A stretch of 64,000 nt of DNA from contig NW_026570221.1 of NCBI RefSeq assembly GCF_019649055.1, positions 3,224,001 through 3,288,000 of the forward strand, written 5' to 3'. Positions 1-64,000 of the stretch are shown here, in pieces. The position numbers and the translations under genes were made by a program. Each line of letters opens with the position of its first letter. Position 1 is the first letter of the stretch. The notes beneath the pieces are model-generated. The model did no database searches. It was not told the DNA's origin and saw only the letters and a list, made by a program, of their open reading frames with translations. This stretch comes from Paramacrobiotus metropolitanus (Eukaryota; Tardigrada; Eutardigrada; Parachela; Macrobiotidae).

Positions 1-30
1 CTCCAGAATTCATGTCATACTGATGTCATG

Positions 31-81
31 CCAGCCCCGGGAACCGATCACTGCGTGCGCAGCAATCGGTTCCCGGGCTGG
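31..81. repeat. Short GC-rich inverted repeat (hairpin)
   Basis: CCAGCC and CGGGAACCGAT at 31-48 are mirrored by ATCGGTTCCCG and GGCTGG at 65-81, with one bulged base and a loop of about 16 bases. It lies downstream (minus sense) of exon 2 of the first Cys-rich gene, in what should be its intron 2. It may be the end of a small transposon or just a hairpin; no target duplication was identified. Confidence 0.6.
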
Positions 82-181
82 ACGAAACAAAACGGGCAGA
101 AAATTTGAACGAATAGCCCGTTAATTGTCCCATCGGTTAAAAACTTTGATGTTGCAGAAGCATATTTTCAGCTGCACGTAC

Positions 182-3100
182 CTTGTAATGAAACTGGTAC
201 TTGACCTTCAGCGGATCGCCAAGTTGAGCGGATCCACCGACTGTAGCGATATCTGGCACAGTACAGTGTCTGAAAAGCGGGCCCGTAAGCTTTCTGAACA
301 TGTCGTGCGGTGGGATCGAGAAGCCAAAACACTGCACACAAAAGATTACTGTACTGTACACTCAAAATCAAGTACATAGTAGTGCACAAATACAACAAAG
401 GAAAGTGGTGACAGTAGTACTAGTACAATACATCAAATGAAATTATTGGCCAAGGTCAAAAGGAGGGAGGACTTTTGAGAGGGAGGAATTTCTGCGTGGT
501 CAAAAAGAGGGAGGAATTTTTGACGAGAGGGAGGGAGGGAGGAATTTTGATATGGTCAAAAAGGGGGAGAAATTTTTTCGAAATTCAAACGAAATACTTA
601 GGGACCTCGAACCCAGGTCTCCGAGGTCGCCACCAAGATATTCTCATTATATACACAGTTTAAAGGGCTGAGTCCAACTGAAGTAGTCCGGGACCTCGAA
701 CCCGGGTCCCCAAAGTCGCCACCGAGATTTTCTCTTCAAGCGGGCGAGCGAAGCGAGCCCGCGTTTGTAATTCAAGACATGTCGAGGGCTCGATGAAACG
801 GAAGCACTAGTGACCTTTAGGTCGCGACGTGACCTTTGGGTCTCCACAGATTTTCATGGTGATTCCTATACAGTTCGACATGCTGAGTCGAATTAAAGTA
901 CTGGAGGACCATCGAAACCGGGTCCCAGATGTCGCCACCACGGTATGCAACATATATGCACTGTTTGCTTTTCGGAGTCGGACTGAAGTGCTCAGAGACC
1001 TCGGAACCGCGTCCCTCGAACCTGCAATGTTTTAACACCTCACACTAAACTTTTGGTCACCGGATGTCCAGATTTCGGGTTACAGTACCTGAATACATCT
1101 TAAAACTGAACTTCCACTTGTAAATACTTTGCATGTCATTATCTGGAATCCTCAATTTTTAAGCACCAAAATGCTTTAAACCTAAATACATAATCACGCA
1201 AAAATATTTACTCCTTAAAACTTCGCTTTTTTTATTTTTGTTAAATAAAAATAAGTTGTTTAAAATGTTAAGAAACCTAAACAACTATTAACTTAACAGT
1301 TATATTGATAACTGAATCTTCGAACACCAGAACTTCAAGGTCGGTGCATATACAACAACCAAAATAGCTAAAATTGAAGACATCTGGATAGTTCAATATA
1401 GATGCCAAAATACTTTAGATGTGTAGAGTTGTTAATGTCAAAAAGCCTAAGTTCGAAGTAAATAATAGGCCAAATCTCGATTTACCAATACATACTACCA
1501 TCTTCAAATCCATAGGTAGGCTCATTATCTTAAATTAAATCTAAGTAGCTACCAGAAATCCACTTCAACACTGGTCGGGTACAGTAGCCAAAATTCAGAA
1601 CGAATATTATCTGAGGCGTTAATTTGGTTTTCAAAAACTGCGCAAGAACACCGATATATCAGTTCCAATGAATTTATTTTCCTATAGATTTCGTATACAT
1701 CCATCCGCACAGAATGAGTTGTATAAGGATGAGAAGCGATTCGCAACAGAACTTAACTGCCAGTGTTAAGTGCTGAATGAGACGAAACTCAGTCGAACTG
1801 AAATAAATAAAAATCCTAAAATTTTTCTGGCTGCTTAATTAATTTTTATTTTAAAAATCTGAAATTTTAAAGTGTTTCGTGAATTTTGAAGCGGAAATTA
1901 GATTATTTTTCTTAACCTTTCAACTACTGCCCAAATGAAAATCATTTTAACAAAAATTCTGTTTAAAAAAATTTTATTTTCACGTTCAGTTCAAATTTAA
2001 ATTTAAACTTTCGAGCGGATTCCTAAATTTTCCTGGTTTGTTTAGTATCAGTTATTTTAAAAGCACTATTAAGTTTTTTTTAAAACAGAAACTAAAATTA
2101 ATTGTATATTATTTCTTGGATACAGAATAATTCTGTATCTGAGTTATTCATGAGTAAACCACTATAGTCAAATTAAATTGGAAACACGCGATACTGGAAA
2201 GAGAGCACGATGGTTGCAAAACTCCGGCAACAAAACTTTGATGATGCAGCATGAGATGTAAAATGAGATGCTAATCGTTTTTCCATAGTGCTTTAAAATT
2301 ATTTTAAAAAACCTTGGAAAATAACAGGCCGTCCGTACCGCACGTACCGCAACTCCGAGCGCGACGAGTTTTTTGTGCGCAACAACCGGTCGGTGGGATT
2401 TCACGCGGAAGTGAAGGCACCAAGATTTTGGTTTTTTTTCCAGGCTTAAAAATAATTTAAGATTTTTAAAATGTGTTTTTTTAAGAACAAAAAAATGCTA
2501 GATAAGTTGCTTGGTATTAAAACGGTTTACGTACTTATGCGCATTTACATGTACGATTTTAACAAGGTGGTTTATAATGAGAATTTAGATCTACTAGCTG
2601 ACTCTGCAGCTTCAGCGCTTACGTGTTAATTCTAAATGCATTCGTTGCCTTATATATTTTGAATCACAAAACCGCTGCTCGCTTGCCCTAAAAGCGTATG
2701 ACACGTTATGAGACCATACACTAGGAGATACTACATATTATTAGAGATTTCAATGAGTTTTAAAACAAACCGGCACATCAGAAAGTCTCATTATGAAACA
2801 TTGTGTCATGTGTCATTGTGTTACTATGTGTCAAGTTGTCAACCGCAGATAAAAGAAATTGCTGTTAATTTGCTTCCAAAAGTCAGGGTTGCAAATATTT
2901 AATGCCATTTTAGCAAGATTTAATTTTTCCAATGCACTTTTAGAATCCAAACAGTGATAAAATATATAAAAATAAAAATGAATTTATGATTCAAAGCTTG
3001 CGGTAACCATTAAGAAAATTTGATCTGAAATGGGTTTTCGAATTTATCTCTACAGTAGCATTGCATAAGTAATTTGATTAGAACATAATCAGCAAGGACA

Positions 3101-4120
3101 AAAACGTATAAGTTCTAGTTAAATATAATTCGGCATGCTATGTTTTTTGATACTTAAAAGTTTATGTATTTTGAAGTGAATGCCAATTTCAGAAACCCTG
3201 TTTCTGTTAACCAGTTTATATTTACAGTATTTTATTTTTCAGATATACTCAAACACTGTGATCAGAATTTTTACGTTTACGTTTTACGCAATACAGAATG
3301 GTAGAGCTACACAGAAGTAAAAATATTGAAAAATGTGTTATATAATTAAAAACATAATTAGAATATTTAAAATATATTCACAAATGTGTAAAGAAATAAT
3401 TAGATATTTCTAAACTTATCACAAAATACGAATAAGTACATTCAGTAGTATATAGAAATATATTTCAAAATTCAAAACTATATTTTAAAAAAATGCAGAA
3501 ATAGAATAAACGATATTCATTAAAATAATGAGAAATAGTGAAAAAATATTGAGAAATATAACTAATATTGAGGTCGGGTTCGAGGTCGCGGATTCGAGGT
3601 CGCGGAGTACATCAGTTGGACTCAGCCCTTCAAACTGTGTGTATAATGAGAATATCTTAGTGGCGACCCCGGAGACCTGGGTTCGAGGTCCCTAAGTACT
3701 TGATTTGAATTTCGAAAACATTCCTCCCTCTTTTTGACCATATTAAAATTCCTTCCTCCCTCTCGTCGAAAATTCCTCCCTCTTTTTGACCACGCAGAAA
3801 TTCCTCCCTCTCAAAATTCCTCCCTCTTTTTGACCCTGGCCAAATTATTTGGCTTATTATTGGCCACCGACAATGTCACTGGTAAAAATAAAAATTTTCC
3901 CAGTTTCCCAACTTGCACACTTGCCAATTTAATTTAGTAATTTCCAATACCATACAGACAGTCTTTGGTAGGCACCTACTTCGAACGCGTATTCCATGGG
4001 CGAAAACTTATCCCCGTATATCAAGCCATATTCAACACTGGCCTTTGCCCGGTGAGGTAACAACAGGCCATGTAAGCTGATAACGATGGCAGCCACAGCA
4101 GTGGGAAATATTATTGACAT
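182..4120 (-). CDS. Secreted Cys-rich four-exon family, member 1 (exons 1-2; runs off left edge)
   Basis: Exon 1 is 3980-4120 (47 codons): ATG, a hydrophobic signal sequence (AVAAIVISLHGLLL), then a tail ending MEYAFE at a GT donor. Exon 2 is 182-331 (50 codons): it starts with Cys directly after a CAG acceptor and ends KYQFHYK before GTACGT. Boundaries, phases (0, 0) and end motifs match the complete members at 13.2 and 38.8 kb, and both exons are open. Intron 1 is about 3.65 kb because a 3394-bp transposon sits in it; without the element and one target copy it would be about 250 bp, close to the 235 bp in the 13 kb paralog. Exons 3-4 must lie left of the window. The family function is unknown; the protein should be secreted. 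Whether the large intron is spliced out cannot be told here. Confidence 0.65.
448..3841. mobile_element. hAT-like non-autonomous DNA transposon, long TIRs, 8-bp TSD
   Basis: Inverted ends of about 250 bp (448 to about 700, and about 3590 to 3841) start GGCCARGGTCAAAA and are rich in GAGGGAGGAATTTT-type repeats. They are flanked by a perfect 8-bp duplication AAATTATT at 440-447 and 3842-3849. An 8-bp duplication is typical of the hAT superfamily. The subterminal part carries diverged copies of a GGACCTCGAACCCGGGTC-type unit near 600, 690, 900 and 990. The 1.1-3.5 kb interior is AT-rich and I see no transposase, so it is probably non-autonomous. It interrupts intron 1 of the Cys-rich gene on the minus strand. 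Confidence 0.85.
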
Positions 4121-6502
4121 ATTGCCAGATTAAAGGGCGTTTAAACTTAACGATAAAAAATCTTTAAAAAGGTAATAAAGATTCACTGCAACCGTTTTAA
4201 GTTCAGTTGTCCTACGAATATCTGCACGCAACTAGTTTGGTTTTTAGCCTAAGTAGGTATGAAACCGAGCCTCTTGTCAGACAGTGCACCGAATCAGTAA
4301 CCGGCACGGCAACCGCAGTCAGTATTGCTGTATTTGGCGTAGTCGCATAGTGCTAACCTGGAGCGAGGGACGCGCTTTAAGTTGTGGAAAATATGTTTGT
4401 CTGCATTCTTGAATTTTGCTCACTTTTTCCAAGCAGTGTGGTTAGTTTCCCGTAACGCTGCACTTGAGAAGTGCACACGTTAGCGTCCGACATGACTACA
4501 GTTGTAACATCACCACTTCAAAGCACGTTGGCGTGTTGAATTTTGCGTTAACAGCTATTTTTAAGCAGCAGTTTCTTACAACGGAGATTCTTCGTTCAGT
4601 AAATAAAATTATGGGAACAAAATAGTACGAATCGCTTAGTCGGTCCACAGTTTAACAATTTGAAATAAGTGGATAAATAGTTACACTAGGAATACAGACT
4701 CCGTAAAAAAAGGGTTTGCAGAGAGATGCAGCACGTTTCGGAATTGCTGTAGGTCAATAATGGCGTTAACCGCGTCCGCACATTAATAATGGCGGTAATC
4801 CGCGTCTGTACAGGGCACATTGCCACAGAACAACGAAATTAATTAGTCCTTCGATATTTCTGAACACCAGGTCACGTCATCGTGGTCTCTATTTTCGATC
4901 TCACGCTCTCTTTATTTACCTAATCGAACATTACCACAAACCCAACCAATTTACACGATAGTGCAGGTCCATTTCGCAATGCGGATGATTAACTGCGTGT
5001 AATGTATAATACCCATGCCGGGCTATGCGTGATCAGTTGTTAGAAAAAATCGAAGTATCACTGGAAACTATCACAATTCAGGCGGAGAGGGATTCTTCGT
5101 ATTCTAACAGGGGATGAACGGCTAGTTCACCCCTGTGCGCGAACAGAAACGGAAACTGAACGCCAACACACTGCACACTTTATCGCTCTCACATACAACA
5201 CATCAAAGGCCACCGCAGCACCTTGCTGCGGGGCAAAAAGGAAAAAGCATCCAGCTCAGACGACGAAATCTAGCAACTAAAGAATAGAATCTGGTAGATA
5301 GAGAAAAACACGGCAAAAACAACCTAGCAGCCGCCTGTGCGCGGGTGAACGGAGAGGCCACTCCTCCTCACAGTATGTACTTCCAGCGTCGACGTAGTAA
5401 TTCCGGGTGGCCTGCTTATCAAAGTTGAATCCGTATTGACTACAAGCGTTGAAAAGAAGTACACGGTGTTCTGTACGATCAATGGTAGTGATAAGCGAGC
5501 GTTCGTTGCTTTGAACTCAGAGGGGTCACACAAAATGCTAAGAAAAAAAAGGTGGCAGCTTCTGCTCGGCGAATAGTTGCAGACAGATCCAGTATTTGCG
5601 AGGCTTGTTGAGCACAATGGGCTGTTCTACAAGTTTTGACAGCGTCAATGTGGATGCAATTCGGTAAGTCTTTCCACGAAGTCCTTTCTTCTGTGCCCTT
5701 TAACAATCGCGCTAATCCTTGTTCCAAACGGAAAGAAGGTGTGTTACAATTATGAACTTCTCAAGCACGATAATCGCTCTGCGCAAAACATATTGCGGCC
5801 AAGTGGACAGTCTTCTCTAGGCATCGTAAAGCGGAGAACACTGAACTTCGAGCAGTCATTCCGCATCACCCTATACTGCACACTGTTTTTTGACGAATTC
5901 CAGAGATTACCTTTAACAGGAAGTAATCGTATCGACCAGCATCCTGAACGGTGGCACGGGTGTTATTTCGAGCAAAAAGCATCAGATTCAGTGCAGAATA
6001 CCCGAAATCCATTATAGCATAAAGAAAGTGATCTTGGATTCGTCGAACTGCGTAATTTGCCCTTACTTTTGTTGAAATTTGTTTACCTGTAACCTCGAAC
6101 ATAAAAAGTTACGATATAAACCGTGAAAGTTACATGACATTTTTATCAGTTTGTTCGAGTTCACGTGTACAGCAACATTCATAACTGGTTTTCAAAGAAG
6201 GCACTGCACTCGCGAATGCTTGCTAAGCGGACAAGTAACATTATCGTACGGCAGTACGCGGCATCTTTACAAAAAGAATTTGCAAGTAAAATCAGAATGC
6301 AGTTATTAGAAATTTCAAGTGAAGGAATGCATAAAATTAATAGAATAAATATTACTAAATTCATAAAAAATTTAACGATTAGCTACCATAAAAGTATTCG
6401 GTAGCAGAAAGTGGAACGGTTTTCGCCTCATGCGCTGTCGCGTCAATCGCAGAATGCATTTGGGCAGAATCGAAACACAAATATACGATTTGACAAATTC
6501 TA
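4121..6502. other. Intergenic; one doubtful minus-strand exon
   Basis: No clear gene. On the minus strand a strong pyrimidine tract and TTAG acceptor near 5550 precede a 75-codon open stretch ending at 5324. It has a Ser/Thr/Val-rich, extracellular-looking composition, but a second frame is also fairly open and there is no paralog to decide. The 4.1-5.3 kb part and 5.7-6.5 kb part show nothing I can support. Confidence 0.3.
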
Positions 6503-8735
6503 TTAAACAAATGCTACGTCTGTAGGCTCGGTTCCGGTAATTAGTTGCCGCATGAGAACTTCGTCTTCCACTGGCAGTTGGACGGTTGACCAAGGTTCGT
6601 TCCGGGCGGTATCATAAACTTCAACTGAACACACAGCAAGGCCCTCAGAATCCATGCCGCCGCAGACGTATATCTTTTCTTTGACAGCCCAAGCCGAATG
6701 GGAAGCTCGCGGTTGTTGCAGTGGATGCATATACTCCCATGCGAACGTTCTTGTGTTTAAAAAAATACAAGAAGCAGTTGGAGTTTTTTCCTCTGTACGC
6801 GGTTTGACAAGTCCGCCTAGAATGTAAACGTATCCGTCTAGGACAACCATGCTAAAATGGGTGCGGCCATGAGAAAGTAGTTGTACAGAAGATTGCGTTA
6901 AGGATTTCCATTTCTCCGTCATCGTATTATATAAGTCCAGCTGGAGGGGCTCCCATGTTATGCTATGCGCATATAATACGTATCTTCCCTCGAAATTCGG
7001 CGATTGCATAAATACTGTTTCTGCAATTAAAATACGGGCTGATTTTTTTCATGTAACATAAAAACCAATGAACCATGTTTTCTCTGTTTCGCCATTTAAT
7101 CCAAAAATAAAACAGTTTTGAATGCAACTTTTGAATGCAGCTGTGTCGCTCACCCTTCAATGGCAGTTGTCCTGTCAAACTTGGTGTACCCGGTGCGAAT
7201 ATCCCGAGCCAGAAACCGCCATCTACTCGTATTATGGTCAAATCGGAAATAATAAATTATGTCTAAAACTACGACCGGTCTAGTCAACAGTGGGGGCTTT
7301 CTTTGAAGATCAAGGAAAAATGAACGGAGGTATATCGTCTCGTCAAACCAAAGCGAACGCATATTGCCTTCTTGTGTATTCCAGATATGGACTTTTTGTC
7401 GGCTGTCATTCGTAGCAAATCGAATTATTATTTCTTGATTCGGTATCGTTAACTGTGGGAAAAAAATGTCACCCTTGATTGGCATGGGAACATCCAAAAC
7501 TCGAATTCGGTTTGTTGCTGTGTCTATGGTTATCGCTTTGACAATTGTAGAACTTGAACTGTTGGTCAGTAGAACAACGTTGTTATTGCAAGCGGATGGC
7601 AATTTCAGGAACAATCTCTCAGCGGATGTTCTTTCGTTTGGACTTCTGTGCAAGCACAGTCGGACACAAGCTGGCAATGTTTGTGGTATTTTGGGGCAGG
7701 CAAGCGGCACATAACCATCCAATATCAATTCAGCAAATTGACTGTTTGTCCCATTGGCTTTTAAAGCAATCTGGTTTCCATCCTTTTCAAGCAGCTTTTC
7801 CCCAGTCTTGCTGCCAAAGAAATGTTCAGCGATCTCCATCATTATGCAACCTAAACTCCATACATCGGTTTTGCGACCCGGATTGTCTGTTTCAAGTTGA
7901 AAAAATTTTTTCAGCATTTCTGGTGACATGTACCGTACAGTCCCGCGCAGTAGAGATATGTCCCTGGACATAGTGACACTTTCCTGCATATGGACTAAGT
8001 CCTCGACATCAGCGATTAACATTCTCTTATTACCGTTATCCAAGTTTTTCACTAGAACGTTTGCAGGTTTTAGGTCTCCGTGTATTATGTTCTGTTAATG
8101 CAAGTAATTTAAGCCTGTTGCTATTTCTCTGTAGTAACGCTCAACGATTTTGTGGGCTTCGTGGACAGGGATGGTTTCCCTTGCTTCCTCTAAGAAAAAC
8201 CTGAGGTCACCTAGAACCAAATTGCCGAACACAAAAATAATAGCAACCTGTATGCCGAAAAATTCAATATTGACTTACAGCTACAACGCTCCATCATTAT
8301 TTCCACCGTTGTTCCTAGATACGCTGTGGTGATTCGAACTTGATGACAAGCCACAAGATTTTCTTGCCTCAATTCGGTCAGTTGTTTGAGTTTTGTGACT
8401 GTATTCTTCCAGGTTTCTGAATTCGAAACAATATCGGATCGAGCATCAAAGTAAATTGCATTAACGGCAACAACATCGCTCCCGATGTAATCGTTCCGCA
8501 TTGTAATCCTGGCTTTATAAACGACACCAAATGCCCCGCGTCCAATGATTTCATTCGGTAGCCAAACATACTTGCAACTGCTGCCGAACGTTTGGGTCGC
8601 TGATATGTATCTTGTTCCGTTTTCTGTTGTAAGTTTGGCTCCCATTTCATTTAAAAAGAAAATCTGAAGTATTATCTCATCACCGAAATCGTTCACTATC
8701 AAAATAAATTCAAAACATGGCACAGCGTCTTCAGT
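6503..8735 (-). pseudogene. Kinase-kelch protein gene, kinase motifs degenerate, one in-frame stop
   Basis: Three exon blocks read on the minus strand. Block 1, 8735-8279, follows a TTTCAG acceptor and holds the kinase N-lobe with an intact glycine loop (IIGRGAFGVVYKA), but the VAIK lysine position reads VAVN. Block 2, 8210-7154, has the catalytic loop HGDLKPAN, then DVE where DFG is expected, then RGTVRYMSPEM and DVWSLGCIMME. It continues into a beta-rich region. Block 3, 7020-6503, encodes two kelch-type repeats (YVYILGG, IYVCGG). A TAA at 8095-8097 sits in frame just before QNIIHGD, and joining the best GT donor (7153) to the TTGCAG acceptor does not keep the kelch frame. It is therefore either a decaying pseudogene or a pseudokinase with unseen splicing. 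The 5' exons were not found. The family call is firm; activity is unlikely. Confidence 0.7.
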
Positions 8736-10387
8736 CTGAAATGTGACCGTACTGTATTTAATTGCAGCAGATTTATAAAATAATCATAAAGGCTGAAATC
8801 TAATCCCCAAGGATAAAACTGAAGTTCCAGGAATGTCCCATGGCTTTACTCAATAAAGTGCTTATTTTCAAACAAACGGGTAGTAATATTATAAACGTTA
8901 CGGTACGACGAAGTGCGAACATATAGAATGCGATTAAACTTCACGAATTACAATAGCATGGCATGCATTATACAAGTACAAGATATCACTATTGACTTGA
9001 CTGGGTAATCGCAGCAGTTTATCTATCTGTGGCAATTTTCTCTCACGATCTGCAGTTATGTCTCATAAAAGTGTACTTATATCTAATCAGCAATAATTGC
9101 CGCTCAAACTTCTATACGGAATATTTTCAAAACCCGCCGGGAAAATATGCGACTTAGTGTCAGAAAAGTACGCATGTAACCGACAGGAAGGTGGATTGGT
9201 GGATGCTGGACGTTCAATGAGAACCAGTGGTTAACTGGATGATGAGAACCTCTAACTACGTACTAGGCATCAAAAGATATAAAACAGCGAAACTTGCTTC
9301 TGGAATTCCCTTTGTATACAGTACTGAAGCAGTATAACGAAATGAATATAAGAAGTGAGTGCGGTAGATATAAGATTTGCTTAAAAAAATATGGAGAAGA
9401 AGCGGGGACACTTGATCAGGAAGCCGTAAAATTTTGGCGCCCGGCACCACAATGACGGTAATTAGGCCAATTCAGGTGGTACGGGGATAACCCAAAATTT
9501 GGAAGATGACAGTGCTTTTAGTGATGATGATAAATCACAGAGTATTTTCCGAAAATTATGTGCATTTAAGCATAGTGTGGTTGTAACCGTCCGAGGCTAG
9601 ATAAATGTTACGTATGGCTTTGATGTCACGCATCCACCGTTTTTTGATGGTGCAACAGTAGCGCTTTTGGGCAGCCTGCCGCAATGTGACGCTATTTCTC
9701 AGCAAGATACCTATAATGGCCGTTAACAGAGACATGATTACCAAACCCGGTTATTTGGATACTTCTTTGACCGGAAAAAATATGTTTTGAGTCGAGAGGC
9801 GACGGCTCAGGGTACCCATGAGCAAACCCGTTCTGACTGGATCCGATTTCCTGATCTAGTTCACGACTAACTGCCGGCAGAAAAAAATAGTTTTGGAGAG
9901 GTTCAAGGTTAAGGCACCGCGGAAAACACAACAGTTAGTGCACGTATTGTTACGTGCACGGCACTTCCTAGGCCCGGTTTGTTATTGTTCAATCTGGTTT
10001 CTGATATCTATTGGCAGCACAGTTTGGTGTTTGTTTCAATTGTACATCTCCATATTTCACGGTTTAAGTCTCATCCAAGTACTGTATAACCGTATCACGT
10101 TAGCGTTTAACGTTACGAATAGAGACGGGCAGTGAAGATTTACTAAAAGTTCATTCTATCGCAAAACTTGTTTAATTGCCGAACAAGTGAAAAAACAAAT
10201 AACGGCTGTCCAAAATTTCAAGGTATTCACAAAACAGCAGATCAGAATCAGGAAAGTGGGTTCCGGTACCATATACAGAGAAAAAATTAATAATAATAAT
10301 TGAAACCCGCGCTAGCCGCAATGGTACTCTGTACAACATTTAACAAACCGATGTGATGTTAAATGCAAACCTGGTTGCATAGTGCAG
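8736..10387. other. Intergenic, no supported gene
   Basis: Upstream exons of the kinase-kelch gene may lie here but I could not place them. A 62-codon minus frame at 9556-9744 with a short hydrophobic start and basic tail has no splice or paralog support. The rest shows nothing. Confidence 0.3.
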
Positions 10388-11065
10388 CTATAAACGGGAT
10401 GCGCTGGCTGGCTTCCGCAAATTACAGAGTGGCTGCCACGAACCAAAAAACATCTGACAGGCTTCTACAATACCAGCCGACTCAGGTGGGTCCGGGCTAA
10501 CACTGCGGCTTTCGCTGATCTTTTTCGAAACTGCCGCTGCGGGGGCCGGTGCAATGGCGTGACCGAGGTTGATCGGTCGCAAGCCTTTTCGTGGGACAGT
10601 TAATGAGAAGGAGACACTGGTACCCTGATGGATGGCATCGCTGGGGCTGGGGTCGGCGCGACCGGCCATACGGTTGGAGACGAAGCGCTCGTTTGCACCA
10701 AGCGGACCGGGGGTACGGGTAGGCGCGAGCGCCGTGCGAGTTCTGCGCACAGAGATGCTGGGGGCGGCTGGGATTTGCCGGGCGGGGGTCAGCAAAGGCG
10801 TAAAGTACTTATTTTCGCGACCCTTGGGACCCTGGCTGGAGCCTATTTCCGGTGAGCGTTTCACCACGTTGTCTCTGCAGTTGTTGCATGGATTTCCCGA
10901 TCCGCTGCTCCGTCGAGAACGAGAATGGACGGCCCGAGCGGCACCTGTACTAGCGGCGGCAAAGCTAGCTACATCGCTGCCTTTGTTTGGACCATCGCTT
11001 TTGTCTCTGGAGATTTCATCCGAAAGCGACGTGCAACCATCGATAATTCTAGATGGATCATGGAC
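10388..11065 (-). CDS. Ser/Pro/Ala/Arg-rich disordered protein, probable terminal exon
   Basis: A 226-codon minus-strand frame stays open from 11065 to the stop at 10388, in DNA clearly more GC-rich than its surroundings. The product is low complexity (SRSRRSSGSG, APAPAAAVSKK, ESRSVSPDPPES), as in intrinsically disordered regions; no domain is recognised. Immediately before it stands TTTCTTTATACTGTAG, which reads well as a 3' splice site. The same frame upstream belongs to the degenerate exon 2 of a Cys-rich family member, separated only by that TAG. It may be a separate gene's last exon, or sequence that moved next to the broken paralog. The plus strand is also partly open here, but its product looks less natural. 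Confidence 0.4.
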   Translation of the reverse strand, partial: VHDPSRIIDGCTSLSDEISRDKSDGPNKGSDVASFAAASTGAARAVHSRSRRSSGSGNPCNNCRDNVVKRSPEIGSSQGPKGRENKYFTPLLTPARQIPAAPSISVRRTRTALAPTRTPGPLGANERFVSNRMAGRADPSPSDAIHQGTSVSFSLTVPRKGLRPINLGHAIAPAPAAAVSKKISESRSVSPDPPESAGIVEACQMFFGSWQPLCNLRKPASASRL

Positions 11066-11385
11066 CTACAGTATAAAGAAACTAGTGCTTGACGTTTTCT
11101 GACCTCCAGATGAAGTACTAATCGGTGTGATAACCGGCATAGTACACCGTGCATCAGGAAGATCTGCAATATTCTTGAACATGTCGTGCGGCGGAGTAGG
11201 ATAGCTAACGCACTGTACGAAACACGCCTATCAGGGTGGAAAATATTATTATGGACAGTCATTTTTTAATAGACATATACCTCAAAAGCATATTCTAACG
11301 GCAAATCCGAATCAGCCCAGTTACGCCAAAGCGAGCCGCTTTGCGCTATAACCAATACCACAACACCAGTTCTAAAAGCGGCCAT
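11066..11385 (-). pseudogene. Secreted Cys-rich four-exon family, member 2 (exons 1-2 only, degenerate)
   Basis: Exon 1 (11281-11385, 35 codons) begins MAAFRTGVVVLVIA, a signal peptide close to that of the 38.8 kb member (MAAFKAVAVIFAIA). It ends LEYAFE before a GT donor. After a 68-bp intron, exon 2 starts at 11212 with Cys directly after a CAG acceptor and carries PPHDMFKNI, matching PPHDMFRKL of member 1, and a second Cys. Near its end the frame no longer gives the family's FHY(K/T) end; a shifted frame does better, and a TAG closes it at 11066-11068. No exon 3 or 4 was found downstream. I call it a broken copy, although exon 1 and most of exon 2 are intact. Confidence 0.6.
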
Positions 11386-13183
11386 TCTGCGCTTTCTGGT
11401 GCGCTAACGTTGTACTAACGTTGTCTACTCAAATACAACTCGAAAAACAGTGAAGAAAAAAATCTTGAAAACGCTTGGGCGTGAATGCGCTTGATATGCA
11501 CTGCTCCAGTTTTTGGTTCAATATGGAAAAGCACGGTTGTCATCTTATTCCGACAGCTGTAGCGATTCAGCAACCGGCACTTAAAAATTACAATCAGTAT
11601 TCCTGTAATATGATTATGTAATAAGCTACGGACATAACGCGAAATCTGGAGTAAAGCAGTTTCTAGAGTGGCTGATACTAATAAAGGCCGAAATTCTGTG
11701 CGTGTTTACAGCTTTTTTTGCGCTTTTGGCCGAAAAACACTTGAAAGAACGCCCTATGCAGCACTTTGAGCATTTTAAGTGCCACGTATCCAAAAGCCAG
11801 TAGGCATTGGAATAACATAATTACTGTGCCTACTTCGGACTTACTAACACCAGGGGATGTTGCCGGAGCACCCACAATGTACACATAGCTTATATTCATA
11901 AAATTGTCAAGATTACCCTTGATTCAAAATTGTAATATTTAAAAAGTGTGCTTACAGCAACGCATTCAATGCACATAAATCACCGGTACTGTGTTTTGCG
12001 CCGAAGGGCAGAAGAACGCTTGCTTGGGCAACCGCGAGGGTCTTTTCATTGCATAGAGGGCGCTCCGTTTTCTTCATTTTATAGCAAACCAGATAATGCG
12101 TTTGTACGTTACCGGGGGGCCGACCAAATTCTCGGTATCCTGCACGAATACTACATCTCCGCTTAGGTAGATTACAAAGATTCAAAATTTTGATGTAGAG
12201 CAGAAAATGTTTGGAACAATACTTGGTTTCTGTAACATAAATAGTTATCGCTTGCATTGTAAATGATTCTGTTCCATATAAAAACGTACTATCACTACTT
12301 TGTATACATATGTACAGTGAGCGCGACGCATTCTGCGTGAAGTCTAGTTTCCAGGGAGAAGGCCGAAGCAATCTGGTCCTACTCGTGCAATATAACTTAT
12401 CTGCATGTTTGCTTTAATACTCTGGTCAACTGAACTATTGGTCTAGCATTCTGATTAAAACACAAGGATGTTATAAACTGTAAACACAGATATGTAAGTT
12501 ACGATTCTCATATATCTTTCAGTTTGAATTGCTAATATTATCCTGGATATTTAAAAGTTTATGGTTTCTGTCCACATCAAAGTGCTTCGCAGTCCACACG
12601 CGGAAAAATTATTGGTAATCCGTCTAAAACACGGAATTATGTCTGCATAACTTCGAGTACAATCATGCACTAACTTTTTGATTTTAATAACAGATATTTG
12701 AACTGCGAACCATTAAAAATAAAACAAAGATTTGCTTCTATGAACGCCTGCGGCTCAAAACGTCTGGTATTGCGGGAATTTACCAGATCAAAGCAAATTG
12801 AAGTGGGCATGATACCTGTAGTCATGTCAGATGTCAACGTGTGCACATTTCAAGTGCCACATTACACGAAACCTACCAAAATGCTAGAAAATTGACGCAG
12901 ATCTATGCAAATATTTCAAGAATTACTGAAATCGCACCCCTTGCTCCAGGTATGCAGTCCACGTCTACTTCTAATACAACACGAATTCCGGCGGTGATTG
13001 TTGTGATGAGAGCTGAGTCGGTATTTTGTCTGACAAGTTGAGTCTGGTATCATTATATTCAAACCAAAACGAACGAGACCATCTGTATAAACATAATAGT
13101 TAGTTTGACAGCAATTAGAATAAGCTTGTTACGTTGGGGAAGTCACAGCGTCGTTAATGGTTAAGCTAATTTTTAATCCAAGA
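11386..13183. other. Intergenic; conserved upstream blocks of two Cys-rich genes
   Basis: Two blocks related to the upstream regions of the Cys-rich family are visible. At about 11700-11850 (plus) is a degraded copy of the small membrane frame described at 38.3 kb, ending VPTSD. At about 12760-12820 is GAAGTGGGCATGATA, shared with the other members. The rest shows nothing I can support. Confidence 0.4.
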
Positions 13184-14713
13184 ATGTCAGTATTTCCAAC
13201 TGGTGTAGTTACCGTCGCTATCGCGCTAAGCGGTCTTTTGTTGCATAACCGGGCAGAGGGCTTTCTCAAACCTGGTGACCCTAATCCGCCGTTTGAATAC
13301 GCCTTTGAAGTAAGTGGCTATCGAAAGCCTGGGTCTATATTCGCTTTACTTCGAAGTACTGCATTTTGTTTACATTAACATTAATACGGCTGCTTACACT
13401 AGAGTTAACTGCACCAATATTTCATTAGATGATTATTGTGTTGTTTTGAATTAGTGACCATGACCAACCGTTTCTAGTCTCTAGCGGATTAGTTTCGCAT
13501 TTTTTTGTATAAATAATTTGCTTTAACCGCATCATCTCTTTCAGTGTATGGGTTCTTCCACTCCGGCAGAAGCAGCGTTTAATAGGATTAAGAACCGAAA
13601 TGATGCACACTGCACCGACGCGGACATCGCCCGAATCAACACTGGCGATCCATTGAGCGTTAAGCACCACTTTCACTACAAGGTACGTTCAGTTGTGGTT
13701 AAGCGACTTTTACAGAAATTTCTTACGAGCGGATTATATACTGCTGAAACCACAATACCTTTGCTCGAATGCTCGAATGCAGCTCTGTTTATTTCAGTGT
13801 AGCACGAGGTATACAGTCAGCGGACCGAGCAGTCTGAGCTGCGTACCTGATAGGGATTGCGTTGGCTGCATGGCCCCATACAGTGAAGCGATGTGCCAGT
13901 ACGATTCGTTCTCTTTGAGTCGCTTATGGGCGAATTGTACCACGCTTCGTGATGAAATTACCAGGATGGAGACGATCGAGACCGTAGATGATGCTGATCC
14001 AGAATTCGGTGAAGATCTGACGACGATCCCGATTCCAGTTACGACACTGCCCCCTGATTACATCCCGCAACCCGATTACGACCACAATCCTAAACCGCAC
14101 ATCTCAGGTAATACTGCATTTCCAGTCCACAAAAACATAATTACGCAATTTAAGGCAGTATTCCGTTCGCGCCGTATAGTGAGCAATGAGCATATCAAGT
14201 GGTTATGCGTTCATAAAAAAAGGAACGCTTTGATAATCGGTCATCGGTAGTAAAAAGACTGAAAATACGCATAGATGTCGGCTCCACTATCAATTTTAGT
14301 CAATTTATTTTAATTTTCCATGTCCCTTGACAGGTAAGCCATACTGTGACGACGGTAAACCGAGCATGGTCATCCATCCCTGCTTCGTGCCGCCACTCAT
14401 GGTGGTTGTCGACAAGAAGGATTGCCTCCAAAAGGTCACCTGTGGAACCCGTCCGGAAGAGAATGAGCCGTTTAAGGTAAATTTAAGGGCCCCTCCAGTT
14501 CGGGTTAATGTCGGTTCCTGGTCTGGGGAATACTACGACGCCTGGAGCGTCCTGCCTGCACATCCGAAGTATGTCTTGAACAAAGCGATCAATAAGCTGA
14601 CAAACTGCACCAGTGTCACCGGTTTTGACAATGATCAGTGCGGACGGTGTAAAGCCGAAAAGGAAGTAGCCAGACTGTACCGTGACGGATACACGGTGGT
14701 GTTAGCGTGGTGA
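13184..14713 (+). CDS. Secreted Cys-rich four-exon family, member 3 (complete)
   Basis: Four exons, 13184-13309, 13545-13682, 13798-14107 and 14334-14713, give 954 coding bases (317 residues). Introns have GT-AG ends and phases 0, 0, 1. Exon 1 is a signal peptide (TGVVTVAIALSGLLL) with a short acidic/Pro tail ending FEYAFE. Exons 2 and 3 each start with Cys at the splice site. Exon 3 carries CVGCMAPYSEAMCQY and a Pro/Thr-rich end. Exon 4 carries PYCDDGKPSMVIHPCF, a CLQKVTCGT motif and a C-terminal CGRCKAEKEVARLY. The in-frame ATG at 13157 is less likely because paralogs start at the M(S/A) equivalent to 13184. No known domain is recognised. The protein is probably extracellular and disulfide-bonded. 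Its 5' flank matches that of member 4, so the pair arose by tandem duplication. Confidence 0.8.
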
Positions 14714-16080
14714 AAGATTCAACAGCAGCTCGCAATGTAACTGAATCTGCCAGTTCCTTGAAAATTGCTTTTTATACGCTAAAACAGTTATCATGGCTCT
14801 ATGCAGCACGCTTTTTGTTTACACGCGGTCACCTATAGAGAATTACCTTTATACTGTGAGAACTAACCGCACTGTTAGAATACAGCTTTTTGTGTAGAAA
14901 AATTTATGGTGCTGTCAAGCTGTGGAATTACTAACACTGTATGAGAAATTCACATGGTGCGCATCCTTTCGTTGGCAAAAAAATTAACGCAACTCTGTCT
15001 GGCTGAAAAGTATTACACCGCTCAGTATCTTCCGTATTAATTATCTTGGAAAATTCTGTTTGTTGTTAGCACATTACACTGCTGCGTTTAAACAGAAGGC
15101 AGCAATATGCTTTGGTTGATAAAATCCAGTTTACACTTCAATTTAGCAACATTAAAAAAAATTGTTAAATAAAAAATTATAAAATAAAAACCCTGAAATG
15201 GAAGAAAACCTAATCTAAACTTGTACCAGTAAACTTGGAACCGAACTACAGTACATGTACTTCGATTGCAACTCTATTCAACAAGGATCAGTTGCTGGGT
15301 TAAACAAACACATTTCACGGATATACATTTGAGTCTAAAACATCAGCTGCAAGTTTCACAATCTTTTTATACGATGAGTTACTGGTTGCCAGCTCCAACA
15401 ACGAATGCTCTGCAGCCATCATTTTAGTAAAAGATTTTATTTTCCTTGCTAGATTATTATTTATGATTAGATCACTTATTTTACATATATGCGGTCGTTG
15501 GATAAAAGTGTTTGAAACTATTAGTTTTGAAGTTTTCGTGCTGGGAAAGTATCCGAGTACGTGGGTGATCGGTTGTTCATAACTTGTGTTCGTAGTGGAC
15601 CTCACTTTGTAGAAACAATCGGTTATTGAGAAAAGCCAAGTACGGAGCGGAAAAAATCTGTTATGAAGAAACTGTGACCCGACACTACCTGGCATTGCGG
15701 GAATTCAGCACGTTCAGGCAATGTAAAGTGGGCATGATTAGGCACTTTCAACTGTATTCATGCCTGGTGCCAACTTGTGCCTGTTTCAAGTGCTACCTCC
15801 GCGAAACCACCTTCAAGTCTGGAAAAATGTGAGCGAGATTCATAAAAATATTTTCAGCCACTTGAAACGCGCCCCTTGTTCCAGGTGAGTGCTACGTGAT
15901 CGCCTTGTCGAATAACTGGAATACTGATTGTGATTTCGTTGCTGAATCGGTATTATAGTTGACACGGTGATCCTTGTCCCATACATATTTAAGGCCCAGC
16001 ACAAAACGAAGCCGTTATCTTACTTGCCACGTCGCATTACGGTGATTTGTTTTCATCTTTTACAGCAAGTGTTATTAAAC
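14714..16080. other. Intergenic; upstream block of next Cys-rich gene
   Basis: The segment 15626-15900 matches 12700-12960 (shared CATTGCGGGAATT and AAGTGGGCATGAT). It is duplicated promoter-proximal sequence of members 3 and 4. Nothing else is supported. Confidence 0.45.
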
Positions 16081-18161
16081 ATGTCAGAACTTCCAGCTGG
16101 TGTGGCTGCCATCATTACCGCTCTCAGCAGCCTACTGTTACTTAATGGGCAAACGGTTGCGGATGAAATCAATGGTAATCATGACACGGTGTTCCAATAC
16201 GCGTTTGAAGTAAGTGAATATCAAATGACCATAAAATTCTCGGTTGATTTACTTACATAACTGTACCACATTCCCTTTTATACAGTGTGTAGGATCCTCC
16301 GTCACTCCGAGTGAGATGTATCAACAGGTGCAAGTGGCAGCGTGCTTCGTCTATCCACGGAGGTGTCCAGCGGGATATTGCAGCGAGGCAAATATCACTA
16401 AAGTCGAGGGTCCGATTAATGCCACGTACCAGTTTCATTACACGGTGGTCCAGTTATGTACCGTGGTTGAAGTATAAGAGGAATTGCGCATTTGGCGAAG
16501 CCACCCTGAGAGAGCACTCAATAATATGTAAATGGCTTTCGTCGTTTTTTTTTTAATTTCACTGAGTAAGTACAGTACCTAGTTCTCGTTAGGGTACCTA
16601 ATCTGTTTTCTTTGGCCCGCCGTTGTTTTAAGACACACTTCAGTGATTTATGGGAAAGGGCTCCGAAATAGTAATTAGAAGATCGTATGTTTAACCAAAG
16701 CAGTCGAGTTTCATGAAATGTTACAGGAAATTTTATTGGTAATATTTATTTGTTTGTGATTTGTAATTTATTTCATTATTTTAAAGATAACTTCATAGAG
16801 ACATGAACTGCGGTCTTTCTTTTAATTCAGTGCGAACGGACGTACACGAGAAGCTTACACCCGCCGCCTGAGCCGCGTTGCGTGCCGGATAATCGTTGCG
16901 TAGCCTGCTACAGCATGTACAGTGAATCTCTGTGCCAGTACCGGCTATTCACCATGAGTCGCTTCTGGAATACTTGTACCCCGCTTTATAATGAAATGAC
17001 CAAGTTGGAGAAGATTGACAGCTTAGAAGAATCTGAACAGGTTTACGAAATGATGGCCGACCCCGCTTATAGCAGCCTTCCTACTCCTCACATCTCAAGT
17101 ATTAACGTATATCCGTTCAAGAAACCTTTGTGCTGTTTGTAACAACAGTTTCCACAATTTATTACGTAAATGAAGCGCAGCCGAGTAATTTACTTTTATA
17201 TGTTTAAATTAAGCGTAAAAAAGAACCTGTAATTACCGGGCTATTTTTTACCTTTTTACTAGTTTGTTGGTCCGGCGGAGCGGAACGTTTCTTTAAATTC
17301 TCCTTTTTGTTGACAGCTAAACCGTATTGCGACAACGGCAAACCAAGCATGGTCATCCACCCATGTTTCGAGGCGCCGCTCATGGTGGTCATCGATAAGA
17401 TTTCCTGCGTCCAAAAGGTCACCTGTGGAACGCGTCGGGAACAGAATGTGCCGTTCGGTTTATGGTGGAGCGAGGAAGATTGGCGCCATATTGGCGACTG
17501 GTATGGGCCACTCCGCATCGTCTGGGACAGGCGGCACACCGACAACTCGCTGACGACTATCCTGCTGACCGACAACTTGCTGGCGACTTTCTGCTGACCG
17601 ACGAAATGTTGACCCGACAGTTGGTTGAAACGACAAATCGCTGAACGACATTTCGCTGAACGACTTTTTGTAAACACCGACAACTTGCTGCCGACAAATT
17701 GCTGAATTGAGAAACTCAAGAAACCTAAGAAACCTAAGAAACCTAAGAACCCTAAGAAAACTAAGAAATCTAAGAATAAACAGCAAAAAGTTAAGAAAAC
17801 TCAAAAACTAACGTCCCGAACTTGACAGCAAGTTGTCGGTCAGCAAAAATGTTTCAACAAAACGTCGGTCATCAACTTAGCCGAAACGCAAATTGTCGGT
17901 CAACAAGTTGTCGGTCAGCGAGTTGTGTAAGTCAGCAACATGTCGGTCAGCAAACGGTCGGTCAGCAAATTGTAGGTCGGCGAATTGACGTGCTACCGGG
18001 ACGGGCTGCCCGCGCGGCCGAAATTCTTCTTGAAGAAAGCGATGGAGAAGCTGGCTAACTGTACCAATGTCACCGTTGTTGACAAAGAACAGTGCGATCG
18101 ATGCAAAGCTGAGAAGGAAATTGCCAGACTGTACGAGGTCGGACACACTGCTAGGCTGTAG
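16081..18161 (+). pseudogene. Secreted Cys-rich four-exon family, member 4, split by a transposon in exon 4
   Basis: Exons 16081-16209, 16286-16444, 16831-17098 and 17317-18161 follow the family plan with phases 0, 0, 1. The signal peptide is AGVAAIITALSSLLLL; exons 2 and 3 start with Cys; exon 4 starts with KPYCDNGKPSMVIHPCF. A palindromic element of about 470 bp (17529-17997) lies in exon 4 between codons for VWD and GLPARPK and brings stop codons. The element plus its flanking repeat is 474 bp, a multiple of three, so the remaining end of exon 4 (18003-18161, with CDRCKAEKEIARLY) is open in the same frame. The gene was intact until this insertion. As it stands the protein would end inside the element. 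The exon 2 donor is a weak GTGGTC. Confidence 0.75.
17529..17997. mobile_element. Palindromic element with GTCGGTCAGCAA arms and a 9-bp tandem core
   Basis: The left arm repeats GACAACTTGCTGACCGAC-type words, the right arm their reverse complement (GTCGGTCAGCAAGTTG). The centre (about 17705-17770) is a tandem array of CCTAAGAAA. GGGAC flanks it on both sides (17524-17528, 17998-18002), and the 8-bp flanks agree at 6 of 8 positions. The same ends and core occur at 36163-36682. There is no coding capacity. Confidence 0.75.
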
Positions 18162-19274
18162 AATTGCGGAAATAGGCTCGCAGCTCGCCACGGGGCGGAT
18201 TCTGCCCAAGATAATTCGCCAACGCTCAGAAAATCGTTTTTTTCTGGTTTGTTTAATTCTTAAATCAATCATAACTGCTCTATGTGCTCGCTGCCAGTGC
18301 TTGGTTATGCAAATATTTTGGTATTGAATCTAATATTATTCACAATTACCATCGCCCAGTTTATGCATATCATGTTCCAGCGCAACGTTCTGCTTGGATT
18401 TTAGTGATTCAGCAATTCAATACGTCAGTGCAAAAGCAAATTCATAATTCGTGAAACCAATAATTAATAGTTATTTTTAACCAATATCTCTTAAATTGAA
18501 TTACGGTACCACGTGGTCCACGTCTTTGTGGCGCTAACTATCGGCAATTCGGCGAATATTTTCCTTGAAAACATTTGTGCGTACTGATGTTCATTAGCGC
18601 AATAAACCCTAAAACCCCAAAAACCAATTGGAACCGCGTACAAAAGTAATGAAAAGCGCCGGTAGACCTTTCAACAAATAAAAAGTCAGACCATGAAGAA
18701 CAGCAGAATATTAGGTTTATTTTTACGTGAGTATGTTATGCGAGAGGATGTAAGTTAGCTGCAGATGTTCTCGGGCATTGCGCTACTACTTACGTCTTGT
18801 ATGCTTACGAGTTGCGTTTACATCTAGATAGATGAGCTATTTTAGCAAGTGCCACATGCTTGAGGTTCTGCGTAACGTTAGTAGCGTACAAGTAAAAAAC
18901 GCCCTATGCGGAGTCTGGACTATCGGATTGCAGGATTCACGTTATGCACCAAGAAAGAAAAACAGCAAATTTAAACATGTTTATTCAGCAAGCTGTTTGC
19001 ATGGAGTAGACATAGGCTGCAGTCTACAGAATGAGAATCTGCATGCCAATCAAAGCTGCAAGCGTGAATGCATTCCAGATTTAAACTGATTACAGAGCAG
19101 CTCTCTAGAACAAATTCCTGGTAGTCGCGGCATAGAATCTAAACAATAATGGCTTAAAAATTTGAGACATTTTAAATTCTTTCTACTTTCGGCGAGCGCA
19201 CGCTATTGGTACACTGGCAGTTGCCTTTTTAATTGTTTCATATCAAAAGGACTCCTTGTCTGGTGAATTTTGAA
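18162..19274. other. Intergenic, no supported gene
   Basis: I see no splice-supported exon or clear repeat here. Confidence 0.3.
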
Positions 19275-19540
19275 ATGGAGAACGTCACAGGGTTTCTCTC
19301 CATCCTTTCCGAATATCAAACCGGTAACATTACTATGTATCACTCCATGCCGCAATTCCAGTGGCTTAATTGTACTACTCTCCAATATGCTGAATGGGCT
19401 GAGTATGATTTCCAATGCCGCTATAATTTTAATGTTCTTGATTCTTGCTGAACTGCGGACGACCTTTTCGGTGAACGTTATTTTTCTAGTTCTCTTCAAC
19501 ATCATCGCCGGTGGTGCCTCATTGGTGGAACTCAATATGC
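19275..19540 (+). pseudogene. GPCR fragment (TM1-TM2 region)
   Basis: It starts ATGGAGAACGTCAC like the GPCR at 20490 (ATGGAGAACCATAC). It then matches in a shifted frame over TM1 and TM2: SNAAIILMFLILAELRTTFSV against FNAAITIMFFILPELRTPFSV. Homology stops within TM2. It is a frameshifted, truncated third copy of the tandem GPCR family. Confidence 0.65.
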
Positions 19541-20489
19541 GCGCCGTATATTCCGCTAACTGTTCTAGACATTTTACCTGCTTTCTTTTCACATTTTCCT
19601 TGAGTAAGTGCTTTCCTTTCGAATTAAACAGATATGAACAGCATGGCATTTCCCCTCAATTTAACAAGCGAATCGTTTCCTTGGCTGTTTTCTAAGTTTT
19701 ATTTGCTACCGTTCTACATGCCGGTTGCCAGTAACGTCAAATTCTATCTACCGTATAAAGGCCCCATTTCACTACATATACGCTTGTAACTTTTCCTGTA
19801 ATTGCATGCTGAGCGCTTGCTGTGGTCCTGCATAAATTAATGATAAATCGAATAGTTTTCAAGAAATACATATCCGTAGATATATACATGTATCTGTACC
19901 TTCTTACAGTTTACAGTTTACGGCCATATTAGTAACATGGTTAGAAATCAGAAAGGCACAGAAGGATACCAACAACGCTGACCTAATAAAGCTTCTAAAA
20001 TTGTATAATTATGAAGCCGACTGCATCTTTGTCTTGTTACGTTCCTAACACCCGAAGAGAAATACTTTTGACAGTTTAATTATTCGCACACCGGATAAAG
20101 CGCTTTGTTGTCTTATGATCATTTTATCGTTGTACTGTCGCAAGAAAAGATCGCATAGCGATGACGATATCGGTAACCGACATTTAGAAAAAAGCTTCCA
20201 AGCGCACGGAGCTGAACGTTTTCATAGTACAGCCTTTTTGTCAGGAGCCAAGTTATGTACCCGTATTACAGGATGCACGTCACTCAATGAAAAACATGAC
20301 GGTTGTTTGAACGCGTTGTTAGCACATCCAAGTGTTTGCTTGCTCGGAACAGCATTTGCGCATCAAAGGAGCACAGATACAGAGACATATCAGGTTAATC
20401 GCAGCACAGTTTCGTGGAACCGGTTCAAATCGAACATCGCAGTAAAGCTGCTTTCTCTCTAAAGGAGATTTTGTTGGTATAATTTAAAA

Positions 20490-22237
20490 ATGGAGAACCA
20501 TACACTGTGGTTCTTGAATCATTCCAATGACAGCAAAACCAACGTCTCTCTCATCGCTGCTCCGTCCACTAATGTAATGTTACTGACAACCGACGTTCTG
20601 ACTGCACTGGGCATTATTTTCAACGCTGCTATAACCATAATGTTTTTTATATTGCCTGAACTGCGGACGCCCTTTTCGGTGTACATGATATTCCTGTTTC
20701 TTTCCAACATTATCCTCGATGCTGCCATAATTGTGGAGATCATCCTGCCTGACGTTATATTATTGCCTGTATCTGTGGGGAGTCTGCTTTACTGTTTCTT
20801 CTCAGATTGGATCGGATCGGTTATGCAAAGTCTTCCCATGCAACTGCATTTCGTTATTGCTTTAAACCGCTTATGGGCGCTGGGATTTCCCATGTCTTAT
20901 GCTCGTCTACACACGAAAAGTATAGCCTGGATATGCTGCTTGGCGGCTGTGGGTTGCGCACACGTCGTAACTCTCCCGTTAATCCTTTTGGATGCGCTTG
21001 TCTACGCACCACAAGAGCAATTGTGCGTGAGGGCAATTACGAGGGCGCCATTACGTTACTATGCGCAAACGCTGCAGATACTTACTATTAACGTGCCTGT
21101 GGTGAGCATCATTGTGTTATATCCGATCGTATTCGTACTGTATCTGCGCAACCATAAAAGAAAACGCAGAATTAGGGAAGAAGTGAATCTAGAGTTGAGA
21201 GTTCAGCCTCAGAACCAGTCGAGCAGCCGTGATATCGCATTTATAAGCCAAAAAAGTGCTACTTCACACGTCCCCGATGTGCTACATGAAAAGGTAGGGA
21301 AGGTAACCTTTCCAGAGATAAGATATATTAAGTGTCAGTCAGAATTTGACAGGACTTGTAACGACTTAACAAGCTCTAACGGCATGAACAGGTGAAATAC
21401 TGGAAACGTTGTTTAGCTGAAAAATAAGAGGTACTCAGCATGATGTTCCTCGCTGTTTAACGCAAGTGCTCCGGTATTCATCACTACATTCGCTTGCATG
21501 TGCAGAAACGCTCGCATTCGCGCACTGACATTTTTGTCCATTGTTTTGTGCCCATGTGTACTAATCTTCTGGCTACAGCAAACCATAAGTAACATGCAAA
21601 AAGTTTTTCTGAATACGCGAAAGGAGAATTTTCCGCATGTAACACGAATTCAGTTCTTTGTGCTGGCACACTTCTCTCAGCCAACTATTTGAACGTAATT
21701 ACCGATAATAGTGTACTTTCACGCGACGATTTTGCGCGAACTTTCATATCAAGCACTGCCGTGTGGACTGTGAGGCAGCCGGCAGCGCTGATGAGCTGCA
21801 TGCGCTGCGGTCTGCAAAACTTAATGGAAATTCCTTTTTGATGCACCATTTTCTCGAGTATAGTATTCAGTACTATCGGTACAGACAAGCGTTAGCAAAA
21901 ACTTTGAAGATTCGCTTTCCATGGATGTTTTTTATTGCAGGCGCGCCAGCGAAATCCCTCTACGAAATCCAAGGGGCGCATTCGACCATTCGCCTTGTAC
22001 ACGCTGCTGACTCTTTCGACAATCATCTGTTGGTTCCCTGGCCTTGTAGCGTGGAATTTAGCTTACTTTGGCCGGCCAGGAAGCGCATGGAACACCATTG
22101 ACCCGTTGGCCGCAGACATGCTAATGCTACTGCAACCTGTTGTGGATCCAGTGCTATTCGCATTCAGCATCCAACCGGTTCGGAATGCTTGTGCTGGTGG
22201 ACTGATGAAACTGACCCGGCAGTGTAAACCTAAGTAA
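20490..22237 (+). CDS. Class A (rhodopsin-like) G protein-coupled receptor
   Basis: Two exons, 20490-21293 and 21941-22237, joined in phase 0 across a 647-bp intron, encode about 366 residues. Seven membrane segments can be followed. The N-terminus has several Asn-X-Ser/Thr sites. TM1 has the conserved Asn (GIIFNAAI). TM3 follows a Cys (LLYCFFSDW) that can pair with a Cys in loop 2 (EQLCVRA). NRLWA stands in place of DRY. TM4 has its Trp, TM5 its Pro and Tyr, and a long basic loop 3 contains the intron. TM6 has CWFPG and TM7 has DPVLFAF in place of NPxxY. The ligand is unknown; the changed DRY and NPxxY motifs suggest a lineage-specific chemosensory or orphan receptor. The 5' flank (about 20240-20460) is shared with the copy at 23.8 kb. 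Confidence 0.85.
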
Positions 22238-23848
22238 TTCCGAAAGACGTTTTTTAGCCCGTGCGGCCTGTTGCTGATTAATTTTATTTTACCGTACTGG
22301 AGTCGAACAGGGTTTATGGTACCAATGAAAACATGAATGAACAGTAACAAGCGTAATAATGTACTGTAATGTATGTTTATTGTCTTATGTGTGTTACATG
22401 CCACTTTTCGTCTTATACATGTGCGCCAATGTTCCGCTGGTAGTCCCGTCACTCTCTGTTTTACGGACAGATAACCTTTGAAGCGTCGAAAGTAGTTTCC
22501 GGTAAGCCATATTTCGACACAGACGAGAAGGAAAGGACGAGTATTTTCTCGACCCTGTAAATCATAAGCTGTTAAATCATAGTTGCAATGACGAACCTGC
22601 ATCGCAAGCCAACCTGCACAGCTTGAAAGCCCATCAAAATACTGAACAAGCTATTCAAGCTTCGATGCTCACTTTGGCTTTTTGGCCGCCCTTTTTACCA
22701 ACCGGTCATCTCTAATATGAAACTGATCTCTAATTATTTCGAATGCGACAGTTCATCGTATACGAGCTCGGCGTGATAATTACTTTCGTCACCTACAGGA
22801 CAACGATCTGTAGATCTCTACTCTGACCTAACTAAAGATAACTGTTCCAAAAATTACACAGATTCGGGCTTTCTTTTTATTGTTACCCGTATCTTTACAC
22901 GGCTACATCTATGACCTTTACGTTATCCCGTAACAACGATGTTTGGTCGTTTAATACCGTAAGCTGTATTCTGCACAGATCGTAAAGTCAGAATGATTCC
23001 ATCATTTCCGCCAGAAGCACACTACCACAAAATGAGACCGTCTAGCCACATGCCAATGCATTCAGTTCACAACATTTCCAAGGACATTCTTTTCCGTTAT
23101 CACACTTTCCAACATACCACCCAAGACTATCGATACACTTCCCATGACAAATGAAAGTTAGTTATGCAATAGCATGAACAACAGGTGCACGCGCCGGTCA
23201 TGCGCATCCACGCATCCACACGCGACTGGCAGCGCGTTGTTAGTATTAGCGGTTCCCCTTGGGACGCGTTATCAGCGTTATGCGGCTAGCATTATAGCCT
23301 AGAAATGGCGTTTTTGTTATTGGAACCAATAACGCACTTTCAATCCGAAGCGTTAACCCAGAAACAGCTATTTAAACAGTGCATTCAAACGATGGCACAT
23401 TTGCAGTGATTTTCTTCATTTCCGTTCCTACCACCACAAGACTTTTTATAGTTGTATTTTGTTCGCCACGAGCGATGAAATTTTATTGTTCTTTGTTTCC
23501 TCTATTTCATTCACCGTAACTGCCGCGTTTACGGATCGGATTGCAAGGGCGATATCAATTACGAATATTTAGAATAACTCTCTCGAGTGCAAACAGCGCA
23601 ACCTATTTCATCTTACAGTCGTATTCTCTGTGAGGTTTAAAGAGACCGGGTTACAGGATGGACGTCACTCACTTAAAAACATGACGGGACTACTGAACTT
23701 GCTGTTTGTACACCAAACCGATCAAAGTGTTTGCCTCAAAGATACACAAAAATATTAGATTAGTCGTATCGGATCATTTGGAGCCGGTTCCAGTCGAACT
23801 CGACAATAAAGCTGAATTGTCTCTAGTTTTTGTTTGAATCATTTGAAA
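22238..23848. other. Spacer between two tandem GPCRs
   Basis: The segment 23620-23830 matches 20240-20480 (shared GGACGTCACTCA and CAAAGTGTTTGC words), so the promoter-proximal DNA was duplicated together with the receptor. The remainder shows no gene. Confidence 0.45.
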
Positions 23849-25517
23849 ATGGTGAACCAAACTATCGACTCAAACGTCTCTCTTACTGAAACTCCCAGTG
23901 ATTCGATGCAACTGACCACCAACGTCTTGACGTCCCTGGGCATAATTTTCAACGCCTCTATAACCTTGATGCTCCTGATATTGTCTGAACTGCGGACGCC
24001 CTTTTCAGTTTACATCATTTCCCTGTTTTTCTCCAATATCATCCTGAATGTCGCCGTAATTGTGGATAACAACGTGCCTCCCGTTACTTTATTGCCTGAA
24101 TCTGTGGGAAGTCTGCTTTACTGTTTCTTCTCAGATTGGATCGGATCGGTTATGCAGAGTCTTCCCATGCAACTGCATTTCGTTATTGCTGGAAACCGTT
24201 TATGGGCGCTGGGATTTCCCATGTCTTATGGTCGTATTCATACGAAAATGATCGCTTGGGCATGTTGCTTGATGGCCGTGGTTTGCGTACACGTCGTCAA
24301 CCTCCCGCTAATCCTTTTGGACATGTTCGTTTACGCACCGGAAGCGAAAGCGTGCGGAAGGGCAACTATGAGGGTGCCATTACTTTATTATGCGTAGTCC
24401 CTGCAGATGCTTGCTATCAACGTGCCTGTGATTTGCATTATTGTGCTCTATCCGATCTTGTTGGTACTGTATATGCGCCACCAAAAAAGGAAACGCAATC
24501 TCAGGGTAACAATAAATTTAGAGCTGAGAGCGTGGCCTCAAAACCAGTCGAGCAGCAGCCGTGGTATCGCACTCGTAATGCACAAAAGCGCAACTCAACA
24601 CGTCCCCGATGCAGCACATCAAAATCAAAAGGTAGGGTGCAGCTCTTCCCGAAAGCAGTCTATTAAGTAACTCTCAGAAATTAAGAGCATAAAACTACTT
24701 GTAACGACTTAACGAGCTCTAATGGCCTGAACGGGTCACTCGTAACATCAAGACGGCTGCGTACTTGATATGGCTGTAACAGTTGTTTAGCTAAAGACGA
24801 AGGGACTCGTCATAAAGCCCCTCGCTAATTAATTAACGGAAGTTTGCCGGTATACATCACCAAACTCACGCTCACGCGCGGAAACGTTCAGATTCGCGAT
24901 TTGTCACTTGTTTCCATTGCTCTGTAGCATACAGTACTATAATAATTATAAATGCATAGGTACACTCACTACACTGATATGGAATCGCTTGTGCGCACAA
25001 TATATGGTAGAAACGGTGTAGGTACAATACGATTCCAAACATGTAGATATCAACAGAAACACTAAAGTTTCATTATAGACCGATCTTCTTCAGATTTCAA
25101 ATGTACTAGAACTTAGGTACGAAATCATTTTTTTCCACTGAAAATAAGTTTATTTTAAAATGAATTATATGAAAAAATCGAAGATCACTGGCTCGGTGCA
25201 AAAATTTTGTTTTACAACAGGCGCGCCGGCAAAATTCTTCTACGAAATCCAAGAAGGGTGTGCGTCCATTCGTTATGTACACGCTTCTGACCGTTTCGAC
25301 AGTTATCTGTTGGTTGCCTGTGCTCGTAGCATGGAATTTAACTTATTTCGGCCGGCCAGAGAACGCATGAATCGCCATTGACCCGTTGGCCGCAGACATA
25401 CTAATGCTGAAGCAACCTGTTGTGGATCCAGTGCTATTCGCTTTAAGCATCCAACCGGTTCGAAATGCTTGTGCTGTTGGACTGATGAAACTGATCCGGT
25501 CGTGTACACCTAAATAA
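23849..25517 (+). pseudogene. Class A GPCR, tandem copy with two nonsense codons
   Basis: Exon 1 (23849-24631) and exon 2 (25221-25517) have the same intron position and phase as the 20.5 kb receptor. TM1-TM4, the TM3 Cys, NRLWA, TM5, the CWLP of TM6 and the DPVLFAL of TM7 are all kept in one frame. The frame is broken only by TAG at 24395-24397, at the start of TM5, and TGA in loop 3 (about 25368-25370), where the paralog has TGG. There are no frameshifts. This pattern suggests recent inactivation. Readthrough or a segregating null allele are alternatives but have no positive support. Confidence 0.75.
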
Positions 25518-25884
25518 TTCGCCAAACGTTTTTAGCGCGTACGAGGTCTTACTACGTCTTACAAGTAACAATTCCTTCGCATGCAGCATAATTTTATTAT
25601 TTTTTACTGTAGTGAAACAGGATTTATCACTAATTACTTATTTTGTTTAGACGACCTTATAGCGCAGCCCAACAATATGATTACACTGCCCTCGTTCATA
25701 TTTAATATTTTACTGATAACTGGGGCATTTGCTTATAAATTTTGATCCCTTTTTTTCCTGTTGTTGCAAAAAATACTTTTGCTTCGTAAACTACAGTGCT
25801 TAAAATGGGAGCTTCTTATCGCCGTACAGGTTACAATATTCAGCTGGAATGAGACGGAGAACGATGTGCACTCATTGCCATTCA
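25518..25884. other. Intergenic, AT-rich
   Basis: Between the GPCR copy and the MITE. Nothing supported. Confidence 0.3.
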
Positions 25885-26312
25885 CCAGGGGCGCGTCACC
25901 GGCCCCCCTCTCAGAAAAATTTCATTTTTTGCAGGATGACAGAGTAACTATAGGGCATACCTAAAAAATAATTTCATCTGCCATGGTCAACAGCGAGTGG
26001 CCGAACAAAATTAAAAAGTTGCATACGCTATGCTGTAGCCTGTGCATTGCTTCGAACGATTTAATACGAGGCATTTCATACGCTATATTGTGCGAGGTTC
26101 CAACCATGCATTCTGATTGTATAGACCTACAGATCTATCTCTAAAAATATACTTCACTGCCATTTACAAGTAACAAGCTGGTTTTGGAAGCGGGTAAATA
26201 TAAAATATTGAGCTCGCGTAAGCCTCGTACGATAGCGTATAAACTGGTTGTATTACTGAATCGGGCACTTAAAATCCGAAGCAATGCCTTGGTCACATGT
26301 ATAGGCTATAAC

Positions 26313-26501
26313 TACGGCCTATGGGACGCAAGGGAAACGGGTTCGTCTTTCGCCATGGGTTTATTAATTAGGGCGCGATGTCCGTGCGCCGGGTCTTACG
26401 TGTCATTCATGGCAACAAAAAGGGTGAACACAAAGCATCAACAACAGTAAGATGCACAACGTCAAGTGGTAGAACAACAAAAACATTCTTTTCAAATGCC
26501 C
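26313..26501. repeat. Split direct repeat B2 of the retrotransposon
   Basis: 189 bp matching 26724-26912 (starts TACGGCCTATGGGACGC, ends TTCAAATGCCC). Together with A2 it forms the right terminal structure in element orientation. Confidence 0.85.
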
Positions 26502-26621
26502 TCGAAGAAAAAACGAAAAAACAGGGTGGGCGGGCTAGGGAAGAACGACAAAAAAAAATTTTTCACAGACTGGAAGTAACGTTTTAACGTAAAGCACTTA
26601 AATAGGTCTTGCTCCGTCCTG

Positions 26622-26723
26622 CTTGAGATCCGGCATCCGTCTTTGCTCCATTCATAGGCTGAGTGCAGGACAACCATCAGACCTCGTTATACTCAGATTC
26701 TTTCATAGAATCTTTCTCATAAC
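26622..26723. repeat. Split direct repeat A2 of the retrotransposon
   Basis: 102 bp matching 29992-30093. It abuts repeat B1 at a CATAAC/TACGG junction, the sequence expected at the closed junction of the circular intermediate. Confidence 0.85.
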
Positions 26724-26912
26724 TACGGCCTATGGGACGCAAGGGAAACGGGTTCGTCTTTCGCCATGGGTTTATTAATTAGGGCGCGATGTCCGTGCGC
26801 CGGGTCTTACGTGTCATTCATGGCAACAAAAAGGGTGAACACAAAGCATCAACAACAGTAAGATGCACAACGTCAAGTGGTAGAACAACAAAAACATTCT
26901 TTTCAAATGCCC
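26724..26912. repeat. Split direct repeat B1 of the retrotransposon
   Basis: 189-bp copy of B2, next to the end of the recombinase gene. Confidence 0.85.
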
Positions 26913-26945
26913 AAACAACCCAAAAGAAAAGCACCACCTAAAGTT

Positions 26946-27917
26946 TTACTTTCGAACTGATGCTTTAATACCACCCGAAACTTTGGCCGTAAACTGTTCC
27001 TTCAGCACTTCGTCACGCTGCACATACTTTTCGAAACAACCACTGCGCCAACCGCCCTGCGCTTTTAATTCGTCGACCGAAGTCCCACTGAGCATGGCGA
27101 ATGTTGCCCCACCCCTTCGAAATGAATGAGGTGAAAATTCCTCACTTGGCAAATCTAAATATTTTAGAATTTTCCGCAAAAATTCAGTAAATCTTTGTGC
27201 AGTTAGTGGTACTAGCTGCCCGTTATTATTTTTGAATGACAACAATGGATCTGTTGGCGACATACCTCCTTGTGCGCGTAATGAGAGGAAGGCCTGAACT
27301 GGGCATAGCACTGAGTCCCGAACACTTTTAACTGGCACAGTTGTGCTCTTTCCAATAAACTTGTCAGTCTTTAAAAGTGGGACCGTCACCATCAGTACCG
27401 TGCCGGACAATCTCACTGAACCATAACGAATATATGAAGTGTTACCTTTTGCCCAAAACAAGTTGCTTCTTCGAAGCAATGTAAAGAAGGCGAGAACACA
27501 AGCACACCAAAACGATGCTCTGCAATTAACCGGAAGTAACCATAAGTGTGCGTGCACAGAAACCAAAACCTCAACCTTAATGCCAGCTTTGCGGTTTGGT
27601 GCTTCCAAACGCAACCTTTTCAAACCCGTCAGCGCCCGTTGAACTGAGTGGTGCTGTATTTCTGGGGCTGGATGACCAAAATTATTGTGCAGGCTGGCAA
27701 CCGCCGAAAGATAATTAACCACCGATGAATATTCCATTGATCTTGATAAGTGCGCAACATACAACGCCAAAGTATTCGGTTCAGCTGGCACCGCTACTAA
27801 CTTAAACCTTTTACAGAACGTCTGAAATCTCTCCCATTGCACACTGCGCGTCTTTAGCGATTTCGGTGCAAAGGCGGAAAGCTGTAATCGCTTCAATGTT
27901 GCGCGAAGATTCATCAT
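26946..27917 (-). CDS. Tyrosine recombinase of the retrotransposon
   Basis: About 323 residues. It has the phage-integrase fold motifs: the first catalytic Arg in TLLRRSNLFW, the HxxR box in SPHSFRRGGATFAM (DNA about 27099-27138), a following GGW, and the nucleophile Tyr in CFEKYVQRDE near 27030. An N-terminal SAM-like DNA-binding part precedes these. In Ngaro/DIRS elements this enzyme inserts the circular DNA by site-specific strand exchange, so no target duplication is made. Its start overlaps the end of the RT frame by about 107 bases in another frame, as is common in these elements. All catalytic residues are present, so it could be active. Confidence 0.9.
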   Translation of the reverse strand: MMNLRATLKRLQLSAFAPKSLKTRSVQWERFQTFCKRFKLVAVPAEPNTLALYVAHLSRSMEYSSVVNYLSAVASLHNNFGHPAPEIQHHSVQRALTGLKRLRLEAPNRKAGIKVEVLVSVHAHLWLLPVNCRASFWCACVLAFFTLLRRSNLFWAKGNTSYIRYGSVRLSGTVLMVTVPLLKTDKFIGKSTTVPVKSVRDSVLCPVQAFLSLRAQGGMSPTDPLLSFKNNNGQLVPLTAQRFTEFLRKILKYLDLPSEEFSPHSFRRGGATFAMLSGTSVDELKAQGGWRSGCFEKYVQRDEVLKEQFTAKVSGGIKASVRK

Positions 27918-29806
27918 TTGGATACCTGAAAAAACACTCTTTGAAAACCTTTACGTGACTTTCGGCTGAACCAAACAAACTAATAAACCGTTTGGACTGT
28001 GCCTCTCCTTCGGACAACCTACTAAGAGCGTCTGCCATAATATTATTCACACCTGCTACGTGTCTTCCAGAGACTACAAAATTAAAATCACAGGACGCAT
28101 AAAAAACCAATTTTAACCACTTCAAGGCCTGACTGTTTGCAGTAGTGCCCCGATTGATGAAACTTACAGTAGAAGCATTGTCGCTTACAATAACCACCTC
28201 ACAGCCACGGAATAAAGAATAATGACACCATACCAAAATGGCGACACAGGCTGCCACTAATTCAAGAAAATTAATGTTCTGTAGTAAAGCTTTATGAACC
28301 GCTGGTGTTGGCAGCCAAGTCGGTAGTAGTGACTTGTCTACAGGAGCAACACCGCTAGACCAAGCGCCTGCTACATAACTATTCCCCATTACTGCACCGA
28401 AACCGACTAACGACGCATCGGTATTGATGAAAACTCGACGCCGTACATTTCCAAACGTCGGGGGACAAATCCCGTTCAATTTCGGGGCAACCACTATCCA
28501 CCAGAGCAGTTCGTATTTTATAATAGCAGTTACCCTTGCCCTGTGATGACTTTCTTTCAACGCGTTCATGAAATCAATAAACAAACGGGAAAACGTACGC
28601 GCACCTCGCACTGCTCGTGACGCGAAACGCAAGTGACCAACCAACTGCTGCAGTTCTTTCTTTGTTACCTTTTCGCGTTTCAAGAACAGTTTGCACGTAC
28701 TGACGATCCTCTCAACTTTATCTTGCGGAAGTTCTACCGTTTGCAGTTTGGAATCTAAAATTAAACCCAACAACTGCACACGCTGGGTCGGCAGAATGAC
28801 CTTTTTCCAGTTTACTGGAAATCCCAAATTTATTAACAACTCAATTATTTTGTTTTGCGCTGCGGCACATTCTTCCGCTGACCACTTAATAATTAAAAAA
28901 TCGTCTAAGTAAGGAATAACAATTAAACCCATAGCACGAGCAACTCGCGCTAACGCGCATGAAATGCGGTGAAATATTGCTGGGCCACATGCCAGACCAA
29001 AACATAAACAATTGTCGATAAAGTATGAATAATGTCCGTCAAGTAGCCACTTAAAACCTTGGAGTTGTCTGTGCGCCGGAAAAACCGGCACTTGCCGGTA
29101 CGCGTTTTTTATATCAACGATACAATAGAAACAACCGTACCGGCTGAGCGAAACCGCGTCGTCAACGCTAGCAAAGGAGAATTGTTCCGGGGTCATGTAA
29201 GAGTTTAGCGAGTCGCAGAACGGCCTACTACAATCAGTAATAGGACGTGGTACATCCGTGTCTTTCTTTGGCACGGCCCCGATTGCGTGCACCCTTATCG
29301 GTTTCATTGACTGCCGGGTTATTTTTCCGGATCTCAACTCATCGCGAAAAATTTCGTCTAAATAAGGCTTATTTGCCGGTGATAGAGCACTTTCATAATT
29401 TTCACATTCTGCCGGCTGAACCGTGATACCATCTTCGATCAACCGAAAACCGTTAGCAATACCATCAAGAATAAACTCTTTGTCACAATCATTTGCCAAG
29501 CAATTTTTCCATTCATTAAGCTTTCGTGAAAGCGGACTACATTTAATAACTTCATCGCTTGCACACAGGCTTGCGTAATCACAACCATATTTAATATTCT
29601 CGCTACCACTCCCTGAGCTTCTGTCACTTAAGTTATTACAATGATGCGAACCATTAATAACGTTAGCTGTCAAATCATTTGAAACACCAATACTATTTCC
29701 AGAAACAATAGTATTAGAAGCAGAAATAAAAACATCATTCATCAAAAACAGTTTGTCAGTACCATTATCAATGCTTGATAACAAACATCCGGATCCAGCC
29801 CCAGAT
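27811..29806 (-). CDS. Reverse transcriptase-RNase H of the retrotransposon
   Basis: The open frame runs from about 30021 to 27811. I take the part downstream of the zinc-finger frame (which ends at 29807) as the RT protein, since the earlier part overlaps the gag-like frame. RT motifs include PRPITDCSRPF, a CIVDIKNAYRQ box (first catalytic Asp), the PxxF-type FGLACGPAIFHR and the YLDD active site (DNA 28898-28917). RNase H follows with NTDASLVGFGA, LELVAACVA, VSDNASTVSF and a terminal HVAGVNNIMADALSR. There is no aspartic protease, DDE integrase or obvious methyltransferase domain, as expected for Ngaro/DIRS-type elements. The true start codon is uncertain; translation may couple with or shift from the upstream frame. 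Confidence 0.85.
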
Positions 29807-30043
29807 TCAAACGCCGTTGCGGCCTCCGCGTCCGTTTCCTTCCTGACCGCCCGAGCAGTCGTACCAAGTGTGACCTTTGCGGAGACAGGTGCCACACACG
29901 TGCTTGTAGTACGTACAATCTTCTTCTCCGTTGTAGCAACGACCTTCATTCCATGCCCAGCACGGACGTGTTGGTCTGTTGCCGGTAAAACCTTGAGATC
30001 CGGCATCCGTCTTTGCTCCATTCATAGGCTGAGTGCAGGACAA
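29807..30043 (-). CDS. Gag-like zinc-finger fragment of the retrotransposon
   Basis: 78 codons containing CWAWNEGRC, CTYYKHVC and CLRKGHTWYDC: a CCCH-like finger followed by a CCHC-like knuckle, then a Gly/Arg-rich tail. Such zinc modules end the gag-like protein of DIRS/Ngaro elements and bind nucleic acid. Its start lies inside terminal repeat A1, and the expected several-hundred-residue N-terminal part is absent, so the first gene looks internally deleted. It overlaps the RT frame. Confidence 0.6.
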   Translation of the reverse strand: MSCTQPMNGAKTDAGSQGFTGNRPTRPCWAWNEGRCYNGEEDCTYYKHVCGTCLRKGHTWYDCSGGQEGNGRGGRNGV

Positions 30044-30093
30044 CCATCAGACCTCGTTATACTCAGATTCTTTCATAGAATCTTTCTCATAAC
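29992..30093. repeat. Split direct repeat A1 of the retrotransposon
   Basis: 102 bp, a copy of 26622-26723, ending ATAAC directly at the interrupted MITE sequence. Confidence 0.85.
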
Positions 30094-30249
30094 ATAGCGT
30101 ATCTTTAACTTTTAAATTTTGTTTGGCCACGCCCTACTGACCATGGAAGATGAAATTATTTTTTTAGGTATGCCCTATTGTTCCTCTGTCATCCTGCAAA
30201 AAATTATATTTTCTGAGAGGGGGGGGGAGCGGTGACGCGTCCCTGGTCA

Positions 30250-31050
30250 GTAGCATTTGTCCATATTGGTTTGCTTGCAGAAATGACCTACTCCCTATTT
30301 AGTCTCTTCCTATTGCTTAGTTGGATGGTTTATTGGGAATTTACCAGAATAACGGTTTTTTGTGCTGCTGGGTTTTCTTGCAGCACTTAATATCTTTTCC
30401 TGTTATCCTCTTGCGTTGCGAAATACGAAGAGAGCTTGTAGTCATATAACCAGCACACGATGACTTTGGCAAACAAAATTGCTGAATTACTGAGTACTGA
30501 TAAATTCGCTATATTATATAACAGCGCTTCACATATATACTGTATATTATTTTCAAATAGCCGACTGTGTAAATGTAAAACGAATGAATGCTTCGATTCT
30601 ATAAAAAAAACACTGTTACCACCGAATGCAGGTGAGTTCAATAAGAATAACAACGCCAGCCAAACATAATTTTTATCAACAGATTGTCTGCAACAGCGAG
30701 GGCATCGCGATAATTGTAGTCTGTCATAAATTTTTCAAAGGATCTCCGTATTATGTCAGTGCAAGCAGCCGGATGATACTGAACTAAGAGTCGGAAAACA
30801 TAATAATTTTGATGAAACTTCAAAATCAAATTTTACGTTATCATAGTGATACATTTATGCTTCTTCTTTATTTCGATTCATAATTATGACAGTATTAACC
30901 AGACACTACTGCTACAAAATTAGGTACTACCAAAACATCCAATACCATCATTAGCGTTATTGAACTGTTTAACACGCGGCAAAGTGCCCAAAACTGCCGC
31001 CGCATTACCACGAACAACGGCAATGCTGAAGCGCTGTTTCAAAAACGACC
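30250..31050. other. Intergenic, no supported gene
   Basis: AT-rich sequence between the MITE and the exon 4 remnant. Nothing supported. Confidence 0.3.
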
Positions 31051-31056
31051 ATCCGG

Positions 31057-31235
31057 ACGTGTGATACATTTGATTATACAGCGATCAACAAGCTGGATGC
31101 CTGCATAAATGCAGCAGACCATGTCCCAGTTGTTATCAAGGGTGAGTGTGCGGTCGCTGTAAGACAAAGAAGGTACCAAACAGACTTCACGAGATTGGGC
31201 AGGCAGTGGAGTTATTAAACACTGTACAATGCAAG
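31057..31235 (+). pseudogene. Secreted Cys-rich family, exon 4 remnant
   Basis: The segment reads AINKLDACIN in one frame (AINKLTNCTS in member 3). After a shift at about 31145 it reads CGRCKTKKVPNRLHEIG, matching CGRCKAEKEVARLYRDG. It is thus the frameshifted 3' part of exon 4 of a seventh family member. Exons 1-3 and the start of exon 4 were not found nearby. Confidence 0.6.
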
Positions 31236-31239
31236 CCAG

Positions 31240-32376
31240 TTCTACCGTATTACGGCCTATATCTACGAGAGCGACCAGAGCAGAGCGGAAGCTGTCATCG
31301 TTTTCTTACTTTTATCATGCGCTTAACGACATTAAAAGTCTTACAAGTTTTTTTTACAGCGATAAAATTAGCCGTACAAATCAGTTTCTGTCGCTGTGTA
31401 TTAAACCCACCATGCAACACTTCTGAAAAAATGACAGTGCAAATGAAACCGTAAAAGGCACCTCTTTCGTTACAGAAGCTGTGGCGTTCTCGCGATTTCC
31501 TTCCATTCTGAATTGATTACTTCATCTGATCATGTCCACTCATAGAGAACACGTGTGCACAAGTGAATTTCTTTTCGACTATGCTTTTTATTAAAAGTTA
31601 AGGTGAACCACTAAAGCACAGCTATTTATTTTTTGCGAGAATCCTTATGATCAGAATCGTTCTGCCCGTCAATAATTTGGCAAGCCACGCAACCTTCTCG
31701 AACTATTAACAAAGTGCTAATGCAGACCAGGTAGCTGGGATACTGTGAAAGCATTTAATATCTCGGAAACAAACTGGCCATCATGTTCGATTTTGCCGCG
31801 TACGTGAACCTCTGCCCTTAACCTATAGTAGTAGTGAAGCGATATATTACAAATATATAGATACTTATAATAGGTACATAAAGCGGTATATATAATGCTC
31901 AGCTAGAATGTCATAATTTATAAGGTACGAATAGCAAAGCTAGTTGCACAAAAAACAAATTATTGACGGTGGCAACATGTTAAGAATAAAATAAAAAGTA
32001 AGTAATCTTAAGTAAGTAATAAGTTTTTGTGTAAGTAATCTGGCAAAAAGCCGGTATGTTATTTCAGCTACTGTATATCTTACCGACCCGATTTTACGGG
32101 CACAAACGGTTTCTGTCTTATTTTAAATCGATTTTGAGAAACTCACGTTGATATAGAAAAAAATGGCGAAGCTTAAAGCGGTGCAAAACAAGCCTGTAAG
32201 AGAGCATGCAAGTAAACATTTAGCAGTTTGCGTATGATCATTAAGCCATATGCCGGATCATCTCCCCTTATAAGCATCACGCGTACTAACGAGTACTGTA
32301 ATGAGCTTGCATGTAGCGCACTTAAAATCCATCAGTGTATAGACTGCCCAAGCAAAGCGTGGAATTTAAGTTTGAA
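31240..32376. other. Intergenic; 3' flank of LRR gene 1
   Basis: The part near 32200-32340 resembles the 3' flank of the LRR gene at 50.5 kb (shared GCCGGNTCATCTC words), so flanks were duplicated with these genes. Nothing else supported. Confidence 0.35.
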
Positions 32377-33592
32377 TTAGCGGTAATCATCGGGACAAGA
32401 TACATTGTACGAGAACTCGTTGCCAGTCGAAATATTTTCCAACGTCAGGTTTTTAGAACAATCCACGCTGAAGACATCCGTGCGATTCCCAGTCCGCTTG
32501 ACAGCTTCGGAGAAATAGCTTCCGATTCTGAACACTTCGCCGGGTTCCTTTTCTTCGATCAAATATCTTTTCTGTTTCAGAAAACTGCGTAACCAGGCAG
32601 ATGAGCAGTCACAGTGCAGTTTCTGTAGATAGTCGAGATAACCAGTTACGACAGAATAGTAGGCTTGGCTACGATTTTTTGGACTAAAGAATGCCAAGAT
32701 CAAATTTTTCTCCAGGACCAAGGTGCGCAAGTGGGGCAAATCCGTGAAGGTGTCGGGCTCCAAAGTGTCGATGCTGGATAAATCGAACACAATCTGGCGA
32801 AGTTGCGGCAGACGACTGAAATCGGATTTCTGAATATCTAGATGTCGGCAGCTATAAATAGCTAAACTGTGGAGGTTAGGAATTGTACCCAGTGTATGTA
32901 TCCTGGAAGTAGTATTCGGCGCATAACATCCCGTAACGGTCAAGCCTATCGTGTGGTTGCGGATAGGTTCAACGACAGTAACGGTAATCAAATTCTCTTT
33001 AAGGGGGAACTCAAATAAATCCAGCACTACTGCGCGCCGCGGACTGATCTCCCTCACCCGTTTGATGGTTTTAATTACTAACGAACGAGGTTTGTAGAGA
33101 CATGCGATCTCCACGTACGTGTTCAGCATCATGAGTCTGCGAGGGGTTTCATCATTTATTATGCAGTAATCGGAGTGGGGAATCAGCGCACAAATAGCAT
33201 CTTCCGCTTCAAGGTTGTCGTAGGTGATGCATTCTCTCACCGTTAGCAAATCTCTCCGAAAAGGATATTGCGCCACTACTGCAGGTGTCACATTGTGGGT
33301 TGAAGTTACATTTGGTGAGGTGCAACCAGAGTCCGCAAATGCCCACAAAGCTGGAAATGTTGGAAATTAAAAGAAAAACAGCGGTCACTTATCCTTGGTA
33401 CAAACAATGTACAGAGATTTAAAAGAGTAATTTCGAAGAGATTTTTGTACCTACGGTACAACAAAGGGAACTTTCCTTAAAGGTTTATGTTTCCAATCAA
33501 AGCATTTTAAGTTGTACGAATACAATACTCGTCTTACCAAGTTTGTTTCGGATGCAGAAAAAAACAAGCAATCCACATTGAACTGCTTTCAT
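32377..33592 (-). CDS. Secreted leucine-rich repeat protein 1
   Basis: Exon 1 (33538-33592) encodes a short signal peptide (MKAVQCGLLVFFC...). Exon 2 (32377-33350) follows a 187-bp phase-1 intron; together 342 residues. Conserved family features: DSGC at the mature N-terminus, a central GCYAPNTTSRIHTLGTIPNL segment, LRR-like units (DFSRLPQLRQIVF, TFTDLPHLRTLVL), and a Cys-rich C-terminal cap resembling LRRCT (LHCDCSSAWLRSFL ... FSVDCS ... YNVSC). There are many N-glycosylation sites. It is probably an extracellular binding protein; the partner is unknown. It is closest to the gene at 34.4 kb. A conserved motif lies about 250 bp upstream of its ATG. Confidence 0.85.
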
Positions 33593-33835
33593 GTTGCAGT
33601 CTCTAACTTGCATTTTACATGCATTCACCGGCGGCAACGAACGATAATCGACGAAGAAGTTTCATGTGTTAAACTGTGTTCAGATCCATCGACTATTATC
33701 ACAACAATGCCGAAACAGAAGTAAGCTTGTACTCGCAAGCTAAATCTAGCCTTCGGCGTTCTCGACGAAGCGAACACTTTGGCAGTTTTACCCAGTTAAC
33801 CAACACCTGGCTGCTTTTCTTTGCCTACAGCACAA

Positions 33836-33868
33836 TAACAGAACGGACTATCACATTTACCCATCTTT
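33836..33868 (-). promoter_or_regulatory. Conserved LRR-family upstream element, gene 1
   Basis: On the gene strand this reads TAAATGTGATAGTCCG within a longer match (AGATGGG before it, TTCTG after it), about 250 bp upstream of the ATG. It is shared in sequence, orientation and position with the other three LRR genes. Confidence 0.6.
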
Positions 33869-34440
33869 CACTTTGCCGCACAATCGGGTATAATTATCTC
33901 GGATACGACGACGAGACAAGTTGGCTGGATAAACAGCACCAAGTGGCAGTAACAAAAATTGCAGCGACAGCTATGCCGAATTGAGTGTATGCGACAGGGC
34001 GACCGCGTGCGGACGGCAGTTTGTGAAAACTTACGAGTGTCCGGCAGTTACTTTTTATGTTGCTACGAGATGTGAATGACGACTTTGAAGGCCGCTCACT
34101 CAGTTCTTGTCCTGGTAAAAAGGTCGACAACATAAACAGGGAATGCAGAAAAATGTGCTGTACAAAGGAATGCAAACTGTCTCCTGACAAGACAACGATC
34201 ACAGGCTATTAACCGGAGCCATGCGGATTATCTCTAATTTAAACGAAACTAAAAATTGTCTTTCTGTTCGTTACGAAAGTATGTATGAAATGACGCCAAA
34301 TAAGGAAGCAAAAATAACGTCATAAAAAGTGAAGGTGATAAAATCTATTTACTGTAGAATGATTTTGCACATGTATCATTTCAAATGCGCCAGCGTCCTG
34401 TAATAATTTCCGAAGCAAAGCTAGGAAATTATAATTTGGA
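33869..34440. other. Intergenic between LRR genes 1 and 2
   Basis: No further gene is supported. It holds the far upstream side of LRR gene 1 and the 3' flank of LRR gene 2. Confidence 0.3.
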
Positions 34441-35653
34441 TTAGCATATCATTTCATTAGAGCATGATGTATTGTACGAAAACTCATTGCCTGCCCAAAT
34501 GTTTTCCAATGTCACCTTCTTGGAGCAATCCACACTGAAGACATCCGTACCATTCCCAGTCTTCCTGACAGCTTCGGAGAAATAGCTTCCGATTCTGAAC
34601 ACTTCGCCGGGTTCCTTTCCTTCAATCAAATATCGATTCTGCTTAAAAAAACGGCGCAACCAGGCAAACGAGCAGTCACAGTGCAGAGTATAAACATAGT
34701 CGATATAGCGATCGTTGGAAAAATTGCTGGTTCGGTTAGGATTTTTTGCACTAATCAGCGCCAAGATCAGTTTTTTCTCCAATACCAAGTTGCGTAAGTG
34801 AGGCAAATCCGTGAACGTGCCTGGCTCCAGTGTGTCTGTCGTGGATAAATCAAACACAACCTGACGAAGTTGCGGCACTCGATCGAAATCCGATTTCTGG
34901 ATCGCTAGATCACGGCAGCCATGGAGACCAATACTGTGAAGTGCAGGAATAGTACCCAGGTTATGTATTCGGGACGTAGTATTCGGCGCGTAACATCCAG
35001 TAACGGTCAGGCCTACAGTTTGGTTGCGGATTGGTTCGACAACGGCAACGGTAATCAGATCCTCTTTGCCAGGAATTTCTAACAAGTCCAGAACTACTGC
35101 ACGCTGCGGACTGATCTGGCTCACCCGTTTGGTGGTTTTAATTACTAACGCACGAGGTTTGTATATGCATGCGATCTCCACGTACGTGTTCAGCATCACA
35201 CGTCCGCGTGGCGTTTTGTCATTTACTGTACATAAATTGGAGCCGGGGATTAGCTGGCACATAGATCCATTGGCTGCAAGGTTGAAGTAAAGGATGCATT
35301 CTTTCACCGTAAGCAAATGCACTGCGAAACGATATGGCGAGACTACCGACGGAGCTATGTAAGTTAGGTTGTATGATGTACAATCAGAGTCCGCGTGCGC
35401 CGGCGCACCTAAAAATTTTAAAACCGATGAGAAGTGTGACGATCGTTTCGTATTCTGTATGAAGAGAGATTTGTGACGGCATATTTTTAAAACTTTGCTA
35501 TTCGAATAAAAAACAGTTTACTCTGAACGGTGTCGCTTAATTATAGACACTTCCCGGCAATAGCCCTACCCCAGACACAGCTGGTCGGTATGGTTTACCA
35601 AACTTACTTCCGATACAGAACAAAACAAATAATCCGCACCCTATTGATTGCAT
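34441..35653 (-). CDS. Secreted leucine-rich repeat protein 2
   Basis: Exon 1 (35599-35653) encodes a signal peptide (CGLFVLFCIGSKFG) and ends in phase 1. Exon 2 (34441-35408) starts after a TTTTTAG acceptor. Total 340 residues. It keeps DSDC at the mature start, the GCYAPNTTSRIH segment, LRR-like DFDRVPQLRQVVF and TFTDLPHLRNLVL, and the cap (LHCDCSFAWLRRFF ... FSVDCS). It is the tandem sister of LRR protein 1, in the same orientation about 2 kb away. The open frame continues upstream from 35322 to the splice site, so the N-terminus is not where the first in-frame Met of exon 2 would place it. Confidence 0.85.
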
Positions 35654-35879
35654 GTTGCAGCATTAATCAGCGTTTATTACATAAGCGGTACCAAATATTT
35701 TCCGTATTAAACAAAGTTTCATATGTAATAGTCCATCGATTATTATCAAAATGTTGCCGAACCAACAGTATTTTGCCCGCAAGACAAATGTCGACATGGA
35801 TATCCCCAGCGAACCGAGCAGGCAGACTGAAAATAAGGTACCCAACACTCGGCAGCACTAATTTTTCTGTGTGCAATGC

Positions 35880-35960
35880 ACACATAATGTGATAGTCCTT
35901 TCACTCAATGTACACGGTGCACTGAGTGAGCGGACTATCACATTATGCCATCTATCATTT
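35880..35960 (-). promoter_or_regulatory. Conserved LRR-family upstream element inside an inverted repeat, gene 2
   Basis: On the gene strand ATAATGTGATAGTCCGCTCA lies about 280 bp upstream of the ATG. A mirror copy (ACATAATGTGATAGTCC on the plus strand) begins near 35881, so the element forms a hairpin with arms of about 25 bp including TCACTCA/TGAGTGA. The other LRR genes carry a single copy. Confidence 0.6.
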
Positions 35961-36162
35961 AACCGCGTACTTCTATCTGATATAGTTCACCAGTAAAAGC
36001 ACCCAGGACATATATTGACAATTACAGGCTTTTTGAGTTTATAACTCGTTAATTATCCGGGCGAGAGTGGAGCTGCTCATTCAGCTTAGAGCTTTTTTGA
36101 ATTAATAATAGGTTAGTGGCTGTGTCGAATCGACCATTTTCCAAGAAGCCCCCTCTTTATAG

Positions 36163-36682
36163 TGGAAGCACGTCAATCAACCGACCTAGTACCCAATTCG
36201 CTGCCCGACAATTTGCTGACCGACATGTTACTGACTTACACAACTGGTTGACCGATAAATTGTTGACCTACAGTTTCCTTCTGTGCAAACTGTTGACCGA
36301 TGTTTTGTCGAAACATTTTTGCTGACCGACAACTTGCTTTTCGGTTCAATGCGCTGATTTTTAAGTTTTTCTAACTTCTCGTTGTTTTTCTTGGGTTTAT
36401 TAGGTTTCCTGGGTTTCTCTTGCGTTTCTTTGTTTTCATAGGTTTTTTAAGTTTTTTAGGTTTCTTAGATTTCTTAGGTTTCTTGGGCTTTTCACGTCAG
36501 CAACATATCGCTAGCATGTCGTCGGTGTTCACAAAAAGTCGTTAAGGGAGAATTCGTTCAGCGAAATGTCGTTTCAACAAACTTTCGGGTCACCAATTTT
36601 ATTTAGTGGGTCAGCAAAACGTCGCCAGCAGTTGTCGGTCAACGACTCAACATGATGGTCGTCAGCGGGTTGTTGGTGTGCC
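36163..36682. mobile_element. Palindromic element, second copy of the 17.5 kb family
   Basis: Ends match the 17.5 kb element (AGCACGTCAAT at the left, GGCACACCAACAACCCGC inward from the right). The arms carry TGCTGACCGACA and GTCGGTCA words around a centre of TTTCTTAGG repeats (reverse complement of CCTAAGAAA), so it lies in the opposite orientation. Candidate 8-bp duplications CTTTATAG and CTTTAACG agree at 6 of 8 bases. Confidence 0.7.
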
Positions 36683-38307
36683 CTTTAACGTGCCAGCAGA
36701 GGACATACTTGCGCCTGATTGGTGTGATGCTTCACTTCGCGATCTGTTAACAGCTTTTAGGCTTTGCTCAGACTGAACCCTTCACGCTGCTATGTGCCTT
36801 CAAGCGCATGCGCTCACGCTATCAGTTCTTAAATTTAGCGATTTACATTCATTCGATTGCGATTTATTTTTCATTTAGCTATCAACAAACGTGAACGCGG
36901 ACAATTCATTATGCTTTTTCCCATGCGCATCTTCGTAAATATGAGCATGGTAGTAGTAAATTCTCTGGCCCTGATTTTTTTTTCATTTTTGTTACCAGAA
37001 AAAAAAAACGGATACACCAGTGTGCCAATTGAAAACCAGTGCCAAATATTAGGAAACTCGGCCAGATAGTCTTGGCTGTTTTACAAAATGCTGTGGCCGG
37101 GCGGAATATATCACTTCATCAAATTGCCTGGTACCTGAACAAAATGGCGGGCTACGTGTTTAGTTTGTTTCTCGCAAACCGCTTGCCCCACTGCAACCTA
37201 CTTACACTCGTTGGATAGACGATTTCATAGGCAATTAAAAACAGCTAATTATTTTCAAAAAAATTTAAAGCTGTCCGTTTTAAATGGCGGCAACAAAAGT
37301 CGTCTCGAAATATATTCTGGCCAGCTCGCAGAAGTTATGTAGAATTTTTCCGTCGCATTTCTTTCCGTGCTGGCTTTTCGAACAATTTCAACATTTTCGT
37401 CTAGAGAAATACGTATCGTTTTTAGCACTGAAAAAGTCCTGGACAGCTGCGTGCGCTGGACGAGTTATTCGCCAGCGCATTTTTCAACTTTTCCAAAAAA
37501 TGCCGGTTATTTAATTGATTTGTTTAAGCATTTTCGTTAAAATTTTCGGCTGGATGACTGGTTGCAGCAAAAAATGCCGGTTTGTATTTTACAAGTGGCC
37601 CACATACTGCCCTTGCAGAAATAATGCTAAACCATATAATCTCTTTAAACAGTGGTCAGGAATTTGCTTTCGAAAACTCTACTTGCGGATTTCACGACAA
37701 TTACTCGTGCGGACACAGTTGCGAGAATGTTCCTGTTTCCTACAGCAAAAAAAACCTAGAAGCAATCGCTCTGCCAGACAGAGTAACACGGGCTACATTA
37801 ATTTCCTTAAACGAAAAGTAGCAGTTTTTTGTTGAGAAAAGGGTAAATTCAAATTTTCGTTTCCTGCCCAATCGGCAACCCCACCTACTTTTTCAAAACA
37901 ATCAATAAAAAACTCAAACCTTTGTATAATGTCGGTTTAATTTAACTGTCATTTGCTGTAGACACTGCTCTGTCGAATAAAACTAAAACGATGTCAATCA
38001 CGACAATCAGGCACCGGACGAACCCGGCACACTCCGGCAAAACAGACCGCCATTTTGTTCAGCCACCCGGTAAACACCAGAATAAATTTTTTTTACGCTG
38101 GCGGATTTTACTTGCTCTCGTTAAGAAAACATACGTATGCTTACAAAAATTAACTAATCGCAATTGATTTGATTGAACGCACCACAAATCACAAGAAACG
38201 CGTAGGTGTTTTCTGGTACAAATGTTTCTTGTAAAAATCTAATGGTACAAAATTCAAACCAACCTGAACGTCATCCAGCTTCAAGAACCTGAAACGTACA
38301 GATTTCG
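36683..38307. other. Intergenic; possible inverted-repeat element
   Basis: GGTACCTGAACAAAATGGCG near 37123 is mirrored near 38040-38065 (CGCCATTTTGTTCAGCCACC). This suggests a transposon of about 0.95 kb, but ends and target duplication are not resolved. Short open frames inside have no recognisable product. Confidence 0.3.
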
Positions 38308-38541
38308 TCAATCTGAAGTGGGCATAATAATCAAGTCGAGCCGAAAGCCTGTTGATTTCTGGTACCGTGTTACTGCAAGTGTGCATAATGTTGCACACGC
38401 AAGTAAATTTTCGAGTGCCGTTCGCTGCAAAACAGCCACAATACTGACAAAAACGATCAGAATTCTAGCAAAAAATATGATCAGCCACTCAAGTGACTTC
38501 CTTACTCCAGGTTTCGGCTTATCTTCGTACCTTATGTACAT
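38308..38541 (-). CDS. Small membrane protein, divergent neighbour of Cys-rich gene 5
   Basis: 77 codons from ATG. The product has a polar start (YEDKPKPGVRKSLEW), one clear membrane segment (LIIFFARILIVFVSIVAVL), a second weaker hydrophobic stretch and the tail IIMPTSD. It is head-to-head with the Cys-rich gene, 227 bp between the two ATGs. The same reading frame with conservative changes and the same stop position occurs upstream of the broken copy at 57 kb, and traces (ending VPTSD) lie upstream of member 2. Conservation at the amino-acid level argues for coding, either as a small gene or as the last exon of a larger one. Function unknown. Confidence 0.45.
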   Translation of the reverse strand: MYIRYEDKPKPGVRKSLEWLIIFFARILIVFVSIVAVLQRTALENLLACATLCTLAVTRYQKSTGFRLDLIIMPTSD

Positions 38542-38768
38542 GACAAATTACCAAAAAACCGGCCGTGATTATTGTGCCGGTTGCTGAATTGGCGCATCAC
38601 GCAGACAAAACCACTTCTGTTCCTTCCGATATTTAAGCAAACTTCCAGAGTACTGCAAACCAGTATACAGATCTGTACATCTTTATGTTTGTCGAGTCTC
38701 CATAGTACGGCATTTCAAGTTTCTCCCGAGCTATTTTATACAGTAGTGCGACGCTTGTTAAGCACCGA

Positions 38769-40179
38769 ATGGCAGCATTTAAAGCTGTTGCTGTGATCTT
38801 TGCTATCGCGCTGAACGGCTGGTTCTTGCGTGACTGGACAGTAACTGCTTATACTGCTCCACCAATCGAATACATCTTCGAGGTAAGCATCTCTTACCAC
38901 TAGAAATGCCATTAGAAGTTTTTCTACTTTGAACGGTTTATTGGCCCGATTACCTTCCTACAGTGCGATAGCTCTCCTACTAACGAAACGTACAAAAAGA
39001 TTACCGATCTCCGTGGCGCACGATGCAGTGAGCCGGTGACCACGCTAATTACTAAAGGAAGCCCGGATAACGTCAAGTATCAAGTCCATTACACAGTAAG
39101 TTCTGCCACGTATCGCGGCGAGGCGGCTAGCACCTCGGTCCCTTTGTCGGAGCGGGCAATCTGCCGACGCGGCAGTCTTTTGGACTACACTATGTCTCTA
39201 GCATAATACATCCCTTGTTGACGAAAATGTTTGCATTACAAAATCATTGCATTATATACAAGAAAAGCACGCCATAACCATGCTAATTTGGGAAATAATT
39301 TTGAAAAATTGCAACCTATCTGTACTTCGCGTTAAACACCTCATTCTGGCTTCGCAGCACAATAATTCGCGTGTTTTTTCTTAACTATTCAGTGCCAGAC
39401 CCGAGAAGAACCAGTCCAGTGCAATGAAACTCCCAGGGACATCCAGTGCACAACGGGAGACCAGTGCAGGTGTTGCCTGAATGTTGCCATGGAAGCCCTT
39501 TGCCAGGACGAACGGCTATCACTACGGCGTTTTTTGCGTACTTGCAAAAGAGTCTCCCTGCCAGTGACGGATCCCCCAGCTGACCCCGCAGAGGACGAAG
39601 TGACGGTGATTTATGAGGTGCCAAGTGAGATAACTGCAACTACCGTTCCAACGGTCGGGAATCACGTGTCAGGTGACAGCGTTTGTATATTCTAGACCTT
39701 TATGCAAAACCAGAACACCAATAATACTAAATGTGCGTGTATGTATGACAGGTCGACCATATTGCCCCGACGGTAACGACAGTATTCTCGAAGGGAGCTG
39801 TTTCGTACCGGCGCTGATGATCGTGGTAGATAAGGGGAACTGTTTGCAAAAGATTACCGCTGGGGTGCCCACTGAAAAGGTGGCAGGCAGTGATTACACA
39901 GTCAACATCGCTTACTGGTCCTCGGGCCGGCATGAAACCTGGAACGGGCTGTCTCCTATTCCGGCAACTGCCTTTAACACCGCATTACGCGTTCTGGATG
40001 ACTGCAACAAGTATAACGTATGCTCCAAATGCAAAAAACTACCGTTGGTGAAAGTTATAATCGAACAAGGATACGCAGTGCCTACAACCTTGGAGGAAGT
40101 TGAGACCAACGATACGACTACGCCCTGGGCGCCGATTCCCTCCGCGTGGAAGCAGCCTATTTATCCTACGCATTATTGA
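38769..40179 (+). CDS. Secreted Cys-rich four-exon family, member 5 (complete)
   Basis: Exons 38769-38882, 38964-39095, 39393-39672 and 39752-40179 give 954 coding bases (317 residues), the same total as member 3. All introns are GT-AG with phases 0, 0, 1. Exon 1 is a signal peptide (AVAVIFAIALNGWFL) ending IEYIFE. Exons 2 and 3 begin with Cys. Exon 3 is richest in Cys (CQTREEPVQC, CTTGDQCRCC). Exon 4 carries PYCPDGNDSILEGSCF, CLQKITAG, an IAYWSSGRHETWNGLSPIP stretch and a Thr/Pro-rich tail. The tail replaces the short C-terminus of members 3-4, while the CSKCKKLPLVKVI part is kept. No known domain; probably secreted and disulfide-rich. A small divergent membrane frame lies upstream. Confidence 0.8.
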
Positions 40180-41705
40180 GAACCGCTTAATTATTACAGC
40201 AGCGATACGCATATGTTTTAATTGGGTGCCATGGCTTCCTTAAAATATTGATAATAGATTTGATTATAGAATTTAAATGAAACGTCATGTGCTGTTGGAA
40301 TGAACGAGTATATTGCAAGCGCCGCTCTAGTAAGCGCATGGTCAAGTTAAACTCTGCCAGCATCTAAAAGTTGTTCAAAAGTTTTAGAAAAGGAAATAAC
40401 AGCCCTGTAAGTGGCAGTTTGTTAAGGCCAGCATAGTGTACAAATGTAGCATAACAAGTGGCTAACATAATAAACCCATCTGTTACGGCAAACGACTGAC
40501 TATTACTAATACGGTGTGGCTATTGAGAACGCCTCGCACAATATTTTTGGCTATGCCCACGAACAAGGCCGTAGCGAGGTCCGTGGGATGGGGTAGGCGC
40601 AATTTGGCTGCGCCATTTGTGCCCGCTTCGAAGGTCCATCTGAGCCCACTGCGCCCATAAATTTCGCGAAGTGGCTATGCGCAGGAGTTTCGTACTGCGG
40701 TGCTTTACTGTGCAAGTGTGCATCGTACGTTACATAGCAACCTGTGACCGTTGATAAGTAGGTACGAACCGTACGATAGTTGATTGCATTGCTGGCATGG
40801 TATAATTTTTTTTTTACCTTCCCTGAAATTTGTTTGGCCCCTGGGGGCCGGGGGGTTCTCCCATCGCAGCCTGATGCTAATATTGGCACGCGCATTTGCG
40901 CAAAAATCTGTAATGGTAGGAGGCATCCAAAATCGGGATTTTTCTACTACATACAGTACATAATTATGCGAATGAGTTTCTATGTTTAAAACACCAGACT
41001 CTGGGGTAATACATCATCCTGCGGCTACAGTATTTTCCATTGTACCACCGCTGCTACAACGGCGAATTTTTGGTTCCGACTTACTGCAGCGAGTGCGGTT
41101 GTATGCGCATTGTGATGAGTGTTCTTGCTGTATTACGGCTGTGAGGCTGATTTTAAACCTGATGGATTTATCTGTATATAAAGAATGCACAGAGTCGAAA
41201 ATTTACACAACAAATGCACAGTTTTCCGTGTAGGCCGAAATATATTTATTAATTTTTACTGAACTGACAAGTTCTTAAAAAAAAACACATAACCCAATAC
41301 TGCCGACATAAAAAGCGAATGCTGCAAAGTAAGTCTGAAGAAAAACAGGAAAACGTTTTTACTTGTTTATCAACGTCAGAATGCCAAATTAATTTTAACA
41401 GCGACCATATTTGTTGTGCAGCAATATAAATGACCCTGTTTAGTCCACTGCCCTACGACTTCACTACGAACTCACAGAAATCCAAATCTAGCGAACTTTT
41501 ACACCGAAAAGGTTAATCGACCCATCTTTTTAATGAAGATTCTCTTACAACTGTTAAACAAGTTTTTTTTCTCTTGTAACAAATTAACAACGATATTTTT
41601 GTTAGTATCTGCGCAAAAATACAGTTAACACATTTTCAAAAATAAAATACTTATCATTAAATGCAGAATTAAATTTCCAAATTCTAAGGAAAAGAAGGGG
41701 AATAC
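40180..41705. other. Intergenic with a GC-rich dispersed repeat
   Basis: The segment 40540-40900 shares words (TGCCCACGAA, GCCGTAGC, GGCGC-rich runs) with 46190-46400 in the opposite orientation, so it is probably a dispersed repeat. No gene supported. Confidence 0.35.
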
Positions 41706-42040
41706 CTAGTGCTGCTGCACGGGAATCGCGCCATTTTGGTCCTTATCCACGAAGGCTAGAGAGTGATCAGCTAGCAGCATTACCGGCATGCGTCTGCTCT
41801 CCACAATCTTCGATTTGCCCACCAACGCTTTAAATTTCTACAAAAATCCACATATTAATTCAAATAAAAAAATTGAATGCTTTCTAATTAAATCAACAAA
41901 TTAGTCGCTAATTCAAAAAAGAACACTCCCTTATCTTTCACTGCAAACCAACGGAAGGCGGCGGGATGCGGCATGAAAGATCCCATGCGATTAGTGGTGA
42001 CCTTTGGATGTTCTCCGTCGAAAGTCGACGTTTTAGGCCA
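41706..42040 (-). CDS. Unrecognised gene, last two exons (fragment)
   Basis: Exon a (42040-41942) reads FDGEHPKVTTNRMGSFMPH and ends AFRWFA before GTGAAAG. After a 104-bp intron with TTTTTGTAG, exon b (41837-41706) reads KFKALVGKSKIVESRRM, then PVMLLADHSLAFVDKDQNG, and ends IPVQQH and a stop. Both splice sites are phase 0, and the composition is that of a well-folded cytosolic or enzymatic protein, unlike the neighbours. A TGA stands in frame at 42041-42043, with no acceptor between it and the coding part. Either an upstream acceptor is unrecognised or this is the 3' remnant of a dead gene. I do not recognise the family. Confidence 0.5.
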
Positions 42041-42636
42041 TCAACTGGATGGAATAATGGCTACTGAGCTACTAGACTAGTAAAAAAGTCTAGGCATAAA
42101 CAATATTCTCATTCTTGTATTGCAAAGTGCAGCTGCGTTCTAATCCCGGTTCGATTTCGTAAAAAGGCATTCATGGATTAAATGTGCTGAGCACCGTCAA
42201 AATACGGAGCCAGGACGGATGCGTTTTAATTGTAACATTTCGTTGTAATTTTACGTAGTACTCCAGACGTACCAATTAACGTCAAACACTGCGCGATAAC
42301 TCTACTTAAACATACTGTCGCCGTCACGTCTCGGGTCTGCACAACACACGTCAAAAAAGTGCTACCTGGCGAACCGGGAATGCAGTAGGGATTTATGTTC
42401 TCGTACGTACTTCACATGCATTTCATTTCTCAAAATTATTTATAAAACCGTCCCACCGATACCGGTTTCGGCAAAACTGGCTTCGGTAAAGCTTTCAAGG
42501 TGACCTTGAGAACAATAGCAGTGCCAGTTGCTTGTAACATTTATTTAAGTATTAAGTATGTACTATAATAAATTTGTAGTTATTTTATTTGCAAACATGC
42601 TGAATTTTAATCGCCTGATTGCTGTTCAAAATGTTC

Positions 42637-42637
<1 letters not shown>

Positions 42638-42728
<91 letters not shown>

Positions 42729-42845
42729 TATGAATGCATATATGTGCATACAGCAATAGCCCGATATATAACTTCATACATGTAAATAAAAAATAATGTA
42801 TATATGTATGTATACATTATATATTATAATATATGTATGTATATA
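42638..42845. repeat. (TA)n microsatellite
   Basis: About 200 bp of nearly pure TA with occasional G or C. Open frames across it (IYIYIY) are artefacts. Confidence 0.95.
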
Positions 42846-43769
42846 CATTTGGCATTATCGAACGTTAAAGCTCAGCATGTTACAAAAAGTACCAATATCA
42901 AATAAATGTTGAAAACGGCAATTGGTCTGAACAATACCGATGCCATATCACTCAAATAATTGCAGTGAATAATGAAAACAATCGACTCCGTGCTGCAGAT
43001 ATTTTGACGTGTGAACGACGACATAGTGTTATCAGCGCGCAAGTTAGTGCACAGTGGGAATACGCTCTGGACTCCGATGAGTGGTCGTACACAAACAAAC
43101 TACTTCCGCTAGGTACTGCGGATGTGCCAAACGAAAGTTACCGAAACCCAAACACTCAGGAACTTCCCAAATGTTTAATCAACAGAACAGAACGCACTTC
43201 TACCAGAAGGTCACACCAACATTCTATTAAAAGCTAACCTCTTCTGAGTCTTCAGACTCTTCTCACACGACAGACCAAAGACTTGAACACTCTCCGCAAC
43301 ACACTGAACATGCAACGAGAATCGCTAATGTAATTAGTGATCAAATGCGTTAGATAAGAACAGCAATCGTACGTAACAGAACAGATAACACGTACGTCAC
43401 AGCACGTACGTACGCAATACACGCTTTCTACGCATAGCGTGTTAGTATATTACTTTATAGGTAAATGATTGGCCACACGAGTGGTGATCGAGATAGAAAT
43501 GCCATAAAAGAGGGTGATGTAGTCGAAAATTCAAGAATTTCGTTACGTAGCATTAAAACGGCGCCTTAAGCTAATCAATTGCCCTTTAACAAATTTTTAA
43601 AAAGTTTTGAGCCATTTCCCTGCAGTTGCGTCGAATGGCTGTTGACAGTGAGAACGAAGGTGCAGGTGCTCGGGTGTCCGCACACGGAAATTTCTTAAAT
43701 TTACCTCGGGCCGATGTCCTGTTTTTTCTTCCATTACCTTTTGAAGTAATACAAATACGAAATTCAGTT
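42846..43769. other. Intergenic, no supported gene
   Basis: A 90-codon open frame at 42965-43237 has no domain, paralog or splice support. Nothing else seen. Confidence 0.3.
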
Positions 43770-44236
43770 ACCGTAATTATCGAATTTGCACCTCGCCCCA
43801 CAATAAGGCCCCCCTCCGTAATAAGCCCCCCTTTTCACAACTCGTTTGAAAAATAGCGCCTCCCCCGAATTTACCGCCCAGGGGGGCGTTATTAAATGTT
43901 AAGCGCCACAAAATGATTGAAATACCGGAAATTGCTTCATAATCATTGTTATGATTTAATGAATAAACAGTAAACGGTCACAAAAATATTGCGGTTCTAT
44001 TCTCCAGAATGCTGTTTGCAAGGTTGTGAAACTGCAAATAACGATATCTACTGCGTTCAATTTCAACAGAACAGACGCGCGGTTGTTTGAATATAACGAC
44101 CCCCTCCGAAACATATACTGTTTGAAAAATTGTAGCACCCCCCGAAATAACGTCCCCTCCCCGAAATAAGCCCCCTCCTCCAGGACCTTCGAACTATTTG
44201 CACCCCAGGGGTGCAAATTCGATAATTACGGTATTC
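43770..44236. mobile_element. MITE with a 24-bp perfect TIR
   Basis: TACCGTAATTATCGAATTTG at 43770 continues to CACC and is exactly mirrored at 44213-44236. Subterminal sequence is rich in CCCCC-type tracts (GGCCCCCCTCCG, CCCCCTCCGAAA). The flanks ATTCAGTT and ATTCAATA are compatible with a decayed 8-bp duplication, so a hAT-like origin is possible. No coding capacity. Confidence 0.75.
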
Positions 44237-45038
44237 AATAAAACCAAAACTGGTGTTGCAAGATACCCGTAATATTAATTTTGTAAAAGTTTCGTTTGCA
44301 ATAAGTGCTACACGGGTGACGCTCCAAGTTTGGGCAGTTCCCTCAAAAATTGCTAAAGGTCATCTGCCAACAAAATACTAATAGTGCAATTATTGTGTGA
44401 TCACCGTATGTTTGAGCAGCATTTTTTGCACTACGGTTTGTCGTGCTAATGGCGTAGTTTGAATTACAGCGAGATTTCAGTTGAACCACACGTCCACGTG
44501 CATAGAAATGCTGCTCGACTCATGATTCGTGATAACCCTTCCGCTTTTAAAATTTGTTTAATAATTACGCTAATGCTATTTTTCGAAATTGATAATTGTG
44601 GGCTGTTTGTCAATCAAAGATCTTGAAAAAAAACGTATAATATCGATCTGTTTAAACAAAGGATTCGTGACCTCGGCGATATTCTTACTGGCGCAGTGAC
44701 AATGAAGGGAGTTGCACTTTGCACGTTCGCAGGGGAACCACGAAAAGTCGGATGCATTCATCTTAGGCAAAATCTCATTCAATAACTGTAAGCGTTGAAC
44801 AATAACTTTATCCCGCTTAAGCACGTTTCGGCACCAACCGAAACTATTTTTGGCCACCAATCACGCCAATGCTTTTCGTTGACCCGTATCATATACCTTT
44901 AGGGTCGCTCTACACTTTATAGAAATTTCCGTGAAAAAACTTTCTTTGGGAAACTTTCTAGAAGGGCAGGTATAAGCGCTCTGAAAGTGACTGCTAAAAC
45001 ATTCCTATATTTGCCGGTTGGCAGCTTGTTTTCTTTTC
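44237..45038. other. Intergenic; one doubtful minus frame
   Basis: A 94-codon minus frame (44576-44860) with several Cys (CERAKCNSLHCHC) looks faintly protein-like and could be a transposase remnant, but I cannot assign it. Confidence 0.25.
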
Positions 45039-45126
45039 AACTTTATCATTTTTATCATTTTTTTTTCAAAATTTCAACTTTATCATTTTTATCATTTTTT
45101 TTTCAAAATTTCAACTTTATCATTTT
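45039..45126. repeat. Short tandem repeat, three units
   Basis: CAACTTTATCATTTTTATCA followed by a T-run and CAAAATTT is repeated with a period of about 41 bp. Confidence 0.8.
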
Positions 45127-45409
45127 TGGATTCACAGTAAAAAGTTGTACTGGAAAACCGCAAAACGAAAAGTAAACCGACGTGCACAAATGTTTTTGAT
45201 TTTAGTTTATGGAACGGCCCGAACTTGGCGCGGCACCCTTGTAGTTTAACAGTTTCAGTTTTGGACTTCAGGAGAAGCAGTTCTGTTTAATTTTCAGAGT
45301 GGTCAGTACAGATTAAAAAGTAATTTTGCTGAAAACAATAACACCAATAGTACTCCACCATTGCCAATAACACCACTGCAATTTACATAAAGTACTGACT
45401 ATTCACATA

Positions 45410-45895
45410 TTCACCGATTCACGGATTCACGGCATGCAAGGGGTATCAAGTATTGGCAGTACTTTACATAAAGTACTGACCTTATGTAAAGTACTGACCT
45501 TTCACCGATTCACGGATTCACGGGATGCAGTACTTTCACGGATTCACGGGATGCGGGAGGTACAAAGTATTGGCAGTACTTTACCTAAAGTACTGACTTT
45601 ATGTAAAGTACTGACTTTTCACCGATTCACGGATTCACGGCATGCGGGAGGTACAAAGTATTGGCAGTACTTTACCTAAAGTACTGACTTTATGTAAAGT
45701 ACTGACTTTTCACCGATTCACGGATTCACGGCATGCGGGAGGTACAAAGTATTGGCAGTACTTTACATAAAGTACTGACTTTATGTAAAGTACTGACCTT
45801 TCACCGATTCACGGCATGCGGGAGGTATAAAGTATTGGCAGTACTTTACCTAAAGTACTGACTTTTGTAAAGTACTGACTTTTCACCGATTCACG
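45410..45895. repeat. Tandem repeat array, unit about 91 bp
   Basis: Five to six units. Landmark ATGCGGGAGGTACAAAG occurs at 45551, 45642 and 45733 (exact 91-bp spacing); a variant is at 45815. Each unit holds the inverted pair AGTACTTTA/TAAAGTACT and a CACGGATTCACGG block. One diverged unit lies at about 54360-54450, and both loci are followed by AACTCCTGCGCATAGCTTTG, so the array belongs to a dispersed element. Confidence 0.85.
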
Positions 45896-46524
45896 GAATT
45901 AGGTACATGTGGATGGATACACCACTGTGCAGTAATTCACACAATCCCGGCAATTTTTGTATGCCGTACTTAATATATTATAATGTACGATCGTCGTACG
46001 TGCAATCGGGGTTCGTACAACTTTTCTAAATTACTACAAAATTTGACGTACTAAAGTTTCCTATAACTACAAAACTCCTGCGCATAGCTTTGACCTAAAT
46101 TTCGAAGCCTGCGCCCGTTGCGCCCGTATAAACAGCCCGCGCTTTAATACTTTAATTAATATAAGTAGTTTAATTATTGTAGTTCTTGATCGCCGTACAC
46201 CAGACCAAGGCACATCCGGCCAAAGTTTACCCTGCGCCACGGGCGCACGGCCAGTGGCGCCCGCTGCGCCCTTTGAAAAATCCAGAAATTTTGCGCCCGT
46301 GCGCCTGTGCGCCAGTTTCGGGCACAAATTTAATTCAAAAGTTGGCCGAGGAGGTATAGGCGCGCGCCAGTGCGCCTATACTGCTACGGCCCTGCCCACG
46401 AATATTTCCGAAATGAAGTCTAGCATCAGCTTTTGCCTGTTTTCTCCTCTTTGTTGCATTAACCGCTTTTTTAAATTTCTCAGCGGCCCTGAATGTCAAG
46501 CTAAATGCAATGACTTTTTTGCAG

Positions 46525-46752
46525 GCCGAAGACATGGCTCAATTAAATTGCTGGCGCTCCAGAAGTCTTGAATCATCGCGAAAAGCTAGGGACCAGAGAC
46601 CACATTTCTCGACATCTGTCCCGGATGGTCGCCATGTTCGTCTTCCGGTAGCACTGCAAAACAGTGCCCGGTTTTACTCGAAAGTTTTGACCGTGGTTAT
46701 AGCCCAGGCATTATCGACTGAGCGGTCAATAGGTAGTCCATCTATTCCATGA
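46525..46752 (+). CDS. Possible terminal exon, unrecognised
   Basis: After TTTTTTGCAG the frame reads 75 codons (AEDMAQLNCWRSRSLESSRK ...) to a stop at 46752. The acceptor is good and the product is polar and basic at first, then more hydrophobic, but no domain or paralog supports it and no upstream exon was found. The preceding 46060-46400 is GC-rich repeat. Chance is a fair alternative. Confidence 0.25.
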   Translation, partial: AEDMAQLNCWRSRSLESSRKARDQRPHFSTSVPDGRHVRLPVALQNSARFYSKVLTVVIAQALSTERSIGSPSIP

Positions 46753-47292
46753 GCTATGTTGATAATGAAAGATAATGTGAATAGTTCGTTTGATTTTTAT
46801 TACGGTGAAGTCAACATGAACGTTTTGAGTGAAAACTGGAGACAGCTGGAGATAACAATGTAACCGAAGGTTCTTCTTTATTAGGCATCCCAACTGGAGT
46901 AGATGACTAACAATGTATTCTATCAGCGCAGCGGCGTTGGCTTTATTTCGGCCAACGCGTAGTAGGACACCTCTAGCTATGTAGTAGGGAGTAGCCGGAA
47001 GGTGACTTCCTGCTACACGTTACATAAAATATGGATCACGTGACCAGGAAGTCGACCATAGGCTACTTCTGACTACAGATTACAGAACATGATTACTCAA
47101 GTTACACAAACAAAACGCCTGTCCATAATCACAAGCTGCATAATTTGTATACAAACTACTGATCTTCTAGCTGGATTGCAATGTGCATTTACTGATTTGC
47201 ATTCCGAATTTTACCGGTCAGCCTCAGTATCTCCGCTTTGACGGTCTGAACACAGTCTTCAAATTATCTCAGTTATAAAATTCCTTTAATAA
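46753..47292. other. Duplicated 5' flank of the chitin-binding pseudogene
   Basis: 46920-47290 matches 59230-59660 (shared CACCTCTAGCTAT, TAGTAGGGAGTAGC, GGCTACTTC), showing that the chitin-binding gene was copied with its upstream DNA. Confidence 0.6.
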
Positions 47293-47735
47293 TTGGCAAT
47301 CCGCGTGGCCATATTTTTGGCTGTTATCTGTGCGGCCAGTGGTGAGAACAAATATGTGTGGGACATCCTGAAAGCGGCCATGTCAGCGGCGGAGGTCATT
47401 GACATTTCAGCCAGTGCCGTGACAGGACAGGCGTATTCCGTGCTGGCAGAATTACCGGTTTCCAGTAGCTTCGACTGTGGCGCAATGGTCCAGGGATTCT
47501 ATGCAGATGTCGGCACATGCTGTCAGGTTTTCCATAGGTTCGTCGGCACTGCAAAATAGTTGGCTTGTTATTGTACTTACGGCTACTTCGTGAACATTAG
47601 GTGTGACATCAATGGAAACTTGACCAAGCTATAGGTGCACCAATATGACTGTTTTAAACCAGATTACAATGGTGTGTGATCAATTTTTCAATGTTGACTT
47701 CGAAGCGTAAGTGACTAAACATATAGTACTGTGTT
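47293..47735 (+). pseudogene. Chitin-binding type-2 (CBM14) protein, dead copy
   Basis: It is a copy of the gene at 59.7 kb. It keeps KYVWDILKAAMSAAEVIDIS, the first domain Cys (FDCGAM), FYADVG, CQVFH and the splice sites of the short intron, so CATAG joins GTGTGAC. The ATG is lost by a small deletion (the region corresponding to 59669 is missing). An extra base in the second domain exon, near ACCAAGCTATAG (about 47624-47632), shifts the frame into a TAG. The last domain Cys is changed (GACTTC), and no copy of the third exon follows. It is clearly a pseudogene by segmental duplication, not a retrocopy, since the intron is kept. Confidence 0.8.
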
Positions 47736-48326
47736 TACATGATATTAAGGAACAGAAAAATCCTCAGGACGGCCCGCACTAGGCGCCGGCTCCACTGATG
47801 TTAAAGGAACTGGAATAGCTACAGCAAGCTTGATTTCTTTATTATCGGATGGTTTTTTATTTTCTTTTAAGGCGGAAAGCATAAATTCGGAATAAAGTTC
47901 GTAAATCTATTCAAAATAATATTATACTGTATCTATTCTTTTAACTGGTCAGCTGGAAAGGCGACAGTATTACCAATACTACCGTCAAGCATACAGTAAA
48001 TACGTTCCGCAGTTTCCTGCAAAATACTGCAGCATTTACAGAAACTTGGGCCATAAACTATATCGAACAACACTTAAATGGACGCCATGTGAGTGTTGGT
48101 ATTAGGATATCGTCCTTTTAATGCAATGGGTGCCTGCAATACGCGGGTGTGAAATGGGTATCTTTGGTAAACGTGGGTGGAAGGGGGTGCCGATATAATG
48201 GTTTCCTGAAATAAAGCGTCAGTATACATAAATTTTGTTTATCGCATCAGCCGTGTATCATTCGTGATCCCGTTAACTTTCTTAAACTTTCCGAAATTTG
48301 ATGAAATTTCTTCGGAATATCGCATG
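47736..48326. other. Intergenic
   Basis: Degraded 3' flank of the duplicated chitin-binding segment with an AATAAAG near 47891. No gene. Confidence 0.3.
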
Positions 48327-48722
48327 TTATTCAGTGAGAATACTGCGATAATGCTGCGCTGAAATACGTGCAGATATCCAGTAAGTTAACATGCTTGTTC
48401 GACCGTATTCAGAAGCCACATATACAACAGTTACTGTGTTCTCACGGTATCCTGCATCCTTGATACATGATATCAGGGATACAGACGCAAAATATGATAT
48501 GATATCAAGCGCAAAACTAAACGCTGTCGACCGTTCCCCTGTAATTCTGCCGTTCCCAGCTGCCGTCACCCGTACAGCACCGGATTTATCCATAAATACA
48601 GCCAGAACGTCACAGTTCAGCGGGTGACGGGAGCAGAACAGTGAAACGGTAGACAGCTTAGTTTTGTCCCGCGTATATTCAAGACCCCGGAATGTGCCTA
48701 CCCTCCTTGTATCCGGCCAATA
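48327..48722 (-). CDS. Unrecognised protein, probable terminal exon
   Basis: The minus frame is open for 131 codons from a GTAAAGCAG acceptor at 48723 to the stop at 48327. It reads YWPDTRRVGTFRGLEYTRDK, later SLFCSRHPLNCDVLAVFMDK and ENTVTVVYVASEYGRT. Mixed charged and beta-type composition and varied codon use look like real protein, more than any other anonymous frame here. An upstream piece near 48810-48870 ends at a GTAAGAA donor and may be the preceding exon, but the phase is not settled. No domain is recognised; one Cys pair could be a disulfide. The first Met (48593) is probably internal. Confidence 0.4.
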   Translation of the reverse strand, partial: YWPDTRRVGTFRGLEYTRDKTKLSTVSLFCSRHPLNCDVLAVFMDKSGAVRVTAAGNGRITGERSTAFSFALDIISYFASVSLISCIKDAGYRENTVTVVYVASEYGRTSMLTYWISARISAQHYRSILTE

Positions 48723-49620
48723 CTGCTTTACTCTACTGCATTTCTTATATTATATAGGGGGAATTTAACTGCGGAGGCAAGCGCTCCCTGTACAAGCTTG
48801 TCCAGTAATTTCTTACGTAAAGATAGAGCTAGCGAGAAGTTTGCGCTTATAACGGTGGCCACTTCACTACGTTTATCAAATTTTCTAAATGCGCTCCGCA
48901 GTTAGATTGCCGCTTACTGCACCGACCATTTTCTAGCCACCTTCCCACAGGCAGCTACTATTCTTCTCATAAAATTAAATGGGATGTACCAAGCTACCTG
49001 CCAGCCAAATGCAAGTTGCATGTTTAAACAGTGTGGAGTGGCGCTCCGGAGTGTGAAATTTGGCGTAACACGCAAATTTATGTATTTCGCTGTATTGATT
49101 CGTCAGAAATTACCGGACAAGCTTACACTTGCTGCCGTCACCCGACTCGAGTTTTTCGTTGTGGCCAAACATGGTGCTTATGTACCGCGCCTGATTTAAC
49201 CGTATGTACATGTATATGCATATACAGTACATGCCGCATATACATGCTTGTGATACGGATTGTGGCTGCAGCATCTTAAATCCTTTATGCACACATTGGC
49301 CGCATATACAGGCTTGAGAAACAAATTATGGCTACAGCATCGTTTTGTGTGTGTTAGGGAAAGTTGAAGCACCAAACCTATTTCGAACAACTTTCCTGTA
49401 CTGCTGCGCCAACCGCCTTTGGTGACACTGAAGCTGAGCAACTGGGTGAAAATTTCTAAGTAATACATCTTATTTAAATGAGCTCATTCACCTTCACGTG
49501 AGCCCTTTTTGTGTTACATTGTATTTGGCACAACTTTCTAAGCCCTGGCATAAGTAATCTACAACGCTGCGCCGAACCAGCGGTTCTTTCCGAAGCTGCA
49601 GTTAACTTATTAATAATGAG
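48723..49620. other. Intergenic with a small tandem duplication
   Basis: CCGCATATACA.GCTTG followed by TGGCT.CAGCATC occurs at about 49229-49272 and 49302-49345 (73-bp spacing). No gene beyond the possible exon noted for the 48.3 kb frame. Confidence 0.4.
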
Positions 49621-49627
49621 CACGTCT

Positions 49628-49927
49628 GTAACCGTCCAGGACGACCGATCGTCTCAGATGCCCGCCGGTCGTTCTGGCCCTTAAACTGTCCGAAACGACC
49701 GGAATCGACTTTACTCCCGAGCTGAATTAATCAAATACGAAACTGCACTCAGGCAGAAACGACAAGGTGGAAAATTACACTCATTATTTTAGTTCAATGC
49801 TTAAAACGAAGCAAATGGGAGGGCGAAATTTCCGGCGGTCGTTTTGGCAGCTATTGGTGGTTTCAGACGGTTTATCGGCCAAAACGACCGCCGGACGTCT
49901 GATACGGCCGGGCGTTTTGGACTGTTA
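49628..49927. mobile_element. Small MITE, about 300 bp, about 50-bp TIR
   Basis: Left end TGTAACCGTCCAGGACGACC and right end (inward) TGTAACAGTCCAAAACGCCC continue in parallel to GGTCGTTCTGGCC/GGTCGTTTTGGCC. CACGTC lies beside both ends and may be part of a target duplication. A solo end of the same family is at about 54957-54998. Confidence 0.7.
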
Positions 49928-50543
49928 CACACACGTCAACTTCCGCAAACGAAGTGGTGCCAAACCTCAAGAGCTGTCTATAGTCGAATTTTCGTAGAAA
50001 AGTACATAAATATGGAAGACAGTTTTCATATTAAAGTTTTGAACGACAGTTTTATTAAAGTTTCAATTAATACTAAATCAATATCAATAATTTGCAAGCT
50101 TTTATAGAATTACGAAAACTATAGCATCTTCGTTTCTTATCAAAGCGATTTTTATATTTACGTACGCTTGTGCCAAATGTTAACGACATCGGTCCAAATT
50201 GAGCGACTTACCTTTGGCCCGCCGTTTTTGCGTTAAAGTTTCGGGATATTTTATTTCAGTCATACCACACCAAACGGATGATGATGGCATAAACGGTATT
50301 TACGATATATGACAGAAATTTTTGCGGAACCCATTTGGATATTAAATAAAATGTCGTTGCTTGATGCAAAAAAAACTGTGTAAGAGAGCGCGCAAGTAAA
50401 AATTACACAGCGTTCGCATGAACCTAGTGTCACGTGCCGGGTCATCTCTCATAGCATGTACTCGTATTATTAGCTTGCACATATTGCACTTAAAATGCGC
50501 TAGAGTACTGATTTCCAAAGTGAAGCACTAATTAAAATCTGAA
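49928..50543. other. Intergenic; 3' flank of LRR gene 3
   Basis: Partly homologous to the 3' flank of LRR gene 1. No gene supported. Confidence 0.3.
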
Positions 50544-51816
50544 TCAGCAATAATTATTATCATCGGGGCAAGATGCATTGTACGAAAACTCGCTGCCTGT
50601 CGAAATATTTTCCAGTGTCACGTTTCTCGAACAATCCACGCTGAAGACATCCGTACCATTCCCAGTTCTGGTGATCGCTTCAGAGAAATAGTTTCCAATT
50701 TTGAACACTTCACCGGGATCTTTGGCATCGATCAAATACGGTTTCTTCTTCAGAAAACGGCGCAACCAGGCAAATGAGCAGTCACAATGCAGATTATAAA
50801 GGTAGTCGAGATCGTTAACACTGGCAGAATAATCGTTGGTGGAGCTGGGATTCTTCGCGCTAAATAACTCCTTGATCCATTTTCTCTCCAGAATCAAGCT
50901 ACGCAAGTTAGGCAAATCTGCAAAGGTGCCTGGCTCCAGTGTGGCTATTGTGGATAAAGTGAACACCATCTGTCGCAATTGGGGCATTCCACTGAAATCG
51001 AATTTGCGGATCGCTAGATCGTCGCACAGATAGAAGGAAAAACTGTGGAGGTTAGGAATAGTACCCAGTTCGTATACCCTGGCTGTAGTATTCGGCGAAT
51101 AACAGCCGGACATGCCAATGTGTACGGTTTGGTTGCGGATGGGTCCGACGACGTCAACGGTAAGCAAATCTTCTTTATCAGGTACCTCAGTCAAATACAG
51201 CGCAACTGCGCGCTGCGGACTGATTTCGCTCACCTTTTGAGTGGTTTTGGCTACTAACGAACGAGGTTCGTGGAGGCACGGGATCTCCACGTACGTGTTC
51301 ATTATCTGGGATCGGTGGGGTGATTTGTCATTTAATGCACATGAACTGAAGCCGAGGACCAGCGTGCAGATAGCTCCTTTAGCTTCCAGATTGTAGTAAA
51401 GGATGCATTCTCTCACCGTAAGCAAATCTCTTCGAAAAGGATACGGGGTCACGACAGGAGCAACCACGCTGTGGTTTAAAGTCCAGTTTTGTGAGATGCA
51501 ACCTGAGTCCGTGTATGTCGGCGCAGCTGGAAAATGGGTTTTGACAAAAATAAAGGCAGCTGTACAATGTATAATGCAGATATGCTTAATAATGTACAAT
51601 GCAGATATGCTTAAACTGGTAAACACATCTTCGAAGTTTACATTCTCTTACTCAAACTTTGTAACTTGAATAAAAACAATTTTGATTGAGAACGGGCAGA
51701 GGTCAGGATAATTATTTTACTATAAGCCGTACTGTCTATGATCGGCTACTGAATGTCTTACCAAACTTGCTTTGGATGAAAAACAAATTGAACAATCCGC
51801 ACCACAAAGCTTTCAT
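50544..51816 (-). CDS. Secreted leucine-rich repeat protein 3
   Basis: Exon 1 (51762-51816) encodes the signal peptide (CGLFNLFFIQSKFG), phase 1. Exon 2 (50544-51526) follows TTTTCCAG; total about 345 residues. The mature start is YTDSGC. Conserved ECILYYNLEAKG and NTYVEIPCLHEPRSLVAKTT tie it closely to gene 4 at 61 kb. LRR-like units (DFSGMPQLRQMVF, TFADLPNLRSLIL) and the CDC cap (LHCDCSFAWLRRFL ... FSVDCSRN ... YNASC) follow. The frame also stays open upstream through the intron to 51626, so a longer unspliced N-terminus is possible; the spliced model is preferred because all four paralogs share it. A 962-bp palindromic insertion lies just upstream of its ATG. Confidence 0.85.
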
Positions 51817-51863
51817 ATTGGAGTTTTTAACCAGCATTTTGTTTACCGACGGCACCGAGTATT

Positions 51864-52825
51864 ATGGCCCGCGCTCAAGCTCGGACTTGGACTTGGACTA
51901 CTAAAACTTGGACTTGGACTTCACTTGGACTCCAAAACTTGGACTTCACTTGGACTCTAAAACTCGGACTTCGCTTGGACTCTAAAACTTGGACTTCACT
52001 TGGACTCAAAAAATTGGACTTCACTTGGACACTAAAACTCGGACATTATGACCTAGACTTGGATGTAGGCGTTTCTCATGTCTTCTTACGTTTCTTCATG
52101 TTTTCTCAGGTTTCTTAGGTTTCTTAGGTTTCGTAGCTTTCTTAGGTTTTTCTGATTTCTTTGGTCTTCATAGGTTTCTTAGGTTTCTCAGGTTTTTTAG
52201 GTTTCTGAGCCTTCTTTGGTTTTCTTAGGTTTCTGAGGTTACTAACATTTCCTAGGTTATCTAGGTATTCTTTGTTATTCTGAGAAACCTAAGGAACCTA
52301 AGAAGCCTAACGAACCTAAGAAACCTAAGAGACCTAAAATCCTAAGAACACCTAAAAAACCTAAGAAACCTTAAAAATCTAAGAAACTTAAGAAACCTAA
52401 GAAACCTAAGAAAACTAAGAAACCTAAGAAACCTAAGAAACCTAAGAAACCTGAGAAACATAAGAAACCTAAGAAAGCTAAAAAAGCTAAGAAACCTAAG
52501 AAACCTAAAAGAGCTGAAAAACTAAGAACACCAAAGAAACCTAAGACACCTAAGAAACCTAAGAAACCTAAGAAAACATGGAGGAACGTAAGAAGACATG
52601 AGAAACATAATAAACGCCTAATTCCAAGTCCAAGTCATAAAGTCCAAGTTTTTGAGTCCAAGTAAGGTCCGAGTTTTAGAGTCCAAGTGAAGTCCGAGTT
52701 TTAGAGCCCAAGTGAAGTCCGAGTTTTAGAGTCCAAATGAAGTCCAAGTTTTAGAGTCCAAGTGAAGTCCAAGTCCAAGTTTTAGTAGTCCAAGTCCGAG
52801 TCCAAGTCCGAGTTTGAGCATGGGC
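51864..52825. mobile_element. Palindromic element with tandem-repeat arms and a CCTAAGAAA core
   Basis: The left arm repeats ACTTGGACTTCACTTGGACT-type units, the right arm their reverse complement (GAGTCCAAGTGAAGTCCAAG). The centre switches from TTTCTTAGG repeats to CCTAAGAAA repeats near 52280. Flanking CGAGTATT is identical on both sides (51856-51863, 52826-52833), an 8-bp target duplication. Outer ends share GCCC(A/G)(C/T)GCTCAA. It has no coding capacity and sits 48 bp upstream of the ATG of LRR gene 3. Confidence 0.85.
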
Positions 52826-53007
52826 CGAGTATTGGCCCTGATAAAGTTCCAAATATTATATTCGATCGGTTACATGACTTATATTCACAACATTGTTGAA
52901 CGAGCAGTATTCTGACAGACTTCAGCCTTTTCGACGTCTTGAGCGAACTGATCAACTTGGCTAAATGGTTTAGTGCAGCTATAAACGTTATCTACAGCTG
53001 CAGTAAG

Positions 53008-53038
53008 TCAGCGGACTATCACATTTAGCAATCTATAA
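53008..53038 (-). promoter_or_regulatory. Conserved LRR-family upstream element, gene 3 (displaced)
   Basis: The gene strand reads GCTAAATGTGATAGTCCGCT, now about 1.2 kb from the ATG. Subtracting the 962-bp insertion and one 8-bp duplication leaves about 225 bp, in line with the other LRR genes. Confidence 0.6.
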
Positions 53039-55917
53039 ATTTGGCCAAGAAATGGATATAGCCGCGAATCGGTTTTGCTACACGTTGAGTAATCAGCTGC
53101 ACCCAAGTACAGTTGGGTGCCGAGGTACGCCGGGCAAAGGTCAAAACTGCTTTTTTCGAAGGGGAATGCCGTTTTCATGGTAACTGAAATATGCTGATTT
53201 CAAGAATGCGATGTACAAACAGAAGCCGTTCACAAGGCGATTGGCTTGACGCGGTGGGAAAAAGATTCAATCAGAACGGATTGCGCATTTTAGTCCATTA
53301 AACCCCATATTTAGTTCGTGTTTACCTATGCGCAGTACCCTGGAGTATATACACCCCCCCCCCCGCGTCGCGTCAACTGCCTCGTGACACGGAATGGATT
53401 TGTTAGAGATTTTAAAGTAATCCAAAAGGTTGGTTAATATCCTTGTATTTTGAATATTTATGGAAACGATTATAACTGTATTACAGCCGTTTAACAGGGG
53501 CGACTAAAAAGGTGGTTGTGACGGATGTGAGACCGGTGCTTTCCTCTTTTTCATTCATAATCTGATCGATTCTTGACAAGGAAGAAAAATCTTGAAGAAA
53601 CGAAGCTTAATTTTTGGTTTTCCTATGTTCCTAAGGTTTCCAAAATTTGGGAATTTCTTTAATAAGAAAAATAATAAGAAATTAATTTTTTTCATAAGAA
53701 AAATATTTCTTTGAGAAATTTCTTTAATAAGAAAAACATCTAAATTTACTGTAATAGAATATTTACTACGAAATCACGGTACAGAAACAAAACAATTACA
53801 CGAAGTTGTATAATAAATACATAATTAAGAATGAACAAAATAACTTACGGTTACAAACATTGAGTGATACTCTGTATATCCTCATGCAAGAAGTAATATT
53901 TTTGACGTTTTTGTTGAGTTCAGAAATTTGGTAAGTCTTAAAAGGGAAGAAATAACTGGAAAAAACGCTAATTTCCAAGAAATTCAACCAGATGAAAATG
54001 TACAAAAAATAAAATAAAAAATATGAAAATAATTTTCTTATTTGATCCTACTAAATTTTTAAATACGTGCGCGGAATTCTGAAAAATGTGTTCACATATT
54101 TATAAATTGTTGACATATTTTGTTGTTGTTTGTTGTAAAAATAAAATGTGGAGCTTATTGTTAAGTAAAACTGGGAACGGCGCGTCAAGGGGTTAGCATC
54201 TTACAAGCTGCCTCGTAAAAATACAAACAGACGGTCCGAGCCGCGCCATTGTCATTCCAACAGGCAGCGTTGTCAACATCCCAGTGAATGTGGGATCTGC
54301 CGCTTTGCCCGTCTGTTCGCCGCTGGTGATCACGCCGTTAGCAAGAAAAAACACCGCACTTTACGTAACGTACTCACTTTTCACTAATTCACGATCCACG
54401 GCACGTGGGAAGTATAAAGTACTGGCAATACTTTACATAAAGTACTTTAATAGTTTAACTTTCTTAGTAAGTACAAAATTTCTGAAAATGAAAAACTCCT
54501 GCGCATAGCTTTGACCCTGTGCATGTTCATATCTAACAACAGTGCCGATACGGAACTGCTAAGGTATAGCAGGCCAACTAAGGTATAGCAGGGCCAACTA
54601 CAGTCTACGGCAAAATAAGAGTTCGTACAGAGTGTCATCTGGTTGTCCGAAAAAATTAATGTTAAGGCAACTGTACGAGTAAGGGTACTTCGATGTTTCT
54701 GAACTCGTTATAACATGCTTGCCGTCACCGAGAACGGTGATCCGCTGTATGTCAGCCAGTGGCCGGCGCCTCATATATATGCAGTATAACTTCAGTGTAT
54801 ACAAGAAACCGTGTTGTTGTTGTCAGATCGTGTTTTCTGCCATAGAACGGCAAAAAAGTTAGGGAGCTGTTAGTCAGCAGTGTTATTATAAATTAATGAA
54901 AAAAGGAATCCAAAGTTTGCGCATGTATCATCCTTAATGGGAGGCCGAAATTTATGTCCTGACGTATAGACGGCCTCGGACGTTTTGGACGGTTACAGGA
55001 ATTTGCAGATTAGGCTACAAACTAATATATATTTACAGGTCAGTCTGCACAAAAAATAAGCATCAATTAAAAGCATGTTTTCGCCAAGTTGGCCCAGTTT
55101 ATTCTTCTCAGCTCAAGTACTAAATAAACCAGTAATTATCATGTGAAAACTCTTTCTTTCTGCTTTGTGATCATTTTTAGCAGAGGTTAATGCACAGGTC
55201 GTTTGCGCCAAGTGTGGAGAGTTGCATGAATATCGCTAAGGCTATTTTGCCGCATTTTAGTGGGACTACTGGTTGGGTTCTTCACCCCGCAGAGTGGCTT
55301 CTAGTTTCTGTGTTTTGCGTGATCTATAGGGCCAAAAAGGTAATATATTATGAAAAAAATTTTTTCAAAAGAATGATTTCAAAAGCAAACGTAATACGTA
55401 ATATAAGTAATAACATCAAAAGTTTCTTGGAAACTGCTTCTCTTGTCACATTAAGTCTACAAACGGTAATGGAACTTATGTGCTTAAAGTAATAATGATA
55501 CTGTACAAGCATCTGGAAATTCACTTGGATTTGTTCATTGAACTACAAACCCAGTTTTGGGAGCATCGTTTGGCTATTTCGGAAAAAAGTCAAAATTAGT
55601 AAAAAAGTCAATTGCTGATATATTTTTTTGCGATAGGTTCTGAATCTCGCTACAACAAAAGCTTTGATTTTCGCTTTTTTCGACACTTCTTCCAGTTGCT
55701 CTGGAATGCAAATAAAGCTTTTGTTGGAGAATATGAAGAACGTGAATTTTAGTTCCCAGTATTTGTAGGAAGGACATAAGAGTACCATTTGAAGAGCAAT
55801 TTTCACGACTGTTTTTTTCCATCAAATAATCAAGAATGAGAGATTTCAAAGCAAGGTGAAAGCGTGCAGTTGAAAAACAGTTGTCGTTACGCCTAAAATG
55901 CATAGATCTCGCCACTC
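53039..55917. other. Intergenic; repeats only
   Basis: Holds a short poly-C tract (about 53355), a diverged 91-bp-type repeat unit (54360-54450), and a solo MITE end (54957-54998). A 100-codon plus frame at 55190-55492 contains PHFSGTTGWVLHPAEW and a possible GT donor, but nothing confirms it. Confidence 0.35.
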
Positions 55918-56148
55918 TTAAGTGGGTATGTATAATATTCCGATCGGTCCGAAGCCTCTTGGATTCCGGTAAAGTGTTGCTAATATTGCGAAGAATGCTG
56001 CATACATGCAAAAATATTAAAGTGCTATTCGCCGGAAAACAGCCAGAACGCTGAAACTAACAAGCGAAATTCCTGCAAATATTATTGTCATCCACTCAAC
56101 CAACTTCCTTTTCCCAAATTTCAGGTGATTTCCGTGCCGAATGTAAAT
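55918..56148 (-). pseudogene. Small membrane protein, dead copy
   Basis: Same frame and length as the gene at 38308-38541. It reads IYIRHGNHLKFGKRKLVEW, a membrane segment (TIIFAGISLVSFSVLAVF), and the tail PRGFGPIGILYIPT with the stop two codons earlier. The start codon is ATT instead of ATG, and one TAA lies in frame at 56017-56019. It stands upstream of the broken Cys-rich gene at 57 kb, as its intact relative stands upstream of member 5. Confidence 0.45.
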
Positions 56149-56200
56149 GCTAAATTACCAGAAAATCAATCGCGATTACACGTATTTATGTAATTACTTA

Positions 56201-56952
56201 CCAGGGACGCGTCACCGGCTCCCCTCTCAGAAAAATTTCATATTTTGTAGGATGACAGAGTAACAATAGGGTATTCCTAAAAAAATAGTTTCATCTGATA
56301 TGATCAACAGGGAGGGGCCAAACAAAATTAAAAAGTTAAAGTTACACTATGTTATAGCCAATGCATTGCTTTGTACGCTAATTAAGTAGCTACTTATACG
56401 ACTTAATATGGCCCATATGGCAATGAGCCACTTCGTACGCTTATGTTGGCTTAAAATTCTCTGTTTACCCATTTCTAGTAAATGGCAATTTTATTTATTT
56501 TATAGAGACAGATCGGCCTTACTTCGGGTTTCGTGCTAGCAGTATTTGTGCTAAAAACTGATAGCGCAAACTGAAATCGAAATATGAACATATGACCTGC
56601 AGATTCTGTCTTAAAAAATAAGTCAACTTATATCACCTACAAAGTACAAACCAGCTTCAGAAACAAAAGCGGATTAACAATAAGAACACAGAAAGAATAT
56701 GGAACACAACAGTCACACCAGTATGCCTTGTACGATAAAGCAAGTGCCGCATGTTATTACAGTATATCTTATAATCGTACAAAGCAATGCATTGGCTATA
56801 ACACAGCGTATCTTTAACTTTTTAATTTTGTTTGGCCCCTCCCTGTTGATCATAGCGGATGAAACTATTTTTTTAGGAATACAATATTGTTACTCTGTCA
56901 TCCTACAAAATACGAAATTTTTCTGAGAGGGGAGCCGGTGACGCGTCGCTGG
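56201..56952. mobile_element. MITE, 752 bp, long TIRs, TTA duplication
   Basis: Inverted ends of about 170 bp start CCAGGGACGCGTCACCGG and CCAGCGACGCGTCACCGG, flanked by TTA on both sides (56198-56200, 56953-56955). It is the uninterrupted relative of the element at 25885-30246. It lies directly against exon 3 of the broken Cys-rich gene, whose first two exons are missing. Confidence 0.85.
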
Positions 56953-56956
56953 TTAG

Positions 56957-57677
56957 TGCGACCCGGTGCAACCAGACCAGTCAGTGCAGTGCCGTAACAC
57001 CCCCGGTCCATGCAGTGCAAACCGGAAAGCCAGTGTACCTGCTGCAAGGTCTTCATGCAAGAAAGCGTCTGACAGAGTCTCCGGTTTTCTCTAAGCCGTC
57101 ATTTGGATACTTGCCAGATAATCACAGAGCCGACCCCTTCCTCGCTGTGGGCGCACTAACAGCCACAATTCCTGTGGTCCCGCATCAAAATTCAAGTGAC
57201 AGCAGTAGCCGATTGAAGAAAGTTCTGTAAAAGAGAAAAGCAGTAAATGGGTGTATGTGTATGTCTGACAGGTAAAACGTTTTGTCCCGACAACGACAGT
57301 ATTCTCGAGGGGAGCTGTTTCGTGCCGGTGCTGATGATTGTGTAGATAAGTGGAACTGTTTGCAGAAGATCACCGCCGGTGCGCCCATTGGAAGTGTGGC
57401 AGGCAAAGATTACGCAGTCAACATCGCTTACTGGTTCTCGGGCCGGCATGAAACCTGGAATGGGTTGTCTCCTATTCCGGCATATGCTTTTACCACTGAG
57501 CTAAGAGTTCTGGATAACTGCAGCAAGGGGAGAGGATGCGATGAGTGCGGAGACCTAGCGTCGGTGAAAGTTCTAATCCAGAATGGATGCGCAGTGCCGA
57601 AAGACTTGGAGGAAGTTGAGTCCAACGGTACGACTACACCCTCGGCCCCGTTCCCGATTCCCTCCGCCTGGAAGTAG
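56957..57677 (+). pseudogene. Secreted Cys-rich family, member 6 (exons 3-4, broken)
   Basis: The exon 3 remnant starts at 56957 with TGC directly after the MITE and its TTA duplication, and is related to exon 3 of member 5. Exon 4 (57272-57677) matches member 5 closely: NDSILEGSCF, CLQKITAG, RHETWNGLSPIP and a Thr/Pro tail ending in IPSAWK. One base is missing in the stretch GTGTAGATAAG (member 5 has GTGGTAGATAAG), giving a TAG at about 57343-57345 and a shift. Exons 1-2 are absent and the MITE occupies their place. The 3' flank also resembles member 5, so this is a segmental duplicate of the 38-40 kb locus. Confidence 0.75.
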
Positions 57678-57779
57678 CCTATTTATCCTACGCATTACTG
57701 AGAACCGTCTAATTATTATAGGTGCAATAAGCGCCTGCTTTAATTGGGGAACATTGCCTTGTAAAGATATTGATAATAG

Positions 57780-58670
57780 TTTGCCTTTAGCTTGTCAATT
57801 TACCTTTTTCTAATTTACCTTTGCCTTTGCCGACTTGAATAATTTTACCGTCCCAATTTATCGTTTAAAAGCACCGTTCGAAAAACCTTTACCGTTAATT
57901 AACCGTTGAAAAATTAATTACAGTTAACACTTTGCCGTTCCTACAATATCTTACATTTGTACAGTAACTTGAAATTATTTCGTGACCATTAATTATGGTG
58001 TGATGCTTTTGCGACCACCTCGCACCACCGTTTGGCTATTGTAACCACCTCATTCTGTACGAGAAGTTAATATTATACTAAATTCAGTGCGATTGTTTAA
58101 CTGGTTATACGTACATATTATCTGCACTCTGCCATGCAGGCACACAAAAGCGTGCTGATTAAGTCGCAATGAAAAGTTGTTTGAGCGGAAAATTGCTATG
58201 AGCGAGCAGCAAGACATACGGAAGCAGTACCGTTACCATTACCCGTTATCGTCAGCAGATTTATGATATGCCAGACCGATGATAAGAATGACGATTAAGG
58301 GTCAGAAACTAACAGAATGTGTGAAAAAACCCGGTGCGAATACGGTAATTATAACAGGTATTCAAAGGCAGTGGCAATAGTCAAATAATTATTAGAATCG
58401 AAATTCATGCTAGTCGCAAAAGTAATACACAATTTATTGGTCACGAAATAATTTCAAGATACTGTACAAAAGCAAGATATTGTATGAATAGCAAAGTGTC
58501 AACGGTAATTTATTTTTCAACGGTCAATTAACGGTAAAGGTTTTTCGAACGGCGTTCTTCAACGGTGCACTGGGACGGTAAAGGTATTCACGGGGACAAA
58601 AGGCAAAGGTAAACGTACAGATATACTTGAAAAAGGTAAAGGAAAAGGCAAAGGGACGCCAAAGGTAAAA
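57780..58670. mobile_element. Inverted-repeat element, about 0.9 kb, long TIRs
   Basis: The left half (57786-58000: CCTTTACCGTTAATTAACCG, GTTCGAAAAACC, GAAATTATTTCGTGACC) is mirrored in the right half (58440-58660: GGTCACGAAATAATTTC, GGTTTTTCGAAC, CGGTCAATTAACGG). Ends dissolve into (CCTTTG)-like words, so the exact boundaries and target duplication are unclear. No transposase. Confidence 0.65.
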
Positions 58671-59668
58671 TAGGCCGACCCACATTTTCTGAAATTTCGG
58701 GTTTTTACAGCTTTATGTAGCCAAAACTTGAAATAAGAAATAGATATGAATTGGCCGCGGAAACTTTGAGAACGGCAAGCAATGGAGCCTGCAGACACTC
58801 ATCCTGCCTTTTAAAAACCGTGGCGGTAATGCCGACAAGTGTTCAACGTAATCATGGTGTAGTGCAGTGGCTCGCGTGGCCTGGCTTTTGTATTTCGTCA
58901 TTGTTTTTACCGACGCAATTGCAAGAAAACTGCTCAAGCTTTTTCTTAAAATTTCATGTACTCTGTAAATGGTGGATCTATGGAACCGAACCGGGTAAAA
59001 AAGAAAACCGGGAGTAAAAAAGCAATAACAATTAAAAAATCATAAGATAGTTGATGGCGAAAGGTCTTCTGGACAGTCCATTAGATAATCGATTTGAAAA
59101 GGTCAATATAAATTTTGGGAATGCAAACTAGGGACTGGTGGAGCCATCAATTAACGAAGGGTTCTGCTATATGAAACAGATCAGTGCTAGAAGATGACTA
59201 AACCTAACACTGATTTTTCTGAGCCCAGCGGCGTTATTTTTATTTCGACCAACGCGGAAGTAAAACACCTCTAGCTATTTAGTAGGGAGTAGCAGGAAGG
59301 TGACTTTCTGCAACAGATTACCTAACATGAATCACATGAGCATGAAGTAGACTGGAGGCTACTTCCGACTACAGATTACAAAACATGATTGCTCATGTTA
59401 CACAAATAAAACGCGTGTCCATAATCACGAGCTGCTTAATTTGTATAAAAGCTACTGAGGCTCTAGCTGGCATTCATTATGCATTTACTGAATTGCATTC
59501 CAAATTTTACCGGTCAGCATTAGTATCTCCGCAGCTCCAGTAGCTTCAGCTTCAATATCTTCAGTACCGACCGCTTCGTCGATCTGAACGATGTCGGCAC
59601 ATTATCTCAGTTGCCTACTTCCTTAATTCTTGGGAACTTCAGTTCTTGGGAATCCGTCTGACAAGATC
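58671..59668. other. 5' flank of the chitin-binding gene
   Basis: 59230-59660 is the parent of the duplicated flank seen at 46920-47290. The earlier part shows nothing supported. Confidence 0.4.
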
Positions 59669-60406
59669 ATGATAGTTCCCGCAGCCATATTTTTTGCTAT
59701 TCTGTGTGCGGCCAATGGTGAGAAAAAATATGTATGGGACATCCTGAAACCTGCCATGTCGGCTGCGGAAGTCATTGACATTTTATCCAGTGCTGTGGCT
59801 GGACACGCGTATCCCATGCTGGCGGAGGTGCCGGTTTCCAGTAACTTCGACTGTAGCGCGCAGATGTACCCGGGATTTTATGCCGATGTCGGCACATACT
59901 GTCAGGTTTTCCATAGGTTCGTCGGCGCTGCAATATAGTAGGCTTGTTATTGTACTGACGACTACTTCGTGTACATTAGGTGTGACATTAACGGGAACCG
60001 GACCAGCTATTTGTGCACCAATTTGACTATTTTCAACCAGATTACCCTGGTGTGTGATTATTTTTTCAATGTTGACTGCGAAGGGTAAGTGACTAAGCAT
60101 TTAGTGCGGATAAGCAAGGAATCAAATTGGAAGTTCATATAATATAAAGTACGGATGCTGGCAACGGCTTTGGCATTAATTGTCAGGTTCGCTCAGTATG
60201 CCGGTTTCGCCAATTCCCGTCTGTACTCTGACAGACCGCTCTTCGACACACCTCCCGCTGACTACATCGCCCCCATGTCTCCCAATATGCAAGCCTTAGT
60301 GGGCACCGCCGGATCCCGCTCCGCAGCCCCTGCACCAAAAACCGCCCTGGGCAAAACTCCTGCCGCGCCCAAAGTTCTGACACCAGCTGGCAGGACCGTC
60401 CGCTGA
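59669..60406 (+). CDS. Secreted chitin-binding type-2 (CBM14/peritrophin-A-like) protein
   Basis: Exons 59669-59916, 59980-60084 and 60187-60406 (phases 2, 2) encode about 190 residues. A signal peptide (IVPAAIFFAILCAANG) and a linker (KYVWDILKPAMSAAEVIDIL) precede one chitin-binding domain. Its six Cys are all present: FDC, YCQVF, HRCD, YLCTN, LVCDYFFNVDC. The pattern PGFYADVGTYCQVFH...CD is diagnostic. The 63-bp intron splits the Arg codon of HRC. A Pro/Ala-rich tail (NSRLYSDRPLF, then APAPKTALGKTPAAPK) follows. Such proteins bind chitin in cuticle or gut lining. The frame stays open for about 55 codons after the TGA at 60404-60406. A possible polyadenylation signal AATAAA lies near 60668. 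Confidence 0.85.
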
Positions 60407-60866
60407 ACCAATCAAAGTGGGGGAAAGACAACTAAATCCGTCAAGGGTGGCCCGACCGGGCAGCCCTACTCCGCTGCCGCTCTGTCCGGCACTTCAGCGA
60501 CCTCCCTCGGCCAAAGGAGGTGTCGAACGGTGCTACCACTGAACAGTAAATATGGAGAAGATCATTTAAACTAGAATCGCTATAGCCAGCGTCGCTTCGT
60601 TGCAATCTTAATTTGCTTTTATGTGTTTTCTTATGTAAGTCAGTGGCTAAAAGAATAAGTTCGGCAATAAAGTTTGTCCTGATATTTGTATTATTTTAAC
60701 TTGTCGGCTGGAAAAGCGGCAGTGTTAACGCTACCGTTGTTTTCCATTCCCCTGTTAGCGCCGTTCTCTTACGAGTAAACATGTCGAATCAGTTTGCAAA
60801 ATGCTCGCATAAGGTTTGCTTGGGGGCTTTATCAGAGCACGGTCTGATTGCTCGGCTGAGTAGGAG
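60407..60866. other. 3' region of the chitin-binding gene
   Basis: An in-frame open stretch follows the TGA up to a TAG near 60571 (Gly/Ser/Ala/Thr-rich). AATAAA near 60668 is a likely polyadenylation signal. Confidence 0.4.
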
Positions 60867-60900
60867 ATGGCTAAATGTGATAGTCCGCTAACTCACTGCT
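60867..60900 (+). promoter_or_regulatory. Conserved LRR-family upstream element, gene 4
   Basis: GCTAAATGTGATAGTCCGCT, followed by AACTCACTGC, lies about 217 bp upstream of the ATG at 61106, in the same orientation relative to the gene as in the three minus-strand LRR genes. Confidence 0.6.
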
Positions 60901-61105
60901 AGTAAAGTCTTGCCGTCGCCCGTCGTGCGTTGGGTACATTAATTCTTCTAGTCAAAGCGTTCGGTTCTCGAAGCACGTCGAATTCCATATTTACAGTAGC
61001 TAGCAAGCAAAATACTCCTGGTTGGAAAACGTAGCGATAACAATCGATCGATCAGAACATATGCAATTTTTTCAGCGATAATATTCATTGCAACTGGAAC
61101 GAAAA

Positions 61106-62341
61106 TGCTGAATGAAAATTGCATCACAAAAGTATCACTGTGCTGTATGTTTATTTTGCTCTACGTTCAAAGGAATCTTGGTAAACCATTCTATATTCCT
61201 CGAGAGAACGTACCGGACAATATAATTATGTGTACTTTGTAATCTCACACACAATAAGTTGTTTTATTCGACATACAAAAATTTGAGAGAGAGCCTTTCA
61301 GAAACCATCTTACGTAAATTGTAAAAAGCGATCGTCCTTTTACTCAGCCGTTTGAAATATGTATTTGCAGCTGAACCGAAATACACCGACTCTGATTGTT
61401 TCCCACAAAACATGACTTTAACCCGCAGCGTGGTTGCTCCTGTCGTGACACCGCATCCTTTTCGAAAAGATTTGTTTACGGTGAGAGAATGTATCCTTTA
61501 CTACAATCTGGAAGCTGAAGGAGCTATCTGCATGCTGGTCCTCGGCTTCAGTTCATGTGCATTAAATGACAAATCACCCTACCGATCGCAGATGATGAAC
61601 ACGTACGTGGAGATCCCCTGCCTCCACGAACCTCGCTCGTTAGTAGCCAAAACCACAAAACAGGTGAGCCAGATCAGTCCCCAGCGTGCGGTAGTGCTGC
61701 ATTTGGATGAATCTGATACTGAAGATTTGCTTACCGTTGACGTCATCGACCCCGTCCGCAACCAAACCGTACACATTGGCATGTTTGGATGCTATTCGCC
61801 GAATACTACCGCCAGGATATACGAACTGGGTACAATACCCAACCTTTACAGTTTTGCTTTCTATTTCTGCCACGATCAAGCGATCTACAAATCTGATTTC
61901 GGTGGGCTGCCACAACTACGGCAGATTGTTTTCACTTTCTCCACGATCAGCACTCTGGAGCCGGGCACATTTACCAACTTGATTAACTTGCGTAGCTTGA
62001 TTCTGGAGAGAAAACTTATCCAGGCGTTGTTTAGTGCGAAGAATCCTAACCGCGGCAGCAGCTCAGTCTCTGTTGACTATCTCGGCTATCTTTATAATTT
62101 ACACTGTGACTGCTCATTTGCCTGGTTTCGCCGTTTTCTGAAGCAGAGACCTTATCTGATCGAAGCAAAAGATCCCGGTGAAGTGTTCATTATTGGAAAC
62201 TATATTTCCGCAGCTGTAAGGCGAAAAGGGAACGATACGGAAGCTTTCAGCGTCGATTGTTCGAAAAACATTACCTTGGAGAATATTTGGGCAGGCAATG
62301 AGTTTTCGTACAATGCATCTTGTTCTGCTGATATCTGTTAG
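61106..62341 (+). CDS. Secreted leucine-rich repeat protein 4
   Basis: Exon 1 (61106-61181) encodes a signal peptide (KVSLCCMFILLYVQRNLG), phase 1. Exon 2 (61371-62341) follows GTATTTGCAG; total 348 residues. The ATG is 7 codons upstream of the paralogs' start position, which reads ACA here. The mature N-terminus KYTDSDC, the ECILYYNLEAEGAICML and NTYVEIPCLHEPRSLVAKTT segments, LRR-like DFGGLPQLRQIVF and TFTNLINLRSLIL, and the cap (LHCDCSFAWFRRFL ... FSVDCSKN ... YNASC) follow. It is the closest relative of LRR protein 3 but on the opposite strand. Probable extracellular recognition protein. Confidence 0.85.
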
Positions 62342-62699
62342 CTCTGGCTATTACTTCCTGCTATGCTTTGGAGATCAGTAAGCATATTTACCGGGTATGG
62401 ACGATAGGCTGAGTGCTATCGCATAAGTACACTTGGCTTTGCAATATAGCTGGAATGGAGAGGCAGTAATACTCTGTATGACGCAGGTAGCTCAAAGCTC
62501 TTGTTCAAGCACGTAAATTTTCATCTTCGCGCACCCCAATTGCTCTTTTGAGTCGATTTTAAGATTATTAAGCGATCTTTGAAGAAATCGTTTTCGCGTT
62601 AAAAAGGTTGTATGCATCCTTGGATCTTAGCTATTGTGTGCATAACATGTCCATAACATCAGTTCGTTACATTCTGTTTATTGTTTAACCGTGTACACT

Positions 62700-62935
62700 A
62701 CATGCTTGTGTTGCACAAACACTGCAGGTCAATTTGTTTTTCATCCAAAGCAAGTTTGGTAAGACATTCAGTAGCCGATCATAGCCAGTACGGCTTGTAA
62801 TAATAATCATCCTGACCACTGCCCGTTCTCAATCAAAATTGTTTCTATTCGAGTTACCAAGTTTGAGTAAGAGAATGTAAACTTCGAAGATGTGTTTATC
62901 AGTTTAAGCATATCTTCGAAGATGTGCTTATCAGA
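62700..62935 (+). pseudogene. Orphan first exon and flank of an LRR gene
   Basis: This segment is the inverted copy of 51590-51820, the exon 1, donor and intron start of LRR gene 3. CAATTTGTTTTTCATCCAAA and GCAAGTTTG with the GTAAGAC donor are kept (exon end at 62758), then the intron sequence runs to about 62910. The start codon frame is disturbed, and no LRR exon 2 follows. Confidence 0.65.
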
Positions 62936-64000
62936 ACCGGCAAATGTGCAAAATGTTAGCCATTATGAAAGTTGACCGATAACCGTATTACACTAAATCG
63001 TGACCCTGGTCACTTTAATTATATTTGGTAGGGTTGTCGAAGGGTCACTCATTTCGGGAACGGCTTCTTTCAGTTATGAAGAGCTGATCATATTTCTAAT
63101 TAGCAAAGGCTTATGCTTCGTGGAATGTCATTGTACGTTCTTAAATAAAGTTTTTCTATCCGCTAGCTCATACAAATCTCTTGAAAGTTTTCACAAATCC
63201 TTTGAACACGAAAAGGCTATGGCGAGTCAGTGTGCGTCTAATTGGTTAAAGTTTGGCCTTCTAGCCTTCTGTCGCACGTTGCATCAAAACAGCCTTGCGC
63301 TGTTTTGCCTCAAATTAGACTAGCAGATTACCTTTGACTAATCTAATTTACCGCACCTTTAATTAAAGAAAATCTACGATTTCTATTTTTTCTAAGAACA
63401 TTAGAATCCTAAGAAACCATAGTAGCCTGTCAGACTGTAAGAAATTGAAGAAAGGCAATGTGAGGGAAATCAAAGCAACAACTATGGCAGATTATGTTGC
63501 CGAATTATAGCGCGATGAAACAGCTAAAGTGTATCTGTATCTGGCCGCCTAGAATGCGGCGAAATATCCGCTTCCTCTAAATTCGTAATACAGATACTGT
63601 AAACAAATCACTACAAAAACTTTCCTTCGGATCGTACTATATTAATAGTAGAGTTGTGCATTTTTTTCGAGTGCGGTGCCGGTGATTTATACGCACTGAA
63701 TGCATTCCTGTTGCACACTTACGGGTGTTAAGGTAAATACCGTAATCTGTCCATATTTCCAAACAATCTTTAAATATGGGAAACAAATTTTTAAAGAAAC
63801 CTGGCTTCCTACCAGAATGCACTGAATGAATACGCACATTATGTTTACAGCAAAAAATTGAAACATATTGCGAAGGTGTTTTTCATTGTTTAGAAATTTT
63901 ACATGAAAAATTTATCACACAGCTGCAAAAAGATTTTCCGTGCATGGTTGAGCCACAACACCGAAAAGAATCGTTTTAAAAAACTTCATGTCTCATGTGG
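62936..64000. other. Intergenic, right edge
   Basis: A 107-codon plus frame at 63000-63323 lacks an ATG start, paralog or splice support. Otherwise AT-rich sequence without features I can support. Confidence 0.3.

What the first reader, a model, noticed from the sequence alone, without database searches (positions are those of the whole stretch)
13184..18161. Undescribed secreted Cys-rich protein family with a fixed four-exon gene plan
At least seven loci in 64 kb (0.2-4.1, 11.1, 13.2, 16.1, 31.1, 38.8 and 57 kb) share one plan. Exon 1 is a signal peptide ending in an (E/Q)Y(A/I)FE motif. Exons 2 and 3 each begin with Cys at the splice site. Exon 4 carries PYC, CF and CLQK(V/I)T motifs and a C-x-x-C end. 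Intron phases are always 0, 0, 1, and the two complete members have equal coding length (954 bases) despite strong divergence. I recognise no known domain. Rapid birth and death suggests a role in recognition, defence or secretion.
Basis: partly seen in the sequence, partly recalled or inferred. Interest (0 to 1): 0.8.

Follow-up and report, generated by a model that had tools for sequence, protein, structure and literature searches.

The report
New tardigrade secreted cysteine-rich protein family
A water bear genome carries an unnamed family of apparently secreted, cysteine-rich proteins in clusters of duplicated genes; they match no named protein domain, and what they do is still a guess.

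Summary
Gene A (13184-14713) and gene C (38769-40179) are complete four-exon genes, intron phases 0,0,1, 954 coding bases each. Gene B (16081-18161) has the same plan, but a dispersed ~440-base repeat breaks exon 4. The family extends beyond the window: about 37 places on five contigs carry an exon-4 match, remnants included. Of 25 candidates laid out, 11 could be modelled completely; all 11 have phases 0,0,1. A distant C131 branch (25-30% identical in exon 4) shows the same exon 2/3/4 boundaries. The equal 954 bases are coincidence: complete members run from 837 to 1029. Pfam, NCBIfam and PDB give no credible match. Assembly figures fit the tardigrade Paramacrobiotus metropolitanus.

Exon 1 looks like a signal peptide. 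Some cysteines co-vary, suggesting disulphides. Purifying selection dominates (omega about 0.5); evidence for positive selection is mixed. A recognition or defence role is plausible but unproven. Structure predictions failed. A new family of a familiar kind.

The parts
13184..13309 (+). Gene A exon 1: signal-peptide exon, ends ...FEYAFE, donor gtaagt, phase 0
13545..13682 (+). Gene A exon 2: begins and ends at phase 0, first codon Cys, ends HFHYK
13798..14107 (+). Gene A exon 3: first codon Cys, six Cys in all, then an acidic Thr/Pro-rich linker; phase 1 donor
14334..14713 (+). Gene A exon 4: C-terminal module (KPYC, HPCF, CLQKVTC, CxxC) and stop
16081..16209 (+). Gene B exon 1
16286..16444 (+). 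Gene B exon 2, with an inserted loop carrying two extra Cys
16831..17098 (+). Gene B exon 3
17317..17540 (+). Gene B exon 4, part before the inserted repeat (edge approximate)
17541..18000 (+). Dispersed ~440-base repeat breaking gene B exon 4 (edges approximate); copies up to 95% identical elsewhere
18001..18161 (+). Gene B exon 4, part after the inserted repeat, with stop (edge approximate)
38769..38882 (+). Gene C exon 1
38964..39095 (+). Gene C exon 2
39393..39672 (+). Gene C exon 3
39752..40179 (+). Gene C exon 4
3980..4120 (-). Exon 1 of the member at 0.2-4.1 kb
182..331 (-). Exon 2 of the same member; exons 3 and 4 lie left of the window
11281..11385 (-). Exon 1 of a two-exon fragment
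11108..11212 (-). Exon 2 of the same fragment (matched part)
5676..5852 (-).
31078..31214 (+). Exon-4 tail remnant, marginal score
57001..57132 (+). Exon 3 of a decayed member related to C (internal stop)
57274..57677 (+). Exon 4 of the same decayed member (two frames)

Best explanation
The finding is a tardigrade multigene family of secreted, disulphide-stabilised, two-module proteins, and its most likely role is extracellular binding in defence or recognition of microbes or other non-self. Shown by sequence: one gene plan (signal-peptide-like exon 1; a Cys-bounded exon 2; exon 3 with an N-terminal Cys module and a variable linker; exon 4 with a C-terminal Cys module), about 37 exon-4-bearing places in clusters, several decayed copies, and a Cys framework kept while other residues drift. 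Inferred: exon 1 sends the protein out of the cell; paired Cys form disulphides holding two rigid modules joined by a flexible linker; loops between the Cys diversify after duplication, giving a set of related soluble binders. The ligand and the tissue are unknown.
For: Eleven complete models, phases 0,0,1 in 11 of 11. A hydrophobic core near the N-terminus in 11 of 11. Twelve Cys are invariant in the 11 members, although median pairwise identity is 0.31 in exon 3 (190 pairs) and 0.45 in exon 4 (171 pairs). The extra CxC Cys of exon 3 occurs with an extra early Cys in 13 of 13, against 1 of 6 without it. Under M1a about 47% of codons fall in a class with omega 0.23. In ten paralogue pairs, 36 of 40 exon comparisons but only 5 of 30 intron comparisons exceed shuffled identity by more than 0.08. 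LRR genes lie among the copies on C1 and C131.
Against: No ligand, expression, splice or protein data. Positive selection is not robust (p = 0.22 in the five-gene clade). The Cys co-variation rests on about three changes on a poorly resolved tree, and the independent-pairs test cannot reach significance. Some members have an odd number of Cys in exons 2-4 (A 15, m3350 17, k69c 19). The LRR linkage is about p = 0.035 once the window cluster that prompted the test is set aside, and five of seven clusters hold no LRR copy. In k69a and k69d a 19-residue stretch after residue 30 scores 1.85 and 1.92, high enough to be a possible membrane segment.
Confidence: 0.4

Rival explanations
1. Reproductive secretions: seminal-fluid, egg-coat or spermatheca proteins evolving fast under sexual selection or gamete recognition.
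For: The likely species has separate sexes, and genome bins enriched in male-biased transcripts have been reported (PMC11191345, passages read). Secreted, duplicated, diverging families are typical of this class (recalled).
Against: The passages read do not name this locus or family. No sex-specific expression data were available here.
Confidence: 0.22
2. Feeding or digestive secretions from salivary gland or gut.
For: Secreted, Cys-rich, tandem-duplicated families are common in gland secretions of other invertebrates (recalled).
Against: No credible similarity to any Pfam or NCBIfam family, so to no protease, lipocalin, inhibitor or venom family held there.
Confidence: 0.17
3. Structural extracellular matrix proteins of cuticle or eggshell, cross-linked through cysteines.
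For: Odd Cys numbers in A, m3350 and k69c could allow intermolecular disulphides.
Against: The alignment shows no internal repeats or matrix-type composition by eye (not computed); no chitin-binding domain in Pfam.
Confidence: 0.12
4. A largely decaying family: most copies are relics and the complete ones are not expressed.
For: In the window only 2 of 8 places are complete; breaks by a repeat, stops and frame breaks.
Against: Eleven complete four-exon frames, omega about 0.5, and intron similarity lost while exon similarity persists.
Confidence: 0.06

Closest known systems
SAHS, secretory abundant heat-soluble proteins of tardigrades
   Same: Tardigrade-specific, secretory, locally duplicated in clusters (passages of PMC5531438).
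   Different: SAHS are lipocalin/FABP-like and not built on a disulphide framework (recalled). No lipocalin-type Pfam hit here.
Lineage-restricted secreted Cys-rich multigene families of ecdysozoans (general kind, recalled)
   Same: Signal peptide, conserved Cys, tandem duplication, turnover.
   Different: No sequence relative found in the libraries searched; the four-exon plan and the PYC/HPCC/CLQK/CxxC module match none of them.
Spaetzle-type cystine-knot cytokines
   Same: Secreted, Cys-rich (recalled), with orthologues in tardigrades (PMC5531438 passages).
   Different: No Pfam match for any of 11 members.
CDtoxinA (PF03498) and Zn_Tnp_IS91 (PF14319)
   Same: Weak single-member hits, E 0.0046 and 0.027.
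   Different: 1 of 17 members each, below the gathering scores (17.0 vs 22; 14.9 vs 26.3): read as chance.

Membership tests
This four-exon Cys-rich family (A and B with C and the genome-wide members) | Four exons, phases 0,0,1, Cys codon at acceptors 1 and 2 | tested here: met
   11 of 11 complete models out of 25 candidates laid out; exon 3 starts were sought with a Cys-codon pattern, so that feature is partly by construction. In the C131 branch exons 2-4 of one gene were read by eye and exons 3-4 of another
This four-exon Cys-rich family (A and B with C and the genome-wide members) | Secretion signal in exon 1 | tested here: met
   Hydrophobic core 2.00-3.15 near the N-terminus in 11 of 11; hydropathy only, no trained predictor
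This four-exon Cys-rich family (A and B with C and the genome-wide members) | Disulphide pairing of the conserved Cys | tested here: inconclusive
   Co-variation 13/13 vs 1/6, Fisher p 0.0005, but about 3 changes on the tree
SAHS / lipocalin-like | Lipocalin or FABP fold, by sequence profile | tested here: not met
   No such Pfam hit up to E = 1 for 11 members; the fold itself could not be tested, models poor
Spaetzle | Spaetzle cystine-knot domain by profile | tested here: not met
   No hit
CDtoxinA | Profile score above the gathering cut-off | tested here: not met
   17.0 vs 22 bits in m3302 only, 1 of 17
Prokaryotic or viral gene by transfer | Relative in bacterial/archaeal genomes, viral contigs or phages | tested here: not met
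   None confirmed: 0 of 16 pattern matches in viral contigs, 0 of 39 in genome contigs, no phage match with exon 4 of A
Orthologues in other tardigrades | Same plan in Hypsibius or Ramazzottius | not testable with these tools
   The genome tool states that this genome has no relatives held

The most novel reading that the evidence does not exclude
Two new extracellular domains (N- and C-terminal Cys modules of unknown fold) form a diversified soluble recognition repertoire that works together with the linked LRR family, a tardigrade-specific arm of immunity.
Probability: 0.1. Interest if true: 0.75.

Novelty: new member of a known kind. Interest (0 to 1): 0.42.

Why it matters
About 37 exon-4-bearing places encode, or once encoded, proteins that none of the family libraries searched names. 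A defined family with exact gene models and a Cys framework gives tardigrade biologists something testable: expression, localisation, response to microbes, and presence across the phylum. If the recognition reading is right, it would add an effector layer to a phylum whose immune mechanisms are described as largely uncharacterised (start of the abstract of PMC7056985, seen in the listing).

Tried and rejected
Known domain: Pfam on 11 full-length members and 17 exon-4 sequences, NCBIfam on 11, PDB by one single sequence and two profiles. The best PDB hits (RPB9 at E 0.4 and 0.93; a designed repeat protein at E 0.02 with no stretch passing on its own) were rejected as chance.

Structure: AlphaFold2 of exon 3 (3 rows, pLDDT 51.8) and exon 4 (5 rows, pLDDT 40.6) was too poor, so no fold search was run.

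Transfer from bacteria or viruses: nothing confirmed. Missing first exons: a regular-expression search in seven partial loci found no exon 1. It recovered exon 1 of m3350, put in as a control, but missed the exon 2 of m3205 and k176 that the HMM had found, so it is insensitive; these loci are left as partial. m3329 was left out of the complete set because exon 3 has no clean start or donor. Positive selection: not robust. LRR linkage: suggestive only (one search stopped with an error). One search put the minus-strand loci the wrong way round and was redone.
Full report
The organism. The window is C1:3224001-3288000 of a 169.8 Mb genome in 533 contigs; contig C1 is 4,484,719 bases. PMC11191345 (passages read) gives a reported 170 Mbp genome and a longest scaffold of 4.48 M for the tardigrade Paramacrobiotus metropolitanus. 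I take that as the species; the fit is by assembly figures, not by a marker gene.

The two complete genes. Gene A: exons 13184-13309, 13545-13682, 13798-14107, 14334-14713. Gene C: exons 38769-38882, 38964-39095, 39393-39672, 39752-40179. All introns are GT..AG, phases 0,0,1, and each coding sequence is 954 bases. A and C are 33% identical. Gene B has the same first three exons, but exon 4 is interrupted near 17541-18000 by a repeat with relatives on many contigs (68 matched pieces; 40 of 696 first-look candidates scored; best copies 95% identical). So the stated interval 13184-18161 holds one complete gene and one broken one.

The family. Genome searches with A and C gave 64 and 40 exon-level matches at E <= 1. 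Exon HMMs on the fetched DNA, a consensus exon-4 query and a C131 query together show about 37 places with an exon-4 match: 19 in C1:3.20-3.35 Mb, 2 at C1:3.03 Mb, 1 at C1:3.485 Mb, 4 on C69, 2 on C97, 1 on C176 and 8 on C131. This is my tally from those tables. It includes remnants, one of them (31.1 kb in the window) of marginal score; it leaves out hits such as C97:558272 (E 0.54) and C6:179139 (E 6.3); and by the tool's own statement such counts are lower bounds. A few more places showed only exons 1, 2 or 3.

Gene plan. Of 25 candidates laid out, I built complete models for the 11 in which all four exons could be read (m3030, A, C, m3323, m3326, m3333, m3350 on C1; k69a-d on C69). All 11 have phases 0,0,1 and start exons 2 and 3 with Cys; coding lengths run from 837 to 1029 bases, so the equal length of A and C is coincidence. 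One intron has a GC donor (m3326 intron 2). This was not a blind test: I chose boundaries knowing the proposed plan, and sought exon 3 starts with an AG|TGY pattern. But every frame stays open across three joins, and similarity follows the exons: over ten paralogue pairs, 36 of 40 exon comparisons exceed shuffled identity by more than 0.08 (mean excess 0.14), against 5 of 30 intron comparisons (mean 0.04) (one search is an earlier run without shuffled exons). For the pair A and C alone, DNA similarity of exons is hardly above shuffled (-0.01 to +0.10); their kinship rests on the protein level. In the C131 branch one gene (L066) shows an exon 2 opening with Cys and ending HHINYT at a donor, and exons 3 and 4 joined at phase 1 (read by eye); L065 shows the same exon 3/4 junction with a Thr-rich linker. 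L066 exon 4 has a frame break.

Secretion and cysteines. Exon 1 holds a hydrophobic core of 2.00-3.15 (12-residue mean) in 11 of 11; after residue 30 the best 19-residue mean is below 1.6 in 9 of 11, and 1.85 and 1.92 in k69a and k69d. Mature proteins are acidic (net charge -2 to -9, using the first cleavage candidate) and have 15-19 Cys in exons 2-4. Across 19 exon-3 sequences scored by eye (C131 and B left out), the extra Cys of the CxC motif occurs with an extra early Cys in 13 of 13, and 1 of 6 without it has the early Cys (Fisher p 0.0005). On the exon-4 tree this is only about three changes, and the independent-pairs test cannot reach significance, so it suggests rather than proves a disulphide. 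In exon 4 the PYC and CLQK cysteines are missing together in m3205 and m3217 (sister genes, so one event); the second Cys of HPCC and the Cys of LCG are missing together in C, m3291 and the 57 kb copy, but A, B and m3228 lack only the first.

Selection. Nei-Gojobori dN/dS of the 18 closest pairs runs from 0.41 to 1.05 in exon 3 and from 0.33 to 1.24 in exon 4; some distant pairs have low pS, so dS is not fully reliable. One-ratio omega is 0.53 for all 11 (212 codons), 0.53 for the K clade (5 genes, 236 codons) and 0.48 for the 3323 clade (3 genes, 257 codons). M1a against M2a gives p = 0.0018, 0.22 and 0.005 (likelihood code of my own, not PAML). For all 11 the tree length is 9.7 and four of five candidate sites lie in an exon-3 loop of uncertain alignment, so I do not claim positive selection. 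The sites most surely constrained include all 12 Cys that are invariant.

Tree. The exon-4 tree of 19 rows is poorly resolved: 3 of 16 inner branches starred, 11 open. The firm groups are two local pairs (m3205/m3217; m3329/m3333) and m3302/k176 across contigs, which fits tandem duplication with some dispersal.

Known families. Pfam, NCBIfam and PDB searches gave nothing credible. No relative was confirmed in viral contigs, prokaryote genomes or phages. Structure predictions were unusable. Eight paper searches, some with far more hits than were listed, showed no paper whose title or abstract start describes this family; I read passages of three papers (PMC11191345, PMC5531438, PMC7056985) and none in full. 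Supplementary tables were not searched, and other tardigrade proteomes could not be.

Neighbours. The cluster also holds an LRR family (at least 121 matches genome-wide) and Srx-like GPCRs (at least 129 matches). Whether the LRR proteins are secreted was not tested. LRR copies lie inside 2 of 7 clusters of the Cys-rich family; with the window cluster set aside, the chance of at least one more is 0.035. That is a lead, not a result.

Judgement. The functional reading remains inference. The most likely role is soluble extracellular binding in defence or recognition (0.4), with reproductive and feeding secretions as the main rivals.

Noticed in passing
window 32377-33366(-), 34441-35517(-), 50544-51647(-), 61325-62341(+): Four copies of an LRR protein family (LRR_8 hits, two at or above the cut-off; at least 121 matches genome-wide) interleaved with the Cys-rich genes, and again on C131.
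   Followed up: partly
window 20463-21395(+), 23816-24397(+): Srx-like chemoreceptor GPCRs, one open frame of 310 aa and one partial copy; at least 129 matches genome-wide.
   Followed up: partly
window 26946-30021(-): Retroelement: reverse transcriptase frame 27811-30021 and a tyrosine-recombinase-like frame 26946-27950 (weak PF00589 hit, 18.6 vs cut-off 27.1); DIRS-type by this pairing (label recalled).
   Followed up: no
window 6503-8783(-): Neighbouring frames with Kelch motifs and protein kinase domain pieces; possibly one gene with introns or a broken one.
   Followed up: no
window 17541-18000: Dispersed ~440-base repeat with weak matches between its own halves on opposite strands, copies up to 95% identical: a MITE-like element (label recalled).
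   Followed up: partly
L066 1463-1926 (C131): Exon 4 of a C131 member shows a single frame break; decay or a sequencing error.
   Followed up: no
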